A stretch of 64,000 bases of DNA, taken from assembly GCA_945878695.1 (NCBI GenBank), contig CAMDXI010000004.1, positions 1 to 64,000 of the forward strand, read 5' to 3'. The position numbers and the translations under genes are program-made. This DNA comes from Methylotenera oryzisoli. Lineage in GTDB: Bacteria > Pseudomonadota > Gammaproteobacteria > Burkholderiales > Methylophilaceae. The notes beneath the pieces were generated by a model. The model searched no databases. It saw only the letters and a list, made by a program, of their open reading frames with translations, and was not told the origin of the DNA. Every line of letters begins with the position of its first letter. The stretch's first letter is position 1. Shown here piece after piece: positions 1-64,000 of the stretch.

Positions 1-14
1 GTGAAACACTAAAA

Positions 15-381
15 TGGTGGAGCTGGGGGGAATCGAACCCCCGTCCGCAAATCCTCCACAGACAGTTCTACATACTTAGCCTTGTTGTTTAATTTAATCT
101 GCACCACACCAACAGACAAGCGCTGTACAGACGAGCGACCTTAAGGTTAATGCCGTATTAAGTCACCCAATACAACACGTATCCCGTGTATATGACACTA
201 CGTATGGGTTACCCCAATCCAACCCACGGGAGAGCTGGTGTAGCGTCCAGCAGGATTAAGCTGCTAGAGAGTAAGTTTCGTCGTTTGCGACTATACTTTT
301 TTCAGCTGTATTTACGAGGTGATCTGAGCCTCGGTATGCCCTGCGCTGCTTTGTAACCCACGTCGAAACCTGGTCAGCCCC
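15..381 (-). ncRNA. ssrA: tmRNA (transfer-messenger RNA)
   Basis: Rescues stalled ribosomes by acting first as alanyl-tRNA and then as mRNA for a degradation tag. On the minus strand the 5' end begins GGGGCTGACC at 381 and the 3' end carries a T-arm with GGTTCGAATCC-like sequence and an encoded CCA (15-17). The 5' and 3' ends pair as a tRNA-like acceptor stem. The tag reading frame encodes ANDETYSLAA then stop, close to the known proteobacterial ANDENYALAA pattern. The gene lies beside smpB, its protein partner. Both ends are visible, so this is a one-piece tmRNA and not a permuted one. Confidence 0.96.
256..288 (-). other. tmRNA tag-peptide reading frame
   Basis: Within ssrA, the resume codon GCA (288-286) starts a frame that reads A-N-D-E-T-Y-S-L-A-A and ends at TAA (258-256). 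The C-terminal LAA is the signal read by ClpXP-type proteases in known systems. Serine replaces the common alanine at the third position from LAA. Confidence 0.9.
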
Positions 382-436
382 AAATCAGTTTTATTGCCGT
401 CAAGCAAACCATGGCTCCGATTCACTTGATACACGT

Positions 437-442
437 ATTATA
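437..442 (-). promoter_or_regulatory. Putative -10 box of ssrA
   Basis: A perfect TATAAT on the minus strand lies about 55 bases before the mature tmRNA 5' end. That spacing would give a precursor with a leader of roughly 50 nt to be removed, as is usual for tmRNA. The matching -35 (TACTTA, 17 nt upstream) is poor, so the call rests on the -10 alone. Confidence 0.4.
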
Positions 443-518
443 CGCTGTAACGCGCCACTTAAGTAGACGGTGATTGCCGCCAGACTTTCATTCAAATTCG
501 ACTTACTTCAAATTCCTC

Positions 519-968
519 TTACTTATTGTGTGCCCGCATAATGCGGCCTTTTTCGCGCTCCCAGTCGCGCTCTTTTTCCGTATCGCGTTTATCGTGTTGC
601 TTTTTACCCTTAGCCAAGCCTATCTGCACCTTCACCCTACCCTTGGAAAAATGCAAATCCAGCGGCACGATGGTATAGCCAGAGCGCTCCACCTTGGCAA
701 TCAGCTTAAGGATTTCTTCGTTATGCAATAGCAGTTTGCGAGTGCGTATGGCGTCCGGGCGGATATGCGTAGACGCTGCACCCAATGGCGTCACGTGGCA
801 ACCTATTAGGTAAATTTCACCACGCTGAATAATGACGTAAGCTTCTTTGATGTTGACGCGGTTGTCACGGATGGCTTTAACTTCCCAGCCCTCCAAGACC
901 ACGCCAGCCTCATACTTGTCTTCGATGAAGTAATCAAAAAACGCTTTTTTATTTTGTGCAATGCTCAT
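519..968 (-). CDS. smpB: SsrA-binding protein SmpB
   Basis: Small RNA-binding protein that binds the tRNA-like part of tmRNA and places it in the stalled ribosome. The 149-residue product has the normal family length. It opens with [17 protein letters not shown], contains the conserved [13 protein letters not shown] segment and the GCHVTPL strand of the OB-fold, and ends in a basic tail ([20 protein letters not shown]) that in the family becomes helical in the ribosomal A site. It is transcribed towards ssrA, 137 bp away, and is divergent from ratA. The start ATG has no clear Shine-Dalgarno sequence. Confidence 0.96.
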
Positions 969-1075
969 AAAACGAACTATTTCTTGGTCTATGCCTTAAA
1001 ATGCCATTTTACCTCAGTTCTGCGCCTGTTCACTTTTCACACCGACGCAGACAGCCTTTATTTTTAAGACCGAGT

Positions 1076-1513
1076 ATGGCGCAAGTAAACAAATCCGTTC
1101 TAATTAACCATTCAGCCAGCCGCATGTTCGAGCTGGTGGATGACGTCAGCCGCTACCCCGAATTCCTGCCGTGGTGCGGCGGTGTCGATGTCATTAAAAA
1201 AGACCTGCACAGCACGATCGCCACCCTGCATATCGCCTACCATGGCTTGAAACAGCAATTCACTACCGAAAACAGCAAAACTTACCCTAGCGCCATGGAC
1301 ATACAATTAAAAGACGGCCCATTTAAGCACTTAGACGGGTCATGGCGTTTTATCGCACTCAATGAAAATGCCTGTAAAATTGAATTTGTGCTTAATTATG
1401 AATTTGCCAACGCGTTTTTAGAGAAAATAATCGCCCCGGTTTTTAGCCACATTGCCAACACCTTTGTCGATGGCTTTGTCGCTAGAGCCGACGTGGTGTA
1501 TAAAAACCAATAA
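1076..1513 (+). CDS. ratA: RatA-type START/SRPBCC protein (UbiA-pathway/ribosome association toxin family)
   Basis: A 145-residue polyketide-cyclase/START-fold protein of the RatA/Coq10 family. Coq10 members bind ubiquinone; E. coli RatA has been reported to block 70S ribosome association. Visible family marks are MAQVNKSVLINHSA at the start, the ELVDDVSRYPEFLPWC motif and DGPFKHLDGSWRF. An upstream in-frame ATG at 1001 would add 25 unrelated residues. I take the ATG at 1076 because the conserved part begins there and the length then matches the family. It is followed closely by rnfH, the usual pairing. Confidence 0.9.
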   Translation: MAQVNKSVLINHSASRMFELVDDVSRYPEFLPWCGGVDVIKKDLHSTIATLHIAYHGLKQQFTTENSKTYPSAMDIQLKDGPFKHLDGSWRFIALNENACKIEFVLNYEFANAFLEKIIAPVFSHIANTFVDGFVARADVVYKNQ

Positions 1514-1524
1514 GAGGAATGCCC

Positions 1525-1851
1525 ATGAACAGCAACGAGATACTGGTTGAAGTCGCTTACGCCTTAGCCCACGAGCAATTGATCGTGCCGGTAAAGGCCG
1601 CGCCTGGCATTACTGCAGAGCAAGCCATCAATCTATCCGGCATCGCCAAAAAATACCCGGAAATCGATTTAAGTCAAAATAAAATCGGTGTTTTTGGCAA
1701 GCTATCTAGATTGGATCAGCCCTTGCGCCACTTAGACCGCGTGGAAATTTACCGGGCGCTAATTGCCGACCCTAAAGAAGTACGTAAGCAGCGCGTGGCC
1801 GATGGCAAGGTGATGAAAAAAGGCGGTGGCGACGCCGCGATTGAAGAATAA
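1525..1851 (+). CDS. rnfH: RnfH/RatB family ubiquitin-fold protein
   Basis: Small beta-grasp protein (about 108 residues), partner gene of ratA in many proteobacteria; its molecular role is poorly known. The sequence has the family features VEVAYALAHEQ near the start, GVFGKLSRLDQPL in the middle and DRVEIYRALIADPKEVRKQR towards the end. Two ATGs are possible (1519 and 1525). The AGGA at about 1515-1518 lies only a base or so from the first but about 6-7 nt from the second, so I prefer 1525. The C-terminal tail is rich in lysine and glycine. Confidence 0.88.
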   Translation: MNSNEILVEVAYALAHEQLIVPVKAAPGITAEQAINLSGIAKKYPEIDLSQNKIGVFGKLSRLDQPLRHLDRVEIYRALIADPKEVRKQRVADGKVMKKGGGDAAIEE

Positions 1852-1871
1852 AGCAACAAGCTTACGCTTGC

Positions 1872-2330
1872 TTATTCGCAATACTGCTTGACATCCGCTT
1901 GCGCTTCCATCTTAGCTTGGGCGATGTCTGAACTAGATAAAAACACCCGCTCGCCTTTTTCGTTTACTGCGGCTATCCTGCCGCCCAATTGATAGGTCGC
2001 CAAATTGGCTTGCGCGGCTTTGCAATTTTTTTGTTTTAATTGCAGCTCTTCAGCCGACAAGGCGTCGGCTTTCTCCGCTACTTTTTGCTTATTAGGCTGG
2101 GCTTTAGCGCGCTTTAATTCGCTAGTGATGTCACTTTCTACCGGTGCCAGCGGCGGCAAATTTTTTAAGCCCACTGCCGGCCGACCTTGCACGGATTCCA
2201 ATTTAATATCGGATGGCGGCGGCACATCACTGTAGCGCATAACCCCATTAGGCTCACGCCATTTGTACACTTCCGCCGAAGCCATAATTGGCATCAACAT
2301 TAGGCTTAATATTAACGCCAGTATTTGCAT
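1872..2330 (-). CDS. DUF4124 domain-containing exported protein
   Basis: A 152-residue protein with an N-terminal signal peptide (MQILALILSLMLMPIMASA) followed at once by the DUF4124 core VYKWREPNGVMRYSDVPPP, a short beta-rich module common in secreted proteins of Beta- and Gammaproteobacteria. The rest is a charged, probably helical region (QPNKQKVAEKADALSAEELQ) and a C-terminal part with two cysteines. It is convergent with rnfH, only 20 bp apart. The function is unknown; a periplasmic location is inferred from the signal peptide. Confidence 0.85.
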   Translation of the reverse strand: MQILALILSLMLMPIMASAEVYKWREPNGVMRYSDVPPPSDIKLESVQGRPAVGLKNLPPLAPVESDITSELKRAKAQPNKQKVAEKADALSAEELQLKQKNCKAAQANLATYQLGGRIAAVNEKGERVFLSSSDIAQAKMEAQADVKQYCE

Positions 2331-2457
2331 ACTCTAGTCCTTACGCACCTAAGTGGCAGTCATCAATGAAATTAATAGTATGGCCGCATGCTGGGTACTA
2401 GCAAGCTTTTTTAAAAACTTTATGCTGCTAGCACTCGCGCGAGCGCCTTGAAATCTG

Positions 2458-3950
<1,493 letters not shown>

Positions 3951-3957
3951 ACCCCTT

Positions 3958-4006
3958 CACCACTAAGGCACAGCGACCCCGCGCCTTAGTGGTGAGTTTT
4001 TGTTTC
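3958..4006 (+). terminator. Intrinsic terminator or attenuator between guaB and guaA
   Basis: A perfect 12-bp stem (CACCACTAAGGC at 3958-3969 with GCCTTAGTGGTG at 3983-3994) is followed by AGTTTTTGTTTCT. This is a convincing Rho-independent terminator. It lies only 11 bp before guaA, so guaA is either expressed from read-through or from a promoter inside guaB. Confidence 0.85.
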
Positions 4007-4016
4007 TAGAAGCCCT

Positions 4017-5606
4017 ATGACCACCCACTCAAAAATACTTATTTTGGATTTTGGCTCCCAAGTCACCCAACTGATTGCGCGCCGTGTTCGCGAAGCACAC
4101 GTTTACTGTGAAATTCACCCGTGTGACGTGAGCGATGAGTTTGTGCGAAATTTTGGCGCCGATGGCGTGATACTGTCCGGCAGCCATGCCAGCGTCTACG
4201 AAGACGAAACCGACTTTGCACCACAAGCTACCTTTGAACTGGGTGTGCCGGTATTAGGCATATGCTATGGCATGCAAACCATGGCACAGCAACTGGGTGG
4301 CAAAGTGGAAGCCGGGCATAAGCGCGAATTTGGCTATGCTGAAATTCGTGCGCGCGGGCATTCAGCGCTATTTAAAGACCTACAAGATCGCAGTAATGCG
4401 GACGGGCACGGCCTATTGGATGTATGGATGAGTCACGGTGACAAGGTCACCGAATTGCCACCCAATTTTAAAGTAATTGCCAGCAACGACAGCACCCCTA
4501 TCGCCGCCTTTGCCGATGAAAGCCGTCATTTTTATGGCGTGCAATTCCACCCAGAAGTCACCCACACCAAATTAGGCCAAGCCATGTTAGAGCGCTTTGT
4601 GCTGGGCATCTGCCAAGCCAAGCCGGACTGGATCATGGGCGATTACATCAGCGAAGCCGTGGCTAAAATTAAAGCCCAGGTTGGCGATGAAGAAGTGATT
4701 TTAGGTTTGTCTGGCGGCGTCGATTCGAGCGTGGCGGCAGCACTAATTCACCGCGCCATTGGCGACCAACTGACTTGTGTGTTTGTTGATCATGGTTTGT
4801 TACGCCTGAATGAGGGCGACATGGTCATGGATATGTTTGCCGGACGCCTGCACGTTAAAGTCATCCGCATCGATGCCATGGATCAGTTTATGGGCCATTT
4901 AGCCGGCGTCAGCGAGCCGGAAGCCAAACGTAAGATCATAGGCCGCGAGTTTGTTGAAGTATTCCAAGCCGAAGCAAAAAAATTAGCTAATGCCAAATGG
5001 CTGGCACAAGGCACCATCTACCCAGACGTGATTGAGTCAGGTGGGGCTAAATCCAAAAAAGCCGTCACCATTAAAAGCCATCACAATGTAGGTGGCTTGC
5101 CGGCTAGCTTAGGCTTAAACCTATTAGAGCCATTACGCGATTTATTCAAAGACGAAGTCCGTGAACTGGGTGTTGCATTGGGCTTACCGCATGACATGGT
5201 CTACCGTCACCCCTTCCCAGGCCCAGGCTTGGGCGTGCGCATTTTGGGTGAAGTGAAACAAAACTACGCCGACTTGCTGCGCCGTGCTGATGCCATCTTC
5301 ATAGAAGAATTACGCAACACCGTGGATGCCAAAACCGGCCAAACTTGGTATGCCTTAACCAGCCAAGCCTTTGCGGTATTTTTACCGGTCAAATCGGTAG
5401 GTGTCATGGGGGATGGTCGCACTTACGACTACGTGGTTGCCCTGCGCGCCGTTATCACCAGCGACTTCATGACCGCTCACTGGGCCGAATTGCCCTACGA
5501 TTTATTAGGTCGGGTATCCAATCGCATCATCAACGAAGTGCGCGGCATCAACCGCGTGGTCTATGACATCTCCGGCAAACCACCGGCCACCATAGAGTGG
5601 GAATAA
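4017..5606 (+). CDS. guaA: GMP synthase (glutamine-hydrolysing)
   Basis: Converts XMP to GMP using ATP and glutamine. The 529-residue protein joins a class I glutamine amidotransferase (catalytic Cys83 in GICYGMQ, His178 and Glu180 in [10 protein letters not shown]) to an ATP pyrophosphatase domain with the PP-loop SGGVDSS at 232-238, and a C-terminal dimerisation domain ending in the conserved KPPATIEWE. All catalytic residues are present and the length is normal. The terminator hairpin just upstream suggests it is regulated separately from guaB. The next gene starts 10 bp after its stop. Confidence 0.98.
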
Positions 5607-5616
5607 GGGGTAGATC

Positions 5617-6123
5617 ATGAGTCGCGCATTTGTAAACGAAGAACGCTTTGAACAGGCCGGTGGCGAGGAATTAGTCGACCGCCCAATTAGTGAATTTGCT
5701 AATTACGTGACGCCAACGGGTGCACTGGCACTGCAAGACCAGGAAGCCGCCTTGATGGCCGAGCTGGCCCCTTTAAAAAAATCAGCAGAAGACGCCTTCA
5801 ATAAAGATAAAGTGGCCGAACTTGAGCGAGATTTACGCTACGTAAGAGCCAGATTAGACAGTGCAATTCTTGTCGACCCCGCCGGACAAGACCATGCAAC
5901 CGTATTGTTTGGCGCCAGTGTCACTGTGCAAGACGATGCAGGCCAAGCCCACTGCTTTCACATTGTCGGAGAAGACGAAGCCGATGCCGGTATCAATAAA
6001 GTCAGCTACGTGTCACCGCTAGCCAAATCACTAATTGGCCAAAAAGTGGGGGATAACGTGACCTGGTTGCGCCCTGCCGGCAACCTAAATTTAGAAATTC
6101 TGGACATACACTACCCATCATGA
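5617..6123 (+). CDS. GreA/GreB-family factor with shortened coiled coil
   Basis: A 168-residue protein whose C-terminal half (about 95-166) is the FKBP-like Gre domain: VLFGASVTVQDDAG, IVGEDEAD, SYVSPLAKSLIG. This domain binds the edge of the RNA polymerase secondary channel. The N-terminal helical hairpin (about 32-85) is roughly 15 residues shorter than in E. coli GreA, and the DLKENAEY tip that carries the acidic residues for transcript cleavage is absent; the turn reads KKSAEDAFNKDK. About 30 extra residues precede the hairpin. It may act as a Gre antagonist or a channel-binding regulator and not as a cleavage factor; this is inference. The stop overlaps the start of the next gene. Confidence 0.8.
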   Translation: MSRAFVNEERFEQAGGEELVDRPISEFANYVTPTGALALQDQEAALMAELAPLKKSAEDAFNKDKVAELERDLRYVRARLDSAILVDPAGQDHATVLFGASVTVQDDAGQAHCFHIVGEDEADAGINKVSYVSPLAKSLIGQKVGDNVTWLRPAGNLNLEILDIHYPS

Positions 6124-6722
6124 ATGTTACGCAAGCCATAACAGAACGCCGTTCGGTCAAGGCATTTGATTCACATCATCGAATGTCCGAGCAAGAGATA
6201 AGCCAACTCATGTCGCTGGCCATGCTCTCCCCCACGGCGTTCAACATCCAAAACTGGCGTTTCGTTTTGGTGACCGATCCGGTTTTGCGCCAACAAATAC
6301 GCGCAGTCAGTTGGAATCAAGCGCAAGTCGAAGAAGCCTCCTTGCTCATCGTATTAACTGCCGATTTACAGGCCTGGGCTAAGCAACCCGAACGCTATTG
6401 GAAAAACGCGCCTAAAGCGGCCTCCGACGTGTTGGTGCCTATGATAGGTCAGTACTACCAAAACAACGACCAGGTGCAACGCGATGAAGCCATGCGCTCA
6501 TGTGGCATGGCAGCCACCACTTTGATGCTGGCTGCCAAAGAAATGGGTTACGACACCTGCCCCATGGACGGATTTGATTTCGCGGCCGTGAGCAAACTGC
6601 TTAATCTCCCGGCCGACCACATTCCAACCATGTTTGTCGTAGTAGGCAAAGCCTTAAAAGCGGCGGCGCCACGTGGCGGTCAGTTAGCCATGGACGAAGT
6701 CGTCGTTCGTAACCAATTTTAA
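6120..6722 (+). CDS. Nitroreductase-family FMN oxidoreductase
   Basis: A 200-residue member of the nitroreductase fold, which uses FMN and NAD(P)H to reduce nitro compounds, quinones or flavins. Family marks are the N-terminal ITERRSVKAFDS (phosphate-binding arginines), the SPTAFNIQNWRF segment and the C-terminal VVVGKALKAAAPRGG. The substrate cannot be told from the sequence. The ATG overlaps the stop of the Gre-family gene (ATGA), so the two are probably translationally coupled. A short inverted repeat follows the stop codon. Confidence 0.85.
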   Translation: MNVTQAITERRSVKAFDSHHRMSEQEISQLMSLAMLSPTAFNIQNWRFVLVTDPVLRQQIRAVSWNQAQVEEASLLIVLTADLQAWAKQPERYWKNAPKAASDVLVPMIGQYYQNNDQVQRDEAMRSCGMAATTLMLAAKEMGYDTCPMDGFDFAAVSKLLNLPADHIPTMFVVVGKALKAAAPRGGQLAMDEVVVRNQF

Positions 6723-6729
6723 CTAATCC

Positions 6730-6748
6730 GTAGGAGTGCCACTCCTAC
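6730..6748. repeat. Short perfect inverted repeat
   Basis: GTAGGAGT (6730-6737) and ACTCCTAC (6741-6748) form an 8-bp stem with a 3-base loop, 7 bases after the nitroreductase stop. No T-run follows on the plus strand, so it is not a textbook terminator. It may be a weak terminator or a remnant of an extragenic palindrome. Confidence 0.55.
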
Positions 6749-6770
6749 CAAACACTCTTAAGGGTTCAAT

Positions 6771-8366
6771 GTGTTAATCAGCAACAACATCACCGTGCAA
6801 TTTGGCGCCAAGCCGCTGTTTGAAAATGTATCCGTCAAATTTGGCGACAACAACCGCTACGGTTTGATTGGCGCTAACGGTTGCGGCAAGTCTACCTACA
6901 TGAAAGTATTGGCCGGTGTATTAACGCCCAGCGCCGGTAACGTGGCCATAGACAGCCACGAACGCATGGCCTTTTTACGCCAAGACCAATTTGCCTACGA
7001 AGACCAGCGCGTGCTGGACGTGGTGATGATGGGCCACGAACAAATGTGGAAGGCCAACCAAGAAAAAAATGCCATCTACGCTAATTTGGAAGCCACGGAA
7101 GACGACTACATGCGTGCCGCCGAGCTAGAAGGCGTGTACGCCGAATACGACGGCTATACCGCAGAAGCGCGCGCAGGTGAATTGTTGTTAGGTGTGGGCA
7201 TCCCCATTGAGCAACACAATGGCTTGATGAGTGCCGTGGCACCAGGCTGGAAGCTACGCGTTTTATTGGTACAAGCGCTGTTCTCTAACCCAGACATATT
7301 GTTACTCGATGAGCCAACCAACAACTTGGACATCAACACCATACGCTGGTTAGAAGACGTGCTGAATAACCGCGATTGCACCATGATCATTATTTCGCAT
7401 GACAGGCACTTTTTAAATCAAGTGTGCACGCACACCTGTGACATGGACTACGGCAAAATTGCAATGTACCCAGGCAATTACGACGATTACATGGAAGCGA
7501 GCACCGCTGCACGCGCGCAACAAGCCAAAGACAACGACAAAGCCAAACAGCAAGTAGCGGATTTGCAGGACTTCGTGCGTCGTTTTTCAGCCAATGCCTC
7601 TAAAGCCAAACAAGCCACCAGCCGCGCTAAACAAATCGATAAAATTAAAATCGAAGAATTCAAGCCGTCTTCACGTCAATACCCCTTTATCCGCTTTGAA
7701 TACGACGAGCGCGAAAAGCTTTACCGCAACGCCGTTGAAATCAAAAAACTTAGCCACGGCTTTGATAAAACTCTGTTTAACGACGTCAGCATGATGTTTG
7801 AAGCCGGCGAAAAAGTCGCCATCATTGGGGAAAACGGTATCGGTAAAACCACGTTTTTACGCTGCCTAGCCGGTGATTTATCGCCTAAGCACGGCGAAGT
7901 CAAATGGGCGGAAAAAGCCAACATAGGCTATTTCGCGCAAGACCACGAATACGAATTTGAGCAGGGCGAAGACCTGTTTGAATGGATGTCACGCTTTAGG
8001 CAAGTGGGCGACGACGACCAAGTGGTGCGCAGCATGCTAGGTCGCTTATTATTTGGTGGCGACGACACCAAAAAATCCGTCAAAGTCCTATCCGGTGGCG
8101 AAAAAGGCCGCATGCTCTACGGCAAAATGATGTTGGGTCGCACCAATGTCATGCTGATGGACGAGCCAACCAACCACATGGACATGGAATCCATTGAGGC
8201 GCTTAACACCGCTTTGGATAAATACAAAGGCACGCTGTTCTTCGTCAGCCATGACCGCGAATTTGTAAGTTCCATTGCCACGCGTATCATAGAAATCAAA
8301 GCCGATGGCATAGTCGACTTCAGCGGTAACTACGAAGATTACTTAGCCAGCCAAGGCGTGGAGTAA
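6771..8366 (+). CDS. ybiT: ABC-F family ATPase YbiT
   Basis: Soluble ABC-F protein with two ATPase domains and no membrane part; relatives bind the ribosomal E site and modulate translation. The first domain has Walker [10 protein letters not shown] and Walker [13 protein letters not shown], with [10 protein letters not shown] in place of the usual signature, as in E. coli YbiT. The second has GENGIGKTT, the signature LSGGEKGRM and [10 protein letters not shown]. The linker is basic ([16 protein letters not shown]). Length (531) matches YbiT (530). The start is GTG at 6771, with AAGGG six bases upstream; the nearby ATG at 6769 is in another frame and meets a stop at once. Confidence 0.93.
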
Positions 8367-8389
8367 TCCAGACCTAAACTAGCCTGCGT

Positions 8390-8403
8390 TTGACCTAGGT
8401 CAA
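8390..8403. promoter_or_regulatory. FNR/CRP-like palindromic operator
   Basis: TTGACCTAGGTCAA is a perfect 14-bp palindrome resembling the FNR/ANR consensus TTGAT-N4-ATCAA with C/G in place of T/A at the inner positions. A CATATT hexamer at 8426-8431 would put transcription start near 8438, so the palindrome is centred at about -41.5, the class II activator position. It precedes the DUF3149 micro-gene by about 70 bp. The identity of the regulator is inferred only. Confidence 0.5.
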
Positions 8404-8475
8404 TACGCAAGTTAGATGAAAAGATCATATTGGTAATAACTGCAATGAAGCAGTGTTTGCCATAGGACTGTCATC

Positions 8476-8622
8476 ATGAAATTATTAAGCGATTTATTAT
8501 CCACTGACTACGGACTGCAAAGCCTTGCTGTTATTGCCATAGTCTTAGTCATGGTGGTGTTCTTCTCCGTGTACTTCAAACGCCACATGGACCAAGATGC
8601 CAAGAATGCCGGGTTAAAATAG
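8476..8622 (+). CDS. DUF3149 single-pass membrane micro-protein
   Basis: A 48-residue protein. It begins MKLLSDLLSTDYGLQSLAVI, has one strongly hydrophobic helix at about 15-33 (QSLAVIAIVLVMVVFFSVYF) and a short charged tail KRHMDQDAKNAGLK. The pattern, with STDYGL before the helix and a YF-x-RHM exit, matches my memory of the DUF3149 family of small betaproteobacterial membrane proteins. The function is unknown. AGGA upstream (8465-8468) is a possible ribosome binding site. It has its own control region, with an FNR/CRP-like palindrome, and shares a terminator with bipA. Confidence 0.8.
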   Translation: MKLLSDLLSTDYGLQSLAVIAIVLVMVVFFSVYFKRHMDQDAKNAGLK

Positions 8623-8640
8623 CCCCACCCAAGCGTTAAA

Positions 8641-8680
8641 TAAAAAACCCAGCCACTTGCGTGGACTGGGTTTATTTTAT
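8641..8680. terminator. Bidirectional terminator between DUF3149 gene and bipA
   Basis: The stem CCCAGCCAC/GTGGACTGGG around the loop TTGC, flanked by an A-run on the left (TAAAAAA) and a T-run on the right (TTTATTTTAT), can stop transcripts from both sides. The two flanking genes converge here. Confidence 0.85.
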
Positions 8681-8712
8681 GGCTAAGCTGATTAGGCTTA
8701 AATTGGCGCTAA

Positions 8713-10542
8713 TTAAGCTTTGTTCGTGCCAGCGCGTTTACGCTCGTTTTCCGTTAAGTGACGCTTGCGGATACGAATGGTTTTTGGTGTAATTTCCACC
8801 AATTCATCGTCATCAATAAACTCCACCGCCGATTCCAAAGACAAGGCGATAGGCGTAATCAAGCGCACCGCTTCATCGGTACCGGATGAACGCACGTTGG
8901 TCAGTTGTTTACCTTTAATCGGGTTCACCACCAAATCGTTATCACGGCTGTGCACGCCTATGATCATGCCTTCGTACAATTTATCGCCTGGCACAGAGAA
9001 CATTTTTCCGCGGTCTTGCAATTTCCATAAGGCATAAGCCACGGCCTCGCCTTTTTCGGCGGAAATCAACACGCCATTACGGCGACCTGGCATGTCGGCT
9101 TTCACCGGGGCGTATTCATCAAACACATGGCCCATTAAACCGGTACCGCGTGTCATGGTTAAAAATTCGCCTTGGAAACCAATTAAACCGCGCGCTGGAA
9201 TTTTGTATTCCAAGCGCGTACGGCCGTTACCATCGGATTCCATGTTGAGCATTTCACCACGACGGCGACCCAATTCTTCCATGGCAGCACCTTGGTGCTC
9301 GTCTTCCAAGTCGACGGTTAGAATCTCATAGGGCTCGCATTTTTCACCGTTGATTTCGCGGAACACCACTTTTGGTTTACCCACAGCCATTTCAAAGCCT
9401 TCACGGCGCATGGTTTCCAACAGAATAGTTAAGTGCAATTCACCTCGACCGGATACGCGGAACACGTCGGCATCTTCGGTTTCTTCCACGCGCAAGGCCA
9501 CGTTCACCAACAATTCTTTGGTTAAGCGATCACGAATCTGACGTGATGTCACAAACTTACCTTCGGTGCCGGCTAATGGCGAGGTGTTCACCATAAAGTC
9601 CATGCTCAAGGTAGGCTCGTCCACACCTAAATGCGGCAAGCCCACTGGATTCTCACGATCGCAAATGGTAAAACCAATACCGATGTCGTCTAACCCAGAA
9701 ATGATCACGATGTCACCGGCTTCGGCGTCTTCAACTGGCACGCGCTCCAAGCCTTGGAAACCCAAGACCTGATTAATTTTACCCATGGCCACTTGTTTGT
9801 CGCCATTCATGATGGTCACGGCCTGACCGGTTTTGATTTTGCCGTTGGTCACGCGACCCACGCCTAAACGGCCGGTATAAGTCGAGTAATCCAAAGCGGA
9901 AATTTGCATTTGCAATAGGGCTTTGCTGTCGCCTGCAGGTGGCGACACGTGTTTAAGGATGGTATCAAACAAGGCACGCATGTTGTCTGAAGGCGTCTTC
10001 ATGTCCAACATGGCATAACCGTTAATGGCTGATGCATAAACAATTGGGAAATCCAACTGGTCGTCATTGGCACCTAAGTTAGCAAACAAATCAAAGGTTT
10101 GGTTGATCACCCAATCGGTACGAGAACCTGGGCGGTCCACCTTATTAATCACGACTATGGGTTTCAAACCTAAGGCCAAGGCTTTCTTGGTCACGAAACG
10201 GGTTTGTGGCATAGGGCCTTCAACCGCATCCACCAACAACACCACGCCGTCCACCATGCCTAATACGCGCTCTACTTCACCACCAAAGTCCGCATGGCCT
10301 GGGGTGTCCACAATGTTAATGCGTGTACCTTCGTAAACCAAGGCGGTGTTTTTCGCCAAAATGGTAATGCCGCGTTCTTTCTCTAAATCGTTAGAGTCCA
10401 TGACGCGCTCTACCACTGCGTGGTGAGCGGCAAACGTGCCGGCTTGTTGTAGAAGCTTGTCTACCATGGTGGTTTTACCGTGGTCAACGTGGGCAATGAT
10501 GGCGACGTTTCTTAAATTCCTGCTGCTAGGGGTGCTTGACAT
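8713..10542 (-). CDS. bipA: Ribosome-associated translational GTPase BipA/TypA
   Basis: EF-G-like GTPase that helps ribosome assembly and translation under stress such as cold. The G domain shows AHVDHGKTT (G1), [17 protein letters not shown] (G3) and NKVDRPG (G4). The downstream beta-barrel, domain III and V segments and the BipA-specific C-terminal domain ([30 protein letters not shown]) follow. The frame is open to 10593, but I choose the ATG at 10542 (609 residues), because family members begin a few residues before the [11 protein letters not shown] strand. It runs towards the DUF3149 gene and is divergent from the first RhlE helicase. Confidence 0.96.
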
Positions 10543-10619
10543 AGTGTGGAGCCAGTATTGAAAGGCGGCGATTCTAACATACTTAAAGCCCAATTAATTT
10601 TCCCGGTTAAATTATTAAT

Positions 10620-10647
10620 TTGACAATCCCAATTAATTGTTTATACT
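10620..10647 (+). promoter_or_regulatory. Sigma-70 promoter of the first rhlE gene
   Basis: TTGACA (10620-10625) and TATACT (10642-10647) are separated by 16 bases, a near-consensus promoter. The predicted transcript would start near 10654 and carry a leader of about 360 nt before the helicase start codon. Confidence 0.75.
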
Positions 10648-10653
10648 GCGCGC

Positions 10654-11012
10654 TTCATTCGCATTACGCCTTATTTGGTAATGCTTGAATCATTGCCCTG
10701 ACCCTTCTGTTGCTCGTGATTGTTTGTAGCAACTATCAAGAAATCAGCTGTATCGATTTTTACTGGTTAGCGGCTGTGCCCGTGCGCTGGTAAAGATTGT
10801 ATTAGCTTGTTGTTATCAACATTGAACACTGCTTTTGTGTGCATAGCTTGATTTAACGAACACCCAATACCCTCTGCGTTTATATTGCCTTTGTGGCATG
10901 AGCTGAATTGCATCGCTTATGTACAAAGGATATGCCCGTTTTTACTTAGCGCCCTTTTGTTTTATTTACTATTGCTTATCGCTTAGAGGCGACAAGCTAG
11001 AAAGGGTCTACT
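10654..11012 (+). promoter_or_regulatory. Long untranslated leader of the first rhlE gene
   Basis: About 360 bases with no convincing gene. They follow a strong promoter and end with AAAGGG six bases before the TTG start at 11013. The stretch is AT-rich with scattered short dyads. Long leaders are typical of cold-induced helicase and Csp genes, where they act as RNA thermosensors or autoregulatory sites. I recognise no known riboswitch. A 39-codon frame (10919-11038) overlaps the helicase start but has no ribosome binding site. Confidence 0.5.
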
Positions 11013-12818
11013 TTGTCTTTTGCATCATTAAATCTTGATAACGCCTTACTTCGTGCTATTGAAGAATCAGGCTACACCACCCCAACCGCTATTCAAGCAC
11101 AGGCCATTCCTGTTGTGACCGCTGGTCATGACTTGATGGCTTCTGCACAAACCGGCACCGGTAAAACCGCGGCCTTTATGTTGCCAGCCTTAAATTTATT
11201 GGCTACCCCACACGAATTAAAAAGCCGTGGCCCACGTATTTTGGTCTTAGTGCCTACCCGTGAATTGGCCACGCAAGTGAACGAAGCCGCGCGTAAGTAC
11301 GGCAAATTCATCCGCGCCCGCACCGTGAGCATCGTTGGCGGCATGCCATACCCATTACAAAACAAACTGCTATCCCAACCATTAGACATCTTGGTGGCTA
11401 CCCCAGGTCGCTTGTTAGACCACATGGAGCGTGGCCGCATTGATTTGTCCCGCTTGCAAATGTTGGTGTTGGACGAAGCCGATCGCATGTTAGACATGGG
11501 TTTCTTACCTGATGTAGAACGCATTTGCGAACAGCTTACTGCTGAGCGCCAAACGCTTTTATTCTCTGCCACCTTAGACGGTGACATTGCACGTATCGCC
11601 AGACAAATCTTGAAAAATCCAAAAACCATACAAGTGGCGACGCAAAAAGAAAAACACGCCAACATTGAACAACGCTTGCATTACGTGGACGACATGACGC
11701 ATAAAAACAAATTGCTAGAGCATTTGTTGATTGCACCTGAAGTGAATCAAGTCATCATCTTCACTTCAACCAAACGCCATTGCGACGTGCTGGCTGAAGA
11801 TTTGTATGCGGCAGGCCATAAAACAGCAGCTTTGCATGGTGACATGACGCAAGGCGCACGTAACCGCACCTTGACCAAATTGCGCCAAGGCGACGTTAAA
11901 GTTTTAGTGGCCACTGATGTGGCGGCCCGAGGCATAGACGTGGCTGGTATCACTCACGTGATTAACTACGATTTACCAAAATTTGCTGAAGATTACGTGC
12001 ACCGTATTGGCCGTACTGGCCGTGCTGGCAACACCGGCATTGCGATTTCTTTTGCGTCTAATATAGACCGTCACATCTTGCGTAAAATTGAACAATTCAC
12101 CGGCAACCGCATGGAACCGTCTACCATAGAAGGCTTTGAACCTAAACGCGCCATGAAAATGGATGGCCCAGGTAACGGCCGTGGTGATCGCGGTGATATC
12201 CGCCGTGATGCACACAAACCAGGTGGTCGCGGTGGCTTTAAACCGCGTGATGACCGTGGCAGCTTTAATGACCGTGGTCCACGCACAGAGCGCACAGGCG
12301 GCTTCCAAGCGCGCGATGAAAACCGTGGCAACCGTGACTCCGCTGCTCGTCCAAGCAACGGTAACGCCTACGCTGGTCGCAGCGACAGGCCGACGGATGA
12401 CAGGCCGCGTCAATTTTCTGACCGCCCTAACACAGCCCGCCCTCAAGGTGACCGCCCTCAAAGTGACCGCCCTCAAAGTGATCGCCCAGCGGCAGGTGCG
12501 CCTAACCGCAGCTTTGGTGACAGCATTGCCTTTGGCAAAAAACCTTACTCACGCGACAACGCTAGCGCGCCTCGTGGCGACAGCAACCGCGACAGCCGTG
12601 GCAATCGTCAAGATGCCAACCGTGGTGACAACCGCGTATTGGGCGCCCGTTACGAAGGCCGCAACGATGCTGCCCGTGGCGATCGCTCTGCCGCACCGCA
12701 ACGTCGTGATAGCGCTAGACCGGACAGCCGTCCAGCTCGTGCCAATAACGACACGCGTAGCTTTGGTAATGCGAATGCAGGCAGCAATGCACCGCGTCGT
12801 CCACGTAGCTTTGCATAA
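11013..12818 (+). CDS. rhlE: DEAD-box RNA helicase, RhlE type, with long Arg/Gly/Asp-rich tail
   Basis: ATP-dependent RNA helicase acting in ribosome assembly or RNA turnover. The core (about 1-375) has the Q motif GYTTPTAIQAQAIP, motif I AQTGTGKT, PTRELA, TPGRLLD, motif II DEAD, motif III SAT and motif VI HRIGRTGRAG. From about residue 385 a low-complexity tail of more than 200 residues, rich in R, G, D, N and S, follows, with tandem DRPQ(S/G) units; such tails bind RNA and may promote condensates. The start is TTG, with AAAGGG six bases upstream, and no ATG fits the conserved N-terminus. A second RhlE paralogue follows after a hairpin. Confidence 0.93.
   Translation: MSFASLNLDNALLRAIEESGYTTPTAIQAQAIPVVTAGHDLMASAQTGTGKTAAFMLPALNLLATPHELKSRGPRILVLVPTRELATQVNEAARKYGKFIRARTVSIVGGMPYPLQNKLLSQPLDILVATPGRLLDHMERGRIDLSRLQMLVLDEADRMLDMGFLPDVERICEQLTAERQTLLFSATLDGDIARIARQILKNPKTIQVATQKEKHANIEQRLHYVDDMTHKNKLLEHLLIAPEVNQVIIFTSTKRHCDVLAEDLYAAGHKTAALHGDMTQGARNRTLTKLRQGDVKVLVATDVAARGIDVAGITHVINYDLPKFAEDYVHRIGRTGRAGNTGIAISFASNIDRHILRKIEQFTGNRMEPSTIEGFEPKRAMKMDGPGNGRGDRGDIRRDAHKPGGRGGFKPRDDRGSFNDRGPRTERTGGFQARDENRGNRDSAARPSNGNAYAGRSDRPTDDRPRQFSDRPNTARPQGDRPQSDRPQSDRPAAGAPNRSFGDSIAFGKKPYSRDNASAPRGDSNRDSRGNRQDANRGDNRVLGARYEGRNDAARGDRSAAPQRRDSARPDSRPARANNDTRSFGNANAGSNAPRRPRSFA
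12438..12487 (+). repeat. 15-bp tandem repeat inside the rhlE tail
   Basis: CGCCCTCAAAGTGAC-type units occur a little over three times head to tail, encoding repeats of D-R-P-Q-S/G. The in-frame period of 15 bases means copy-number change would lengthen or shorten the disordered tail without a frameshift. Confidence 0.8.
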
Positions 12819-12839
12819 TTAAGGATAGAACCTAGCGGC

Positions 12840-12879
12840 GGGGAATGGCATCGCTTGTATTCAAGCCATGCCATTCCCC
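12840..12879 (+). repeat. Long perfect hairpin between the two rhlE genes
   Basis: GGGGAATGGCAT (12840-12851) pairs perfectly with ATGCCATTCCCC (12868-12879). After a C/C mismatch the stem continues as GCTTG/CAAGC around the loop TATT. The structure has 17 base pairs in all. There is no T-run after it, so it is not a standard terminator. It lies 22 bases before the second helicase start and may act as an mRNA stability or processing element or a helicase target. Confidence 0.8.
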
Positions 12880-12901
12880 GGCCCCTAATTAGAGAGAAAC
12901 A

Positions 12902-14299
12902 ATGACAGAAACCGTACAGTTCGACAGCTTAGGCTTGGCGCCCGAGTTACTCAGAGCACTGACCGATTCAGGGTACACCACCCCCACCCCAATTCAGGCG
13001 CAAGCCATCCCGCTAGCATTAGCTGGCGGTGACTTAATGGCAGGCGCACAAACCGGCACCGGCAAAACCGCGGCTTTTTCCCTGCCGCTGCTGCAAAAAT
13101 TATTGCCGTTTGCCAATAACGGCGCCTCCCCAGCTAAACACCCAATACGCGCTTTGGTCTTAACGCCGACACGCGAATTGGCCATCCAAGTAGAAGAAAG
13201 TGTCAAGGCCTATGCCAAGCACACGCCCTTGCGCTCATTAGTGGTGTTCGGTGGCGTGGACATTAAAACCCAAACCCCGCATTTGAAAACCGGCGTGGAA
13301 GTCTTGGTTGCGACCCCGGGTCGCCTGCTGGACCATATCGAACAAAAAACCTTGCAACTGAATCAAGTGCAAGTTTTAGTGCTGGATGAAGCCGACCGCA
13401 TGCTAGACATGGGCTTTATGCCAGATCTAAAAAGAATCCTCGCTTTGCTGCCCAAACAACGGCAAACCTTGATGTTTTCAGCCACGTTTTCCAATGAAAT
13501 CAAGAAGCTTGCCGACGACTTTTTAAGCCATCCCCAGCTAATCGAAGTGGCACGCAGCAACGCCACCAACGATAACGTTACGCAAAAGGTTTACCCGGTT
13601 GCGCAAAGCGATAAAGAAGCCTTGTTGATACAGCTATTAAAAAACAGTGACTCCAAACAAGTCTTAATCTTCACTAAAACCAAAATCACTGCCAGCCGCT
13701 TAAGCCGCAGCTTGGCCAAGGTAGGCATAGCCGCCGACGCCATTCATGGCGACAAATCGCAGCAAGAGCGCATTAAAGCCTTGGATGCATTCAAATCAGG
13801 GGCAGCCACGGTATTGGTGGCCACCGACGTAGCCGCACGTGGTTTAGACATAGACCAATTGCCCATGGTGATTAACTACGAAATACCCAGCGCGCCGGAA
13901 GATTACGTGCACCGCATAGGCCGAACCGGCCGAGCAGGCGCATTGGGCGTGGCCATTTCCTTTGTCAGCCCTGAAGAAGACAAATACTTGGTGGAAATTG
14001 AAAAACTGATTAAGCGCGAGATTCCTAAAGAAAGCATAGAAATAGATAGGGCTGGCGCACGCAGCCGCAGCGCACACAAGCCTGCAGCTAGCCATGCCAG
14101 TACCAACCATGCGTCTGCAGGTCAAGATGCCTCTGCCAGCAGAAGGCCGGCGCCTAAAAAGAAAAGCACCGACCCTTGGTTTGATAAACCTTATGAGGCG
14201 GTGGTGGCACAGAAACAAGCTGCCGTTAAACCGATTGCCAGTAATAGCAAAAAAGCCCCAGTGGCAGCATTGCTAGGTGGGATCGCCTTCAATAAATAA
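12902..14299 (+). CDS. rhlE: DEAD-box RNA helicase, RhlE type (second copy)
   Basis: A 465-residue RNA helicase paralogous to the preceding gene. It has GYTTPTPIQAQAIPLA (Q motif), AQTGTGKTAAFSLPLL (I), PTRELAIQ (Ia), TPGRLLDHIE (Ib), DEADRMLDMGFMPD (II), FSATF (III) and HRIGRTGRAG (VI). Its tail is shorter than that of the first copy and is basic and alanine/serine-rich (about residues 380-465), ending KKAPVAALLGGIAFNK. The start ATG has AGAGAGAAAC before it. The last 27 bases overlap the convergent hslR gene. The pair probably arose by duplication, with tails that diverged in composition. Confidence 0.94.
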   Translation: MTETVQFDSLGLAPELLRALTDSGYTTPTPIQAQAIPLALAGGDLMAGAQTGTGKTAAFSLPLLQKLLPFANNGASPAKHPIRALVLTPTRELAIQVEESVKAYAKHTPLRSLVVFGGVDIKTQTPHLKTGVEVLVATPGRLLDHIEQKTLQLNQVQVLVLDEADRMLDMGFMPDLKRILALLPKQRQTLMFSATFSNEIKKLADDFLSHPQLIEVARSNATNDNVTQKVYPVAQSDKEALLIQLLKNSDSKQVLIFTKTKITASRLSRSLAKVGIAADAIHGDKSQQERIKALDAFKSGAATVLVATDVAARGLDIDQLPMVINYEIPSAPEDYVHRIGRTGRAGALGVAISFVSPEEDKYLVEIEKLIKREIPKESIEIDRAGARSRSAHKPAASHASTNHASAGQDASASRRPAPKKKSTDPWFDKPYEAVVAQKQAAVKPIASNSKKAPVAALLGGIAFNK

Positions 14300-14692
14300 T
14301 CGGCTGCCGGTGAATTTTTTAATGTCGCGCAATTGGCGTTTTGTTGGTCGACCAGCGCCGTGTTCGCGTTGCGCGTGAGCATCCAAGCCAGTGACTTTGA
14401 GGTTTTCTCGCTTGGCTTTACTGGCCGGCGTTTCTTGGTATAGCAAGGCTGCCTCCGGTGCGCCCTTGCGCACATTGGATAATGCCAGCACGGCCACTTC
14501 AATCTCGATATCACGCGTGCGTATGGCCACCAACTGCCCAGGTCGCAATTCCTTCGCCGGTTTGACCCTGTCGCCATCCAAATGTACTTTACCGGTATCG
14601 ATGGCCGCGGTGGCTAGGCTACGTGTTTTAAAAAAACGCGCCGCCCACAACCATTTGTCTAGCCGACATTTGCTTTCCACTTCGCTATTCAT
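14273..14692 (-). CDS. hslR: Hsp15 / S4-domain RNA-binding heat-shock protein
   Basis: Binds free 50S subunits that still carry a nascent chain, so that stalled subunits are recycled. The 139-residue protein has the S4 domain near the N-terminus: CRLDKWLWAARFFKTRSLA, then AIDTGKVHLDGDRVKPAKEL. The C-terminal helix-rich part ends GRPTKRQLRDIKKFTG, a segment typical of Hsp15. Its 3' end overlaps that of the second rhlE gene. It is preceded by the Lon-like protease gene at 24 bp spacing on the same strand, so the two may form an operon for protein quality control. Confidence 0.92.
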   Translation of the reverse strand: MNSEVESKCRLDKWLWAARFFKTRSLATAAIDTGKVHLDGDRVKPAKELRPGQLVAIRTRDIEIEVAVLALSNVRKGAPEAALLYQETPASKAKRENLKVTGLDAHAQREHGAGRPTKRQLRDIKKFTGSRLFIEGDPT

Positions 14693-14716
14693 ATTGCTTT
14701 AAACCTACAAGATGGC

Positions 14717-16864
14717 TTAACGAGACCGCTCTAGCAAGGTGGTTTTTGGTAGATTTTGCTCCAACACCAACTTGAAGGACGCCAAGGTTTCAGTTGCTAA
14801 GACGCTCACGGCTTCAAGGGTATGGCCAGTAAGCAGCAATATGCCTTCTGCCACATTATTCATGGTGTTGATGTGAAATTGACCCTGCGCCACCGCCTCC
14901 ACCACTTCGTCCGCCAAGATGAGATGACGACCATTACGACCTGGAATCAACACGCCCTGCGTGCCATCTAAGCCTATGTCTTTACATACCCTAAAGTAGC
15001 CCTCTATCTTTTCATTGAGGCCACCCACCGGCAACACTTCACCATGCTGATTTAAAGCGCCGGTCACGGCTATACCCTGCTTAATGGGCAGTTTCGACAA
15101 GGCCGACAAGAGCACGAATAACTCCGCGCAAGAAGCCGAATCGCCATCGACGCCGTTGTATTCTTGTTCAAACACCAAGGAGGCCGTCATGTTCAGCGGG
15201 TTCAGTTTGGCAAAATTGGTGTGCAACCAACTTTGCAATATCATCACGCCTTTATCGTGCGTGGGACCGCTCATCAATACTTCACGGTCTATGGTTAACA
15301 CATCGCGTCGACCGGCGTAGCAATTAGCCGAAATGCGGATGGGTGAGCCAAAACTGGCGTCGGCTAGGTCGATGTGCGTTAAACCGTTGATTTGGCCGAC
15401 GGCTTCGCCTTGCACGGTAATCATCAATTCGTTATCGACGATGGAGTCACGCATGTGCCCTTCTATGTAACCGTGTCTGGCATAACGCCGACTGATGGCG
15501 GCTTTCACGTCTTCCACATCGACCAATTTAGCCTCACGCAAACTGGCCGCTGCGGCGCTCTCTAACATCAATTTCTCTAACACGGCGAATTCGGTGCTTA
15601 AGCGTGTTTGGTCTTCTTCCAACCTATGCATGGCTTGCAACAAAGCCACCACGGCGGCAGCCGTGAAGTGACTGCAATTAAATTGCTGGCATTTTTGTGC
15701 GATAAAGGCAGCGTAAGCCGCGTAATTATCTGGACTGGCTTTTACTTTTTCGGCAAATTCAATCTTGATAGGGAAATAATTAAAGAAATCGTAGTTCTCG
15801 TCTATCAGCAAGTAATAATCTTCGCGCGTGGCCACCAGCACCAATTTAACCGATACCGGTATCACGGATTGCGCGCTTACAAAACTGCCACCTGCGCTGC
15901 CACTGCTGGCTAAATCTTCTATCTGCAAGGTGCCGTTGCGTAAAAAGCGATGCAGCTTTTCTAATATTTGCGCCCCATTGGCTTCGTCGGCCAACAGATC
16001 GCGTAAGTTAATCAACAAGGTGCTACCGTCGGCGCGCAACAAATTGCCGGCGCGCAAACGCAAAAAGTCCGGCGCCGCACTGGATTCCGCTGCACTTTCT
16101 ATGCCGCCAAATAGCGATTGCAAACTGGGATCGTTGTCGTAAATGACTGGTGCATACGCCGCGCTCTGACCCGCAGCCAATACTCCTTGATGGTGATCCA
16201 CCAATAAATTAACACGGTAACGACCAAAAAAACTTTCGCTTAATAAGGCATCCAGATTGCTATCGCCCTCGCCTGCTGCACTCGGTTGCCAAGCTTCCAA
16301 ATACTCCATGATGTCTTTTTGCATCCACGCAAAATAAGCCAGCAAGCTTGGGTTGTTGGCAATCGCCGGCACGCTGGCATTGATGCCTTGCAATTGCGCG
16401 TTGAGAAATGTCGCCATGGCCGTGCTGGCTTGATCCTTGATGCGTGCTTCCAACAGATTGGCTAACTCTTTAGCTAAATGCCGAATAAATTGATCCAATG
16501 CTTGTTTTAACTGACCGCCCACCCCTGCCGGTAATTTCAAAAACACCGGTTTGCCTTGGCTATCAAACGGGTATAGGGCGACCAAATCGTTCGGCGGCGC
16601 TTGCTTGGCCGCAGCATCGTGCATCGCACTTAACATCAAGGTGGTGCGCCCTGTTCCAGGCTCGCCTAGGGCCAGTAAATTGAAACCGGGTTGGCGGATA
16701 GCCAAGCCAAATTCAGCGGCTTTTTTGGCTTCGGGTTGCGCCACCCAGGCTTGTTGCTGCGCACTGCATTGCTTACCTCCCAGCAAGGATGAAGTATCAG
16801 CAAATTTAAATTGCTTGGGGTCAATATTGAGGGTTAATTGCTCAGGGCTTAAAGACTGTGACAT
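14717..16864 (-). CDS. Lon-like ATP-dependent protease (AAA_32/Lon C-terminal type)
   Basis: A 715-residue protease related to Lon but without the standard Lon N-terminal domain. The P-loop GEPGTGRTT is at about residue 67, followed by a long helical insert; a second ATPase portion follows with INLRDLL and LVATREDYYLL. The C-terminal Lon protease domain (about 470-690) has the catalytic serine in DGDSASCAEL and the catalytic lysine in GGLNEKIEGYF. It presumably degrades misfolded or regulatory proteins in the cytosol. No membrane helix is evident, unlike archaeal LonB. The exact substrates are unknown. Confidence 0.88.
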   Translation of the reverse strand: MSQSLSPEQLTLNIDPKQFKFADTSSLLGGKQCSAQQQAWVAQPEAKKAAEFGLAIRQPGFNLLALGEPGTGRTTLMLSAMHDAAAKQAPPNDLVALYPFDSQGKPVFLKLPAGVGGQLKQALDQFIRHLAKELANLLEARIKDQASTAMATFLNAQLQGINASVPAIANNPSLLAYFAWMQKDIMEYLEAWQPSAAGEGDSNLDALLSESFFGRYRVNLLVDHHQGVLAAGQSAAYAPVIYDNDPSLQSLFGGIESAAESSAAPDFLRLRAGNLLRADGSTLLINLRDLLADEANGAQILEKLHRFLRNGTLQIEDLASSGSAGGSFVSAQSVIPVSVKLVLVATREDYYLLIDENYDFFNYFPIKIEFAEKVKASPDNYAAYAAFIAQKCQQFNCSHFTAAAVVALLQAMHRLEEDQTRLSTEFAVLEKLMLESAAAASLREAKLVDVEDVKAAISRRYARHGYIEGHMRDSIVDNELMITVQGEAVGQINGLTHIDLADASFGSPIRISANCYAGRRDVLTIDREVLMSGPTHDKGVMILQSWLHTNFAKLNPLNMTASLVFEQEYNGVDGDSASCAELFVLLSALSKLPIKQGIAVTGALNQHGEVLPVGGLNEKIEGYFRVCKDIGLDGTQGVLIPGRNGRHLILADEVVEAVAQGQFHINTMNNVAEGILLLTGHTLEAVSVLATETLASFKLVLEQNLPKTTLLERSR

Positions 16865-16908
16865 ATCACCTAACTAAATTATCAAAACGATAGTGTTTAA
16901 CATTATTT

Positions 16909-17364
16909 TTAAGGCAGTTGCCAGCGCTGTTGCGCATCGTGGTCACTGTCCTTGTCGTCCAACCAGCGTTCGCCGCTTGCGGTCAGTTCTTTCTTCCAAA
17001 ACGGCGCTTGCGTCTTCAAGTAATCCATAATGAATTCGCAGGCTTTAAAAGCCTGATCTCGGTGTGCACTGGCTACCGCCACCAAAACGATTTGCTCGCT
17101 AGCCTGCAGGCTACCCACGCGATGCACCACGGTCGCGTCCAACACGGCCCAACGACTGGTTGCGTCCAGCACAATAGTCTGCAAGGCTTTCTCGGTCATA
17201 CCAGGGTAATGCTCCAAGGTCAATTGACTCACCGTGTCACCATCGTTTAAATCACGCACCAAGCCAACAAAACTCACCAAGGCGCCTATGTCTTTGCGTG
17301 ATTCGCGCATGCGAGTTAACTCAAAATTTAAATCAAAATCTTCGCTTTGAACGGCAATTTTCAT
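16909..17364 (-). CDS. moaE: Molybdopterin synthase catalytic subunit
   Basis: Large subunit of MPT synthase, which inserts two sulfurs into cyclic pyranopterin monophosphate. The 151-residue protein has the family pattern GALVSFVGLVRDLNDGD, LTLEHYPGMTEKAL, VVHRVGSLQASEQIVLVAVASAHRDQAF and the active-site lysine region APFWKKE. It follows moaD by 25 bp in the usual order. No other molybdenum cofactor gene is in the window. Confidence 0.96.
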   Translation of the reverse strand: MKIAVQSEDFDLNFELTRMRESRKDIGALVSFVGLVRDLNDGDTVSQLTLEHYPGMTEKALQTIVLDATSRWAVLDATVVHRVGSLQASEQIVLVAVASAHRDQAFKACEFIMDYLKTQAPFWKKELTASGERWLDDKDSDHDAQQRWQLP

Positions 17365-17389
17365 GGTGGCATTAAACCATTCGACAGAC

Positions 17390-17647
17390 TTAGCCGCCGG
17401 TCACCGGTGGGAAAAAAGCCACCTCGTCACCATCGACAATTAGAGCCTGGTCATCGACCAATTCATGATTAATCGCGCCCCTGACTTTTAAGCTACCGAG
17501 TAACATTTTTTGCCAGACCTCACTGCGTTTAGCCAACAGGCCTTTTAGTTTCAACAAGCTCAGTTCAGCGTCCGGCAATTCCAAATCCTCACTGGAAAAC
17601 TTCCAGGTTTCTTTCAATCTTGCAAAATCAAATATTTTTATTTTCAT
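17390..17647 (-). CDS. moaD: Molybdopterin synthase sulfur-carrier subunit
   Basis: Ubiquitin-like sulfur carrier of 85 residues. The C-terminus ends VAFFPPVTGG; the terminal Gly-Gly is adenylated and thiocarboxylated by MoeB and inserts into MoaE. The segment VRGAINHELVDDQ and the final strand DGDEVAFFPPV are typical of MoaD. It lies upstream of moaE and 17 bp downstream of rmuC. Confidence 0.95.
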   Translation of the reverse strand: MKIKIFDFARLKETWKFSSEDLELPDAELSLLKLKGLLAKRSEVWQKMLLGSLKVRGAINHELVDDQALIVDGDEVAFFPPVTGG

Positions 17648-17664
17648 AGTGTTATATACATTAA

Positions 17665-18984
17665 TTAATCTTCTTTATCATCCACTACATCCAACACATC
17701 GAGTGGCTGATCGGCCAGTTCGACGCGTTCAATCTTAGCAAAACGTTGGGTGATTTTTTGACTGGAGATGTGCACGTCTTGGGCATGTTCATGCGCTTGA
17801 CGGATGTTGTCGGCTAACTTTTTCATGCGCTGATCAAAGCGCCCAAAATCTTTGCTGAGCTTAGCCAATTCTTCTTTAATGACGTGCACTTGCTTGCGCG
17901 TTTCCACGTCTTTTAACACCGCGCGCGCGGTATTCAACACCGCCATTAAGGTGGTGGGTGACACCACCCAAACACGCTTATTCATGGCGTACTCAATCAC
18001 ATCTTGATGGTAGGCGTGCAATTCAGCAAACACCGCCTCAGCCGGAATAAACATCACCGCGCCATCCGACGTGACATTGGAAATAATGTATTTCTTCGCG
18101 ATGTCATCGACGTGTTTCTTTACGTCCAGTTTGAATTGCTTTTCCGCCAGCAGTTGTTCGGCGTCGGGCAACTTGCTGTCAAACATGCGGTGGTAGTTTT
18201 CCAAAGGAAACTTACTGTCCACCGCGACCGTGCCGGTGGGCTCAGGTAGGAATAAGGCGCAATCGGCCCGCGTGCCGTTTTCAAAGGTGTGCTGCATGGC
18301 GTAGGAGTTAACCGGCAATACATTGCGCACCAAGGCCTCCAATTGCACCTCACCAAAGGCACCACGCGAACGCTTGTCGCCCAACAACTCTTGCAGGCTC
18401 ACCACGTTGGTGGTTAAGCCGTCTATTTTCTTTTGCGCCTCATCTATGGTGGCCAATCGTGCCATCACATCGACAAAAGTTTGATTGGTTTTCTTAAAGC
18501 CCTCGTCCAAGCGCTCGGATACCTTGCCCCCTATTTGCTCCAAACGGTTATCCACGGCTTTGCTTAAACTCTCTATGCTCAGGCTTAAGGTGGTGGTGGC
18601 TTTAAGCATGGTGTCGTTAATCAAGGCTTGCTGCGCTTGGCCTTGTTCCGCCAACGTAGTGTGCAGTTTCTCCATAATGCTTTCACGGGTCAATGCTAAA
18701 TTGCTGATTTGCGCCAATTGCAAGGCCTGCATGGCCTCCCGTGTGCTTTGCAACTCGTTGGCCACGCTAGCACGCAAGCGTTCGCTGGTCTCTTGCGAGG
18801 ACGCGCTTAAGCGGTCGCCCAGTTTATTTAAGCCGTCATTAAAATCCAGCAACATGGCTCGGTGCTTTTCTTCTAACTGCTGCAGTATTAAAGCTTGTTG
18901 ATTGCCCGCTGAACCTCGGCTTATCAGCCTGAGTAACAGCAAGAAAATGAGCAGCAGCAAGACCAATATGGAAATTTGTATCAT
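17665..18984 (-). CDS. rmuC: DNA recombination protein RmuC
   Basis: A 439-residue RmuC-family protein; mutants in E. coli show more inversion at short repeats, and the domain is related to restriction-like nucleases. It starts with a hydrophobic helix (ISILVLLLLIFLLLLRLI) that probably anchors it in the inner membrane, then a long coiled coil (about 30-170). The conserved domain follows with LLGDKRSRGAFGEVQLE, VDSKFPLENY and MFIPAEAVFAE. The length is within the family range. It is transcribed ahead of moaD-moaE. Confidence 0.94.
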   Translation of the reverse strand: MIQISILVLLLLIFLLLLRLISRGSAGNQQALILQQLEEKHRAMLLDFNDGLNKLGDRLSASSQETSERLRASVANELQSTREAMQALQLAQISNLALTRESIMEKLHTTLAEQGQAQQALINDTMLKATTTLSLSIESLSKAVDNRLEQIGGKVSERLDEGFKKTNQTFVDVMARLATIDEAQKKIDGLTTNVVSLQELLGDKRSRGAFGEVQLEALVRNVLPVNSYAMQHTFENGTRADCALFLPEPTGTVAVDSKFPLENYHRMFDSKLPDAEQLLAEKQFKLDVKKHVDDIAKKYIISNVTSDGAVMFIPAEAVFAELHAYHQDVIEYAMNKRVWVVSPTTLMAVLNTARAVLKDVETRKQVHVIKEELAKLSKDFGRFDQRMKKLADNIRQAHEHAQDVHISSQKITQRFAKIERVELADQPLDVLDVVDDKED

Positions 18985-19044
18985 GGGATCGATTATACCT
19001 GATGGGGCCAGTCCCGCTTTAGCAATGTATGAGGCAATGGTCGC

Positions 19045-20079
19045 TTAGACTAGGTCGCGGGCACGCAGCTCCGATTTGATGTAGGCATAGTAAATCGGCG
19101 CAGCGACAATGCCAGTTAGACCAAATGCAGCTTCCATGCAGAGCATGGCAATTAACAGCTCCCAGGCATTAGCGCGTATCTGACTGCCAACAATGCGTGC
19201 ATTTAAAAAATACTCCAACTTATGGATAACTATCAAATACAGCAACGAACCCGCCGCCACCAACAAGGACTGACTGAGGCTAACGATGACTATCATGGTA
19301 TTGGAGATTAAATTGCCTATCACCGGGATCAAACCGACCACAAAGGTAATGGCTATCATGGTTTTAATCAGCGGCAGATGCACCCCCATCATAGGCAACA
19401 CCAAGGCCAAGTACATGGCAGTAAAAACCGTGTTAATAGCGGAAATGCGCACTTGAGCAAACACAACGCGCTTGAACGCATCGCTAAAAAACTCACCGCG
19501 GCAAGCTAAGGCCCGCGCAAACGGCTTGAAGTTATCCATGGCCACGGCATCGCGCACAGCCAAAATGCCGCCTATGATCATGCCTATCAAGATGTGTGCG
19601 CTTGCCCTACCGGCTTCTTTACCCACCACTTGCAATTCATCGGCATGACTGCGCAACCACTGTGACGCCTGCTCTTTAAAGGTAATGGCATCTGCCGGCA
19701 AATGCTCAAACAACCAAGCCGGCAATATCTTGCGACTGTCTTCTATGATTTGCGCCATTTTGGCCAGCAGCACGGTTAAGCTGCCCGAATCGGATCTAAA
19801 AAAAGCCACCAAACCGGCACCGGCAAGGGCCAGCAAGCTGACGATAATCACCACCAGTATGGCCACTGCCCATAATTTCGATACATTGCTCGGCTTATTG
19901 CCGGATAAGCTTCTAGCGAGCATGGGTGTGATGATGTGCACCAATTCAAAAACCAACAAGCCCGCCAACACAGCTGGCAACAAATGAAATAGCAACACAA
20001 ACACGAGCGCCACAGCGGCCATGATCCAAGCGGCCACTTCGTGCGAGGTCGCGGGGCCGAGTTTAATTGTTTTAGTCAT
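19045..20079 (-). CDS. AI-2E/PerM family membrane permease
   Basis: A 344-residue inner-membrane protein with several hydrophobic helices: two near the start (VAAWIMAAVALVFVLLFHLL, then VLAGLLVFELV), one at about 90-110, and a cluster in the C-terminal half. The motif GLIPVIGNLISNTMIVIVSL matches the PerM/TqsA family, some members of which export autoinducer-2 or other small molecules. The frame is open to 20115, but ATG 20079 is preferred: AAGGTG lies six bases before it. The substrate is not known. Confidence 0.85.
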   Translation of the reverse strand: MTKTIKLGPATSHEVAAWIMAAVALVFVLLFHLLPAVLAGLLVFELVHIITPMLARSLSGNKPSNVSKLWAVAILVVIIVSLLALAGAGLVAFFRSDSGSLTVLLAKMAQIIEDSRKILPAWLFEHLPADAITFKEQASQWLRSHADELQVVGKEAGRASAHILIGMIIGGILAVRDAVAMDNFKPFARALACRGEFFSDAFKRVVFAQVRISAINTVFTAMYLALVLPMMGVHLPLIKTMIAITFVVGLIPVIGNLISNTMIVIVSLSQSLLVAAGSLLYLIVIHKLEYFLNARIVGSQIRANAWELLIAMLCMEAAFGLTGIVAAPIYYAYIKSELRARDLV

Positions 20080-20154
20080 GCATACACCTTCATTACACCT
20101 AGGATTTTTTGCCACAATAGCATAAGCCGATTTATTTGTTGATGAAATGTGTGC

Positions 20155-20727
20155 TTATTCCGCATAGGGCTTAAAACGGTTTAGAAAATTGGCCGCTTCA
20201 TGGACGGGTAAGTTCAGCACCAAATCGACTTGCTCGCCGAAGCTTTTGCTGACGATGCTGCCTTTGCATTTTTGCAAGGCACTGCTCATGGTGTCCATTT
20301 GTTTGTAGCTAAGGCTTAATGGGTAATGCTGCATTTCAACAAACTCATCGGTTTTGGCTTGATCTAAAGCCAGCTTAGCCGTGCCGCCATAAGCACGCGC
20401 TAAACCGCCGGTGCCTAAATTAATGCCGCCGTAATAGCGTATCACTGCCACACACACATTAATCAAATCGCGCCCTTCTATGAGCTTGAGCACAGGCATG
20501 CCGGCCGTACCCGACGGCTCACCGGCATCGGAAAATCGCGGCACGATGGCCGCGCCCACTTTCAATCGATAGGCATAAGCCAAATGGTGGGCGCTGGGAT
20601 GCTTAGCCGCAAACGCGCGCAAGGCAGCAGCCAGCTCGCGCTCATCGGCCACCGGCAGTGCCATGGCGAGAAAACGCGATTTATTAATGGTCTGCTCGGC
20701 AAAGCCGGCCTCGGCTAGCACTAACAA
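20155..20727 (-). CDS. yigZ: YigZ/IMPACT family protein
   Basis: A 190-residue protein with the UPF0029 fold (INKSRFLAMALPV, HPSAHHLAYAYRL, FSDAGEPSGTAGMPVL, VCVAVIRYYGGINLGTGGLARAYG) and a C-terminal ferredoxin-like DUF1949 domain. Relatives bind nucleic acid; the yeast member regulates translation through GCN1, while the bacterial role is unclear. The start is TTG at 20727, directly after the fhs stop codon; a GTG at 20721 is an alternative. It is probably co-transcribed with fhs. Confidence 0.9.
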   Translation of the reverse strand: MLVLAEAGFAEQTINKSRFLAMALPVADERELAAALRAFAAKHPSAHHLAYAYRLKVGAAIVPRFSDAGEPSGTAGMPVLKLIEGRDLINVCVAVIRYYGGINLGTGGLARAYGGTAKLALDQAKTDEFVEMQHYPLSLSYKQMDTMSSALQKCKGSIVSKSFGEQVDLVLNLPVHEAANFLNRFKPYAE

Positions 20728-22437
20728 TTAACTCAAGCCACTGATATGGCCGGCCTGGTCAACAGCTATGCGCTCACTGGCAGGCTGCTTAGGCAAGCCT
20801 GGCATGGTCATGATGTCGCCGCATACGACCACGACGAATTCCGCACCACGCGATAAACGCAATTCGCGTACGGTCAACACGTGGCCAGTAGGCGCCCCAC
20901 GCAAAGTCGGATCGGACGAAAAGGAATACTGGGTTTTGGCTATGCATACCGGAAAATGCCCGTGATGTTTTTCCAAGCTAGCCAAGCTTGCTAGGGCCTT
21001 AGGGCTGAACTCAACCTGACTGGCCCCGTATATTTTTTGCGCCACGCACTTTATTTTATCGGCTAAGAGCATGGCATCCGGGTACAAAAACCGACACGCT
21101 TGGTCGCCACTGCTGGCGATCAGACGCAATACCGCATCGGCTAAATCAATCGCCCCATCCGCCCCCTGCGCCCAATGCTTGCAAACCACCGCTTGCGCAC
21201 CCAACTTGGCGACGGCCGCTTGCAAACAGGCAATTTCAGCATCGCTGTCGCTATCAAAGTGGTTAATGGCGACCACCACAGGTAAATTGAATGCGTGTTG
21301 CAAATTGGTCAGGTGCTTTTCCAAATTCGCCATGCCGGCAATCAAGGCGGCGGTATTTTCCTGATTTAAGTTTTTCACCTCCACCCCACCGTGAAATTTT
21401 AGTGCCCGCACGGTGGCCACCAAGACCGCCGCCGCCGGCTTCAAGCCAGTCCTTCGGCACTTAATGTTCATGAATTTTTCAGCGCCTAAATCCGCGCCAA
21501 AGCCCGCTTCGGTTACCACAAAATCGGCCAACTTTAAGGCCGCTTGGGTCGCCACCACGGAATTGCAGCCGTGCGCGATATTGGCAAACGGGCCACCGTG
21601 CACCAAAGCCGGGGTGTGGGCCAAGGTTTGCACCAAGGTGGGTTGAAAGGCGTTTTTCAGTAATGCCGTCATCGCGCCCTCGGCTTGCAAGTCGCTGGCT
21701 AACACGGCATGTTGCTGTTTGTTTAGGCCTATCTGAATATTGGCAAGGCGCTGTTGCAAATCGACTAAAGAGGTGGCCAAGCAAAAGATCGCCATAACCT
21801 CGCTGGCCACGGTAATGTCAAATCCGCTTTGCCTGCTGTAGGGATTAAACGTGTTGGTCTGCGTGTCTTTACTGTAACCATGAAGGGTAAGGTCACGCAG
21901 CGCCCTATCGTTCATGTCCAAGCATCGGCGCCAGCTGATGCTTTCCGGATCGATGTTCAAGGCATTGCCTTGGTATATATGGTTATCAATTAACGCGGCC
22001 AGCAAATTATTGGCACTGGCGATGGCATGAAAGTCACCGGTGAAATGCAAATTTATGTCTTCCATGGGCAAAACTTGTGAGTAGCCGCCACCGGTTGCCC
22101 CGCCTTTAAGGCCAAAGACTGGGCCCAACGAAGGCTCGCGCATGCACACCATGGCGCTTTTTTGCTTATCCGCCAGCAAGCGATTTAAGGCATCGGCCAA
22201 ACCTATGGTGGTGGTGGTTTTACCCTCGCCGGCCGGGGTTGGGCTAATGGCCGTGACCAGTATTAACTGGCCATCCGGCTTAGCCTGCAATCTTTGCATG
22301 GCCTGTGCCGACAGCTTGGCAATATGCGGCCCATAGTGCAGCAAATCCTCGGCCGCTAAATTCAGTGCCGCCGCAATTTGCGTTATGGCTTGCATTTCAG
22401 CCGCTTGCGCGATGGCTATGTCGCTTAGCATGGCCAT
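20728..22437 (-). CDS. fhs: Formate-tetrahydrofolate ligase
   Basis: Joins formate to tetrahydrofolate with ATP to give 10-formyl-H4folate, feeding C1 units to serine, purine and fMet synthesis. The 569-residue enzyme has the P-loop [18 protein letters not shown], the segment [20 protein letters not shown], and later [27 protein letters not shown] and [20 protein letters not shown]. In methylotrophs this enzyme links formate to assimilation, which fits the cofactor genes at 38-41 kb. Its ATG overlaps the stop of the DUF302 gene (TAATG). The length is normal. Confidence 0.97.
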
Positions 22438-22988
22438 TAAAAATCGCCCTTACTGGCCTTATTGATCAAGCTCAGCAAACTGGTTTCTAAGTCTCTTGCG
22501 GCTTGTTGTGCCCGCAATGTCGGCTGCTTAATGTGACTCAGGTCGTAAGTCGGTCTCGCCAGCGCAATAAACAAACGCATGCGCTGATTGGCATCCGGCT
22601 TTTCGTAAATGGCGATGCGGCATGGTGCAAACACTAAGAATTCCGGATGATCAAGAAAGATATCCGTGCCCAGGCTTAAATTGCAGAAGCTTTGCACTTC
22701 CTTAATGCCCTGCGGGTCTATGCCACGGTTTTTGATGTGTTCGGTGATGGAGAAATTGGCCGGGTTAACAAAGTTCATGCTTAGCGCCAAGCTTTTTAAA
22801 CTTTCCGTGACGTCTTGGTAAGTTAAGCCCTCACGCACTGGCAATTCGTATATGGCATTAGCCGGATCTATGGCCAACATGCCCGCTTCCACTTGCCCTG
22901 ATGGCAAGACACGCTTTGATTTGGGCGGGTTTAGGCTGCAAGCACACAGCATGCACGCCACCAATAACAGCACTGCCGACAGACGCAT
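22437..22988 (-). CDS. DUF302 lipoprotein
   Basis: A 183-residue protein with a lipoprotein signal ([17 protein letters not shown], lipobox L-C-A-C) and a DUF302-like domain: [20 protein letters not shown], then an insert, [20 protein letters not shown] and a final helix. DUF302 is a small alpha/beta fold of unknown role, often in sulfur- or redox-linked loci. Two more cysteines occur (SFCNLSL and APCRI). The gene overlaps fhs by one base, which suggests coupling, though a functional link is not clear. Confidence 0.78.
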
Positions 22989-23023
22989 ACATCCCTTTGT
23001 TTTTTGATTGAGCTAAAAGCTAA

Positions 23024-23950
23024 TTATGCACTTATTTTTAGTGCTGCATTCACTGCCGCCTGATTAAATTGTGGCGCAATCAATTCTATGAAGCCATACA
23101 TATAGCTGCGCAAAAAAGCATCCTTGCGCACGCCTAAATAGGTGGTGCTATCAGCAAATAAATGGCTGACATCGACCTTAACCAAACTGGCATCGCGCTC
23201 ATCGTCGTAAGCCATGTTGGCTAACAAGCCCACGCCCAAGCCCAAACTGACATAGGTTTTAATCACGTCGGCATCGATAGCGGTCAACACCACGTTCGGC
23301 GACAAGCCGGCATTGCTAAAGGTAGTCGACACCAGTGTGCCGCCAGTGAAACCAAAATCGTATGTGATCAGTGGGTAGGCCGCCAATTTTTTTAGGCTAA
23401 GATTGGTTTCCAATAGCAAGGGATGGCCATGCGGCACCACCACACATCGATTCCATTTATAACAAGGCAAACACAGTAAATTTTCAAAATCGCTAATGTA
23501 CTCGGTGGCGATGCCTATGTCGGCATCGCCATTGGCGACCAGCTCAGCCACTTGCTTGGGGTTGCCTTGATGGATATTGAGTTTCACTTGCGGAAACTGC
23601 GTCATAAAAGTCTTTACTGCTGTCGGCAATTTGTAACGCGCTTGCGTGTGGGTCGTAGCGATAGTCAAGGTGCCGGTTTCGATGTTGGCAAATTCATCAC
23701 CCACCCGCTTGATGTTGTCAACTTGTTGCATGACTTTGGCAGCCAGATTTAGTATTTGTTGGCCAGGCTCAGTGATGCCGGTTAAACGCTTGCCATTCCG
23801 CTGAAAAATCTGCAGGCCTATCTCTTCTTCGAATAACTGAATTTGCTTACTCACACCAGGCTGCGAGGTATACAAAACCTCAGCCGCATTGGTGATATTG
23901 AGGTCTTGTCGCACCACTTCATTTAGGTATCGCAATTGTTGTAATTTCAT
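23024..23950 (-). CDS. cysB: LysR-type regulator CysB
   Basis: Transcription activator of sulfate assimilation; E. coli CysB responds to N-acetylserine and is opposed by sulfide. The 308-residue protein opens with the winged helix MKLQQLRYLNEVVRQDLNIT, with the CysB-type AAEVLYTSQPGVSKQI recognition helix. The effector domain contains TTHTQARYKLP, a segment typical of CysB/Cbl. It is divergent from the sulfur operon, with LysR-type dyads between them. AAGGA lies about 10 bases before the ATG. The role here rests on family and context; Cbl is the alternative name. Confidence 0.93.
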   Translation of the reverse strand: MKLQQLRYLNEVVRQDLNITNAAEVLYTSQPGVSKQIQLFEEEIGLQIFQRNGKRLTGITEPGQQILNLAAKVMQQVDNIKRVGDEFANIETGTLTIATTHTQARYKLPTAVKTFMTQFPQVKLNIHQGNPKQVAELVANGDADIGIATEYISDFENLLCLPCYKWNRCVVVPHGHPLLLETNLSLKKLAAYPLITYDFGFTGGTLVSTTFSNAGLSPNVVLTAIDADVIKTYVSLGLGVGLLANMAYDDERDASLVKVDVSHLFADSTTYLGVRKDAFLRSYMYGFIELIAPQFNQAAVNAALKISA

Positions 23951-23984
23951 GGGCTTTTCATTCCTTTAAAGCATTGCAATCAAT

Positions 23985-23999
23985 ATAACTAAAAATTAT
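23985..23999. promoter_or_regulatory. LysR-type dyad (distal site) in the cysB-tauE region
   Basis: ATAA-N7-TTAT is a T-N11-A type LysR box. It is centred about 63 bases before the start point inferred for the permease operon, the normal place for the recognition site of a LysR activator. Confidence 0.55.
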
Positions 24000-24004
24000 A
24001 CGTA

Positions 24005-24021
24005 TAGAATAACATATTCTA
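24005..24021. promoter_or_regulatory. LysR-type dyad (proximal site) in the cysB-tauE region
   Basis: TAGAATA-ACA-TATTCTA is a perfect inverted repeat centred about 42 bases before the inferred start. It lies over the -35 region, fitting the activation site of a LysR regulator. Confidence 0.55.
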
Positions 24022-24042
24022 AAAAAACTAATTTACTCCTGC

Positions 24043-24048
24043 TATAGT
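24043..24048 (+). promoter_or_regulatory. -10 box of the sulfur assimilation operon
   Basis: TATAGT with no recognisable -35 upstream, as expected for an activator-dependent promoter. Transcription would start near 24055, about 42 bases before the permease ATG. Confidence 0.5.
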
Positions 24049-24096
24049 GCGCATCTAAATTTTTTAGTTCCACCCTTTTGATAACGGATACGCCAC

Positions 24097-24867
24097 ATGG
24101 AATTTGGTTACATCATTGCAGGTTTTTTAGTGGGCTTATTGGTAGGACTTACTGGCGTCGGCGGCGGCTCCTTGATGACGCCCATCCTAGTGCTGTTCTT
24201 TCACATTAAACCGGCGTTCGCGGTAGGTACGGACCTGCTCTACGCCGCGGTGACCAAAAGTGTGGGCATTTTCGCCCACGGTAAACTGGGTAACATCGAT
24301 TGGAAGATAGTGCGACTGCTGGCTTACGGTAGCGTGCCAGCCTCCATCTTGACCACCCTTAATTTAAAACACATGGACATCGCTTCGGACGCGGCGGTCG
24401 ACAGCATTAAGTTTTGGCTAGGGATAGCTTTACTTATTACCTCTCTATCGGTGTTGTTTCGGAATCAATTAACTAAACTATCCAAGCAAGAACACTTGGT
24501 CAGCGCTAAATGGGCGCCACATTTAACCTTATTGTTAGGCCTAATTCTGGGCTTCTTAGTCACCTTAACTTCGGTAGGCGCGGGCGCCTTGGGCGTGACG
24601 GCTTTGCTCATTATTTACCCTAACCGGCCCATCACCACCATCATAGGCTCGGACATTGCCCATGCTGTCCCGCTGACCTTGGTGGCCGGCCTAGGCCATG
24701 TTAGCCTTGGCACCGTCGATTACGGCTTGCTCGGCACCTTACTCATAGGCTCCATTCCTGGCATCTGGATAGGTAGCCATTTAAGCCTGAAACTGGCCGA
24801 GCATTGGGTACGCATAGCCTTGGCATTAATACTAATTTTTGTGGGCTTGAAACTGGTTTTCCATTAA
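24097..24867 (+). CDS. TauE/SafE family sulfite/sulfonate permease
   Basis: A 256-residue inner-membrane protein of the TauE/SafE (DUF81) family. It has the two family repeats: FLVGLLVGLTGVGGGSLMTP at the start and GLILGFLVTLTSVGAGALG at about 150. Around 7-8 hydrophobic helices are visible. Members export sulfite or sulfolactate or bring in sulfur anions or organosulfonates. The first place in a cys operon and CysB-like dyads upstream suggest a sulfur anion; the direction is not known. Confidence 0.88.
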   Translation: MEFGYIIAGFLVGLLVGLTGVGGGSLMTPILVLFFHIKPAFAVGTDLLYAAVTKSVGIFAHGKLGNIDWKIVRLLAYGSVPASILTTLNLKHMDIASDAAVDSIKFWLGIALLITSLSVLFRNQLTKLSKQEHLVSAKWAPHLTLLLGLILGFLVTLTSVGAGALGVTALLIIYPNRPITTIIGSDIAHAVPLTLVAGLGHVSLGTVDYGLLGTLLIGSIPGIWIGSHLSLKLAEHWVRIALALILIFVGLKLVFH

Positions 24868-24923
24868 AATGCCAAGTTAAGTCCAACTCACCGCAACAAC
24901 AAATACGATTAAGAAAACACACC

Positions 24924-26606
24924 ATGTATAAGTATGACGAAATAGACCAAAGCTTAGTAGACGAGCGCGTCGCGCAATACCGCGATCAGACCAAACGCTA
25001 TTTAGCCGGCGAACTAAGCGATGAAGAGTTCCGCCCTTTGCGTTTGCAAAACGGCTTATACATCCAGCGTCATGCGCCCATGCTAAGAATTGCCGTGCCC
25101 TATGGCATGCTATCCAGCAAGCAATTGCACAAATTAGCCGACATTGCCAGTCAATACGACAAAGCATACGGCCACTTTAGCACCCGACAAAACATGCAAC
25201 TTAACTGGCCATTGCTAGAAGACGTGCCAGATATCTTAGCCGAATTGGCCAAGGTGGAAATGCACGCCATTCAAACCTCAGGCAACTGCATACGCAACAT
25301 CACCACCGATCAATTTGCCGGCGTAGCACCAGACGAAGTGGTCGATCCGCGCGCCATGGCAGAGGTAATGCGTCAGTGGAGCACCTTCCACCCAGAATTC
25401 GCCCTATTGCCGCGCAAATTTAAAATCGCCGTTTCTGGCACCAAACAAGACCGAGCCATTGTGCAAGCGCACGACATAGGCATGGAATTTTATTTGGATG
25501 CCCAGCAACAATTGGCCATTAAAGTGTGGGTGGGTGGCGGATTAGGTCGGACGCCTATTCTGGGCACCGTGATACGCGAGCACTTGGAATGGCAACACGC
25601 CCTGACCTATTGCGAAGCCATCGTTCGCGTTTACAACTTGCATGGCAGGCGCGATAACGCCTACAAAGCGCGCATCAAGATTTTAGTTAAAGCCTTGGGC
25701 ATAGACGAATTTAAGCGCCAAGTGGAAGATGAGTGGGCCCATTTAAAAGACGCGCCCAACACCATTACGGAAGCTGAATTAGCCAGGGTGGCACAGCATT
25801 TCGAACCCATGCCTTATGAGGTGCTAGCACAGCATGATGCGTCCTACGATGCCGCCATCGCTAGCAACCCAGCGTTTGCCGCTTGGGCTAAACGCAGTTT
25901 GCACGCCCACAAAATACCAGGTTACCGCGCCGTGACCCTGTCATTAAAAACCCACGGTCAAGCGCCGGGGGATGCCAGCAGCGAACAAATGCATGCCGTG
26001 GCAGACTTGGCGGCACAATACAGTTTCGGCGAATTGCGTGTCTCGCACGAACAAAACCTCATTTTAGCCGACGTCAAATTAAGCGATGCCTTTGCATTGT
26101 GGGAAAAAGCCCGCGCGCAGGGCTTGGCCTCGCCTAACGTCGGCCTGTTAACCGACATCATTTGCTGCCCGGGCGGCGACTTTTGTAGCTTAGCCAATGC
26201 GAAGAGCATTCCGATTGCGCAAGCCATACAAATGCAATTCGATAATTTGGATTATTTACACGACATAGGCGAACTGGAATTGAATATTTCCGGCTGCATG
26301 AACGCCTGCGGTCACCATCACATAGGCCACATCGGCATCTTGGGTATAGATAAAGACGGATCCGAATGGTACCAAGTGACCCTAGGTGGTAGCCAAGGCA
26401 ACCAAGCCAGCCTAGGCACAGTCATAGGCCCCTCTTTCTCGGCCGAAGAAATGCCACACGTGGTGGAAAAACTGATCTCGGTTTACCTATCCGAGCGCAA
26501 TGGCGAAGAGCGTTTCATTGATACCGTGCGACGCTTAGGCATAGCGCCATTCAAAGCCCATGTTTACGCCGATAAAAATGCCGCCAAAGCGGAGGTTTTA
26601 GCATGA
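24924..26606 (+). CDS. cysI: Sulfite reductase hemoprotein (CysI type)
   Basis: Reduces sulfite to sulfide with six electrons using siroheme and a [4Fe-4S] cluster. The 560-residue protein carries two ferredoxin-like/siroheme repeats. The cluster ligands are in CCPGGDFC (about 410) and NISGCMNACGHHHIGHIG. The arginine-rich siroheme site includes FSTRQNMQLNW and TSGNCIRNITTD. The frame is open back to 24804, but that part overlaps the permease; MYKYDEIDQ at 24924 is the family start. No cysJ flavoprotein is in the window, so another electron donor is needed. The next gene overlaps by 4 bases. Confidence 0.95.
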   Translation: MYKYDEIDQSLVDERVAQYRDQTKRYLAGELSDEEFRPLRLQNGLYIQRHAPMLRIAVPYGMLSSKQLHKLADIASQYDKAYGHFSTRQNMQLNWPLLEDVPDILAELAKVEMHAIQTSGNCIRNITTDQFAGVAPDEVVDPRAMAEVMRQWSTFHPEFALLPRKFKIAVSGTKQDRAIVQAHDIGMEFYLDAQQQLAIKVWVGGGLGRTPILGTVIREHLEWQHALTYCEAIVRVYNLHGRRDNAYKARIKILVKALGIDEFKRQVEDEWAHLKDAPNTITEAELARVAQHFEPMPYEVLAQHDASYDAAIASNPAFAAWAKRSLHAHKIPGYRAVTLSLKTHGQAPGDASSEQMHAVADLAAQYSFGELRVSHEQNLILADVKLSDAFALWEKARAQGLASPNVGLLTDIICCPGGDFCSLANAKSIPIAQAIQMQFDNLDYLHDIGELELNISGCMNACGHHHIGHIGILGIDKDGSEWYQVTLGGSQGNQASLGTVIGPSFSAEEMPHVVEKLISVYLSERNGEERFIDTVRRLGIAPFKAHVYADKNAAKAEVLA

Positions 26607-27214
26607 GCCATCTAATTAGCCTGCAAGCCGATGTGGCTAAAATTACCGAGGACGCATGGCAATTCGTCGCCTTGCCGCCTTCGCAACAGGAAGTGCGCAA
26701 GCAAGCGGGCAAAGTTGTTTTATTCAAACTGACCGGCGAACAAACCGTTACGCCAGAGCAAATCGCTGGCACGCTCATTCCAGCCAATGGAAAAGTAATG
26801 GTGCCACTAACGGTATTCATCGCTAGGAAAACGGAACTGCAAGCACGCATAGATCAGCAAGAAGCGGGTGTATGGCTAGACACGCACGAATCCTTGGCCG
26901 ACTTAAGCCAAGCGCAAGCCGATTTAAACGCTTTACCCATCATTGCCGTGCACGTGGAACGCTTTGCTGACGGTCGCATTTTTTCGCTGGGCACCTTGTT
27001 GCGCAGCCGCTATGGCTTTAAAAATGAATTGCGTGCGGTCGGCGACGTGCTAAGAGACCAACTGTTTTTCCTTAAACGCAGCGGCTTTACTAGCTTTGCC
27101 ATACGCACGGACCGCAGCGCTACCGAGGCTATCGCCAGCCTAAACGACTTCAGTCAGCCCTACCAAGGGGCCGTCGATGAAGCCCGCCCTGCTTTTAGAC
27201 GCTACAACAGGTAA
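26603..27214 (+). CDS. DUF934 sulfur-assimilation protein
   Basis: A 203-residue DUF934 protein, nearly always found next to cysI in bacteria that lack cysJ. Family marks are the GVWLDTHESLADL segment and ERFADGRIFSLGTLLRSRYGFKNELRAVGDVLRDQLFFLKRSGF. It has been suggested to serve as part of the sulfite reductase, perhaps with electron transfer, but no cysteine cluster is evident and the mechanism is unknown. Its ATG overlaps the cysI stop. Confidence 0.9.
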   Translation: MSHLISLQADVAKITEDAWQFVALPPSQQEVRKQAGKVVLFKLTGEQTVTPEQIAGTLIPANGKVMVPLTVFIARKTELQARIDQQEAGVWLDTHESLADLSQAQADLNALPIIAVHVERFADGRIFSLGTLLRSRYGFKNELRAVGDVLRDQLFFLKRSGFTSFAIRTDRSATEAIASLNDFSQPYQGAVDEARPAFRRYNR

Positions 27215-27219
27215 GCCTC

Positions 27220-27975
27220 ATGTCCGTCACCTCCTCTTTAAAACCCAGCGCCGCCAACCCAGCGATACATCCTGAGTTGACCGCCAGCCTAGTGGCCAGC
27301 GTTGAGGCTAAAGCCGCGCAAGTAAGCCGCTTATTAACTGAGGCTTGCACTACGCTTAAGCGCATTAGCTTCGCCAACAGCTTCAGTGCAGAAGACATGG
27401 TGTTAACCGACATTATTTTGCGTAAAAAACTGCCCATTAGCCTATTCTCATTGGATACCGGTCGTTTGCCGGTTGAAACTTACGACTTAATGGCGCGTGT
27501 CGAAGCCCATTACCAAAGCAAATTGACGCTTTATTTCCCACAACATGAATCGGTTGAACGCTACGTTCAAACGCACGGCATCAATGCCTTTTACGGCAGC
27601 ATCAACTTACGTAAAGATTGCTGCCACATGCGCAAGGTGGAGCCACTGCAACGCGCATTAGCCGGCCAAGATGCTTGGGTCACCGGCATGCGTGCGGCGC
27701 AAGCCAGCACACGCAGCAGCCTGCCAGTCCGCGAGTTTGATGAAGGCAATAAACTGGAAAAATTCAACCCGTTAAGCGACTGGACCGAGCAGGAAGTATG
27801 GGCCTACGTGCACATGCATGACGTGCCGTACAATCAATTGCACGAACAATTTTACCCCAGCATAGGTTGCGCACCTTGCACGCGCGCCATTGCCATGGGC
27901 GAAGACATCCGTGCCGGTCGCTGGTGGTGGGAAGACCCCTTAAACAAAGAATGCGGATTGCACGTAAAAAAATAA
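27220..27975 (+). CDS. cysH: Adenylylsulfate (APS) reductase
   Basis: Reduces APS directly to sulfite and AMP with thioredoxin. The 251-residue protein has the family core ISFANSFSAEDMVLTD, TGRLPVETYDL and the C-terminal catalytic region. It contains the two cysteine pairs (DCCHMRKVEPL and GCAPCTRAI) that bind [4Fe-4S] in APS reductases; PAPS reductases of the E. coli type lack them. No cysC (APS kinase) is in the operon, which agrees. It lies 5 bp after DUF934 and 8 bp before cysD. Confidence 0.93.
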   Translation: MSVTSSLKPSAANPAIHPELTASLVASVEAKAAQVSRLLTEACTTLKRISFANSFSAEDMVLTDIILRKKLPISLFSLDTGRLPVETYDLMARVEAHYQSKLTLYFPQHESVERYVQTHGINAFYGSINLRKDCCHMRKVEPLQRALAGQDAWVTGMRAAQASTRSSLPVREFDEGNKLEKFNPLSDWTEQEVWAYVHMHDVPYNQLHEQFYPSIGCAPCTRAIAMGEDIRAGRWWWEDPLNKECGLHVKK

Positions 27976-27983
27976 TTTAACTT

Positions 27984-28925
27984 ATGACTACACACACATC
28001 AAAACAACAAGCCTTATCCCATTTAGATTGGCTGGAATCAGAGGCCATCTACATTTTGCGCGAGGTAGCAGGCCAATGCAGCAACCCGGTCTTGCTATTT
28101 TCCGGTGGTAAAGATTCACTTTGCATCTTACGCTTGGCGGAAAAAGCGTTTAGACCAGGTCGCTTTCCGTTCCCATTGATGCACATCGATACCGGCCACA
28201 ACTACAAGGAAGTCATCGATTTCCGCGATCAACGCGCGGCTGAATTGGGCGAGCGATTAATCGTGCGCTCGGTCGAGGACTCCATGCGACGCGGCACGGT
28301 GGTGCTCAAATCAGCCGATGAATCGCGCAATAAACACCAATCAGTGACCTTATTGGAAGCCATAGAAGAATTTGGCTTTGATTGCTGCATAGGCGGTGCT
28401 AGACGCGACGAAGAAAAAGCCCGCGCCAAAGAACGCATCATGAGTTTCCGCGATGAATTTGGCCAATGGGACCCAAAAAATCAACGCCCAGAATTGTGGA
28501 ATTTGTATAACGCCCGTAGCCATAAAGGCGAAAACATACGCGCCTTCCCTATTTCCAACTGGACGGAAATGGACGTATGGCAATACATAGAACGCGAAAA
28601 ACTGGCCTTGCCTAGTATCTATTTTGCCCATCAACGCGACGTGGTCATGCGTGGCGGATCCATCGTGCCGGTTAACGTGCCCTTGGTGAACGGCGACATC
28701 GCCAACCCAGCTAAAGCCGGGGAAGACATCATCAACATGCAAGTGCGCTTTAGAACCGTGGGCGACATCAGCTGCACGGCACCGGTGTTATCCGACGCAG
28801 ACAGCATAGAAAAAATTGTATTGGAAACCGCCACATCAACCATCACCGAACGCGGCGCCACCCGTTTAGACGACCAAACCTCCGATGCCTCTATGGAACA
28901 ACGCAAAAAGGAAGGCTACTTTTAA
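27984..28925 (+). CDS. cysD: Sulfate adenylyltransferase subunit 2
   Basis: Small subunit of ATP sulfurylase, forming APS from sulfate and ATP. The 313-residue protein has the PP-loop LLFSGGKDSLCILRLAEKAF and the conserved LMHIDTGHNYKEVIDFRD and GARRDEEKARAKERI segments, ending with RKKEGYF. This is the standard length. It follows cysH at 8 bp and is followed after 83 bp by cysN, its GTPase partner. Confidence 0.97.
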   Translation: MTTHTSKQQALSHLDWLESEAIYILREVAGQCSNPVLLFSGGKDSLCILRLAEKAFRPGRFPFPLMHIDTGHNYKEVIDFRDQRAAELGERLIVRSVEDSMRRGTVVLKSADESRNKHQSVTLLEAIEEFGFDCCIGGARRDEEKARAKERIMSFRDEFGQWDPKNQRPELWNLYNARSHKGENIRAFPISNWTEMDVWQYIEREKLALPSIYFAHQRDVVMRGGSIVPVNVPLVNGDIANPAKAGEDIINMQVRFRTVGDISCTAPVLSDADSIEKIVLETATSTITERGATRLDDQTSDASMEQRKKEGYF

Positions 28926-29008
28926 TTTCACCCGCTTTATGCGGAGCAGCTGCCATAAGAACAGCGTTAGCCCGCCCTGCTGAACATTGATTTTAAACTA
29001 CAGACACT

Positions 29009-30292
29009 ATGACCACAAACCACACACCACATAACGACAGCCTACTGCGCTTCATGACCTGCGGCTCGGTAGACGACGGCAAAAGTACGCTAATCGGCCG
29101 CTTGCTATTCGACAGCAAAACCATCTTAGCCGATACCTTGACGCAGATGTCACGCACCTCGGAAAAGCGTGGCTTAAGCGCCGTGGATTTATCGCTACTA
29201 ACCGACGGCCTGCAAGCCGAACGTGAACAAGGCATTACCATAGACGTGGCTTACCGCTATTTTTCAACCGGCACACGCAAATACATCATTGCCGATGCCC
29301 CCGGTCACGAGCAATACACACGCAACATGGTGACCGCCGCTTCCACCGCCAATCTGGCCATCATATTGATAGACGCACGCCGTGGCGTACTCACGCAAAC
29401 CCGTCGCCACAGTTATTTGGCGCATTTGGTCGGTATCCAACACATCGTCGTGGCAGTAAATAAGATGGATTTGGTTAATTACGACCAAGCCAGCTACGAC
29501 AAAATCTGCGCCGACTACTTGGCTTTTGCCAAAGAGATCGGTCTAGCTCAGGCCCGTGACATACGTTTTATTCCTATGTCAGCCTTGGCTGGTGACATGT
29601 TGGTAGACCGTTTGCATAACATGGACTGGTATCAAGGTGAAACCTTGTTGGAAATATTGGAAAAAGCACCGGCTGCGCACACCGAAAGCCAAGAAGCCTT
29701 CCGTTTTCCAGTGCAATTTGTTTGCCGGCCACACGCCAGTGCCGATGCCGAATTGCATGACTACCGCGGCTTTATGGGCCGCATCGAATCCGGTGAGATT
29801 GCCGTGGGCGATGCCGTAACGGTTCTACCGAATGGCTACCAATCTAAGGTCAAAGCCATCCAATTGGGCGAAGCCAATTTAAATTCAGCTAAAACTGAGC
29901 AAAGCGTCACCCTGTTATTAGAGGACGAAATCGACACTTCACGCGGCGACATGATAGTTAAAAGCAGCGAGGCAAAGGAAGCGGTCAAGCAAATCGACGC
30001 CTTTGTCTGCTGGCTGTCGGAAACGCCGCTATCAACAGCTCGCACCTATATCATTCGCCACACCACGCGCGAATCCAAGGCCAAGGTAAGCGCCATACAA
30101 TACAAAGTTGACGTCAACACCTTGGAACAGCAAGCCAGCAGCGATCTAAAAATGAACGACATCGCGCGCATCAGCTTTAAATTGGCCCAAGCGCTGATGG
30201 TCGACAGTTACAGCACTAACCGTGCTACCGGCGCTTTTATTGTGATCGATGAAAGCACGAATAACACCGTCGGCGCAGGCATGATTGTTTAA
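29009..30292 (+). CDS. cysN: Sulfate adenylyltransferase subunit 1 (GTPase)
   Basis: EF-Tu-like GTPase whose hydrolysis drives APS formation by CysD. The 427-residue protein has GSVDDGKSTLIGRLLFDSK (G1), DAPGHEQYTRNMVTAAS (G3) and NKMDLV (G4), then the two beta-barrel domains, ending near RATGAFIVIDESTNNTV. It is the stand-alone form; the CysC kinase domain fused in some bacteria is absent, consistent with the APS reductase route. Confidence 0.97.
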   Translation: MTTNHTPHNDSLLRFMTCGSVDDGKSTLIGRLLFDSKTILADTLTQMSRTSEKRGLSAVDLSLLTDGLQAEREQGITIDVAYRYFSTGTRKYIIADAPGHEQYTRNMVTAASTANLAIILIDARRGVLTQTRRHSYLAHLVGIQHIVVAVNKMDLVNYDQASYDKICADYLAFAKEIGLAQARDIRFIPMSALAGDMLVDRLHNMDWYQGETLLEILEKAPAAHTESQEAFRFPVQFVCRPHASADAELHDYRGFMGRIESGEIAVGDAVTVLPNGYQSKVKAIQLGEANLNSAKTEQSVTLLLEDEIDTSRGDMIVKSSEAKEAVKQIDAFVCWLSETPLSTARTYIIRHTTRESKAKVSAIQYKVDVNTLEQQASSDLKMNDIARISFKLAQALMVDSYSTNRATGAFIVIDESTNNTVGAGMIV

Positions 30293-30394
30293 ATTCAACT
30301 GCCTAGCCTAGCGCAAGCATTTATTGATTTAATTAACAGGCGATTTCTATTAAAATACGTTTTATAGCAAATTTAGCCCTTAAGGAATAAAAAC

Positions 30395-30718
30395 ATGACT
30401 TACGTCGTTACCGAAAATTGTATTCAATGCAAATTTACCGATTGCGTTGATGTTTGCCCGGTTGATTGCTTTGTGGAAGGCCCAAACTTCCTGGCCATCA
30501 ATCCAGACGAGTGCATAGATTGCACCCTGTGCGTGGCGGAATGCCCGGCTGAAGCCATCTTTGCCGAAGACGACGTGCCGGCTGATCAACAAGAGTTCAT
30601 TGCGCTGAACGCCCGTTTAGCGGCCCTTTGGCCAGTCATCACTTCACGCAAAGCTGCCTTGGACGATGCCGATGCCATGAACGGCGTGCCGGGCAAGCGT
30701 GATTTACTGATCGAATAG
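30395..30718 (+). CDS. fdxA: 7Fe ferredoxin FdxA
   Basis: A 107-residue low-potential electron carrier with one [3Fe-4S] and one [4Fe-4S] cluster. The two cysteine groups are [19 protein letters not shown] (residues 8-26) and [18 protein letters not shown] (39-56). The C-terminal extension is typical of the Azotobacter ferredoxin I type. AAGGA lies before the ATG. It has its own terminator and lies 102 bp after cysN. Known FdxA proteins serve general redox tasks; service to sulfite reductase is only a suggestion from the position. Confidence 0.94.
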
Positions 30719-30736
30719 TGCAATAAGACTAAAGAC

Positions 30737-30759
30737 AAAGGAGGCTTAGGCCTCCTTTT
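30737..30759 (+). terminator. Terminator of fdxA
   Basis: AAAGGAGG and CCTCCTTTT form an 8-bp stem around CTTAGG, ending in a short T-run. It lies 18 bp after the fdxA stop and just before the YgjP-like gene. Confidence 0.8.
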
Positions 30760-30787
30760 GCATTTGACCGCGACCCAGCCACTACAC

Positions 30788-31306
30788 ATGACCACCCCAC
30801 TGCCTTTTCTGCAACATTACCCTAGCCAATTGCAGGAGAAAATTCGTCAGCTGCAGGCGCAAGACAAGCTGGCTGATTACCTTAACGAGCGCTACCCGAG
30901 TGCGCACAGCGTGCAAACCGACAAAGCCCTCTACCAATACAGCAATGACATTAGGCAAACCTTCCTACGCAATGCCCCAGCCCTAGATAAAGTCCATTAC
31001 GATAGCAAGTTGACCGTGGCTCACCATGCGCTAGGGCTGAATACCAGCATAGCCAGAGTGCAAGGCAGCAAACTCAAAACCAAGAAGGAAATTCGCATAG
31101 CCAGCTTTTTTAAAAGCAGCCCAGCGGATTTCTTGCGCATGATTGTTGTGCACGAATTGGCGCATTTGAAAGAACGCCAGCACGACAAAGCCTTCTACCA
31201 ACTTTGTTTGCACATGGAGCCCAGTTACCACCAACTGGAGTTTGATTGCCGGGTCTATTTGCTGTGGAAAAGCAGCAGCAAGCAAATAGATAAGGACGGT
31301 GCTTAA
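30788..31306 (+). CDS. YgjP-like (DUF45) zinc metallopeptidase-fold protein
   Basis: A 172-residue protein with the zinc site VHELAHLKERQHDKAFYQLC at about residue 118, the pattern HExxH plus a third histidine in H-D-K-x-F of the YgjP/WLM-like family. No signal peptide is present, so it is probably cytosolic. The substrate is unknown. The frame is open to 30758, but the ATG at 30788 avoids overlap with the fdxA terminator. The gene ends about 55 bp before the 4.5S RNA. Confidence 0.78.
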   Translation: MTTPLPFLQHYPSQLQEKIRQLQAQDKLADYLNERYPSAHSVQTDKALYQYSNDIRQTFLRNAPALDKVHYDSKLTVAHHALGLNTSIARVQGSKLKTKKEIRIASFFKSSPADFLRMIVVHELAHLKERQHDKAFYQLCLHMEPSYHQLEFDCRVYLLWKSSSKQIDKDGA

Positions 31307-31348
31307 AATATTCTATATTTGCACTGCAGACTAGCCATTAAAGTATTG

Positions 31349-31354
31349 TAAAAT
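31349..31354 (+). promoter_or_regulatory. Putative -10 box of the 4.5S RNA gene
   Basis: TAAAAT lies about 7 bases before the predicted RNA 5' end, the right distance for a -10. I see no good -35, so confidence is limited. Confidence 0.4.
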
Positions 31355-31360
31355 GCCTAC

Positions 31361-31458
31361 TTGGCGGGCCTCCCCGCATTGTGAAGTAGCCAATCTGGTC
31401 AGGTGCGGAAGCAAGCAGCCACAACTACTGAGCAAGTGCCGGGGGCAAGGCTCGCCTC
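31361..31458 (+). ncRNA. ffs: 4.5S RNA of the signal recognition particle
   Basis: RNA scaffold of SRP, which binds Ffh and sends membrane proteins to the translocon. The conserved domain IV hairpin is clear: GGTCAGGTGCGGAAGCAAGCAG at 31398-31419, with the GGAA tetraloop and the asymmetric loop. The outer arms pair GGCGGGCC (31363-31370) with GGCTCGCC (31449-31456). The length of about 98 bases fits the short bacterial type. As in many proteobacteria, it lies just upstream of dnaX. Confidence 0.93.
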
Positions 31459-31573
31459 TCCTTATTGAGGCAAGCAGGGCATAGCTCAAGGCTTGCCTAA
31501 TAGTTAGATTAAGGTGCTAGCGCGGGTAAACAATTCGATTAAATTAGCCAATGAAAGCAGACGCATTAATCTC

Positions 31574-33355
31574 ATGAGCTACCAAGTACTGGCCCGTAAA
31601 TGGCGCCCTAAATCATTCGAAACCCTGGTTGGACAAGACCATGTGGTGCGGGCCTTAAGCAACGCCTTGGACCAGCAGCGTCTGCATCATGCCTACCTGT
31701 TCACCGGCACCCGTGGCGTAGGCAAAACCACCCTAGCCCGTATCCTAGCCAAATCACTGAACTGCGAAACCGGCATCAGCGCTAAGCCATGCGGCGTGTG
31801 CAGTGCCTGCACGGAAATAGACCGCGGATGCTTTGTTGATTTAATCGAGGTGGATGCCGCCAGCAACACGCAAGTCGACGCCATGCGCGACCTGCTGGAC
31901 AATGCCCAATACGCACCGAGTGCCGGGCGCTTTAAAGTCTACATCATCGATGAAGTGCACATGCTGTCCAAAAGCGCCTTCAATGCCATGCTTAAGACGT
32001 TAGAAGAACCACCCGCACACGTTAAATTCATCCTGGCCACCACCGACCCCCAAAAAGTACCGGTCACGGTCTTGTCGCGTTGCCTGCAATTCAATCTAAG
32101 GCAAATGGCCGGCACCTCGATTATTGATCACCTGCAAAACATATTGACCCAAGAGGCCATCCCTTATCAGGCCAGCGCCTTGCACTTAATTGCCCGTGCG
32201 GCCGATGGCAGCATGCGTGACGCTCTATCTTTAACCGACCAAGCGATTGCTTACGGCGGCCAAAGCGTCAATGAAGCAGAAGTGCGCGACATGCTGGGTG
32301 CAATTGATCAAAGCTATTTATACCAACTGATTAACGCTTTATTGGCAGAAGACGGCCCGGCTTTAATTGCTCAAGCAAAAGCCATGGAACAGCGCAGCCT
32401 ATCGTTTGAAAGCGCTTTAAACGATCTGGCGCAATTGCTGCACCAAATAGCCGTGGCACAAACGGTGCCAGACAGCGTCGCCCACGACTTACCCGAACGT
32501 GCTGTCTTGCTGGATTTTGCGCAAAGAATACCAGCGGCCAGCTTGCAGTTGTATTACCAAATTGCCCTACTGGGCAGACGTGACATAGGCTTAGCACCCG
32601 ACGAATTGGCTGGTTTTAGCATGAGCTTGCTGCGCATGCTGGCGTTCAGCCCTAAAGACCAAGGGCTAAACATCGCCAACCCGCCGACGCTTAAGCCACA
32701 AGCGACTACTCCAGCACCGGTTACAGCCTCAGTTGCAACCGTAGCGTCCGATACCGCCACGGCAACAACCCTTGCGGCAAATGAGACCAGCAAGCCCCAA
32801 GTGCCTCATGTGGAAAGTCCGCAAGCGTCCCACGAGGAAAGTCAGCAAGCGCCTAGCAGCGATGAAATGCCTTTTGAAGATGCAATGCCTAGCGAACCCA
32901 TTCCTATGGCAGAGGCCGCTAACGCAGATGCCGAATACAGCCATAATGAGCCCATGACTAGCGATGCTGGCTTGAACCGGCAATTTAATGGCGATTGGCG
33001 CAACTTGGTGGACAATCTAAAACTGGGTTTAGCGCGCGCCTTATCGCAGCACTGCGAACTGATTAGCTACGATGAAAACAGCATCAGCTTAAGCGTACCG
33101 GAAATGCAAAAACACTTATTGCTGCCTAATTATCAAGAAAAACTCAGCACCGCCATTAACCAGTATTTTGATAAGAAAATCAAACTGTACTTTAGTGTGG
33201 GTGGCACTGGCAACACGCCCGCCCAGCAAATTAGCCAAGAGAAAGCGCAGGCCCAAAGCACGGCTGAAACCGGCATAGAACAAGACGGTTTTGTGCAAGC
33301 CTTGATTAACGATTTTGGTGCACAAATCATCCCCAACAGCATTAAACCGATTTAA
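31574..33355 (+). CDS. dnaX: DNA polymerase III subunits gamma and tau
   Basis: Clamp-loader ATPase of the replicase. The 593-residue protein starts MSYQVLARKWRPKSFETLVG and has the P-loop GTRGVGKTT, the four-cysteine zinc module (C-ETGISAKP-CGVCSAC), IIDEVHMLSKSAFNAMLKTLEEPP and the SRC arginine finger (VLSRCLQF). After about residue 360 come an acidic, proline-rich linker and the tau-specific C-terminal domain that contacts the polymerase. The in-frame ATG at 31514 would add 20 unconserved residues. I see no A-rich slippery heptamer like that of E. coli, so a separate gamma form is not predicted. Confidence 0.96.
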   Translation: MSYQVLARKWRPKSFETLVGQDHVVRALSNALDQQRLHHAYLFTGTRGVGKTTLARILAKSLNCETGISAKPCGVCSACTEIDRGCFVDLIEVDAASNTQVDAMRDLLDNAQYAPSAGRFKVYIIDEVHMLSKSAFNAMLKTLEEPPAHVKFILATTDPQKVPVTVLSRCLQFNLRQMAGTSIIDHLQNILTQEAIPYQASALHLIARAADGSMRDALSLTDQAIAYGGQSVNEAEVRDMLGAIDQSYLYQLINALLAEDGPALIAQAKAMEQRSLSFESALNDLAQLLHQIAVAQTVPDSVAHDLPERAVLLDFAQRIPAASLQLYYQIALLGRRDIGLAPDELAGFSMSLLRMLAFSPKDQGLNIANPPTLKPQATTPAPVTASVATVASDTATATTLAANETSKPQVPHVESPQASHEESQQAPSSDEMPFEDAMPSEPIPMAEAANADAEYSHNEPMTSDAGLNRQFNGDWRNLVDNLKLGLARALSQHCELISYDENSISLSVPEMQKHLLLPNYQEKLSTAINQYFDKKIKLYFSVGGTGNTPAQQISQEKAQAQSTAETGIEQDGFVQALINDFGAQIIPNSIKPI

Positions 33356-33383
33356 TTAAACCTTTAATTTCAGGAGCAGCACT

Positions 33384-33692
33384 ATGATGAAAGGCGGCAT
33401 GGCCAATATGATGAAACAGGCCCAGCAGATGCAAGCAAACATGCAAAAAGCCCAAGCGGAATTGGCTAATATAGACGTGGAAGGCATCGCCAGCAACGGC
33501 TTGGTCAAAGTCACCATGGCTTGCAACAACGTGGTCAAACGCGTCGCCATAGACGACAGCGTCATGGACGACAAGGAAACCTTAGAAGACTTACTGGTCA
33601 TTGCATTAAAAGATGCCACCGCTAAAGCCGAAGCCACCTCCTCCGCGCGCATGGCTAACTACATGCCAGCCGGCATGAAAATGCCTTTCTAA
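33384..33692 (+). CDS. ybaB: YbaB/EbfC nucleoid-associated protein
   Basis: A 102-residue DNA-binding dimer, usually encoded between dnaX and recR. It shows MKQAQQMQANMQKAQAELA, then the beta strands IEGIASNGLVKVTM-like and ALKDATAKAE towards the end. AGGA eight bases before the first ATG supports this start; the next codon is also ATG. It binds DNA broadly and helps shape the nucleoid in studied bacteria. Confidence 0.95.
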   Translation: MMKGGMANMMKQAQQMQANMQKAQAELANIDVEGIASNGLVKVTMACNNVVKRVAIDDSVMDDKETLEDLLVIALKDATAKAEATSSARMANYMPAGMKMPF

Positions 33693-33713
33693 GATTAAGC
33701 CTCTCAGCGCTTA

Positions 33714-34313
33714 ATGAAAAATCCACCGGCCTTAGAACAATTAATCGATAGCCTGCGCTGCCTTCCCGGTGTCGGGCCTAAATCCGCGCAGCGCATGGCT
33801 TATTACTTATTGCAACGCGATAGAAAAGGTGCCAGCGGCTTGGCCACGGCTTTGGATCAGGCCTTGCAGGTGGTAGACCATTGCCAACTCTGCAATACTT
33901 TTAGTGAGCAAGCCATTTGCCCACTGTGCGCTTCAGAGCAACGGGATAGCGATTTACTCTGCGTGGTAGAGATGCCGACTGACTTACTCATGCTGGAAAA
34001 CACCCGCGCCTACACTGGCATGTATTTTGTTTTGATGGGCCGCCTGTCACCGCTAGACGGCGTGGGGCCTAAAGAAATCCATTTGGACAAATTGCTAAAA
34101 CGGGCACAAGACGGCTTGGTGCAAGAAGTGATATTGGCCACCAACTACACGGTTGAGGGCGACGCCACCGCGCATTACATCAGTGAACTGCTCAAAGCGC
34201 GCGGCATTAAAACCAGCCGCATCGCGCGTGGCATGCCCATGGGCGGGGAAATTGAATACGTGGACAGCGGCACCCTCGCCCAAGCCATGATGGAAAGGCG
34301 AAGCATTGCTTAG
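33714..34313 (+). CDS. recR: Recombination mediator RecR
   Basis: Works with RecF and RecO to load RecA on gapped DNA. The 199-residue protein has the N-terminal helix-hairpin-helix ([20 protein letters not shown]), the zinc finger [16 protein letters not shown] at about residues 57-72 and the Toprim domain ([20 protein letters not shown] with [13 protein letters not shown]). The standard length and the dnaX-ybaB-recR order confirm it. It converges on gph with only 7 bp between. Confidence 0.97.
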
Positions 34314-34320
34314 CTTGCGG

Positions 34321-34992
34321 TCAATCGCAACAGCTTAAATTTTCTAGCAAGGCGGTCGGCGTTTCAATTAAAGCATCGGCACCCCACTCACGCGGCCTGT
34401 CGGTCTCGGCCAAATAGCCAAACAAGGCCACCACCGTTTTCATGCCCGCCGCTCGACCGGCTTGCACATCGCGTTCTGCGTCACCCACATAAATGCATTG
34501 TTCCGCTTGGCATTGCATTTGCGCGCATGCCATGAGCAAGGTATCGGGCGCGGGCTTAGGTTGCGGCGCATCGTCACCACAAAGCAAACAGGCCGCCCGT
34601 TCGAACAAGTTGCTGTCACCCAACTTCACCGCCTTGGTTAAATTCACCGAGAATCGCCTGGGCTTATTGGTCACGATGCCCCATTTAATGCCCTTGCTGT
34701 CTAAGGCGGCCAATAAGGCAGCAATACCCGGTAAAAATAGCGGATGTTGGGTATACACCGATTCATACAAATCCAGGTATTCCAAACGCATGGCTTCAAA
34801 TTGGCTGTCGTCCGGATAGATAGCAAAACCCAATTCCAATAAACCGCGTGTGCCGTGCGAGGCCACCGGCCATATCTGCGCGTGCGGCAAGGGCGATTTC
34901 CCATGCCGAGTTAACTGCATATTGAGCGCCAAGCCTAAATCGTGCGCGGTATCGACCAAGGTGCCGTCTAGGTCAAATAAGACCACACTCAT
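34321..34992 (-). CDS. gph: HAD-family phosphoglycolate phosphatase
   Basis: Removes phosphate from 2-phosphoglycolate formed by DNA end repair or oxygenase reactions. The 223-residue HAD hydrolase has motif [15 protein letters not shown], motif II VTNKP, and motif III/IV around PKPAPDTLL and [17 protein letters not shown]. Its ATG overlaps the ubiG stop (ATGA), a common arrangement in Betaproteobacteria. Other phosphate esters are possible substrates. Confidence 0.9.
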
Positions 34993-35726
34993 GCCGGCAA
35001 CACCGTATGCATCAAGTAATTGACTGCCACATCGTCACTCAAGCGGTAAGTTTGTTTAAATGGGTGATAGCTCATGCCACGCAAACTCATGACATCCAGT
35101 TTGGCATGACGCGCCCAACTGGATAACTCAGACGGCTTAATAAATTTGGCGTAATCGTGCGTGCCTTTGGCCAACAAGTTAAGCAGGTATTCCGCGCCAA
35201 CCACGGCCAACAAGTAAGCTTTTGGATTGCGGTTGATGGTGGAAAAGAACACCGAGCCATTGGGTTTAACCAATTTAGCGCAGGCCGCCACGATGGCCGC
35301 CGGGTCTGGTACGTGCTCCAGCATCTCCATGCAAGTCACCACATCAAAACTGGCTGGCTCCAGCGCGGCTAACTGCTCGGCCGAGATGCACTGATAATCC
35401 ACATCCGCGCCGCTTTCTAACTGATGCAATTTAGCCACGTTCAGCGCTTTTTCACCCAGATCAATGCCGGTGACTTTCGCCCCTTTAAAATGCATGGATT
35501 CGGATAAGATGCCGCCGCCGCAACCGACATCCAGCACCCGCTTGCCTTTCAAGTTCACCAAATCGTTTATCCAATTTAAACGCAGTGGATTGATTTCGTG
35601 CAAAGGCTTAAATTCGCTGTTTACATCCCACCATTTGTGCGCGAGTTCAGCAAACTTTTGCAACTCGGCCTGATCGGCATTCAAGCTTACTTCGGCTGTT
35701 TGACTTGCTGTATCTTTACTTGCCAT
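34989..35726 (-). CDS. ubiG: Ubiquinone biosynthesis O-methyltransferase
   Basis: Carries out both O-methylations of the ubiquinone ring using S-adenosylmethionine. The protein (245 residues from the chosen start) has [20 protein letters not shown], the SAM site [15 protein letters not shown], and [16 protein letters not shown]. The frame is open to 35783, but the ATG at 35726 matches the family N-terminus. It overlaps the end of mtaD by 40 bp, which implies coupling. SAH made by UbiG is a substrate type for the mtaD product. Confidence 0.95.
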
Positions 35727-37045
35727 GTGTTCACTATGTCCTTTAATTCCTGAGGCTCTATATTGGCATACACGCCATTGCAATAACGCAATTCGCCGGC
35801 CACCCAGGTGTGGCTAACTTGTTCCCTACCGCAGCAATAAACCAAATGCGAGATGGGATCGTAATAAGGTGCCAGCAATACTTCATCCAAGCGCACGGCC
35901 GTTAAATCGGCGTACTTGCCGACTTCTATCGAGCCTATTTTTTCGTCTAAGCCTATGGCTTTTGCCCCGTTAATGGTGGCCATGGCCAAGGCCTGCATAG
36001 CCGGCAAGGCACTGGCATCAGCGCTTAAGCCTTTGGCTAATAAGGCAGCCAAACGCATTTCGCTGAATATGTCCAAACGGTTATTGCTGGCGGCGCCGTC
36101 TGTGCCCAAGGCCACGTTCACACCTTTAGCCAACAAATCCACCACCGGCGCCATGCCGCTGGCCAGCTTTAAATTCGAGCTGGGGCAATGCACAATATGG
36201 CAACCGTATGCGGCCAACATATCCATCTCGTAATCCAATAAATGCACGCCGTGCGCGGCCAACAAATCCGGTCCGAGCAAGCCCAATTTGGCTAACCTGG
36301 CTAAGGGGCGCATGCCGTATTGGCTTTCGCTACGGCTGATCTCCTCCAAGGTTTCATGCAGGTGAGTGTGCAAGCCTAGCGCCAATTGCTCGGCATAGGT
36401 AATGACTTTTTCTAAGCTGCGATCGGACACCGTATAAGGTGCATGCGGTGCAATCGACGAACTGATCAATGGGTGATTGCGCCAAGAGTCGTGGGCATCA
36501 AAGCCTTTTTGCAAATAATCGTCGGCATCACTGGCGTAGGCCGACGGAAAATCCAATACCAACAGCCCCAGATTAGCTCGCATACCGGCTTGACTGGCCG
36601 CCGCCGCCGTGGCTTGCGGAAAGAAATACATGTCGTTAAAACAAGTGATGCCGCCACTAAGCATTTCGGCACAGGCCAACAAACTGCCGTCTTGCACGAA
36701 TTGCGGTGAGACCAAAGCTTGTTCGGCTGGCCAGATGCGTTGCTCTAGCCAGGTCATTAAAGGCAAGTCGTCGGCCATGCCGCGCATCAAGCTCATGGCG
36801 GCATGCGTGTGCGCATTAATTAAACCGGGCAACAACACTTGCTCGCCCAAACCGATCAGTTCGGTAGCGTGGAAAACCCGTTTGGCAGCGTCACTTGGCA
36901 GCACGGCCACTATCAGCCCCTCATGCACCACCACCGCGTGATCTTCCAGTACGGCAAAATCGGCTGCCATGGTCGCAATCCAGCGGGCTTCAATAATGAG
37001 ATCAACGTCAGCGACTGCAGGGGTTAAGTGTTTGCTATTAGCCAT
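35687..37045 (-). CDS. mtaD: 5-methylthioadenosine/S-adenosylhomocysteine deaminase-like amidohydrolase
   Basis: A 452-residue zinc amidohydrolase of the MtaD/TrzA type, which deaminates methylthioadenosine or S-adenosylhomocysteine to inosine analogues. Metal ligands are visible in [15 protein letters not shown], later [19 protein letters not shown] and [10 protein letters not shown]. It lies upstream of ubiG and overlaps it, so it may recycle SAH made by the methyltransferase. Related enzymes act on guanine or triazines, so the exact substrate is an inference. Confidence 0.85.
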
Positions 37046-37063
37046 AGCACTTATTCTACCAAT

Positions 37064-37087
37064 AAAAAAGCCCCGTCATGACGGGGC
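37064..37087 (-). terminator. Terminator of ompA
   Basis: The perfect 18-bp palindrome GCCCCGTCATGACGGGGC (37070-37087) is followed on the minus strand by TTTTTT. It stops ompA transcription just before the mtaD start at 37045. Confidence 0.9.
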
Positions 37088-37113
37088 CTATACTTAAACA
37101 GTGCAAATTTAGC

Positions 37114-38208
37114 TTAGCGGCAAGGCATTTCGCGTTGTTTTTCGGCGGAAATGACCACGCGGCGGTTAGGCTGCAAGCACTCGATGAGTTTCTTGTTGGG
37201 TTTCTCGCCCTTGCATGCTACCACCGGTTCAGATTCGCCCTTGCCAGAAGCCTGCAACCGTTTAGCCGACACACCTTGTGTCATTAAATAGGCTTTTACT
37301 TGATTGGCGCGACGCTCAGACAATTTTTGATTGTAGCTTTCACTGCCCAACCTATCGGTATGACCGGTTACCAACACCAACTCGACATCGGCATTGGCTT
37401 TAATTTTGCTAGCCACTTCATCCAAGGTCGGCTTGGAACTGTCTTGCAATTTATCCTGATCAAAGGCAAACAACTTTTCAGCCAATATGGTCACGGTTTC
37501 AAAGCTGGGCTTGCAAGCTGGTAATGCAGCAGCAACAGGCGCATCTGGCGCATCTGGCGTAGCAGCAGCTTGCACTGGCGCGGCGGCCGGTGCCGATTCG
37601 GCTACTGGCATGGCGGTTGGTGCAGAAAAGCGGAATACCCCCCCTAAATTAAGCAAGGTGTTGCCCACGGTGCCGCTTGAATCAAACACACCCGTTGATT
37701 TAGCCGTTGAACGCGTCCATTGTTGACGCACATCGGCTTGCACACCAAAGCTGTCGTTGAATAAATACTGGGCACCCAAGCCTATGTTGGCTAACCATGA
37801 GGTTTTGCTTTTATCTTGCACAGCTGGGGTCGTGGAATAATCCAGCTTGTTATTCGCCACACCCAAACCGGTTAGCAAGAAAGGACGGAAACTATCACGA
37901 CCCAACATATAGAGCGCATCCATGCCCAAGCTGGTTTGTTTGTAACGGCCACTACCAGAGGCCAACTCGTCGTTAGCTCGCGCGTAACTGAGGCCAGACT
38001 GTATGTCCCAATGCGGACTGAGCTCCTTGCCCAAGCGTATGGACGCACCGCCGCCATTTTTGGCAGCCAAATCTTTATCGGCATCCATTAAGCTCACACC
38101 CGGCACGGCATACCATGCACCGCTGTAAGCTTCTTCTGCGCTGGCATGGCTAGCCAACAAAGCCAATACTGAAAGCATTGCTGCTATAAGTTGACGATTG
38201 TTTTTCAT
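37114..38208 (-). CDS. ompA: OmpA-family outer membrane protein
   Basis: A 364-residue porin-like protein. A signal peptide (MKNNRQLIAAMLSVLALLASHASA) is followed by an eight-stranded beta-barrel domain of about 170 residues, a proline/alanine-rich linker and a C-terminal OmpA peptidoglycan-binding domain (LVTGHTDRLGSESYNQKLSERRANQVKAYL, then QPNRRVVI). The usual PG-binding Asp and Arg are visible. AAGGAG lies seven bases before the ATG. It has its own terminator and so is probably a strong single-gene unit. Confidence 0.94.
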   Translation of the reverse strand: MKNNRQLIAAMLSVLALLASHASAEEAYSGAWYAVPGVSLMDADKDLAAKNGGGASIRLGKELSPHWDIQSGLSYARANDELASGSGRYKQTSLGMDALYMLGRDSFRPFLLTGLGVANNKLDYSTTPAVQDKSKTSWLANIGLGAQYLFNDSFGVQADVRQQWTRSTAKSTGVFDSSGTVGNTLLNLGGVFRFSAPTAMPVAESAPAAAPVQAAATPDAPDAPVAAALPACKPSFETVTILAEKLFAFDQDKLQDSSKPTLDEVASKIKANADVELVLVTGHTDRLGSESYNQKLSERRANQVKAYLMTQGVSAKRLQASGKGESEPVVACKGEKPNKKLIECLQPNRRVVISAEKQREMPCR

Positions 38209-38291
38209 GATTTACTCCTTAGCTGAAAACGACAGGCCAACAAGCCGCCTAAGCTTTCAACTGCACTATATAGCGCCATATTAACAAAATT

Positions 38292-39008
38292 TCATAGCAT
38301 CTTACGAATTACTTTGATCTTCTCAACATCCAGAGTGGATTGGCGTTGATTAGCGACGCACACCCCACCTCTAAAACCGATGTAGTGTGGCTGCAAGTTT
38401 TTCGCCGCCACCAGGTGGCTATCCCTTAATGAGCCAGCCAAACCCAATAGCAATCCTTGTGCTGCAACCTGCTTGGCAAATTCCCTGGCTTGTTCGGCAC
38501 TGTAGTGGTCAAACAGGCTCAGGCCGTTTTTAATTTGCGTGTCCAGCATCACGCCCAGAAAACCGGCTTGCTTGATGTCGGCAAGCAAACTATCTGGGTA
38601 GGCCGTTTCCGCAAACAGCACCGCAATCAGTTGGTGGCCAGCCTGCGTATAGGGCAGCAGCGCTTGCAGGCAGGCTTGATAATCTTCGCTGGCAAAAAAG
38701 CCAATTTTAATGATGGCCACACCGGTGGTGATGACTTGATCCAGTTGCGGCAGCCACTGCTCAGCTTGCATGGGTAAATCGCCCAAGGTCGCGCTGGTCA
38801 AGCTTTTACGGGCCATGGGCTGCTGGTTTAGGTAGGCGACGATGCTGCGGATGTCCGCCAGCGGCAATGCACCCAGGGCGCCGGCATGCGGATTTTTCAG
38901 GTCTATGATATCGGCGCCCAGCTCTTGCGCCATTTTCGCCTCATCCAGCGTGCAAACGCTGATCAACAATTGCGGGCTAACTCGCGTGCCCAGCAGAGCG
39001 GCATTCAT
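38292..39008 (-). CDS. mfnB: (5-formylfuran-3-yl)methyl phosphate synthase-like protein (DUF556, MfnB type)
   Basis: A 238-residue TIM-barrel protein of the DUF556/MfnB family. The archaeal enzyme makes the furan precursor of methanofuran from two glyceraldehyde-3-phosphates; in methylotrophic bacteria the family goes with methylofuran, cofactor of formyltransferase/hydrolase complex. The pattern ADIIDLKNPHAGALGALP has the lysine at residue 38 expected in the active site, and a second lysine lies in the IIKIGFF strand. It overlaps the DUF447 gene by 4 bp and closes the cofactor gene run. The exact product in this organism is inferred. Confidence 0.85.
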   Translation of the reverse strand: MNAALLGTRVSPQLLISVCTLDEAKMAQELGADIIDLKNPHAGALGALPLADIRSIVAYLNQQPMARKSLTSATLGDLPMQAEQWLPQLDQVITTGVAIIKIGFFASEDYQACLQALLPYTQAGHQLIAVLFAETAYPDSLLADIKQAGFLGVMLDTQIKNGLSLFDHYSAEQAREFAKQVAAQGLLLGLAGSLRDSHLVAAKNLQPHYIGFRGGVCVANQRQSTLDVEKIKVIRKML

Positions 39009-39580
39009 GCTAGATTGCTCCCGTCTTGCGCGGCATAGTGGTTATCTATTTTGTCGGTTAGCCAAGCCCATGCCTGCAGCTCACGCTCCCCCGCAGTTTT
39101 GTCGATGGCAATTTGCAAATACTGCCTTTCTGATTGCACCTTGTCTTTGGGCAACCTAGTTAAACGGCTGACCAGCACCGCCAGTTCAATCACCGCGGCT
39201 TGGGCACGGTTAAAGCCAGCAAAGGCTTGATGCTGCACTCGATGCTGCACCTGCATATGCAAGCACGGTCGCACGGCATCGTCCTCTAGGTGCAACAAGG
39301 TCAATTCCTCATGCGCTAAACAATCTGCCAATCGGAAGCCCAACAGCTGCTCGACTGGCAACAGCGACCAAGCTTGTCGATTGGTCAGCGCCCCAGCAAA
39401 CACCCGCACGTCATCGCACAGGCTAAGCACGGCGCGTTGACTGGTCAAGATATTGCTTAAGGTTAAGGACGGCTTATACGGTGAAATAATGACCGTCTCG
39501 CCCAGCCTTTGTATGCCAAATGGGGCCACGTGAACCTCGCCCTGGTCATTCATGCTGGTGATAATGGTTTCAAATATCAT
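39005..39580 (-). CDS. DUF447 protein, H4MPT/methylofuran gene cluster
   Basis: A 191-residue DUF447 protein, a split-barrel (flavin reductase-like) fold found in methanogens and in methylotrophs that use tetrahydromethanopterin. Family features are FETIITSMNDQGEVHVAPFGIQ at the start and the later RAVLSLCDDVRVFAGAL. The biochemical role is not established. It overlaps both neighbours by 4 bp (DHPS-like gene upstream, mfnB downstream), so the set is probably translated together. Confidence 0.85.
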   Translation of the reverse strand: MIFETIITSMNDQGEVHVAPFGIQRLGETVIISPYKPSLTLSNILTSQRAVLSLCDDVRVFAGALTNRQAWSLLPVEQLLGFRLADCLAHEELTLLHLEDDAVRPCLHMQVQHRVQHQAFAGFNRAQAAVIELAVLVSRLTRLPKDKVQSERQYLQIAIDKTAGERELQAWAWLTDKIDNHYAAQDGSNLA

Positions 39581-41007
39581 GATTTTATTTTTTTCGCGGC
39601 TAATTTCCGTGCACTCATGGCAGCCTCACGATGGGCAATTTTTGCCTCAGGCTGACTCGGCGCTGCGCTCACACCCCAGTCCAAAGCTTGATCTTGCACG
39701 TAACGTTTTTTTAGTTGCCAGGCAATTTGCGCCCGAGCCAACTCCACGCCTAAATAAAAAGCATGCGAGGCATCGTCATGCACGTCTAGCAAAGGGTAAA
39801 GCGCAAACGGATCGGTTGCTTGGTGCAGACCCTCCCTATTGTATACATGCACACCCTGCTCGCTGACCTGGATACGAAAGTTAGGGTCTTTAATCATGCT
39901 GGCAATCTCTTTAATTTCATCCACGCTATAGGTGAACGGCCGCCTGTCATGCAAGCCTAGCAAGCCATTGCTGTAGCCACGCGGCAGCCTGTCATCGGTC
40001 TTGGCGGCATGCATAACACGCCTAGCCAAATCGGCTTCGGCAATGGCATTAACCGCATGGGGACTGACTGAGGTAGCGAGCACGGCATTGATGTTCAATT
40101 CGCTGATGATGCCAAACAGCAAAGTGTTAATGCCGGTGGTGTCGGCATCGGTCAATTCGGTCAGGTTACCTATGCCCATCATGATGGCGATGTCCGGGTA
40201 TTTTTTGCGTAGAGCTTGATAGCGTACGATGGATTGCGTCAAGCCAAAATGGATGGGGTCCAATATGGCGTCGGCGATAAAAGGCTTGCCGGCTTTTTGG
40301 CAAACGTCGATGGCCCGGTACAAAGACGGCAGGCTGTGCGGTTTAGCGGGAATCAATACTGGTGTGGCCGCTACCTCATGGGCTATCCACAGGGTTTTTT
40401 CAGTCAAACTGAGCAAGAAATCGGCACCTGCATGCCCGGCAGTCAGCAAATCGTCCACGCTAAGTGAATCAACGCTGACGGCAAAACCCAGGGCTTTAAG
40501 CGCCTGCACGGCGTCTTTTAAATGCGGGAAAGGCACACCGGGCAAGCAACCCAAATCGATTACGTTCGCCCCTTGTGCTTGATACGCTTGCGCTTTAGCT
40601 ACGATGCCAGCCACACTTAGCATGGGGGCATCGACAATTTCAGCAAAAATCTTCACGCGGTAATCGCTCAAATCTGGGGCCAAGCCCACCTGCCCAAAAT
40701 ACTGCGGTAAATCTTTTAAATCCGCTGGCCCACGTTCAACCGGCACGCCATATTGATCAGCTAACGGTGCGATATCGCCCAAACAAAGACCAGGCACGAT
40801 CACCTTGTCGGCATCGCCGCTGTCTTTAAGTCGCCTGGCAATTAACTGCGGTGTCATGAGTGCGGCCACCGACACGCCTATTTCCACTATGCGGTATTTG
40901 AATTGAGGGGTATTCGGGTCTTGTTTGGATTGCACTTGCGCCAACACCTTAGCCAAGCTTTTTTCAGCCAATTTACCCGTTAAGAAAAGTAAATTTTTCG
41001 CCGCCAT
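39577..41007 (-). CDS. Dihydropteroate synthase-like protein of H4MPT biosynthesis (DUF6513)
   Basis: A 476-residue protein with an N-terminal DUF6513 region (KNLLFLTGKLAEKSLAKVL) and a central TIM-barrel pterin-binding domain like dihydropteroate synthase (ANVIDLGCLPGVPF, VSVDSLSVDDLL, PFIADAILDPIHFG, MMGIGNLTELTDADTTGIN). Relatives occur only in organisms with H4MPT-linked C1 transfer and are thought to join the pterin to the aminobenzoate-derived side chain, replacing folate DHPS. Direct proof of the activity is lacking. A lysine-rich tail ends the protein. It lies 9 bp after the dmrB-like gene. Confidence 0.85.
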   Translation of the reverse strand: MAAKNLLFLTGKLAEKSLAKVLAQVQSKQDPNTPQFKYRIVEIGVSVAALMTPQLIARRLKDSGDADKVIVPGLCLGDIAPLADQYGVPVERGPADLKDLPQYFGQVGLAPDLSDYRVKIFAEIVDAPMLSVAGIVAKAQAYQAQGANVIDLGCLPGVPFPHLKDAVQALKALGFAVSVDSLSVDDLLTAGHAGADFLLSLTEKTLWIAHEVAATPVLIPAKPHSLPSLYRAIDVCQKAGKPFIADAILDPIHFGLTQSIVRYQALRKKYPDIAIMMGIGNLTELTDADTTGINTLLFGIISELNINAVLATSVSPHAVNAIAEADLARRVMHAAKTDDRLPRGYSNGLLGLHDRRPFTYSVDEIKEIASMIKDPNFRIQVSEQGVHVYNREGLHQATDPFALYPLLDVHDDASHAFYLGVELARAQIAWQLKKRYVQDQALDWGVSAAPSQPEAKIAHREAAMSARKLAAKKIKS

Positions 41008-41016
41008 GCTGCTGCA

Positions 41017-41574
41017 CTAAGCGCCCAATGCGTGCAAACGCTGATTAATCGCGGTGGCCAATGCGGGAATGTCTGAAAATACTGAGGTGGCTTCAAATTC
41101 AGCCAACTTAGCGACGTTGGCTAAATCAATCTGCCTAGGGTAAACCTGCACGGTTTTTTGCCGCGGCGCTTCCGATTCAATGGCGCCAGCGCTTTGTTCT
41201 GGCACCGTGTCACAGGCAAAAACCAAGCTCGGCACATGGGTTTTTCCGGCTTGCGCGTAGAGGTTGGTCACCAAGGAATCGGAAAAGCCGTAAGCCATTT
41301 TCGCAATGGTGTTGGAGGTGGCCGGGGCGATCACCAAAGTGTGATAGTGGCCACTGTAGAGCAAACCGACTGGCACACTGCTGGCGGTTTTATCGTAATA
41401 CACCCGATGTTGGCTGGCTTCTAACTTAGCTTGAAAGCCGTACTGTAGAATAATTTCAGCAGCGGCTTTACTTAAAAAAACATCGACCTCCGGCAAGCTA
41501 GCCAGCAGATCCAGCGCCTCCCTTAGGTAATGCCCAGAGCCGGATATGGCCCAAGCTAAGCGCTGCTTTTGCAT
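41017..41574 (-). CDS. dmrB: Dihydromethanopterin reductase-like flavoprotein (DmrB type)
   Basis: A 185-residue flavoprotein of the UbiX/Dfp fold. It has the N-terminal WAISGSGHYLREALDLLA segment and the PATSNTIAKMAYGFSDSLVTNLYAQAGKTHVPSLVFACDT motif that binds FMN. The DmrB enzyme known from Burkholderia reduces dihydromethanopterin to tetrahydromethanopterin, the last step of cofactor synthesis. The gene starts 6 bp after the purA stop and leads the cofactor cluster. The name is given on similarity of pattern and context. Confidence 0.82.
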   Translation of the reverse strand: MQKQRLAWAISGSGHYLREALDLLASLPEVDVFLSKAAAEIILQYGFQAKLEASQHRVYYDKTASSVPVGLLYSGHYHTLVIAPATSNTIAKMAYGFSDSLVTNLYAQAGKTHVPSLVFACDTVPEQSAGAIESEAPRQKTVQVYPRQIDLANVAKLAEFEATSVFSDIPALATAINQRLHALGA

Positions 41575-41580
41575 GAGAAA

Positions 41581-42912
41581 TTAAGAAAAGGGGTGTTCAA
41601 TGACGATGGTTTCATCGCGCTCAGGGCCAGTGGAAACGATGGCCACTGGCACACCACACAAGGCTTCCAAGCGCTTAAGGTAATGCTGCGCATTCTTAGG
41701 CAGCCCTGCCCAGGTTTTAACGCCGAAGGTGTTTTCAGTCCAGCCCGGCACGGTTTCGTAGATAGGCTTACAGCTGGCCACGTCATCCGCACCTATCGGC
41801 AATAGGTCTATCTTCTTGCCGTCCAACTCGTAGCCTATGCAAATCTTCAGCTCCGTGATGCCATCTAACACGTCCAATTTGGTAATGCACAAGCCGGTTA
41901 AACCGTTAATCATGGCAGAGCGACGCAAGGCTGCCGCATCAAACCAACCACAACGACGCTTGCGTTTGGTGACCGTGCCTATCTCCTGCCCTTTAGTCGA
42001 CATTTGGTAGCCAGGCACACCGGCCGTTTCAATGTCTAACTCACTAGGGAATGGGCCGCCACCGACACGGGTGGTGTAGGCTTTGGTGATGCCTAAAACA
42101 TAATGCAGCATATTGGCGCCCACACCGGTACCGGCAGAAGCTTGACCGGCTATGCAATTGCTGGAAGTAACATAGGGGTAAGTACCGTGATCGATGTCTA
42201 ACAAGGTGCCTTGTGCGCCTTCAAACAATAAGTTGTCGCCACGGCCATTGGCCGCATAAAGCTCGGCTGAGATATCGCTGATCATAGGCTTCAAGGCTAG
42301 GGCATGAGCCATACTGGCATCGTATTGCTGATTAAAATCGACCGTTTTAGCATCCAAATAATGGCTTAATACAAAGTTATGGTAGTCCATGACTTCGCGT
42401 AATTTATCTGCAAAACGTTCAGGGTAAAATAAATCGTAAACCCGCAGCGCGCGTCGCGCCACTTTATCCTCGTAGGTAGGGCCTATGCCTTTACCGGTTG
42501 TGCCTATCTTTTTATCGGCACTGCGCTTGGCCTCACGGGCCACGTCTACCGCCACGTGGTGGCTTAAAATAAGCGGGCAACCTGAGCTGACTTTTAAACG
42601 GCCTTTGACTTCCAAACCGTCTTTTTCCAGGGCAGCAATTTCACCTAATAAGTGACCCGCATCCAATACCACGCCATTACCGATGTAGCAGTTAATACCA
42701 GAACGCACGATGCCAGACGGCACTAAATTTAGCTTGTAGACACGTTGTGCATCCCCTTGACCCACCACCAAGGTGTGGCCGGCGTTATGCCCGCCTTGAA
42801 AGCGCACCACGCCTTGGGCGTGATCGGTTAGCCAATCGACTATCTTCCCCTTGCCTTCATCGCCCCACTGCGTACCGATAACAACGACGTTTTTTGCTGC
42901 CTTATTTGCCAT
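41581..42912 (-). CDS. purA: Adenylosuccinate synthetase
   Basis: Condenses IMP and aspartate using GTP to give adenylosuccinate, the first step to AMP. The 443-residue protein has [21 protein letters not shown] at the start, [34 protein letters not shown] and the C-terminal [11 protein letters not shown]-like strand (VSTGPERDE). All the key loops are present. It lies 61 bp after hisZ in the conserved hfq-to-purA order and is followed by the cofactor genes. Confidence 0.98.
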
Positions 42913-42973
42913 AACTTTAACTTTATAATTTTAATTTGAGGGTGTGTGCTTAGTGCTGCGCTTACTAGTTTGC

Positions 42974-44143
42974 TTAACTCTTATCGCTATCGATGGCCAG
43001 CACATGCCAACCGGAGTTGTAATGGGCTAACTTCCTGTCGCAATTTAATTCTTTTACATCGTGGCCTGCGTCTGGCAGGGCTTGGATGACGATGTGCCCC
43101 TCCGCCCTTAATGCAGCTATTTTTTCCTGCAAGCCTGCATCGCCTTGCGCAGGCGCAAAGATGGCTGTCGGCAAGGACGCCGGCGCCAAGGCCGTGACCA
43201 CGCCACGCAAGTCTAAACTAAAGCCGGTTGCCGGCCGTGCTCGACCAAATGCCGAACCCACTTCATCGTAGCGACCGCCTAGTGCCAGTGGCCCCTTGTA
43301 ACCTTGAGCATAGGCAGCGAAGACCATGCCGCTGTGGTAGTGGTACCCGCGTAATTCACTTAAATCAAAACTCAAGCTGACATCCAAATCTGCCAGGGCT
43401 TGGCTAACGGCTGTTAAGCTGGCTAAGGCGGCTTTAATCGCCGGCATGGCAGGCAGCACCTTGGCCGCTTTTTGCAATATCGCTTGATCGCCATTGAGTT
43501 CGGTTAACTGCAACAAGGCTTCACGAGTAGGCTTATCCAAGCTTTGCGTTAAGCTGGCTACGCTAGACTGATCCTTGCTTTGCAGGGCGGCGTACAAATC
43601 TTGTTCCAACTGGGGATCCACGCTGCTGGCCGCAATCAAACTGCCAAAGATATCCACATGACTGAAATCCATGTGCACCTGATTCACGCCCATGGCCTGC
43701 AAAGCTAGTATTAAGAGGCGCTGAATTTCAATGTCGCTGGCCACCCCTGCGTGACCGTATAGCTCGGCACCTAATTGCAAGGGCTCACGGGTCTGCGCTA
43801 AGCCATCGGGTTTAGTGCGCACCACGCTACCGGCATAGCAAAGTCGCGTAATGCCTTGCTGATTGAGCAAGTGCGCATCAATACGGGCAGCTTGTGGCGT
43901 CATGTCAGCCCGCACACCCATCAAACGACCACTTAATTGATCCACCACTTTAAAGGTGGCCAGATCCAAATCGTGACCGGCACCGGTGATCAATGATTCC
44001 ATGTATTCCAGCATAGGCGGAATAACGTATTGGTAACCGTGCACACGAAACAAATCGAGCAAGCAGCGACGCATGGTTTCAATACGCGCCGCCTCAGCCG
44101 GCAGCACGTCTTCTATGTATTCTGGAAGCAGCCAATTACGCAT
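42974..44143 (-). CDS. hisZ: ATP phosphoribosyltransferase regulatory subunit
   Basis: A histidyl-tRNA synthetase-like protein (389 residues) that partners with short HisG to make the first enzyme of histidine synthesis. It begins LLPEYIEDVLPAEAARIETM and shows the class II motifs, FKVVDQLSGRLMGVRADMTPQAARID and later GGRYDEVGSAFGRARPATGFSLDL, without the anticodon-binding domain. The position between DUF2065 and purA is conserved in Betaproteobacteria. Confidence 0.95.
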   Translation of the reverse strand: MRNWLLPEYIEDVLPAEAARIETMRRCLLDLFRVHGYQYVIPPMLEYMESLITGAGHDLDLATFKVVDQLSGRLMGVRADMTPQAARIDAHLLNQQGITRLCYAGSVVRTKPDGLAQTREPLQLGAELYGHAGVASDIEIQRLLILALQAMGVNQVHMDFSHVDIFGSLIAASSVDPQLEQDLYAALQSKDQSSVASLTQSLDKPTREALLQLTELNGDQAILQKAAKVLPAMPAIKAALASLTAVSQALADLDVSLSFDLSELRGYHYHSGMVFAAYAQGYKGPLALGGRYDEVGSAFGRARPATGFSLDLRGVVTALAPASLPTAIFAPAQGDAGLQEKIAALRAEGHIVIQALPDAGHDVKELNCDRKLAHYNSGWHVLAIDSDKS

Positions 44144-44155
44144 TTTTTCTCATCT

Positions 44156-44344
44156 CTAACGGTTAGTTACCCAAATCAATAACAGGCCGGCCAGCACCGA
44201 CAACAAGCCAACAAAACGCAGTTGGCCGTCTTTAAATGCCATCAAACGTTGAAAAGCCTCGCGCCATGATTGCGGTAACAGCAAGGGCAGCAAGCCTTCT
44301 AAAACCAACATCAAGCCCACGGCGGTAAAAAGACTGGCCTGCAC
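44156..44344 (-). CDS. DUF2065 small membrane protein
   Basis: A 62-residue protein with two hydrophobic helices (about 5-25 and 42-59) separated by a short charged loop. The segment LMLVLEGLLPLLLPQSWREAF matches the YjeT/DUF2065 family, whose gene stands between hflC and hisZ or purA in many proteobacteria. The role is unknown; association with HflKC is only a context guess. It lies 12 bp before hisZ. Confidence 0.9.
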   Translation of the reverse strand: MQASLFTAVGLMLVLEGLLPLLLPQSWREAFQRLMAFKDGQLRFVGLLSVLAGLLLIWVTNR

Positions 44345-44373
44345 TTTTAATGCTCTCTAATTAGTTTGCCGAA

Positions 44374-45246
44374 TTACTTTTTATTCGGACTGCGCATGTA
44401 TTTAAAAAAGTCTGAGCTGGGGTCTAAGACCATGACATCGCTCTTGCTTTTAAAGGTGTTTTTATACGCTTCGGTACTGCGGTAGAAAGCGTAAAACTCC
44501 GGATTCTTACCGTAGGCTTGATTATAAATGGCTGCAGCCGTAGCATCGCCCTCACCCTTGGTTTTTTGCGCATCGCGGTAAGCCTCGGCGATGATCACTT
44601 CGCGTTGCTTGTCGGCATCCGCACGAATTTTCTCTGAAGCCGCCGAGCCTTCTGAACGTAACTGATTGGCTAAGCGTTTACGCTCGGCGATCATGCGGTC
44701 AAACACAGACTTGCTAATCTCTTCGGCGTAATCCACGCGTTTCAAACGCACGTCCACCACTTGTATGCCAATTTGCCGCGCTTCCATGTCGGCGCGTTTA
44801 CGCAAATTATCCATGATGGTGCCGCGTTCACCGGCAATCACATCGTGCACGGTGCGCTTACCAAATTCAGCACGTAAACCGGCGTTAACCACCTTAGACA
44901 AGCGATCTTCGGCTGCCGCTTCGCCACCGTCTTTGATAGACACGTAGTATTTGGCTGGGTCTATGATGCGCCATTTAACAAACGAATCGACCATCATGTA
45001 TTTGTTTTCACTGGTGATGAATTTAGCCGGTTGTTCCCAATCCAGCGTCAAAATACGGTTATCGAAGTATTTTAGATTGTCCACGATAGGTAATTTGAAA
45101 TGCATGCCGGGTTGCTTTTTAACCGAAACAATTTCCCCCAAGCGTTGCACAATAACAAATTGAGTTTGATCAACGGTGAATGCCGAACTGGAGAACAAAA
45201 ACAAGGCGGCCACTAGGCCTACTAGTACATTAGTTGAATTTTTCAT
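44374..45246 (-). CDS. hflC: HflC, SPFH-family membrane protein
   Basis: Forms with HflK a large cage around the FtsH protease and modulates its activity. The 290-residue protein has one N-terminal membrane helix (VLVGLVAALFLFSSSAFTV) and a periplasmic SPFH domain with VIVQRLGEIVSVKKQPGMHFKLP and ERKRLANQLRSEGSAASEKI, and a helix-rich tail. It follows hflK by 9 bp. Confidence 0.96.
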   Translation of the reverse strand: MKNSTNVLVGLVAALFLFSSSAFTVDQTQFVIVQRLGEIVSVKKQPGMHFKLPIVDNLKYFDNRILTLDWEQPAKFITSENKYMMVDSFVKWRIIDPAKYYVSIKDGGEAAAEDRLSKVVNAGLRAEFGKRTVHDVIAGERGTIMDNLRKRADMEARQIGIQVVDVRLKRVDYAEEISKSVFDRMIAERKRLANQLRSEGSAASEKIRADADKQREVIIAEAYRDAQKTKGEGDATAAAIYNQAYGKNPEFYAFYRSTEAYKNTFKSKSDVMVLDPSSDFFKYMRSPNKK

Positions 45247-45255
45247 GGCCGGCTC

Positions 45256-46452
45256 CTACCTGCTTTCTCTGTCGCGACTGCGAAAAGCGTCGCGTGTACG
45301 ATCGGTCGTTAGCGCCGGCTCTGCCGCCGCCGCTTGTGGATTAAGTGATTGCAAGGATTGTGATTTTTGCACGGCCGCTTCTTCAGTTGCATTAATCAAT
45401 TTATCCAATGGCAAATACAGCATGCTGTTGCCACCTTTTTGATCGACCACCACTTTGCTCACGCTAGACAAGATTTGTTCTTGGGCCTCTAAAAACAAAC
45501 GTTGCCGTGTGACTTCCGGAGCTTTTTTATACTGCACTAGAATTTGCTCAAAGCGGCTGGCATTACCCTTGGCCTCGCTTTCTATCTTCAATTTGTAACC
45601 GGCTGCTTCAGCCAATAACCTGGATGCGGTTCCGCGTGCCTTAGGAATGATGTCGTTGGCGTAGGCCTGACCTTCATTGATCTGCCTTTGGTTGTCTTGG
45701 TTGGCACGGTTAACGTCTTCGAAGGCTTCTTGCACTTGCTCAGGCGGTTGCGCACTTTGCAAAGACACGCTGGTGATGTTTACACCGGTTTTGTAGCTGT
45801 CCAAAATAATCTGCATGCGCTCAGAGGTATCCGCCAAGCCTTTTTGCAACAAGTCATCCAACTTACTTTTACCCACCACTTCACGAATGGCGGTTTCAGC
45901 GGCGGACATTACCGCCTCGTCGGTTGAGCGATTGTTAAACAAATAATCTTTAGCATTCTTGAGGTTGTATTGCACGGCAAATTGCAAATCGATGATGTTT
46001 TCATCCTCGGTTAGCATCAAGGCCTCTTTAGGTTGCTTGACTTTACTGCCACTGCCTTCACCTGCGCTGCGGTAGCCAACTTCCAATCGACGTACCTGCT
46101 CCATGTTGACCACATCAGCCGATTCAAACGGATAAGGTAAATGCCAGCGCGGGCCCGGCTCAGCGGTTTCCACAAAATTACCAAAGCGCTTTACCACGCC
46201 CAATGAACCTTGATCAACGATATAGAACCCGGTGCCCAACCAGACTAAAACCACAACGGCCACGATGGGCAACACCGGCATGGCCGGCATGGCATCGCCG
46301 CCATTGCTTGACTTGTTAGGCTGACGGTTAGGCTGATTGCCACCGCCCTTACCAAATAAATTATTAATTTTTCGGCTTAAATCGCGCATTACTTGGTCCA
46401 AATCGGGCGGACCATCGTTATTACCCTGTAACCAGCCAGGAAATTTAATCAT
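45256..46452 (-). CDS. hflK: HflK, SPFH-family membrane protein
   Basis: Partner of HflC. The 398-residue protein has a glycine/asparagine-rich cytosolic start (about 1-55), one membrane helix (VLPIVAVVVLVWLGTGFYIV), then the SPFH domain (DQGSLGVVKRFGNFVETAEPGPRWHLPYP) and a long coiled-coil region with AYANDIIPKARGTASRLLAEA. It ends in a glutamine/alanine and arginine-rich tail. It lies 36 bp after hflX. Confidence 0.96.
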   Translation of the reverse strand: MIKFPGWLQGNNDGPPDLDQVMRDLSRKINNLFGKGGGNQPNRQPNKSSNGGDAMPAMPVLPIVAVVVLVWLGTGFYIVDQGSLGVVKRFGNFVETAEPGPRWHLPYPFESADVVNMEQVRRLEVGYRSAGEGSGSKVKQPKEALMLTEDENIIDLQFAVQYNLKNAKDYLFNNRSTDEAVMSAAETAIREVVGKSKLDDLLQKGLADTSERMQIILDSYKTGVNITSVSLQSAQPPEQVQEAFEDVNRANQDNQRQINEGQAYANDIIPKARGTASRLLAEAAGYKLKIESEAKGNASRFEQILVQYKKAPEVTRQRLFLEAQEQILSSVSKVVVDQKGGNSMLYLPLDKLINATEEAAVQKSQSLQSLNPQAAAAEPALTTDRTRDAFRSRDRESR

Positions 46453-46488
46453 TTAACACTCCAAAATCCATCATGAGCTAACTTTGAC

Positions 46489-47625
46489 TTAAGCATACGC
46501 ACTTTCTTCCGTACTTAATTTTTGCAAATATTGACCATGTTCAGCTATGGCCATTCTTAACAAATCCATTCCTTCGCCGGTTTTAGCAGAAACGTGTAGG
46601 CTGCTAATTCTACCATATTCATCCCGGCTAATTGCAGGCATCAAGCCCACTCGATCTATCTGATTGTGCACTAAAATTTGCGGTACATTAGCCGCCCCAA
46701 TCTCAGCCAAGACCTTATTCACCTGGGCAATTTGTTCATCACGATTGGTGCTGGCGGTATCGACGATGTGCAAGAGCAGATCGGCCTGCACCGCCTCTTC
46801 CAGTGTAGCGCCGAAGGCTTCCACCAAAGCATGCGGCAAATGTTTAATAAAGCCCACGGTATCGGACAACACCACCGAACCGCAATCGGCTATGTAAATT
46901 TTATGCGTGGTGGTATCCAAGGTGGCAAACAACTGATCTGCCACGTAAATGTCGGCTTTGGTTAAGCGATTAAACACGGTGGATTTACCGGCATTGGTGT
47001 AACCAACCAAGGACACCGTCATAACATTGGAACGTTTGCGCGCCCGTCTTTGCATGCCTCGCTGGGCTTTGAGCTTTAGCAATTTCTCACGCAATTGTTT
47101 AACCCGCACGCGCAGCATGCGCCTGTCTAGTTCCAACTGCGTTTCACCAGGGCCACCACGCACGCCTATGCCGCCTTTTTGCCGTTCCAAATGGGTCCAA
47201 CCTCGCACCAAGCGGGTAGATAAATGCTCCAACTGAGCCAACTCCACTTGCAATTTACCTTCGTGGCTTTGTGCGCGCTGACTGAATATATCTAAAATTA
47301 AGCCGGTTCTATCCACCACCCGCGCTTGCAATAGCCGCTCTAAATTTCGCTGCTGGGATGGCGACAGATCATGATTAAACACCGCAATATTGGCATCACT
47401 GGCTTGCATCATTTGCGCCAGTTCATCGGCTTTGCCACTGCCTATAAAGTGCTTGGCATCAGGCGCAGCGCGCTTGGCTTCAACGGTGCCGCGTATGGCC
47501 AAACCGGCCGTTAAACTTAACTGCCTGAGTTCGTGCAAACTTTCTTGGTAATCGTGATCACCGAAGTCCACGCTCACCATAATGGCGGCATCAAAGCCGC
47601 CAGGTCGCTCAAACAAATCTTTCAA
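46489..47625 (-). CDS. hflX: Ribosome-splitting GTPase HflX
   Basis: Splits stalled 70S ribosomes after heat or antibiotic stress. The 378-residue protein has the HflX domain (FIGSGKADELAQMM and FNHDLSPSQQRNLE), a helical linker with GVRGGPGETQLELDRRMLR, and the G domain with LVGYTNAGKSTVFNRL (G1), DTVGFIKHLPH (G3) and VHNQID (G4). The length is somewhat shorter than that of E. coli HflX (426) because the C-terminal part is reduced. It starts 31 bp after hfq. Confidence 0.96.
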   Translation of the reverse strand: MKDLFERPGGFDAAIMVSVDFGDHDYQESLHELRQLSLTAGLAIRGTVEAKRAAPDAKHFIGSGKADELAQMMQASDANIAVFNHDLSPSQQRNLERLLQARVVDRTGLILDIFSQRAQSHEGKLQVELAQLEHLSTRLVRGWTHLERQKGGIGVRGGPGETQLELDRRMLRVRVKQLREKLLKLKAQRGMQRRARKRSNVMTVSLVGYTNAGKSTVFNRLTKADIYVADQLFATLDTTTHKIYIADCGSVVLSDTVGFIKHLPHALVEAFGATLEEAVQADLLLHIVDTASTNRDEQIAQVNKVLAEIGAANVPQILVHNQIDRVGLMPAISRDEYGRISSLHVSAKTGEGMDLLRMAIAEHGQYLQKLSTEESAYA

Positions 47626-47656
47626 GGTTTATAAAACCACGCGGATTGAACGGTTG

Positions 47657-47893
47657 TTATTCGGCATCTTCAGTAGAACTAAATGCCACCATGCGTGCTG
47701 GCACGATGGTTGAAATGGCATGCTTGTAAACCATTTGGGTGACGGTATTTTTGAGCAAAATCACGTATTGATCGAACGAATCAACCTGACCTTGTAATTT
47801 AATGCCGTTGACGAGATAGATAGATACAGCGACGTGTTCTTTACGTAAGGCGTTAAGAAACGGGTCTTGTAACATTTGTCCTTTTTGATTCAT
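47657..47893 (-). CDS. hfq: RNA chaperone Hfq
   Basis: Hexameric Sm-like protein that pairs small RNAs with mRNAs. The 78-residue protein has the Sm1 motif ([41 protein letters not shown]) and the Sm2 strand [12 protein letters not shown]. The C-terminal tail is short ([10 protein letters not shown]), as usual in Betaproteobacteria. GGAG lies seven bases before the ATG. It begins the long minus-strand run. Confidence 0.98.
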
Positions 47894-47934
47894 GGTGTCT
47901 CCTATTGTTTGGAGTTAAATAAAAACTGCTAGTG

Positions 47935-47962
47935 ATAATACGCTGCTTACAATTTAGATCAA
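47935..47962 (-). promoter_or_regulatory. Promoter of the hfq run
   Basis: On the minus strand TTGATC (47962-47957) and TATTAT (47940-47935) are separated by 16 bases. Transcription would begin near 47928, about 35 bases before the hfq ATG. It lies between gltX and hfq. Confidence 0.55.
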
Positions 47963-47996
47963 TGGCTGGCCCAGCTTATTAAACAAAAGCCAATGG

Positions 47997-49406
47997 CTAT
48001 TTTAGTACGGCCTGCAATCTGGCTAAGACTTCTGCTTTACCCAATATAGCCATAACCTGATCTATGCTGGGTGACTGCGCTGTGCCGGTGAGGGCCACTC
48101 GCAGCGGCATAGCCAATTTAGGAAACTTCAAGCCGTTTTTAGTAACCGCGTCATTAATGGCTTGGTGTATGGCTTCGGCCTGCCAATCGCACGCATTTAA
48201 TGCAGCGCTTAATTCAACCAGCACTGGCATGACGTCTGGCGTTAAGTGTTTCTCAACGGCGGCGGCATCCAAACTGGGTTTTTCAAAGAAATAGACTAAG
48301 CCATCAGCCAATTCGTTCAGGGTATTTACCCTTTCTTTATACAAGGCGATGCTGGCTGACAATTTAGCCGTATCAGGCGCCAACACCCCTCTTAGTGCCA
48401 AACGCTGCAATTGGTCTGCCAGCAAGGCAGTTGGCTCAGCTTGCTTAATGTAATGGGCATTGAGCCAATTGAGTTTTTCGGTATTAAATTGTGCGGCCGA
48501 TGGGGTAATGTGATCCAAATCAAACCAGGCAGCAAATTGCTGCTTGCTGAACACCTCTTCGTCGCCATGACTCCAACCTAGCCTAGCCAAGTAATTGATA
48601 ACCGCCTCTGGCAAATAGCCGTCTTCATGGTACTGCATGACGCTAACCGCCCCATGCCGCTTGGATAGCTTTTGCCCATCGCCGCCTAATATCATGGATA
48701 AGTGAGCGTATTGCGGCACCTGTATGCTGCTGTCGATCTCGGACAAGGCACGCAACATATTGATTTGCCGCGGGGTGTTATTGACGTGATCGTCGCCGCG
48801 TATGACTTGGCTAATGCCCATGTCGCTGTCGTCCACTACCACGCAAAAATTATAGGTAGGCGTGCCATCAGCCCGAGCAATGATTAAGTCATCCAATTCG
48901 CTATTGGCAATCTCTATGCGACCTTTAACCAAGTCGTCCCATGCCACCACGCCGTCTTGCGGATTCTTAAAACGGATAACCGGGGCAATGTCAGCAGGCG
49001 GATGGGGCAATACTTTACCCGGTTCAGGACGCCATTTGCCGTCGTAGCGCGGCTTCAATTTTTGCGCCATCTGCTGTTCACGCAAAGCTTCCAATTCTTC
49101 CTTGCTGCTGTAACAATAATAGGCACTGCCTGCTGCCAACATGCTTTGTATGACGATTTTGTAGCGGTCCATACGCTGCATTTGATAAAACGGGCCTTGG
49201 TCGTAATCCAAACCCAGCCATTGCATGCCGTCCAATATAGCCTGCACGGCTTCTGGCGTGCTGCGTGCCACATCGGTGTCTTCAATACGCAAGATAAACT
49301 CACCACCGTGCTTCTTGGCATAGGCCCAAGAAAATAAGGCGGTACGTGCACCGCCTATGTGTAAGAAACCGGTTGGGCTGGGAGCAAATCGTGTACGAAC
49401 GGTCAT
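47997..49406 (-). CDS. gltX: Glutamyl-tRNA synthetase
   Basis: Charges tRNA-Glu (class I synthetase). The 469-residue protein has RFAPSPTGFLHIGGARTALF with the HIGH signature, the RIEDTD segment, VIRGDDHVNNTPRQ and the KMSKS variant KLSKRHGA. The C-terminal anticodon domain follows with the usual length. The frame is open to a TTG at 49412, but the ATG at 49406 gives the common MTVRTRFAPSPTG start. No zinc-type motif is obvious. Confidence 0.97.
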   Translation of the reverse strand: MTVRTRFAPSPTGFLHIGGARTALFSWAYAKKHGGEFILRIEDTDVARSTPEAVQAILDGMQWLGLDYDQGPFYQMQRMDRYKIVIQSMLAAGSAYYCYSSKEELEALREQQMAQKLKPRYDGKWRPEPGKVLPHPPADIAPVIRFKNPQDGVVAWDDLVKGRIEIANSELDDLIIARADGTPTYNFCVVVDDSDMGISQVIRGDDHVNNTPRQINMLRALSEIDSSIQVPQYAHLSMILGGDGQKLSKRHGAVSVMQYHEDGYLPEAVINYLARLGWSHGDEEVFSKQQFAAWFDLDHITPSAAQFNTEKLNWLNAHYIKQAEPTALLADQLQRLALRGVLAPDTAKLSASIALYKERVNTLNELADGLVYFFEKPSLDAAAVEKHLTPDVMPVLVELSAALNACDWQAEAIHQAINDAVTKNGLKFPKLAMPLRVALTGTAQSPSIDQVMAILGKAEVLARLQAVLK

Positions 49407-49478
49407 AGTCAATCAGGCATTAAAAATAATGCGTCATTTTACCATGGGCTAGCCCGTCACTGGCGACTTATGCGTAAC

Positions 49479-50894
49479 TTAGTTGGCGGCCTGCCAACCA
49501 CCGCCTAAGGCTTTAAATAGGGCTACCGTGGCTTGCAACCTAGCCTCACGCGCTTGCACAAAACTCAGTTCAGCTGCGTGAAAAACCCGCTGCGCATCAA
49601 GCACATCCAGGTAGGCCGAATAACCCGACTGATAGCGACGCATGGCAATGTCTAAGGCTTTTTTGGCTGCCACTTGGCTGTCGCTCAAGGCCGATTCCCG
49701 CTCGGCATTTTGCCGCACGGCCACCAAGGCGTCGTTCACCTCGGTGAATGCGGTTTGTATGACACGCTCGTAATTGGCTAATACTTGCTTTTGCTGCGCA
49801 CTGGCTTGATCCACTTGCGCGCCGCGCTTACCCGAATCAAAAATAGGCAGATTTAAATTCAAGCCCCCAGTCCAAATACGCGACGAGGCTTTTAGCACAT
49901 CACTTAATGCCAGGCTCTCGCCACCAAAAGCAGCGGTTAAGGATATGCTGGGGTACAAAGCGGCTTTGGCCACCCCTATGTTGGCGTTGGCTGAAATCAG
50001 CTGTTGCTCGGCTAAGCGCACATCCGGCCTAGCCTCAAGCAAACTTGACGGCAAGCCAACAGGTGGCGTGGGTGGGTGCGACAAACCTGGTTGCGCCAAT
50101 GCTGGAATACTTAATTCCAGATTGCCGCTTAAGCTGGCCAATTGATGCAAGGTTTGTGCTCTTAGCTTCGCCAATTCCGCCAATTGGGCTTTTAGGCTGG
50201 CACTGGCAGCTTCCGCTTGATGCAAATCTAAGCCGGAGGCCACGCCACCTTCAAGGCGCCGGCGGGTTAGGGTTAAGCTGGCTTCGCGGGTTTTTAAGCT
50301 GGCAAGCGCAATTGCCGTTTGTGCATCCAAGCTGCGCAAGACCCAATACTGCTGGGTGATCATGCCGGTTAGCGACAAATCCACGGTGGCTTTGGCGTAA
50401 TGGCCGGCTAAAGCCTGAGCTCGCGCCGACTCTTTTGCGCGACGTAATTTTCCCCAAAAGTCTAATTCAAAAGACGTGCCAATTTGCGTATTGAAATTAT
50501 TGCGCGGGTTTTCAGCAAACACCGGAAAAGGACCGGATTCGGTTACGCGCGTCCTGGTCGCCCGGCCATCTAAATTAAGGCTAGGGAAAGTCTCCGCTCC
50601 GACTTCGCGGGCCGCCGCCTCGACTTCCTCTATGCGCGCAACCGCTTGTTTGATATCCGCATTATTTTGCAGAGCTTGGTGGATTAAATCATTAAGCGTG
50701 GCATCTTGGTACAAGGTCCACCATGAAGCACTGATGGCCGTGCTGGCAGCAACGGCATCAGACTGATTGTAGGCACTAGGCAAAGCCACATTCGGGCGTT
50801 GGTAGTCCAAACCCAATGGCGCACAGGCGCTGATCAGCAACAGCAATGGGGCAACAAAAACCCGAGCTACCCTACTAACTTGAATGGCTATCAT
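49479..50894 (-). CDS. RND efflux outer membrane factor (NodT type lipoprotein)
   Basis: A 471-residue TolC/OprM-like channel. A lipoprotein signal (APLLLLISAC) is followed by two outer-membrane-efflux repeats rich in heptads: NNADIKQAVARIEEVEAAAREV and ARPDVRLAEQQLISANANIGVAKAALYPSISLTAAFG. It ends the MFP-RND-OMF operon; its ATG overlaps the pump stop by 4 bp. Together the three form a full envelope-spanning exporter. Confidence 0.94.
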   Translation of the reverse strand: MIAIQVSRVARVFVAPLLLLISACAPLGLDYQRPNVALPSAYNQSDAVAASTAISASWWTLYQDATLNDLIHQALQNNADIKQAVARIEEVEAAAREVGAETFPSLNLDGRATRTRVTESGPFPVFAENPRNNFNTQIGTSFELDFWGKLRRAKESARAQALAGHYAKATVDLSLTGMITQQYWVLRSLDAQTAIALASLKTREASLTLTRRRLEGGVASGLDLHQAEAASASLKAQLAELAKLRAQTLHQLASLSGNLELSIPALAQPGLSHPPTPPVGLPSSLLEARPDVRLAEQQLISANANIGVAKAALYPSISLTAAFGGESLALSDVLKASSRIWTGGLNLNLPIFDSGKRGAQVDQASAQQKQVLANYERVIQTAFTEVNDALVAVRQNAERESALSDSQVAAKKALDIAMRRYQSGYSAYLDVLDAQRVFHAAELSFVQAREARLQATVALFKALGGGWQAAN

Positions 50895-53800
50895 GGGGTT
50901 TCCTTAGCACTGACTTGCGATTCCAACTGGCCATGGTGCCGAATGTGCTTACCACTTAACCAAGTAAAGAACAGTGGAATAAAAATAGTCGCGACAAAGG
51001 TAGCCAATAGCATGCCACCAAACACGCCGGTGCCCATGGAACGCCTTGCCGCCGCACCGGCGCCGGATGCCACCACCAAAGGCACGATGCCCAAGACAAA
51101 TGCCATGGATGTCATGACGATAGGCCTAAATCGCAAGCGGGCCGCTTCTAAGGCCGCTTCAGCAACCGGCATACCCTGCTCCATTTTCTGACTGGCAAAC
51201 TCGACAATCAAAATGGCATTTTTTGCCGCCAAGCCTATCAAGGTAATGAGGCCTATTTGGAAGTAGATGTCATTAGGCATACCACGTAATAACACGGCTA
51301 GAAATGCGCCAGCCAAGGCAAACGGCACGGCCATGATAACGGCCAAGGGCAGCGCCCATGTTTCAAACTGCGCCGCCAATATCAAGAACACCATGATGAT
51401 GGCAAAGCCAAAGGCGAATACGGCGGCTGAACCGGTGCGTTTTTCCTGATAAGCCTGCGCGGTCCAAGCAATTTGGTAACCGTCAGGCAGATTGCTGGCC
51501 GCAATCCGCTCCACTGCCTTAATGGCATCGCCTGAGCTCACACCCGGCGCGCCGGCGCCAAACACCTTAGCCGACAACAAGCCGTTGTAACGCTCTAACT
51601 GTTCCGCCCCAACCCGGTTGCTCACCTTGCTTAAAGCCGACAAGGGGATCATGTTGCCATTGGGCGCGCTAGCGCTAGGCTGACTGCGCACGTAGACCTT
51701 ACCTAAGTCTTCCGCCTGCATTCTAAATTGCGCCTCGGCCTGCAACTGCACGCGGTAGGTACGGCCATTTTTATTAAAATCGTTGACATAATAGGAGCCC
51801 ATGGTGCTTTGCAAGGTGGTGTAGATATCGGCAATGCGCACCCCTTGCGAGATGGCTTTGGCTTCGTCCACTTCTATGAGCAATTGCGGCACGGTAGGCC
51901 GGAAAAAGGTTTTAGGTGGGGTCAAATTAGGGTCTTTGCCCATGGCCTCCATTAAATTATTCATCACTGCGGCCAACTTAATGGGGTCGGTATCGCGCTG
52001 ACTTTGCACGTACACCTCAAACCCTGCCGCGGTGCCCAAACCCCTAATGGCCGGCGGGTTAACAGCAAATGCCAACCCATCGGGCTGACTCATGCCTATG
52101 CCAAACAGCTTGCCGACAATTTGATCGGCGCTGGTTTCACGTAGGCTCCAATCCTTGAGTCGCACAAACATGGTGGCGGCGTTGGTTTTATTGGCGCCAG
52201 TGAGCAATTCCAAGCCGTTTACGGCAAATTCATGGGCCACGGCTGGGTCGAGGGCAATCGCCGAACGGATGGCTTCCGTGGTTTTAGTAGTCCGGCTCAA
52301 TGTCGCGCCATCTGGCATCACCACTATGGTCACCACGTAGCCTTGGTCTTCTGCCGGCACAAAACTACCGGGCACTTTCATGAACAACACCACGCAGGCC
52401 AGCACTATGCCGACAAAGGCCAAGCCACCTATGATTTTATGCTTGAGGGTTAGGGCCACGGTGTGGGTGTAAAAACTCGAAAAGCGACTAAAGCCCCTAT
52501 TAAAAGCTTGAAAGAAGCGATTTTCAGCGTGATTTTTCTGCAATATCATGGCGCACAATGCCGGGGTGAGGGTTAACGCCACCACCCCCGATATCACCAC
52601 GGCAATCGCCACGGTCACGGCGAACTGCCGATACAGCTCACCGGCAATGCCACCTTGAAAAGCCACGGGCACAAACACCGCACACAACACCAAAACAATG
52701 GCGACAACAGCGGCCGAAACCTGCCGTATGGATTTAATGGCCGCCGGCAAGGGCGCTAAATTTTCTTCGCGCATGAGGCGTTCGGTGTTTTCCAGCACCA
52801 CAATCGCGTCGTCCACCACTATGCCTATGGCCAGTATCATGGCAAACAAGGTGAGTAAATTAATGGAAAAGCCAAACAGGTATAAACCGGCAAAGGTACC
52901 GATTAAGGAAATCGGCACAGCAATGATGGGAATCAGGGTGGCGCGCCAACTTTGCAGGAACAAGAAAACCACCAAGACCACCAAGACCAAGGCTTCAGCA
53001 AAGGTTTTAAACACCTCTTCTATGGTGGCTTTAACGAAATCGCTGGTGTCATAAGGGATGGTGTAAACCATGCCAGCCGGGAAACGGCCGGTTAACTCCG
53101 CCATTTTAGCTTTGATGCCTTGCGCCGTGTCCAAGGCATTGGCACCCGTTTGTAAAAAGATAGGAATGGCCACACCGGCTTGACCGTCCAGCGCAGAAGT
53201 GACGTTGTAACTTTGTGCACCCAATTCAACGCGGGCCACGTCTTTTAAATACAGCAGACCACGCGGGCCATCGGCCCGAATAATAATGTTGCCAAACTCA
53301 GCAGGATCAAGCAAACGGCCTTTAGCACTGACCGTGTAAACCAATTGCTGGGAACTGGGGGCCGGCTCTTGGCCTATTTTGCCGGCCGCGTATTGGTTGT
53401 TTTGTGCAGCAATGGCTGCCGCGACATCGCTGGAACTGACCCCCAACTGCGCCATGCGGTCGGGGCGCAACCAGATACGCATGGCGTAATCTTGCCCGCC
53501 AAATATCAAGGCGTCGCCCACGCCTTTCACCCGCTTTAATTCATCCAAGACATTCAAAGTGGCGTAATTGCTCAGGTACAACCTATCGTGCTTGGCGTCT
53601 TTAGAAGTCAACATCACCACCAGCAAGATGTCATTGGATTTCTTCTGCACAATCAAACCGTTGCGCCTCACGTCATCGGGCAACCTTGGGGTGGCAATGT
53701 TGACGCGATTGCTGACATTAAAGGTCGCCTGATCGACATTGGTGCCCACCTCAAAGGTGGCCGTGATCACCAAGGTGCCACTGGAGTCGGCGCTGGAATT

Positions 53801-54034
53801 GAAATACAAGAGGTTGTCTACCCCGCTCAATTGCTCCTCGATCGGGCCGGCCACGGTTTTGGCTAAGGTGTCGGCACTCGCGCCTGGGTAGCTGGCAGTG
53901 ATGGTGACCGTTGGGGGAGCAATTTGCGGGTACTGTGCGATGGGTAACTTAAAGGCGGCGGCCAAGCCAGCCAGCACAATAATAATGGACAGCACGGAGG
54001 CGAAAATCGGCCTGGTGATAAAAAACTTGGTCAT
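50891..54034 (-). CDS. RND multidrug efflux pump (HAE1 type, AcrB-like)
   Basis: A 1047-residue inner-membrane antiporter that ejects hydrophobic compounds using the proton gradient. It has 12 membrane helices in the usual 1+5, 1+5 pattern, the helix-4 motif AIGIVVDDAIVVLENTERLM with the proton-relay aspartates, the lysine of GLAAKNAILIVEFA in helix 10, and the pore segment GVDNLLYFNSSADS. The length and start (MTKFFITRPIFASVL) match AcrB/MexB. Substrates cannot be read from the sequence. It lies 9 bp after the adaptor gene. Confidence 0.96.
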   Translation of the reverse strand: MTKFFITRPIFASVLSIIIVLAGLAAAFKLPIAQYPQIAPPTVTITASYPGASADTLAKTVAGPIEEQLSGVDNLLYFNSSADSSGTLVITATFEVGTNVDQATFNVSNRVNIATPRLPDDVRRNGLIVQKKSNDILLVVMLTSKDAKHDRLYLSNYATLNVLDELKRVKGVGDALIFGGQDYAMRIWLRPDRMAQLGVSSSDVAAAIAAQNNQYAAGKIGQEPAPSSQQLVYTVSAKGRLLDPAEFGNIIIRADGPRGLLYLKDVARVELGAQSYNVTSALDGQAGVAIPIFLQTGANALDTAQGIKAKMAELTGRFPAGMVYTIPYDTSDFVKATIEEVFKTFAEALVLVVLVVFLFLQSWRATLIPIIAVPISLIGTFAGLYLFGFSINLLTLFAMILAIGIVVDDAIVVLENTERLMREENLAPLPAAIKSIRQVSAAVVAIVLVLCAVFVPVAFQGGIAGELYRQFAVTVAIAVVISGVVALTLTPALCAMILQKNHAENRFFQAFNRGFSRFSSFYTHTVALTLKHKIIGGLAFVGIVLACVVLFMKVPGSFVPAEDQGYVVTIVVMPDGATLSRTTKTTEAIRSAIALDPAVAHEFAVNGLELLTGANKTNAATMFVRLKDWSLRETSADQIVGKLFGIGMSQPDGLAFAVNPPAIRGLGTAAGFEVYVQSQRDTDPIKLAAVMNNLMEAMGKDPNLTPPKTFFRPTVPQLLIEVDEAKAISQGVRIADIYTTLQSTMGSYYVNDFNKNGRTYRVQLQAEAQFRMQAEDLGKVYVRSQPSASAPNGNMIPLSALSKVSNRVGAEQLERYNGLLSAKVFGAGAPGVSSGDAIKAVERIAASNLPDGYQIAWTAQAYQEKRTGSAAVFAFGFAIIMVFLILAAQFETWALPLAVIMAVPFALAGAFLAVLLRGMPNDIYFQIGLITLIGLAAKNAILIVEFASQKMEQGMPVAEAALEAARLRFRPIVMTSMAFVLGIVPLVVASGAGAAARRSMGTGVFGGMLLATFVATIFIPLFFTWLSGKHIRHHGQLESQVSAKETP

Positions 54035-54043
54035 GGCCCTGTC

Positions 54044-55237
54044 CTATTTCGCTTTAGCCGATGATGGCGTTGCTTCTTGGTATGGATGGGGCAACACCTC
54101 GGCACCTGGGCGCATTTTGATTAAATTGTCGGCAATGACTTGCTCGCCTGCTTTTAAGCCGCTCAAGATCACCCACGATTGACCTTGCCACCCGCCCTCT
54201 ACTACAGGTCGCACGTTGGCCAATACTTTGCCTTGGGCATTTTTTTCTGCGACAAAAACAAATTTACCTTGATCGCCGGTCAACACCGCTGTTTGCGGCA
54301 ATAAAAATACACCTTTACGGCTGCCGGTGGTGACACGAACACGAACAAACTGGCCAGGCAACAAGGCCTTGTCGGCATTGGCAAAGCTGGCGCGCAATTG
54401 TTGGGTACCCAATTGCGGGTCTATGCTGCTCGCCGCAAAGTTTAACTGGCCTGTTTGTGGGTAATCTTGGCCGTTAGGTAAAATGAGATGCAATTGTTTG
54501 ACTCGGGCTGGCGACAAATAGCCACCCAATAAAGCCAATTCGCTATCGGACAAACTAAAGCGCACCCATATTGGGTTGATTTGGTAGACACGGGTTAAGA
54601 GGCTGGTGTTGGCATTCACCAAAGCGCCTTCTGATAACTCAAAGCGGCCCGCCATGCCGGCTAGCGGCGAGGTCACGGTGGTGTAGGATAAATTTAACTG
54701 CGCTTCACGCAGATTGGCCTGGTATTGCGCCAGCGCCGCTTTGGCCATGCTGTTGTCGGACCAGGCGTTGTCGGCCTCACGCTGGCTGACCGACTCGGTG
54801 GCTAACAGGCTTTTTAAGCGCTGCGCTTCTCGTTCGGTTTGTTCCACCTTAGCCTGCTGTTGCGCTAATTGCGCTTTTGCATTGCTCAAGGCAATTTGAA
54901 ACGGCACAGGGTCAATTAAAAATAACGCCTGCCCTTGCTTGATAGGCGCGCCTTCTTCAAACAGTTTCTTCAGGACGATACCGCCCACTCGCGGGCGTAT
55001 CTCCACTTCTTTTGCACCCTCGGTTTGCGCCACGGTCTCGGCCGCAATCGGCACATTGGTGGCTTGCAGCGTAATCACGCCTACCGGCATGGCAGGCATG
55101 GCCATGCCATTGGCCGCCGGCTCTTGTTTATCACAAGCGCTTAAACTCAAGCTTAGAATTAGGCAAAGGGATAAAGGCTTTATTTGGGTGCGTAAGAACG
55201 ACGTCAGCGTCACTGACGCCTGGCGGTTTAAGGTCAT
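54044..55237 (-). CDS. RND efflux periplasmic adaptor (membrane fusion protein)
   Basis: A 397-residue AcrA/MexA-like lipoprotein (ILSLSLSACDKQEP lipobox). It has the barrel/lipoyl parts (VEIRPRVGGIVLKKLFEEGAPIKQGQALFLID), a helical hairpin with QTEREAQRLKSLL and ESVSQREADNAW, the second lipoyl half LNLSYTTVTSPLAGMAG, and the membrane-proximal domain. The frame is open four codons further up, but GGAG lies six bases before the ATG at 55237. It is the first gene of the efflux operon. Confidence 0.94.
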   Translation of the reverse strand: MTLNRQASVTLTSFLRTQIKPLSLCLILSLSLSACDKQEPAANGMAMPAMPVGVITLQATNVPIAAETVAQTEGAKEVEIRPRVGGIVLKKLFEEGAPIKQGQALFLIDPVPFQIALSNAKAQLAQQQAKVEQTEREAQRLKSLLATESVSQREADNAWSDNSMAKAALAQYQANLREAQLNLSYTTVTSPLAGMAGRFELSEGALVNANTSLLTRVYQINPIWVRFSLSDSELALLGGYLSPARVKQLHLILPNGQDYPQTGQLNFAASSIDPQLGTQQLRASFANADKALLPGQFVRVRVTTGSRKGVFLLPQTAVLTGDQGKFVFVAEKNAQGKVLANVRPVVEGGWQGQSWVILSGLKAGEQVIADNLIKMRPGAEVLPHPYQEATPSSAKAK

Positions 55238-55374
55238 GCTAGACTCCATGCAGCCTGGTACGCTGCATTGTTAAATTAAAAAGTATCAAGCTTCATTCTC
55301 ACATAAAATCAAGCTAGACGCACGGCAAAAAGCTTGTTAAATGGCGATAGTGGGGCTACCATAAGGAAACATTC

Positions 55375-55713
55375 GTGCTGGGAGGCATAGTGGAAATTCA
55401 CACGGGCGAGATTTACGGTAAACAAACTGCGGCAAAATTTACCATGTATAACGTGCTAAAAGTGAGCAAAGCCATCGTCACCCTGCAAAACATAGACAAC
55501 CCCTTAAGTCTATTTGAAACCACCGCCGAAAAATTAGCCAGCTCAGGTTACGTGCGCATCAGCCAAACGCCTTACATAAACTTACAGGCCAGCACAGCCA
55601 AGAAGCGCAAAGCCGCCAAAAAACCGACGCGTTGCCCACTGACTTTTGATTTTTTAGAAGAGCGCGCAGACAGCCAACGCCCGGCAGCCATCATGCCGGA
55701 TTTATTTAATTAG
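55375..55713 (+). CDS. Unknown small protein
   Basis: An open frame of 112 codons that I do not recognise. It starts at GTG 55375 (AAGGA seven bases before) or at the GTG at 55390, which follows GGAGG. The middle looks globular ([38 protein letters not shown]), then come a basic patch ([13 protein letters not shown]) and a tail ending PDLFN. It has no signal peptide and no membrane helix. It converges on rimO with an 8-bp overlap. The codon use resembles the neighbours, which supports a real gene, but the function is open. Confidence 0.6.
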
Positions 55714-57046
55714 CCCGCGGTGGGCCACCACGAAGATCGTGGCCATCGGCGCTGTATATTTCCACCTCAACAAAATCACCAGGGGTCAAGCCTTCGGCAT
55801 CCTCTAGATAGACCACGCCGTCTATTTCAGGCGCGTCGGCTTTAGTGCGGCCTATGGCTGCTATGTTGCCCACCTCATCCGTGACCAACTCATCGACCAA
55901 TACCGTCTGCATGCTGCCCACTTTGCTTTGCAATTTGGCAGCACTAATGCGCTCCTGCACTTCCATAAACCGGCTCAAGCGCTCTTGCTTTAACGCCTCT
56001 GGCACTTGATCCGGCAGCGCATTAGCTGCCGCCCCGTCCACAGCAGAATAAGCAAAGCAGCCGACGCGGTCTAACTGGGCTTCCTCTAAGAAATCCAACA
56101 GCAGTTGAAAGTCGTCTTCGGTCTCGCCTGGAAAGCCGGCAATAAAGGTACTGCGCACGGTAATGTCTGGGCAGATTTCACGCCATGCCTTGATGCGTGC
56201 CAAATTATTCTCGGCATGCGCCGGACGTTTCATGGCTTTTAGTATACGTGGGCTGGCATGCTGAAACGGCACATCCAAATAAGGCAGAATTAAGCCATCC
56301 GCCATCAAGGGGATTACTTCGTCCACGTGCGGGTAAGGGTAAACGTAGTGCAAACGGGTCCACACGCCTAAATCGCTCAAACTCTGACACAGTTCGGTCA
56401 TGCGCGTTTTAACCGGTCTGCCGTTCCAAAAACCGGCGCGGTATTTGACGTCCACGCCATAAGCCGACGTGTCTTGCGATATGACTAAAATTTCCGAGAC
56501 GCCGGCATTGACTAAGTTTTCCGCTTCGTTCAAAACCTCGCCTATCGGCCTGCTGACCAAATCGCCACGCATACTGGGGATGATGCAAAAACTGCAGCGG
56601 TGGTTACAGCCTTCGGATATTTTCAAATAAGCATAATGGCTGGGCGTTAAGCGTATGCCTTGTGGTGGCACCAAATCAACAAAGGGCTCATGCAATTTAG
56701 GCAAGTTGGCGTGCACCGCCGTCATCACTTCCTCTAGCGCATGCGGGCCGGTTACGGCTAAAACACTAGGGTGAGCCGCTTCCACCACGCCTTTTTTAGC
56801 GCCCAAACAACCGGTCACGATGACCTTGCCGTTCTTCGCTATGGCTTCACCAATGGCATCCAGCGATTCTTCCACCGCGCTATCAATAAACCCGCAGGTG
56901 TTGACCACCACCAAATCGGCCTCTTCGTAGCTGGAGGAAATAGCATAGCCTTCTGCACGTAATTGGGTGAGAATACGCTCTGCATCGGAGCCGGCTTTCG
57001 GGCAACCGAGTGAAACGAAGCCGACCTTAGGATTGGATAAACTCAT
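55706..57046 (-). CDS. rimO: Ribosomal protein S12 methylthiotransferase
   Basis: Radical SAM enzyme that adds a methylthio group to the S12 aspartate at the decoding site. The 446-residue protein has the MTTase domain ([38 protein letters not shown]) with the cluster cysteines, the radical SAM motif [11 protein letters not shown] and a C-terminal TRAM domain. The frame is open to a GTG at 57052; ATG 57046 with AGGTA before it is preferred. The first motif reads [10 protein letters not shown] where many family members have GCPKALVDSE. Confidence 0.95.
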
Positions 57047-57080
57047 GAACACTTACCTATCGTTAATTTAAATTTAATTT

Positions 57081-57308
57081 ATGTACATCATTGCCATCGC
57101 TTGGCTATACCTTGTTACCTTAATGGCCGCCACCGAAGCCAACATCATGGCCGGCTTGCTGACCTTTTTCTTTTACGGCCTCATGCCTTGCGCCTTGCTG
57201 TTGTGGTTACTAGGCGTCAAACACCGACGGCACATGCAAGCCAAAAAGGCCTTACTCCAAGACGACGTGAGCGACCCAAATGGTGGCGACACCAATCGAA
57301 ATGAGTAA
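57081..57308 (+). CDS. Small two-helix membrane protein
   Basis: A 75-residue protein with two hydrophobic helices (MYIIAIAWLYLVTLMAATEA and LLTFFFYGLMPCALLLWLL) and a charged, hydrophilic tail (KHRRHMQAKKALLQDDV). Similar short proteins are common in Betaproteobacteria; the role is unknown. It starts 34 bp after rimO on the opposite strand. The last 57 bases overlap the convergent ZIP transporter gene. Confidence 0.72.
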   Translation: MYIIAIAWLYLVTLMAATEANIMAGLLTFFFYGLMPCALLLWLLGVKHRRHMQAKKALLQDDVSDPNGGDTNRNE

Positions 57309-58175
57309 AATTTGCGCCAACGTGGCTTTCAGTTCGGTGCGCTTGTGCAAACCTGGAATCAAATCGGCCACTGCCACATAAAGCAAGCTGGATGCCGCCA
57401 AGGCTAATATGATGGGCACCCAGCTTTGCACGTATTGCAAGGCATAATAGGCCATCAACCCCCCGACTAAGGTCGCCACACTGGACACCAAATTAAAAAT
57501 TAAGGCTTGTTTTTTGCTGTAGCCGGAATGCAGCAAAATTAAAAAATCCCCTACTTCCTGTGGAATTTCATGGGCAATAATGGCCAAAGCCGTCACCACA
57601 CCCAATTTAATGTCGGCGGTAAAGGCTGCGGCAATCAAAATGCCGTCTATGAAATTATGAAAGGTGTCGCCTATCATGATCATCAAGCCACTGCGGCCAC
57701 TGTCGTGGCTGTGCAGATGGCCATGACTGAGCAAGGCAGAGGCCGGAGCTTGCGGCGCAACCGCCTTGTATTTCGCACCCGCGTTTGGCGTGTTTAGTTG
57801 TGCAATATTGGTTTGCGTGGCATTAAGCCCATGGCCAGATGGGCAATCCTGCTCACTGTGCAGGGCGTGCACTTCGCAGTGATCACCGTGACAATGCCGC
57901 CATATCACCAATTTTTCCAATACAAAAAACAGCAACAAACCCAGCAGCAAGGTGGCCGATACCGTTTCCACGTTGCCAGCCAGACTAAAGGCATGCGGTA
58001 AGATTTCTAAAAAAACCGCTCCCAGCATGGCGCCTATGGCATAACTGACCAACATGGGCACCCAAGTTGGGCGCAAACTAAGAGCGAACAAAGCCGCCAG
58101 CGCCACGCTAAGTAGGCCACCTAAAAAAGTGAAGCCGACGATGTAACTCAAGCTAGTGTAATCAGAAAAATGCAT
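57252..58175 (-). CDS. ZIP family metal transporter
   Basis: A 307-residue inner-membrane carrier for zinc and perhaps other divalent metals. Eight membrane helices are expected. The metal-path motifs are in helix 4 (HNFIDGILIAAAF) and helix 5 (HEIPQEVGDFLILL), and a histidine/cysteine-rich loop lies between helices 3 and 4 (HCHGDHCEVHALHSEQDC and HGHLHSHDSGRS). The HEIPQEVGDF motif is of the LIV-1-like branch. No zinc regulator gene is nearby. Confidence 0.92.
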   Translation of the reverse strand: MHFSDYTSLSYIVGFTFLGGLLSVALAALFALSLRPTWVPMLVSYAIGAMLGAVFLEILPHAFSLAGNVETVSATLLLGLLLFFVLEKLVIWRHCHGDHCEVHALHSEQDCPSGHGLNATQTNIAQLNTPNAGAKYKAVAPQAPASALLSHGHLHSHDSGRSGLMIMIGDTFHNFIDGILIAAAFTADIKLGVVTALAIIAHEIPQEVGDFLILLHSGYSKKQALIFNLVSSVATLVGGLMAYYALQYVQSWVPIILALAASSLLYVAVADLIPGLHKRTELKATLAQILLISIGVATIWVAHVVLE

Positions 58176-58275
58176 GGGCTAATAACCAGTATTAAAAACT
58201 AGGCACAAACGGCGCTAGCATGGTCGCATTATAGTTTAGAAATGCCGGCTTCACTGCGCAAATTACAAGGAGCAA

Positions 58276-59019
58276 TCAAGCATTCATCCAAATCAAACTG
58301 GCCATGCGGCCAGTCACGGCTTCGCGCCGGTATGAAAAAAAGTGCTGCGCATCGCTGTAGGTGCAAAATGCCTGATCGATGCCGCCACCGTAAATTTGGC
58401 TCACGCCCAGCGCATTTAAACGTTGCTGGGCAAGCACATACAAATTAGCCAGCCATTTATCGGCATGCGGCTTAAATGCCAGTGCGGCTTGCCCATCGTG
58501 CTGCATGAATTGCGCCCGCACTTCATGACCCACCTCAAAAGCATTGGGTCCAATAGCCGGGCCCAGCCAAGCCAATATTTCACTGGGGGCAACAGCCATC
58601 TTAGCTACCGCCGCCTCTATTACCCCATCACAAAGTCCCCGCCAGCCCGCATGCACAGCCGACACCACCGTGCCGGCACGATCACACAGCAACACCGGCA
58701 AACAATCTGCCGTCATGGTCACGCACACCAACTGGGCTTGCCGGGTATACGAGGCATCGGCATCCGGCACACCCTGCACCAAAGCCGCATCCAGCACGGT
58801 CACGCCATGCACTTGATTTAGCCAAACCGGCACACTGGGTAACACAGCCCGCAACACTTGGCGGTTTTGACTAACGCAGGCGTCGTCGTCTTTGACGTGC
58901 ATGGCTAAATTGAGGCTGGCATACGGCGCCACACTGAGTCCACCTTGCCTAGTGGTTTGCAGGGCCTGCACATTGGCCGGGGCCGGCCAACTGGGTTGAA
59001 TCGCATTTATGGCCAACAA
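58276..59019 (-). CDS. pgeF: Peptidoglycan editing factor PgeF (laccase-domain, YfiH type)
   Basis: A 247-residue protein of the multicopper polyphenol oxidoreductase/YfiH fold, shown in E. coli to remove L-serine-containing muropeptide precursors. Conserved metal-site parts are VWLNQVHGVTV, TMTADCLPVLLCDRAG, VSAVHAGWRGLCDGVIEAAV and LGPAIGPNAFEVG. It lies 3 bp after rluD, the usual pairing, and in Betaproteobacteria the rluD-pgeF pair is divergent from bamD, as here. Confidence 0.93.
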   Translation of the reverse strand: MLAINAIQPSWPAPANVQALQTTRQGGLSVAPYASLNLAMHVKDDDACVSQNRQVLRAVLPSVPVWLNQVHGVTVLDAALVQGVPDADASYTRQAQLVCVTMTADCLPVLLCDRAGTVVSAVHAGWRGLCDGVIEAAVAKMAVAPSEILAWLGPAIGPNAFEVGHEVRAQFMQHDGQAALAFKPHADKWLANLYVLAQQRLNALGVSQIYGGGIDQAFCTYSDAQHFFSYRREAVTGRMASLIWMNA

Positions 59020-59022
59020 GGC

Positions 59023-60141
59023 TTAGTCCTCATCATCCAATGCTAGATCATCGTCATCATCATCAAATTCATCGTCTTCGTAATCTTCATCGGCGAGGTA
59101 AGGCTCGGTTTGCAAGCCGCCGAAATCAAACGCCTCTTCATCCTCATCGCGCGGGTCTTCATGACGCATGGCTTCCAACAGGGCTTTCATGTCATCGGGC
59201 AACTCGATTTGCCACTCGACAAATTCATTGCTTGCCGGGTGCAATAGACCTAGCTTGATGGCATGCAACGCTTGCCGCTTAAACTGACTGACGGCTTCGC
59301 GCAAGGTCTGTGTCATGGCCCGTATCGGCACGATGCCACGAAAACCGTAAACCGGATCGCCGACGATGGGGGCTTTTAAATACTGCATGTGCACGCGGAT
59401 TTGATGGGTACGGCCGGTTTCCAAATTGCAACGCATATAGGTTTGCACAGAGAAACGCTCCAGCATTTCGTAGCGAGTAATGGCCGGCTTGCCGGCGCGG
59501 TTAATCGCCATCTTGGTGCGCGACCTCGGGTCACGGCCTATGGGTTGATCTATCATGCCATTGCGCCAAATCTGCCCCCAGACGATGGCTCGGTATTCAC
59601 GTTTAACCGTGCGCGCTTGCAATTGCCGCACTAAGTTAGTTTGTGCGGCCAAGGTCTTAGCTACCACCAACAGGCCACTGGTGTCTTTGTCTAGCCTGTG
59701 CACGATACCCGCACGGGGCAAGTCTTTTAATTCGGGCGCATGGAAAAGCAAGGCATTTAACAACGTGCCGGTCCAATTGCCGGCGGCAGGATGGACCACC
59801 ATGCCAGCCGGCTTATTGATCACCAAGATATGCTGATCTTCAAAGACGATATTCAGCGGAATATTTTCTGCTTGAAACGCCTGCTGCTCAGGCTTGATTT
59901 GCACCTGCACCACCACGGCCTCGCCACCCCATACCTTGGTCTTAGACGTGCTGGCCAATCCTGCCACCGTGACCAAGCCGTCTTTAATCCAGGCTTGCAG
60001 CCTAGATCGGGAATGCTCAGGCAGCAACCGTTGCAATGCCACGTCCAAGCGCAAGCCCCCTAGGTCGTTAGGGATAGTCAGCGTTAAGGCGTGATTTAGG
60101 GAGTCTGTATTACTAAGAGTAGCTTGAGTGGTGTCTGTCAT
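59023..60141 (-). CDS. rluD: 23S rRNA pseudouridine synthase RluD
   Basis: Makes pseudouridines 1911, 1915 and 1917 in helix 69 of 23S rRNA. The 372-residue protein has an N-terminal S4 domain (GGLRLDVALQRLLPEHSRSRLQAWIKDG), the catalytic motif GIVHRLDKDTSGLLVVAK with the active Asp, and the ETGRTHQIRVHMQ strand. After about residue 335 it carries an acidic tail of more than 30 residues (EDYEDDEFDDDDDD-type), which E. coli RluD does not have. It is divergent from bamD. Confidence 0.94.
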   Translation of the reverse strand: MTDTTQATLSNTDSLNHALTLTIPNDLGGLRLDVALQRLLPEHSRSRLQAWIKDGLVTVAGLASTSKTKVWGGEAVVVQVQIKPEQQAFQAENIPLNIVFEDQHILVINKPAGMVVHPAAGNWTGTLLNALLFHAPELKDLPRAGIVHRLDKDTSGLLVVAKTLAAQTNLVRQLQARTVKREYRAIVWGQIWRNGMIDQPIGRDPRSRTKMAINRAGKPAITRYEMLERFSVQTYMRCNLETGRTHQIRVHMQYLKAPIVGDPVYGFRGIVPIRAMTQTLREAVSQFKRQALHAIKLGLLHPASNEFVEWQIELPDDMKALLEAMRHEDPRDEDEEAFDFGGLQTEPYLADEDYEDDEFDDDDDDLALDDED

Positions 60142-60151
60142 CGGGTATAAT
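60124..60151 (+). promoter_or_regulatory. Promoter of bamD
   Basis: TTGAGT (60124-60129) and TATAAT (60146-60151) with a 16-base spacer. Transcription would start near 60158, 23 bases before the bamD ATG, where AAAGG (60166-60170) lies. The -35 lies inside the 5' end of the divergent rluD gene. Confidence 0.65.
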
Positions 60152-60180
60152 TGTGCATCATTCTTAAAGGTCGTTTCAGC

Positions 60181-60984
60181 ATGAAGTATATCTTAGTTTT
60201 TATGTTTGCTTTGTTACTCAATGCTTGCGCTATCTTCGGCGACCCCACTGAACTCGATGACACCAAAGGCTGGACAGCAGAGCGCATCTACGCCGAAGGC
60301 CAAGCCAAAATGTTTGATAAAGATTACGAGAAAGCCATCGTCTACTTTGGCAAACTGGAATCGCGCTACCCCAATGGCCGCTATGCCACCCAAGCGCAAC
60401 TGGAAACGGCCTACGCCCATTTTAAAAAACAAGACCCGATATTGTGTGTGGCCGCGGCAGACCGCTTTATCAAACTGCACCCGAATCACCCTAACGTTGA
60501 TTACGCGTATTACCTAAAAGGCTTGGCTGTCTTTAACGAACGCGGCTTTATTGAAAAAACCACCGAGCAGCAAATTAGCGATCGCGACCCACGTGGTTTA
60601 CGCGACTCGTTTACCAGCTTTAAAGAATTGGTGACACGCTACCCTAACAGCAAATACGCTAAAGACGCCACGCAGCGCATGGTCTACCTGGCCAACAGCT
60701 TGTCCGATCACGAATTGCACGTGGCGCGTTATTACATGAAGCGGCATGCCTATTTAGCCGCAGTGAACCGCTGCAAATACGTATTGGAATACTTCCCACA
60801 ATCGCCCGGCGTGGAGCAAGCCTTGGTGATCATGATTAGCGCTTACGATTTATTGAGCCTAGATGACCTGAAGAACGACACCTTGCGCATCTTAAAAACC
60901 AATTACCCCAACAGTGAAATGTTTGGCAAAAACTTCACCCAAGACGAACGGGTGTGGTGGAAATTCTGGGAAAGCCTCTACTAA
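60181..60984 (+). CDS. bamD: Outer membrane assembly lipoprotein BamD
   Basis: Essential TPR lipoprotein of the BAM complex, which inserts beta-barrel proteins into the outer membrane. The 267-residue protein has a signal peptide with the lipobox LLNAC, then TPR helices (YAEGQAKMFDKDYEKAIVYFGKLESRYPNGRYA and so on) and the conserved PNHPNVDYAYYLKGL segment. ATG 60181 is chosen because the signal peptide starts there; the upstream frame to 60151 lacks sense and overlaps the promoter. Confidence 0.97.
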   Translation: MKYILVFMFALLLNACAIFGDPTELDDTKGWTAERIYAEGQAKMFDKDYEKAIVYFGKLESRYPNGRYATQAQLETAYAHFKKQDPILCVAAADRFIKLHPNHPNVDYAYYLKGLAVFNERGFIEKTTEQQISDRDPRGLRDSFTSFKELVTRYPNSKYAKDATQRMVYLANSLSDHELHVARYYMKRHAYLAAVNRCKYVLEYFPQSPGVEQALVIMISAYDLLSLDDLKNDTLRILKTNYPNSEMFGKNFTQDERVWWKFWESLY

Positions 60985-61001
60985 CAACAGCGCCTAGGAT
61001 C

Positions 61002-61328
61002 ATGAATTTTTTCAACAAATTGCCAGGCCACACCCAGACACCGTCTGGCTACGAATGGCTAGTATTGAAAAAAATACCTCGCATTTTTCTGATTTGCACC
61101 GCCCTACCCTGCGCCGTCATGCTGACTATTTACCTCAGCAATGCCAGCATCAACCGCGATCAAGAACAAGTGATGTATTTATGCTTAGGCCTGCTGTTCA
61201 CGGCTTGGTTTTTTATAGGCGCGGTCGCCATAGGTTGCGTCGTGGTGATGATCATGAAAGGGCCGGCTTACGTGGCTGACCCATACGAACTACCTGAAGA
61301 AAACAATACGCTAGAGCCGAGGCCCTAA
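61002..61328 (+). CDS. Small inner-membrane protein of unknown role
   Basis: A 108-residue protein with two hydrophobic helices: IPRIFLICTALPCAVMLTIYL (about 24-44) and CLGLLFTAWFFIGAVAIGCV (about 61-80). It ends in an acidic tail (DPYELPEENN). The frame is open to 60954 but the ATG at 61002, preceded by AGGA, avoids overlap with bamD. It follows bamD by 17 bp and may be co-transcribed. I do not recognise the family. Confidence 0.7.
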   Translation: MNFFNKLPGHTQTPSGYEWLVLKKIPRIFLICTALPCAVMLTIYLSNASINRDQEQVMYLCLGLLFTAWFFIGAVAIGCVVVMIMKGPAYVADPYELPEENNTLEPRP

Positions 61329-61365
61329 GCCCATACCTTACCCTAACAAAGCAAGGCCCAGCCTA

Positions 61366-62820
61366 TCAGCGTTTTTTAGCGCCGCGGTCTTTATCTTCCA
61401 CGGCTTTTTTAGCTTTCAACTCAGCACGGTGTGCGGTTTTGCGTCTACGCATGCTAACGATGCCCTCACCCGGTTTGCGCTTGTCTTCGTCCTCAGCAAA
61501 CGGGTTGCTGCCTTGTTTGTATTGCACGCGCAGTGGTGTGCCGGACAATTGAAAGGTACGGCGGAAGGTTTTTTCTAAGAAGCGCGTGTAGGCATCCTTG
61601 ACCCCATCCACATGGTTGCCGTGTATCACGACGATAGGCGGATTACTGCCGCCTTGATGGGCATAGCGCAATTTAGGGCGTATGCCTTTGCTAATAGGCG
61701 GCTGGTGTTGTTGCAATGCGTCTATCAAAACGCGGGTTAGTTGCGGGGTGGCCAATTTAGCAAAGGCGGCTTTAAACGCAATGTCCACCGATTTAAATAA
61801 CTCCGGCAGGCCTTTTTTACGTAAGGCAGAAATGTAATGAAACTCGGCGAAATCCAAGAACATTAATTTTCTATCGATTTCCCGCTTCACCCAATCGCGC
61901 TCTTCTTCTTTTAAGCCATCCCATTTATTGATCGCCACCACCAAGGCACGACCGGCATCCAATATGTAGGCGGCAACGTGGGCATCTTGTTCCGTGATGC
62001 CTTCTTGCGCATCAACCACCAAAATCACCACGTTGGCCTCTTCTATCGACTGTATGGTTTTAATCACCGAAAACTTTTCTATGGCCTCTAACACGCGACC
62101 GCGTTTACGCACACCGGCGGTATCGATTAAGGTGTAGTGCTTGCCATTTTTTTCTAGATCTATGGAAATCGAATCGCGCGTGGTACCAGGCTCATCAAAT
62201 GCAATGACCCGATCTTCACCCAACAAGGCATTGACCAGCGTGGATTTACCCACATTAGGCCGGCCGACTATGGCCACCTTAGGGATTCTGTCTTCGTTTT
62301 GATCCAGCTCAGGCTCGTCTTCTTCCAGTTGAAAGCTTTCCAAGGCTAAGTCTATGATGTCTTTAACGCCCTCACCGTGCGCCGAGGAAATGGACAGCGG
62401 GTCGCCTAGACCCAACTCATGGAATTCGGCGCTGACCACGGCCTTGTTCATGCCTTCGGTTTTATTCACCGCCAATAACACTGGGCATTTGCAACGGCGT
62501 AAACGGTTGGCGATTTCCATGTCTTGCGGGGTGGCACCTTGCCTACCGTCCACGATAAATAGAATCACATCGGCTTCGTCTATGGCCAACAGGGTTTGCA
62601 CGGCCATGGCTTTCAGGATGCCACTGTCGGTATTGGGCTCAAAGCCGCCTGTGTCCACCACTAAATACGGCTGACTGGCGCCCACGCCACGGCCATAATG
62701 CCTATCCCGAGTTAAACCGGGCAGGTCCGCGACCAAGGCATCACGGCTTTTGGTTAAGCGATTAAATAAGGTGGATTTGCCGACATTAGGTCGGCCAACC
62801 AATACTAAGGTAGGTAACAT
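61366..62820 (-). CDS. der: Ribosome assembly GTPase Der (EngA)
   Basis: Tandem GTPase needed for 50S maturation. The 484-residue protein has two G domains ([18 protein letters not shown] at residue 7 and [18 protein letters not shown] at about 180), their switch regions ([22 protein letters not shown]) and a KH-like C-terminal domain. The tail is basic ([27 protein letters not shown]-like). It follows bamB in the usual order and is on the same strand. Confidence 0.97.
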
Positions 62821-62880
62821 GCAACTCTTCTATGTGGATACTGTGACGACAAACTGGCCGATATTAAACGGCCATTATTA

Positions 62881-64000
62881 TTATTTAACTTGGATGGCAT
62901 AAAGCCCGCCATCTCGCGTTTGTGCGATGAGGCTGTTGCTGCTTAACAAGGCCATTTTAGGCATGACCGCGCTGCTGCCTACTTGCAGTCTAGAGGCGAG
63001 CGCACCGTCATCACGGTTTAAGAAATGCACGTAGCCATCCAAATCCCCAACTGCAACCAAGCCACCCATGGCTAGAGGTAAAGTTAATTTGCGGTTTTTT
63101 AATACCGCTTGGCGCCAAAAGGATTTGCCCGTGGTGTAATCCAAGGCATAGACCGCACCCGCGGCATGAGCCAGGTAAATGCGCCCGTCTTCCATGCTTA
63201 ATCCGGTCAAGCTGGAGATGTCTCTATTCCACACAATGCGACCGCTCATGCGATCCACCGCGGCTATTTTGCCTTGGTAGGCGACCGCATACACCAATGG
63301 CCCTTCAACCACAGGCAAGCTGGTGATGTCAGCAATGCGCTCTATTTCGGTGACGCCTTTAGGCTGTGCCACCGAGGCTTCCCAGAGCATCTTGCCGTTG
63401 TCGGCACGCAGCGCGACCAGCTTGCCGCCACCGAAACCAGCATAAACGGCACCACCGTCTACAATCACGCCAACTGAACTGCGTAAGGTCAACGCTGGAC
63501 CAGTGCGATCGTATACCCATTTACGCGTGCCGTCGTTGGCATTCAGGCCGTAGATATGGTTATCGCCACTGCGAGCAATGACTAAACCATCGAAATACTT
63601 AGGCGCACTCAAGACCTCGCTGCTTAACTTAGCCTTCCATAAAAACTTACCGGCTATGTCGTAGGCATAAACCCAACCTTTTTGTGTGCCGACCATGACT
63701 AAACTGCCGCCGACTCCGACGCCACCGGATAACACTTCAGCGCTGTTGACCCGCCATTCTTGCTTACCGCTGACGGCATCAATTTTGGCTATTTCACCCT
63801 TGCTGCTAGCGGCATAGACATAACCTGCGTCGACCACTGGGGCAAAATCAAAATCCTCGGACTCACTGAGCTTGGCTTGCCACAATACTTTACTAGCGTT
63901 TACTGACTTAAATTCCACCAAGGGATCCGGCGCATCGGCAGGCACTCGACCAAACAAGGTGTCCGTCAAATTGTCTTTAACGTCACCTATCACACTGCAA
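62881..64000 (-). CDS. bamB: Outer membrane assembly lipoprotein BamB (5' end cut by the window)
   Basis: Eight-bladed beta-propeller lipoprotein of the BAM complex. At least seven PQQ-like blades are visible (for example VYAASSKGEIAKIDAVSGKQEW and VYAYDIAGKFLWKAKL). The gene runs off the right edge. The frame stays open to base 64000, where it reads Cys-Ser-Val-Ile-Gly-Asp; this cysteine (63999-63997) is probably the lipidated residue, so only the signal peptide is missing. The GTG at 63993 is not the start. Confidence 0.95.
   Translation of the reverse strand, partial: CSVIGDVKDNLTDTLFGRVPADAPDPLVEFKSVNASKVLWQAKLSESEDFDFAPVVDAGYVYAASSKGEIAKIDAVSGKQEWRVNSAEVLSGGVGVGGSLVMVGTQKGWVYAYDIAGKFLWKAKLSSEVLSAPKYFDGLVIARSGDNHIYGLNANDGTRKWVYDRTGPALTLRSSVGVIVDGGAVYAGFGGGKLVALRADNGKMLWEASVAQPKGVTEIERIADITSLPVVEGPLVYAVAYQGKIAAVDRMSGRIVWNRDISSLTGLSMEDGRIYLAHAAGAVYALDYTTGKSFWRQAVLKNRKLTLPLAMGGLVAVGDLDGYVHFLNRDDGALASRLQVGSSAVMPKMALLSSNSLIAQTRDGGLYAIQVK

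Follow-up and report, generated by a model that had tools for sequence, protein, structure and literature searches.

A compact island of cofactor genes is described for Methylosinus trichosporium, in which the gene order is orf19-orf20-afpA-orf21-orf22 (PMC3615186, citing Kalyuzhnaya et al. 2005); orf22 corresponds to MfnB according to the accessible part of PMC8141765. AfpA is said to rescue C1 growth of an M. extorquens dmrA knockout (PMC6193120, accessible portion). As stated in the available text of PMC6794327, the H4MPT pathway is absent from Ca. Methylopumilus and OM43, which are streamlined Methylophilaceae. As far as the available excerpt of PMC3728764 allows the comparison, its four locus tags mmol_0896-0899 are probably the gene set considered here, dmrB-DUF6513-DUF447-mfnB. 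No description of a junction between purA and dmrB was found in the titles and abstract openings of the literature searched. Here, we analyze this junction in a stretch of 64,000 nucleotides of Methylotenera oryzisoli (below, the window) and in relatives of this bacterium.

Layout of the locus and identity of the cofactor genes

The initial annotation had placed four cofactor genes directly behind seven conserved genes, and this layout proved exact in the window with respect to ORFs, strands and gaps (Table 1). The order on the minus strand is hfq-hflX-hflK-hflC-DUF2065-hisZ-purA-dmrB/afpA-DUF6513-DUF447-mfnB. The gaps in the housekeeping run, from hfq to purA, are 31, 36, 9, 29, 12 and 61 bp; the purA stop codon is followed after 6 bp by the ATG of dmrB, and the subsequent gaps are 9 bp to DUF6513, -4 bp to DUF447 and -4 bp to mfnB. 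The whole hfq...mfnB stretch has the layout of an operon, with a single strand and short gaps, the widest of which separates hisZ and purA.

Table 1. Features of the hfq-to-ompA region in the window
Feature	Position	Strand	Evidence or remark
hfq (RNA chaperone), which opens the housekeeping run	47657..47893	-	NF001602 136.7 bits, cut-off 95
hflX GTPase, TTG start as listed	46489..47625	-	TIGR03156 475.9 bits
hflK	45256..46452	-	PF01145 and PF12221
hflC	44374..45246	-	PF01145
DUF2065 small protein	44156..44344	-	PF09838 75.1 bits
hisZ, ATP phosphoribosyltransferase regulatory subunit	42974..44143	-	NF008935 541.3 bits
purA, adenylosuccinate synthetase	41581..42912	-	NF002223 628.5 bits
purA-dmrB junction, 6 bp (TAA TTTCTC ATG)	41575..41580	-	too short for any terminator
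dmrB/afpA, archaeal-type flavoprotein, proposed dihydromethanopterin reductase	41017..41574	-	PF02441; PDB 3wis/4mwg
DUF6513 / dihydropteroate-synthase-like (DHPS-like) protein	39577..41007	-	PF20123 110.6 bits; TIGR00284 181.8 bits, sub-cut-off
DUF447 protein	39005..39580	-	PF04289 and PF20766; structure 3b5m
mfnB (Orf22), 4-HFC-P synthase, methylofuran ring	38292..39008	-	PF04476 212.9 bits; MJ1099 4rc1/4u9p
ompA-like gene, 83 bp past mfnB, final gene ahead of the conserved terminator	37114..38208	-	NF008071 E 6.6e-35, sub-cut-off; synteny
intrinsic terminator past ompA: 9-bp stem, 6 GC pairs, then TTTTATTGGT	37068..37089	-	terminator scan

Profile matches uphold the assignments of both the cofactor genes and the hfq-to-purA genes. 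The sole PDB match of DmrB was the putative dihydromethanopterin reductase AfpA (E 7.4e-48, residues 4-183). The protein scored below the NCBIfam cut-offs of TIGR02699 (AfpA; 106.4 versus 192.45) and TIGR02700 (dihydromethanopterin reductase; 92.9 versus 251.35); since the names of these models (archaeo_AfpA and flavo_MJ0208) look archaeal, we do not take such scores to exclude the bacterial branch. We propose that the product is best named “DmrB-like”, FMN-dependent H2MPT reduction being its putative activity. MfnB scored well over the PF04476 cut-off (22.4 bits), matched the MJ1099 structures with an E value of 2.3e-21 and was under the NCBIfam cut-offs (286-341 bits), with a top score of 217.4. 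The TIGR00284 cut-off for the DUF6513 protein is 256.65, and a PDB search with this protein at E 0.1 returned zero matches; the structure matched by the DUF447 protein (E 7.8e-16) is that of an uncharacterised relative. Other H4MPT-pathway genes are located elsewhere in the same genome (MCH at G000:C9 and Fae at G000:C32).

Translation and transcription signals at the junction

The weakest anti-SD pairing among the 13 genes scored was that of dmrB, at +1.9 kcal/mol, and the ribosome sites of DUF447 (0.1 kcal/mol) and purA (-0.4 kcal/mol) were almost as weak. No minus-strand terminator-like site was found in the hfq...mfnB gaps by a scan of positions 30000-46000, which covers all of these gaps other than hfq-hflX and hflX-hflK. 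In the window organism, polymerase read-through from purA into the cassette is likely, since purA and dmrB are 6 bp apart, dmrB has no Shine-Dalgarno-like site and the first clear terminator is located only past ompA.

A scan for sigma-70 promoters retrieved 6 sites versus 15.9 in shuffled DNA and, since sites were rarer than in the shuffles, was set aside as promoter evidence. Synonymous-codon conservation was used to look for a promoter within the purA 3′ end. In 31 genomes with tight junctions, conservation in this region was not raised (the last window ranks 224 of 429), and thus nothing points to a conserved promoter embedded there. In 17 genomes with long gaps, purA windows located some 15 codons ahead of its end rank among the highest (1.44); since the same rise is present in 6 cassette-less genomes (1.67), it is not tied to dmrB.

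Conservation of the junction in Methylophilaceae

We have searched 150 Methylophilaceae genomes, one of which (G116) we take to be M. mobilis JLW8; the cassette of G116 is located at a fraction of its 2.55-Mb contig that fits the four tags mmol_0896-0899. The dmrB gene is present in 108 of the 150 genomes, and in 108/108 it is preceded by purA on the same strand of the same contig; the adjacency is not a matter of chance. The distance between the two genes, counted from match to match with the stop codon included, has a median of 23.5 bp and is at most 40 bp in 80/108 genomes and at most 200 bp in 101/108. It exceeds 400 bp in 4/108, and inserted ORFs were found in each of three such loci that were opened. 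In one genome (G080), dmrB is split into two pieces over two contigs, and at one locus (L070) purA appeared as two tblastn pieces.

The join is also present in 12/12 genus-level genomes from outside this sample, which brings the count to 120/120 dmrB-bearing genomes checked (the 108, window genome included, and these 12). A scan of titled records gave purA within about 1.4 kb in 80/80 of the best 80 of 298 loci, a set that overlaps the others. The junction is thus common to the family rather than peculiar to the window genome, and its loss in all close relatives, which the initial annotation had named as an outcome that would speak against it, is not what the comparison revealed.

Exact junctions, one locus from each of 16 deep-branching genera, range from -4 to 29 bp and are 10 bp or shorter in 14/16, with stop/start overlaps of -4, -1 and -1 bp among them; start codons in this set were chosen automatically, so that gaps are possibly off by some codons. 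Genus g39 contributes to the 108-genome counts and has no locus in the exact-junction set. Such distances in 16 deep genera indicate that tight linkage is probably ancestral.

Longer junctions and terminator-like hairpins

The junction measures at least 104 bp in 17 of 53 measured loci, and 8 of these 17 contain a terminator-like hairpin versus 0.7 expected from shuffles, which were of single bases rather than dinucleotides. Two of the eight hairpins are weak, namely that at L059, with -8.6 kcal/mol, and that at L102, in which the T run is broken. Gene order therefore persists without a need for co-transcription. With a hairpin between purA and dmrB in 8/52 relatives, the single transcript envisaged by the initial annotation does not hold as a rule for the family.

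Inside the cassette, terminator-like hairpins are found in 0/53, 0/51 and 0/51 loci (two outgroup loci counted), and in the mfnB-ompA gap in 1/45. The ompA-mtaD gap contains one in 44/44 relatives with both genes in the locus, at the same place as the window terminator. Beyond it, the gene order mtaD-ubiG-gph is kept; thus, synteny alone is no proof of a shared transcript.

The housekeeping run and the cassette outside the family

The order hfq-hflX-hflK-hflC-(DUF2065)-hisZ-purA is present in 19/19 order-level loci, DUF2065 being undetected in 5, and dmrB is behind purA in 0/19. Conversely, the complete order dmrB-DUF6513-DUF447-mfnB was found in 19/23 order-level outgroup loci, and purA was near dmrB in 0/23 of these and in 0/7 more distant loci, for which about 1.4-1.5 kb upstream was covered. 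At L148, a locus of just 3.9 kb, the absence of purA refers to about 1.3 kb upstream. In up to 9 of the 19 outgroup loci, a gene that we read as rnr from its sequence is next to or soon after purA; in 4 it is followed by a gene read, likewise from sequence, as rlmB. A tblastn search run without a positive control gave no rnr or rlmB match at E 1e-15 in the window or 60 loci.

Origin and loss of the cassette

In the cassette tree, Methylophilaceae form one clade at 100; both this and the housekeeping tree are quick builds without bootstraps. The G+C content of the cassette is 0.526, that of hfq-purA 0.497 and that of the whole window 0.510. Since the family is monophyletic in the cassette tree and G+C is ordinary, a recent horizontal arrival of the cassette was rejected.

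Two streamlined genera have neither the cassette nor MCH, which is missing in 38/38 of their genomes. MCH was found in 103/108 dmrB-bearing genomes, and the five dmrB-bearing genomes without detected MCH have a completeness of 74-85%. The two cassette-less genera are nested deep within Methylophilaceae in the housekeeping tree, where branches are long for several outgroups and two g31 rows joining L097, and where the letter make-up of the g29 and g31 rows is unusual. In 6/6 loci examined from the two genera, purA abuts mtaD.

Discussion

The join of purA and the cassette is a real and old operon extension, solid but fairly ordinary. We consider it probable that the cassette was joined once to the housekeeping run and inherited vertically, that it is read through in the window, and that C1-cofactor supply is steady as a result. 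The dmrB-DUF6513-DUF447-mfnB block would have been attached a single time to the 3′ end of the hfq-to-purA run, no later than in the last common ancestor of the Methylophilaceae sampled. In the window organism, it would be co-transcribed from purA, and dmrB translation is likely to be coupled in part to purA termination. The expected outcome is a growth-linked, non-inducible supply, which suits methylotrophs because C1 cofactors are always needed. Streamlined relatives without the H4MPT pathway have lost the block, purA being rejoined to mtaD, and in a few lineages the gain of DNA or of a terminator-like hairpin at the junction has probably re-separated the two units.

Inherited synteny could also account for the locus with no functional coupling at all, if chance placed the cassette behind purA in an ancestor, the whole 15-gene stretch has rarely rearranged since, and the cassette has a promoter of its own, e.g., inside purA, even where gaps are small. 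Preservation of the hfq-to-gph order across the hairpin found in 44/44 loci, of gene order at long junctions with and without hairpins, and the location of order-level outgroup cassettes behind other genes all agree with this explanation. We nevertheless regard it as unlikely, given the junctions of at most 10 bp, overlaps included, in nearly all deep genera, the purA 3′ end without a sign of a conserved promoter and the weakest anti-SD pairing at dmrB. Selection for translational coupling may have kept the near-overlapping junction, so that cofactor supply would be metered by purA translation, i.e., by growth rate or purine demand, and not by C1 substrate, with separate control re-evolved in the hairpin lineages; this we hold to be quite unlikely.

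The initial annotation had called the link chemically sensible, given that the pterin starts from GTP and that PurA uses GTP; on such a reading, selection would have brought purA and the pterin cofactor genes together under purine-linked control. The adjacency itself is real and probably old. However, purA is in the same run in all 19 order-level loci examined and dmrB is behind none, no independent join was seen in 30 non-family dmrB loci (23 order-level and 7 distant), and none of the four cassette genes is, by family name, the GTP-using first pterin step. PurA consumes GTP rather than supplying it. We find this rationale highly improbable. As regards coupling of purA and the cassette, tight same-strand linkage, the lack of room for a terminator, the very weak dmrB ribosome site and the presence of the junction in all 120 dmrB-bearing genomes checked speak for it, while neither the GTP rationale nor a single transcript as a family-wide rule is supported.

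Read-through from a housekeeping run would be a plain reason for possible steady expression of C1-cofactor genes in Methylophilaceae methylotrophs, and disruption of purA or hisZ in this family may act polarly on C1 metabolism. The locus provides an evolutionary series, from an ancestral tight join to later separation by inserts or terminator-like hairpins, and streamlined genera in which the block has been lost. If the coupling reading is true, tight and hairpin lineages would be natural pairs for constitutive versus regulated cofactor supply.

Absence of the pathway is shared by our cassette-less genera and Ca. Methylopumilus/OM43, while the rejoining of purA and mtaD is not described in the accessible part of PMC6794327. 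Compared with the order-wide housekeeping run, in which an rnr-like gene may be found near purA, purA of Methylophilaceae leads into the cofactor cassette. The window cassette and the Methylosinus island are alike in that afpA/dmrB and orf22 belong to one compact island; they differ in that no gene of the window cassette has a profile match to orf21 (MfnE) of the described island (PMC3615186), and in that the island of Methylophilaceae is attached to purA.

Organization of the hfq-purA-Cofactor Gene Locus

Re-checking of ORFs and gaps in the window reproduced the gene coordinates and spacings of the initial annotation exactly, and family scans bore out the identities of the genes in the minus-strand housekeeping run (hfq, hflX, hflK, hflC, DUF2065, hisZ, purA) and in the H4MPT/methylofuran cofactor cassette that follows it (dmrB/afpA, DUF6513, DUF447, mfnB). 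With an E-value limit of 0.01, the DmrB flavoprotein matches nothing in the PDB other than AfpA (3wis/4mwg), a putative dihydromethanopterin reductase. Since the protein matches the NCBIfam AfpA and DmrB models with scores below cut-off, its enzyme name rests on this solved relative and on the AfpA complementation described in the available text of PMC6193120. The MfnB of the window matches MJ1099 in the PDB; the accessible part of PMC8141765 equates Orf22 with MfnB, Orf21 with MfnE and Orf9 with MfnF. The genome (1.39 Mb, 86% complete) carries MCH and Fae on contigs other than that of the window and therefore encodes H4MPT-pathway enzymes.

Gaps in the window and terminator-like hairpins found by one scanner over fetched loci (the counts inside the cassette include two outgroup loci)
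Gap	Length in window (bp)	Loci with hairpin
hisZ-purA		1/56
purA-dmrB	6	8/52
dmrB-DUF6513	9	0/53
DUF6513-DUF447	-4	0/51
DUF447-mfnB	-4	0/51
mfnB-ompA		1/45
after ompA		44/44
purA-mtaD (cassette-less loci, g29 and g31)		0/6

The purA-dmrB Junction across Methylophilaceae

The junction is not lost in all close relatives: a DmrB protein (E 1e-30 or better) was detected in 108 of 150 Methylophilaceae genomes, and in every one of the 108 purA lies upstream of it, sharing its contig and strand. Measured match-to-match, the gap is 40 bp or less in 80 genomes, 41-100 bp in 4, 101-200 bp in 17, 201-400 bp in 3 and above 400 bp in 4, the widest being 1398 bp. Thirty-eight of the 42 genomes without dmrB belong to two streamlined genera, g29 and g31, and purA was found in 34 of these. 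The other four (G079, G108, G135 and G154, 48-77% complete) lack purA alongside dmrB, and so the region is probably absent from the assembly. The junction was also seen in 12 further genus genomes beyond this sample; G004 and G008 gave a strong match to neither gene. In a titled-record scan, whose set overlaps the 150 genomes, all of the best 80 of 298 relatives have purA within ca. 1.4 kb upstream of dmrB.

In the cassette tree (73 rows), the family forms a single clade at 100. Sixteen genera branch outside the clade of g1, g23, g25, g29, g31, g35 and g38. In these deep genera, each represented by a single locus, the junction ranges from -4 to 29 bp and is 10 bp or less in 14, and a tight junction is thus probably ancestral.

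Among 300 genomes of the order Burkholderiales, dmrB was found in 28, five of them family members. All four cassette genes occur in the same order at 19 of the 23 non-family loci, and purA was near dmrB at none of the 23 within the stretches fetched. Conversely, the hfq-to-purA run is present at 19/19 order-level purA loci, with dmrB behind purA at none. In the phylum, dmrB was found in 11 of 398 genomes, and no purA lay within 1.4-1.5 kb of it at the seven loci outside the order. Since each block occurs without the other in outgroups, the cassette and the hfq-purA run, separate elsewhere, are united in Methylophilaceae. H4MPT gene islands and the order-wide hfq-purA run are already known. Of the family-wide join, the near-overlap in deep genera and the later breakage, no description was found in the available text of the literature searched, a scope outside which the 2005 island paper lies.

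The initial annotation had called the join chemically sensible on the ground of a shared use of GTP. This argument adds nothing: purA occupies the same run in relatives without the cassette, no recurrence of the join was seen, and the GTP-using step lies outside the cassette.

Outgroup genes upstream of dmrB, named by reading a few sequences, vary and include a sigma-54-type regulator family, a folB-like gene and dnaE (family f2). A family of proteins of 648-712 aa is encoded upstream of the cassette at nine outgroup loci (L141, L143, L146, L147, L149, L151, L154, L160 and L180; the L149 copy is on the other strand); the members inspected read as sigma-54-type regulators, making a regulatory role possible, and the family was not seen upstream of dmrB in Methylophilaceae. 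FolB-like (dihydroneopterin aldolase-like) genes divergent from dmrB, two of which were read, lie upstream at L148, L149, L157 and L158 and may serve pterin synthesis.

Likely Read-Through and Terminator-Like Hairpins

All eight purA-dmrB hairpins fall in the 17 junctions of at least 104 bp, where shuffles expect 0.7; the background was 4.1% in shuffles and 3.2% of 348 intragenic controls. Four are from g25 (L080, L101, L102, L103) and four from g1 (L059, L104, L105, L106), the clearest (L080, L101, L103) having a GC-rich stem and a T run. To judge from these sequences, purA and the cassette have probably re-separated as units in the hairpin-bearing lineages. The single transcript proposed by the initial annotation is doubtful as a family rule for such lineages; in the window organism, the gene layout makes read-through from purA into the cassette likely. 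Conserved gene order alone is weak evidence for a shared transcript at this locus, since the order persists across the ompA terminator too, which is clear in the window.

Among the 13 genes scored for ribosome-binding pairing, dmrB is the weakest (+1.9 kcal/mol), with DUF447 (0.1) and purA (-0.4 kcal/mol) close to it. Such weak pairing would be expected if dmrB were translated by coupling to purA translation. In RNA-seq of three Methylophilaceae, 20 H4MPT-pathway genes were little affected by conditions, according to the available text of PMC3728764; this fits a steady cofactor supply and does not bear on the junction itself.

Several purA-dmrB gaps hold inserts. Related-looking ORFs of 212-213 aa are present in L067, together with a second ORF of 196 aa, and in L109; L102 has a 382-aa ORF on the opposite strand and L062 a 74-aa ORF. 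By eye, the 130 bp gap of L108 contains inverted-repeat sequence resembling dispersed intergenic repeats.

Probable Loss of the Cassette

The HflX+HflC+HisZ+PurA tree (76 rows) nests g29 and g31 deep within the family (41-row clade at 99), and hence both most likely lost the cassette. At all six of their loci examined (L093-L098) the entire dmrB-to-ompA block, ompA included, is gone, and purA abuts mtaD at 21-38 bp. An intermediate-looking state was seen at L075 (g20) and L089 (g36), where the cassette is present, neither an ompA match nor a terminator-like hairpin was found, and mfnB leads into mtaD across 89 and 102 bp, respectively.

Co-occurrence of dmrB and MCH is imperfect, as MCH was not detected in five of the 108 dmrB-bearing genomes (G051, G078, G083, G102 and G178, 74-85% complete). 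MCH was found in none of the 38 g29 and g31 genomes, in agreement with the absence of H4MPT genes from Ca. Methylopumilus and OM43 reported in the available text of PMC6794327.
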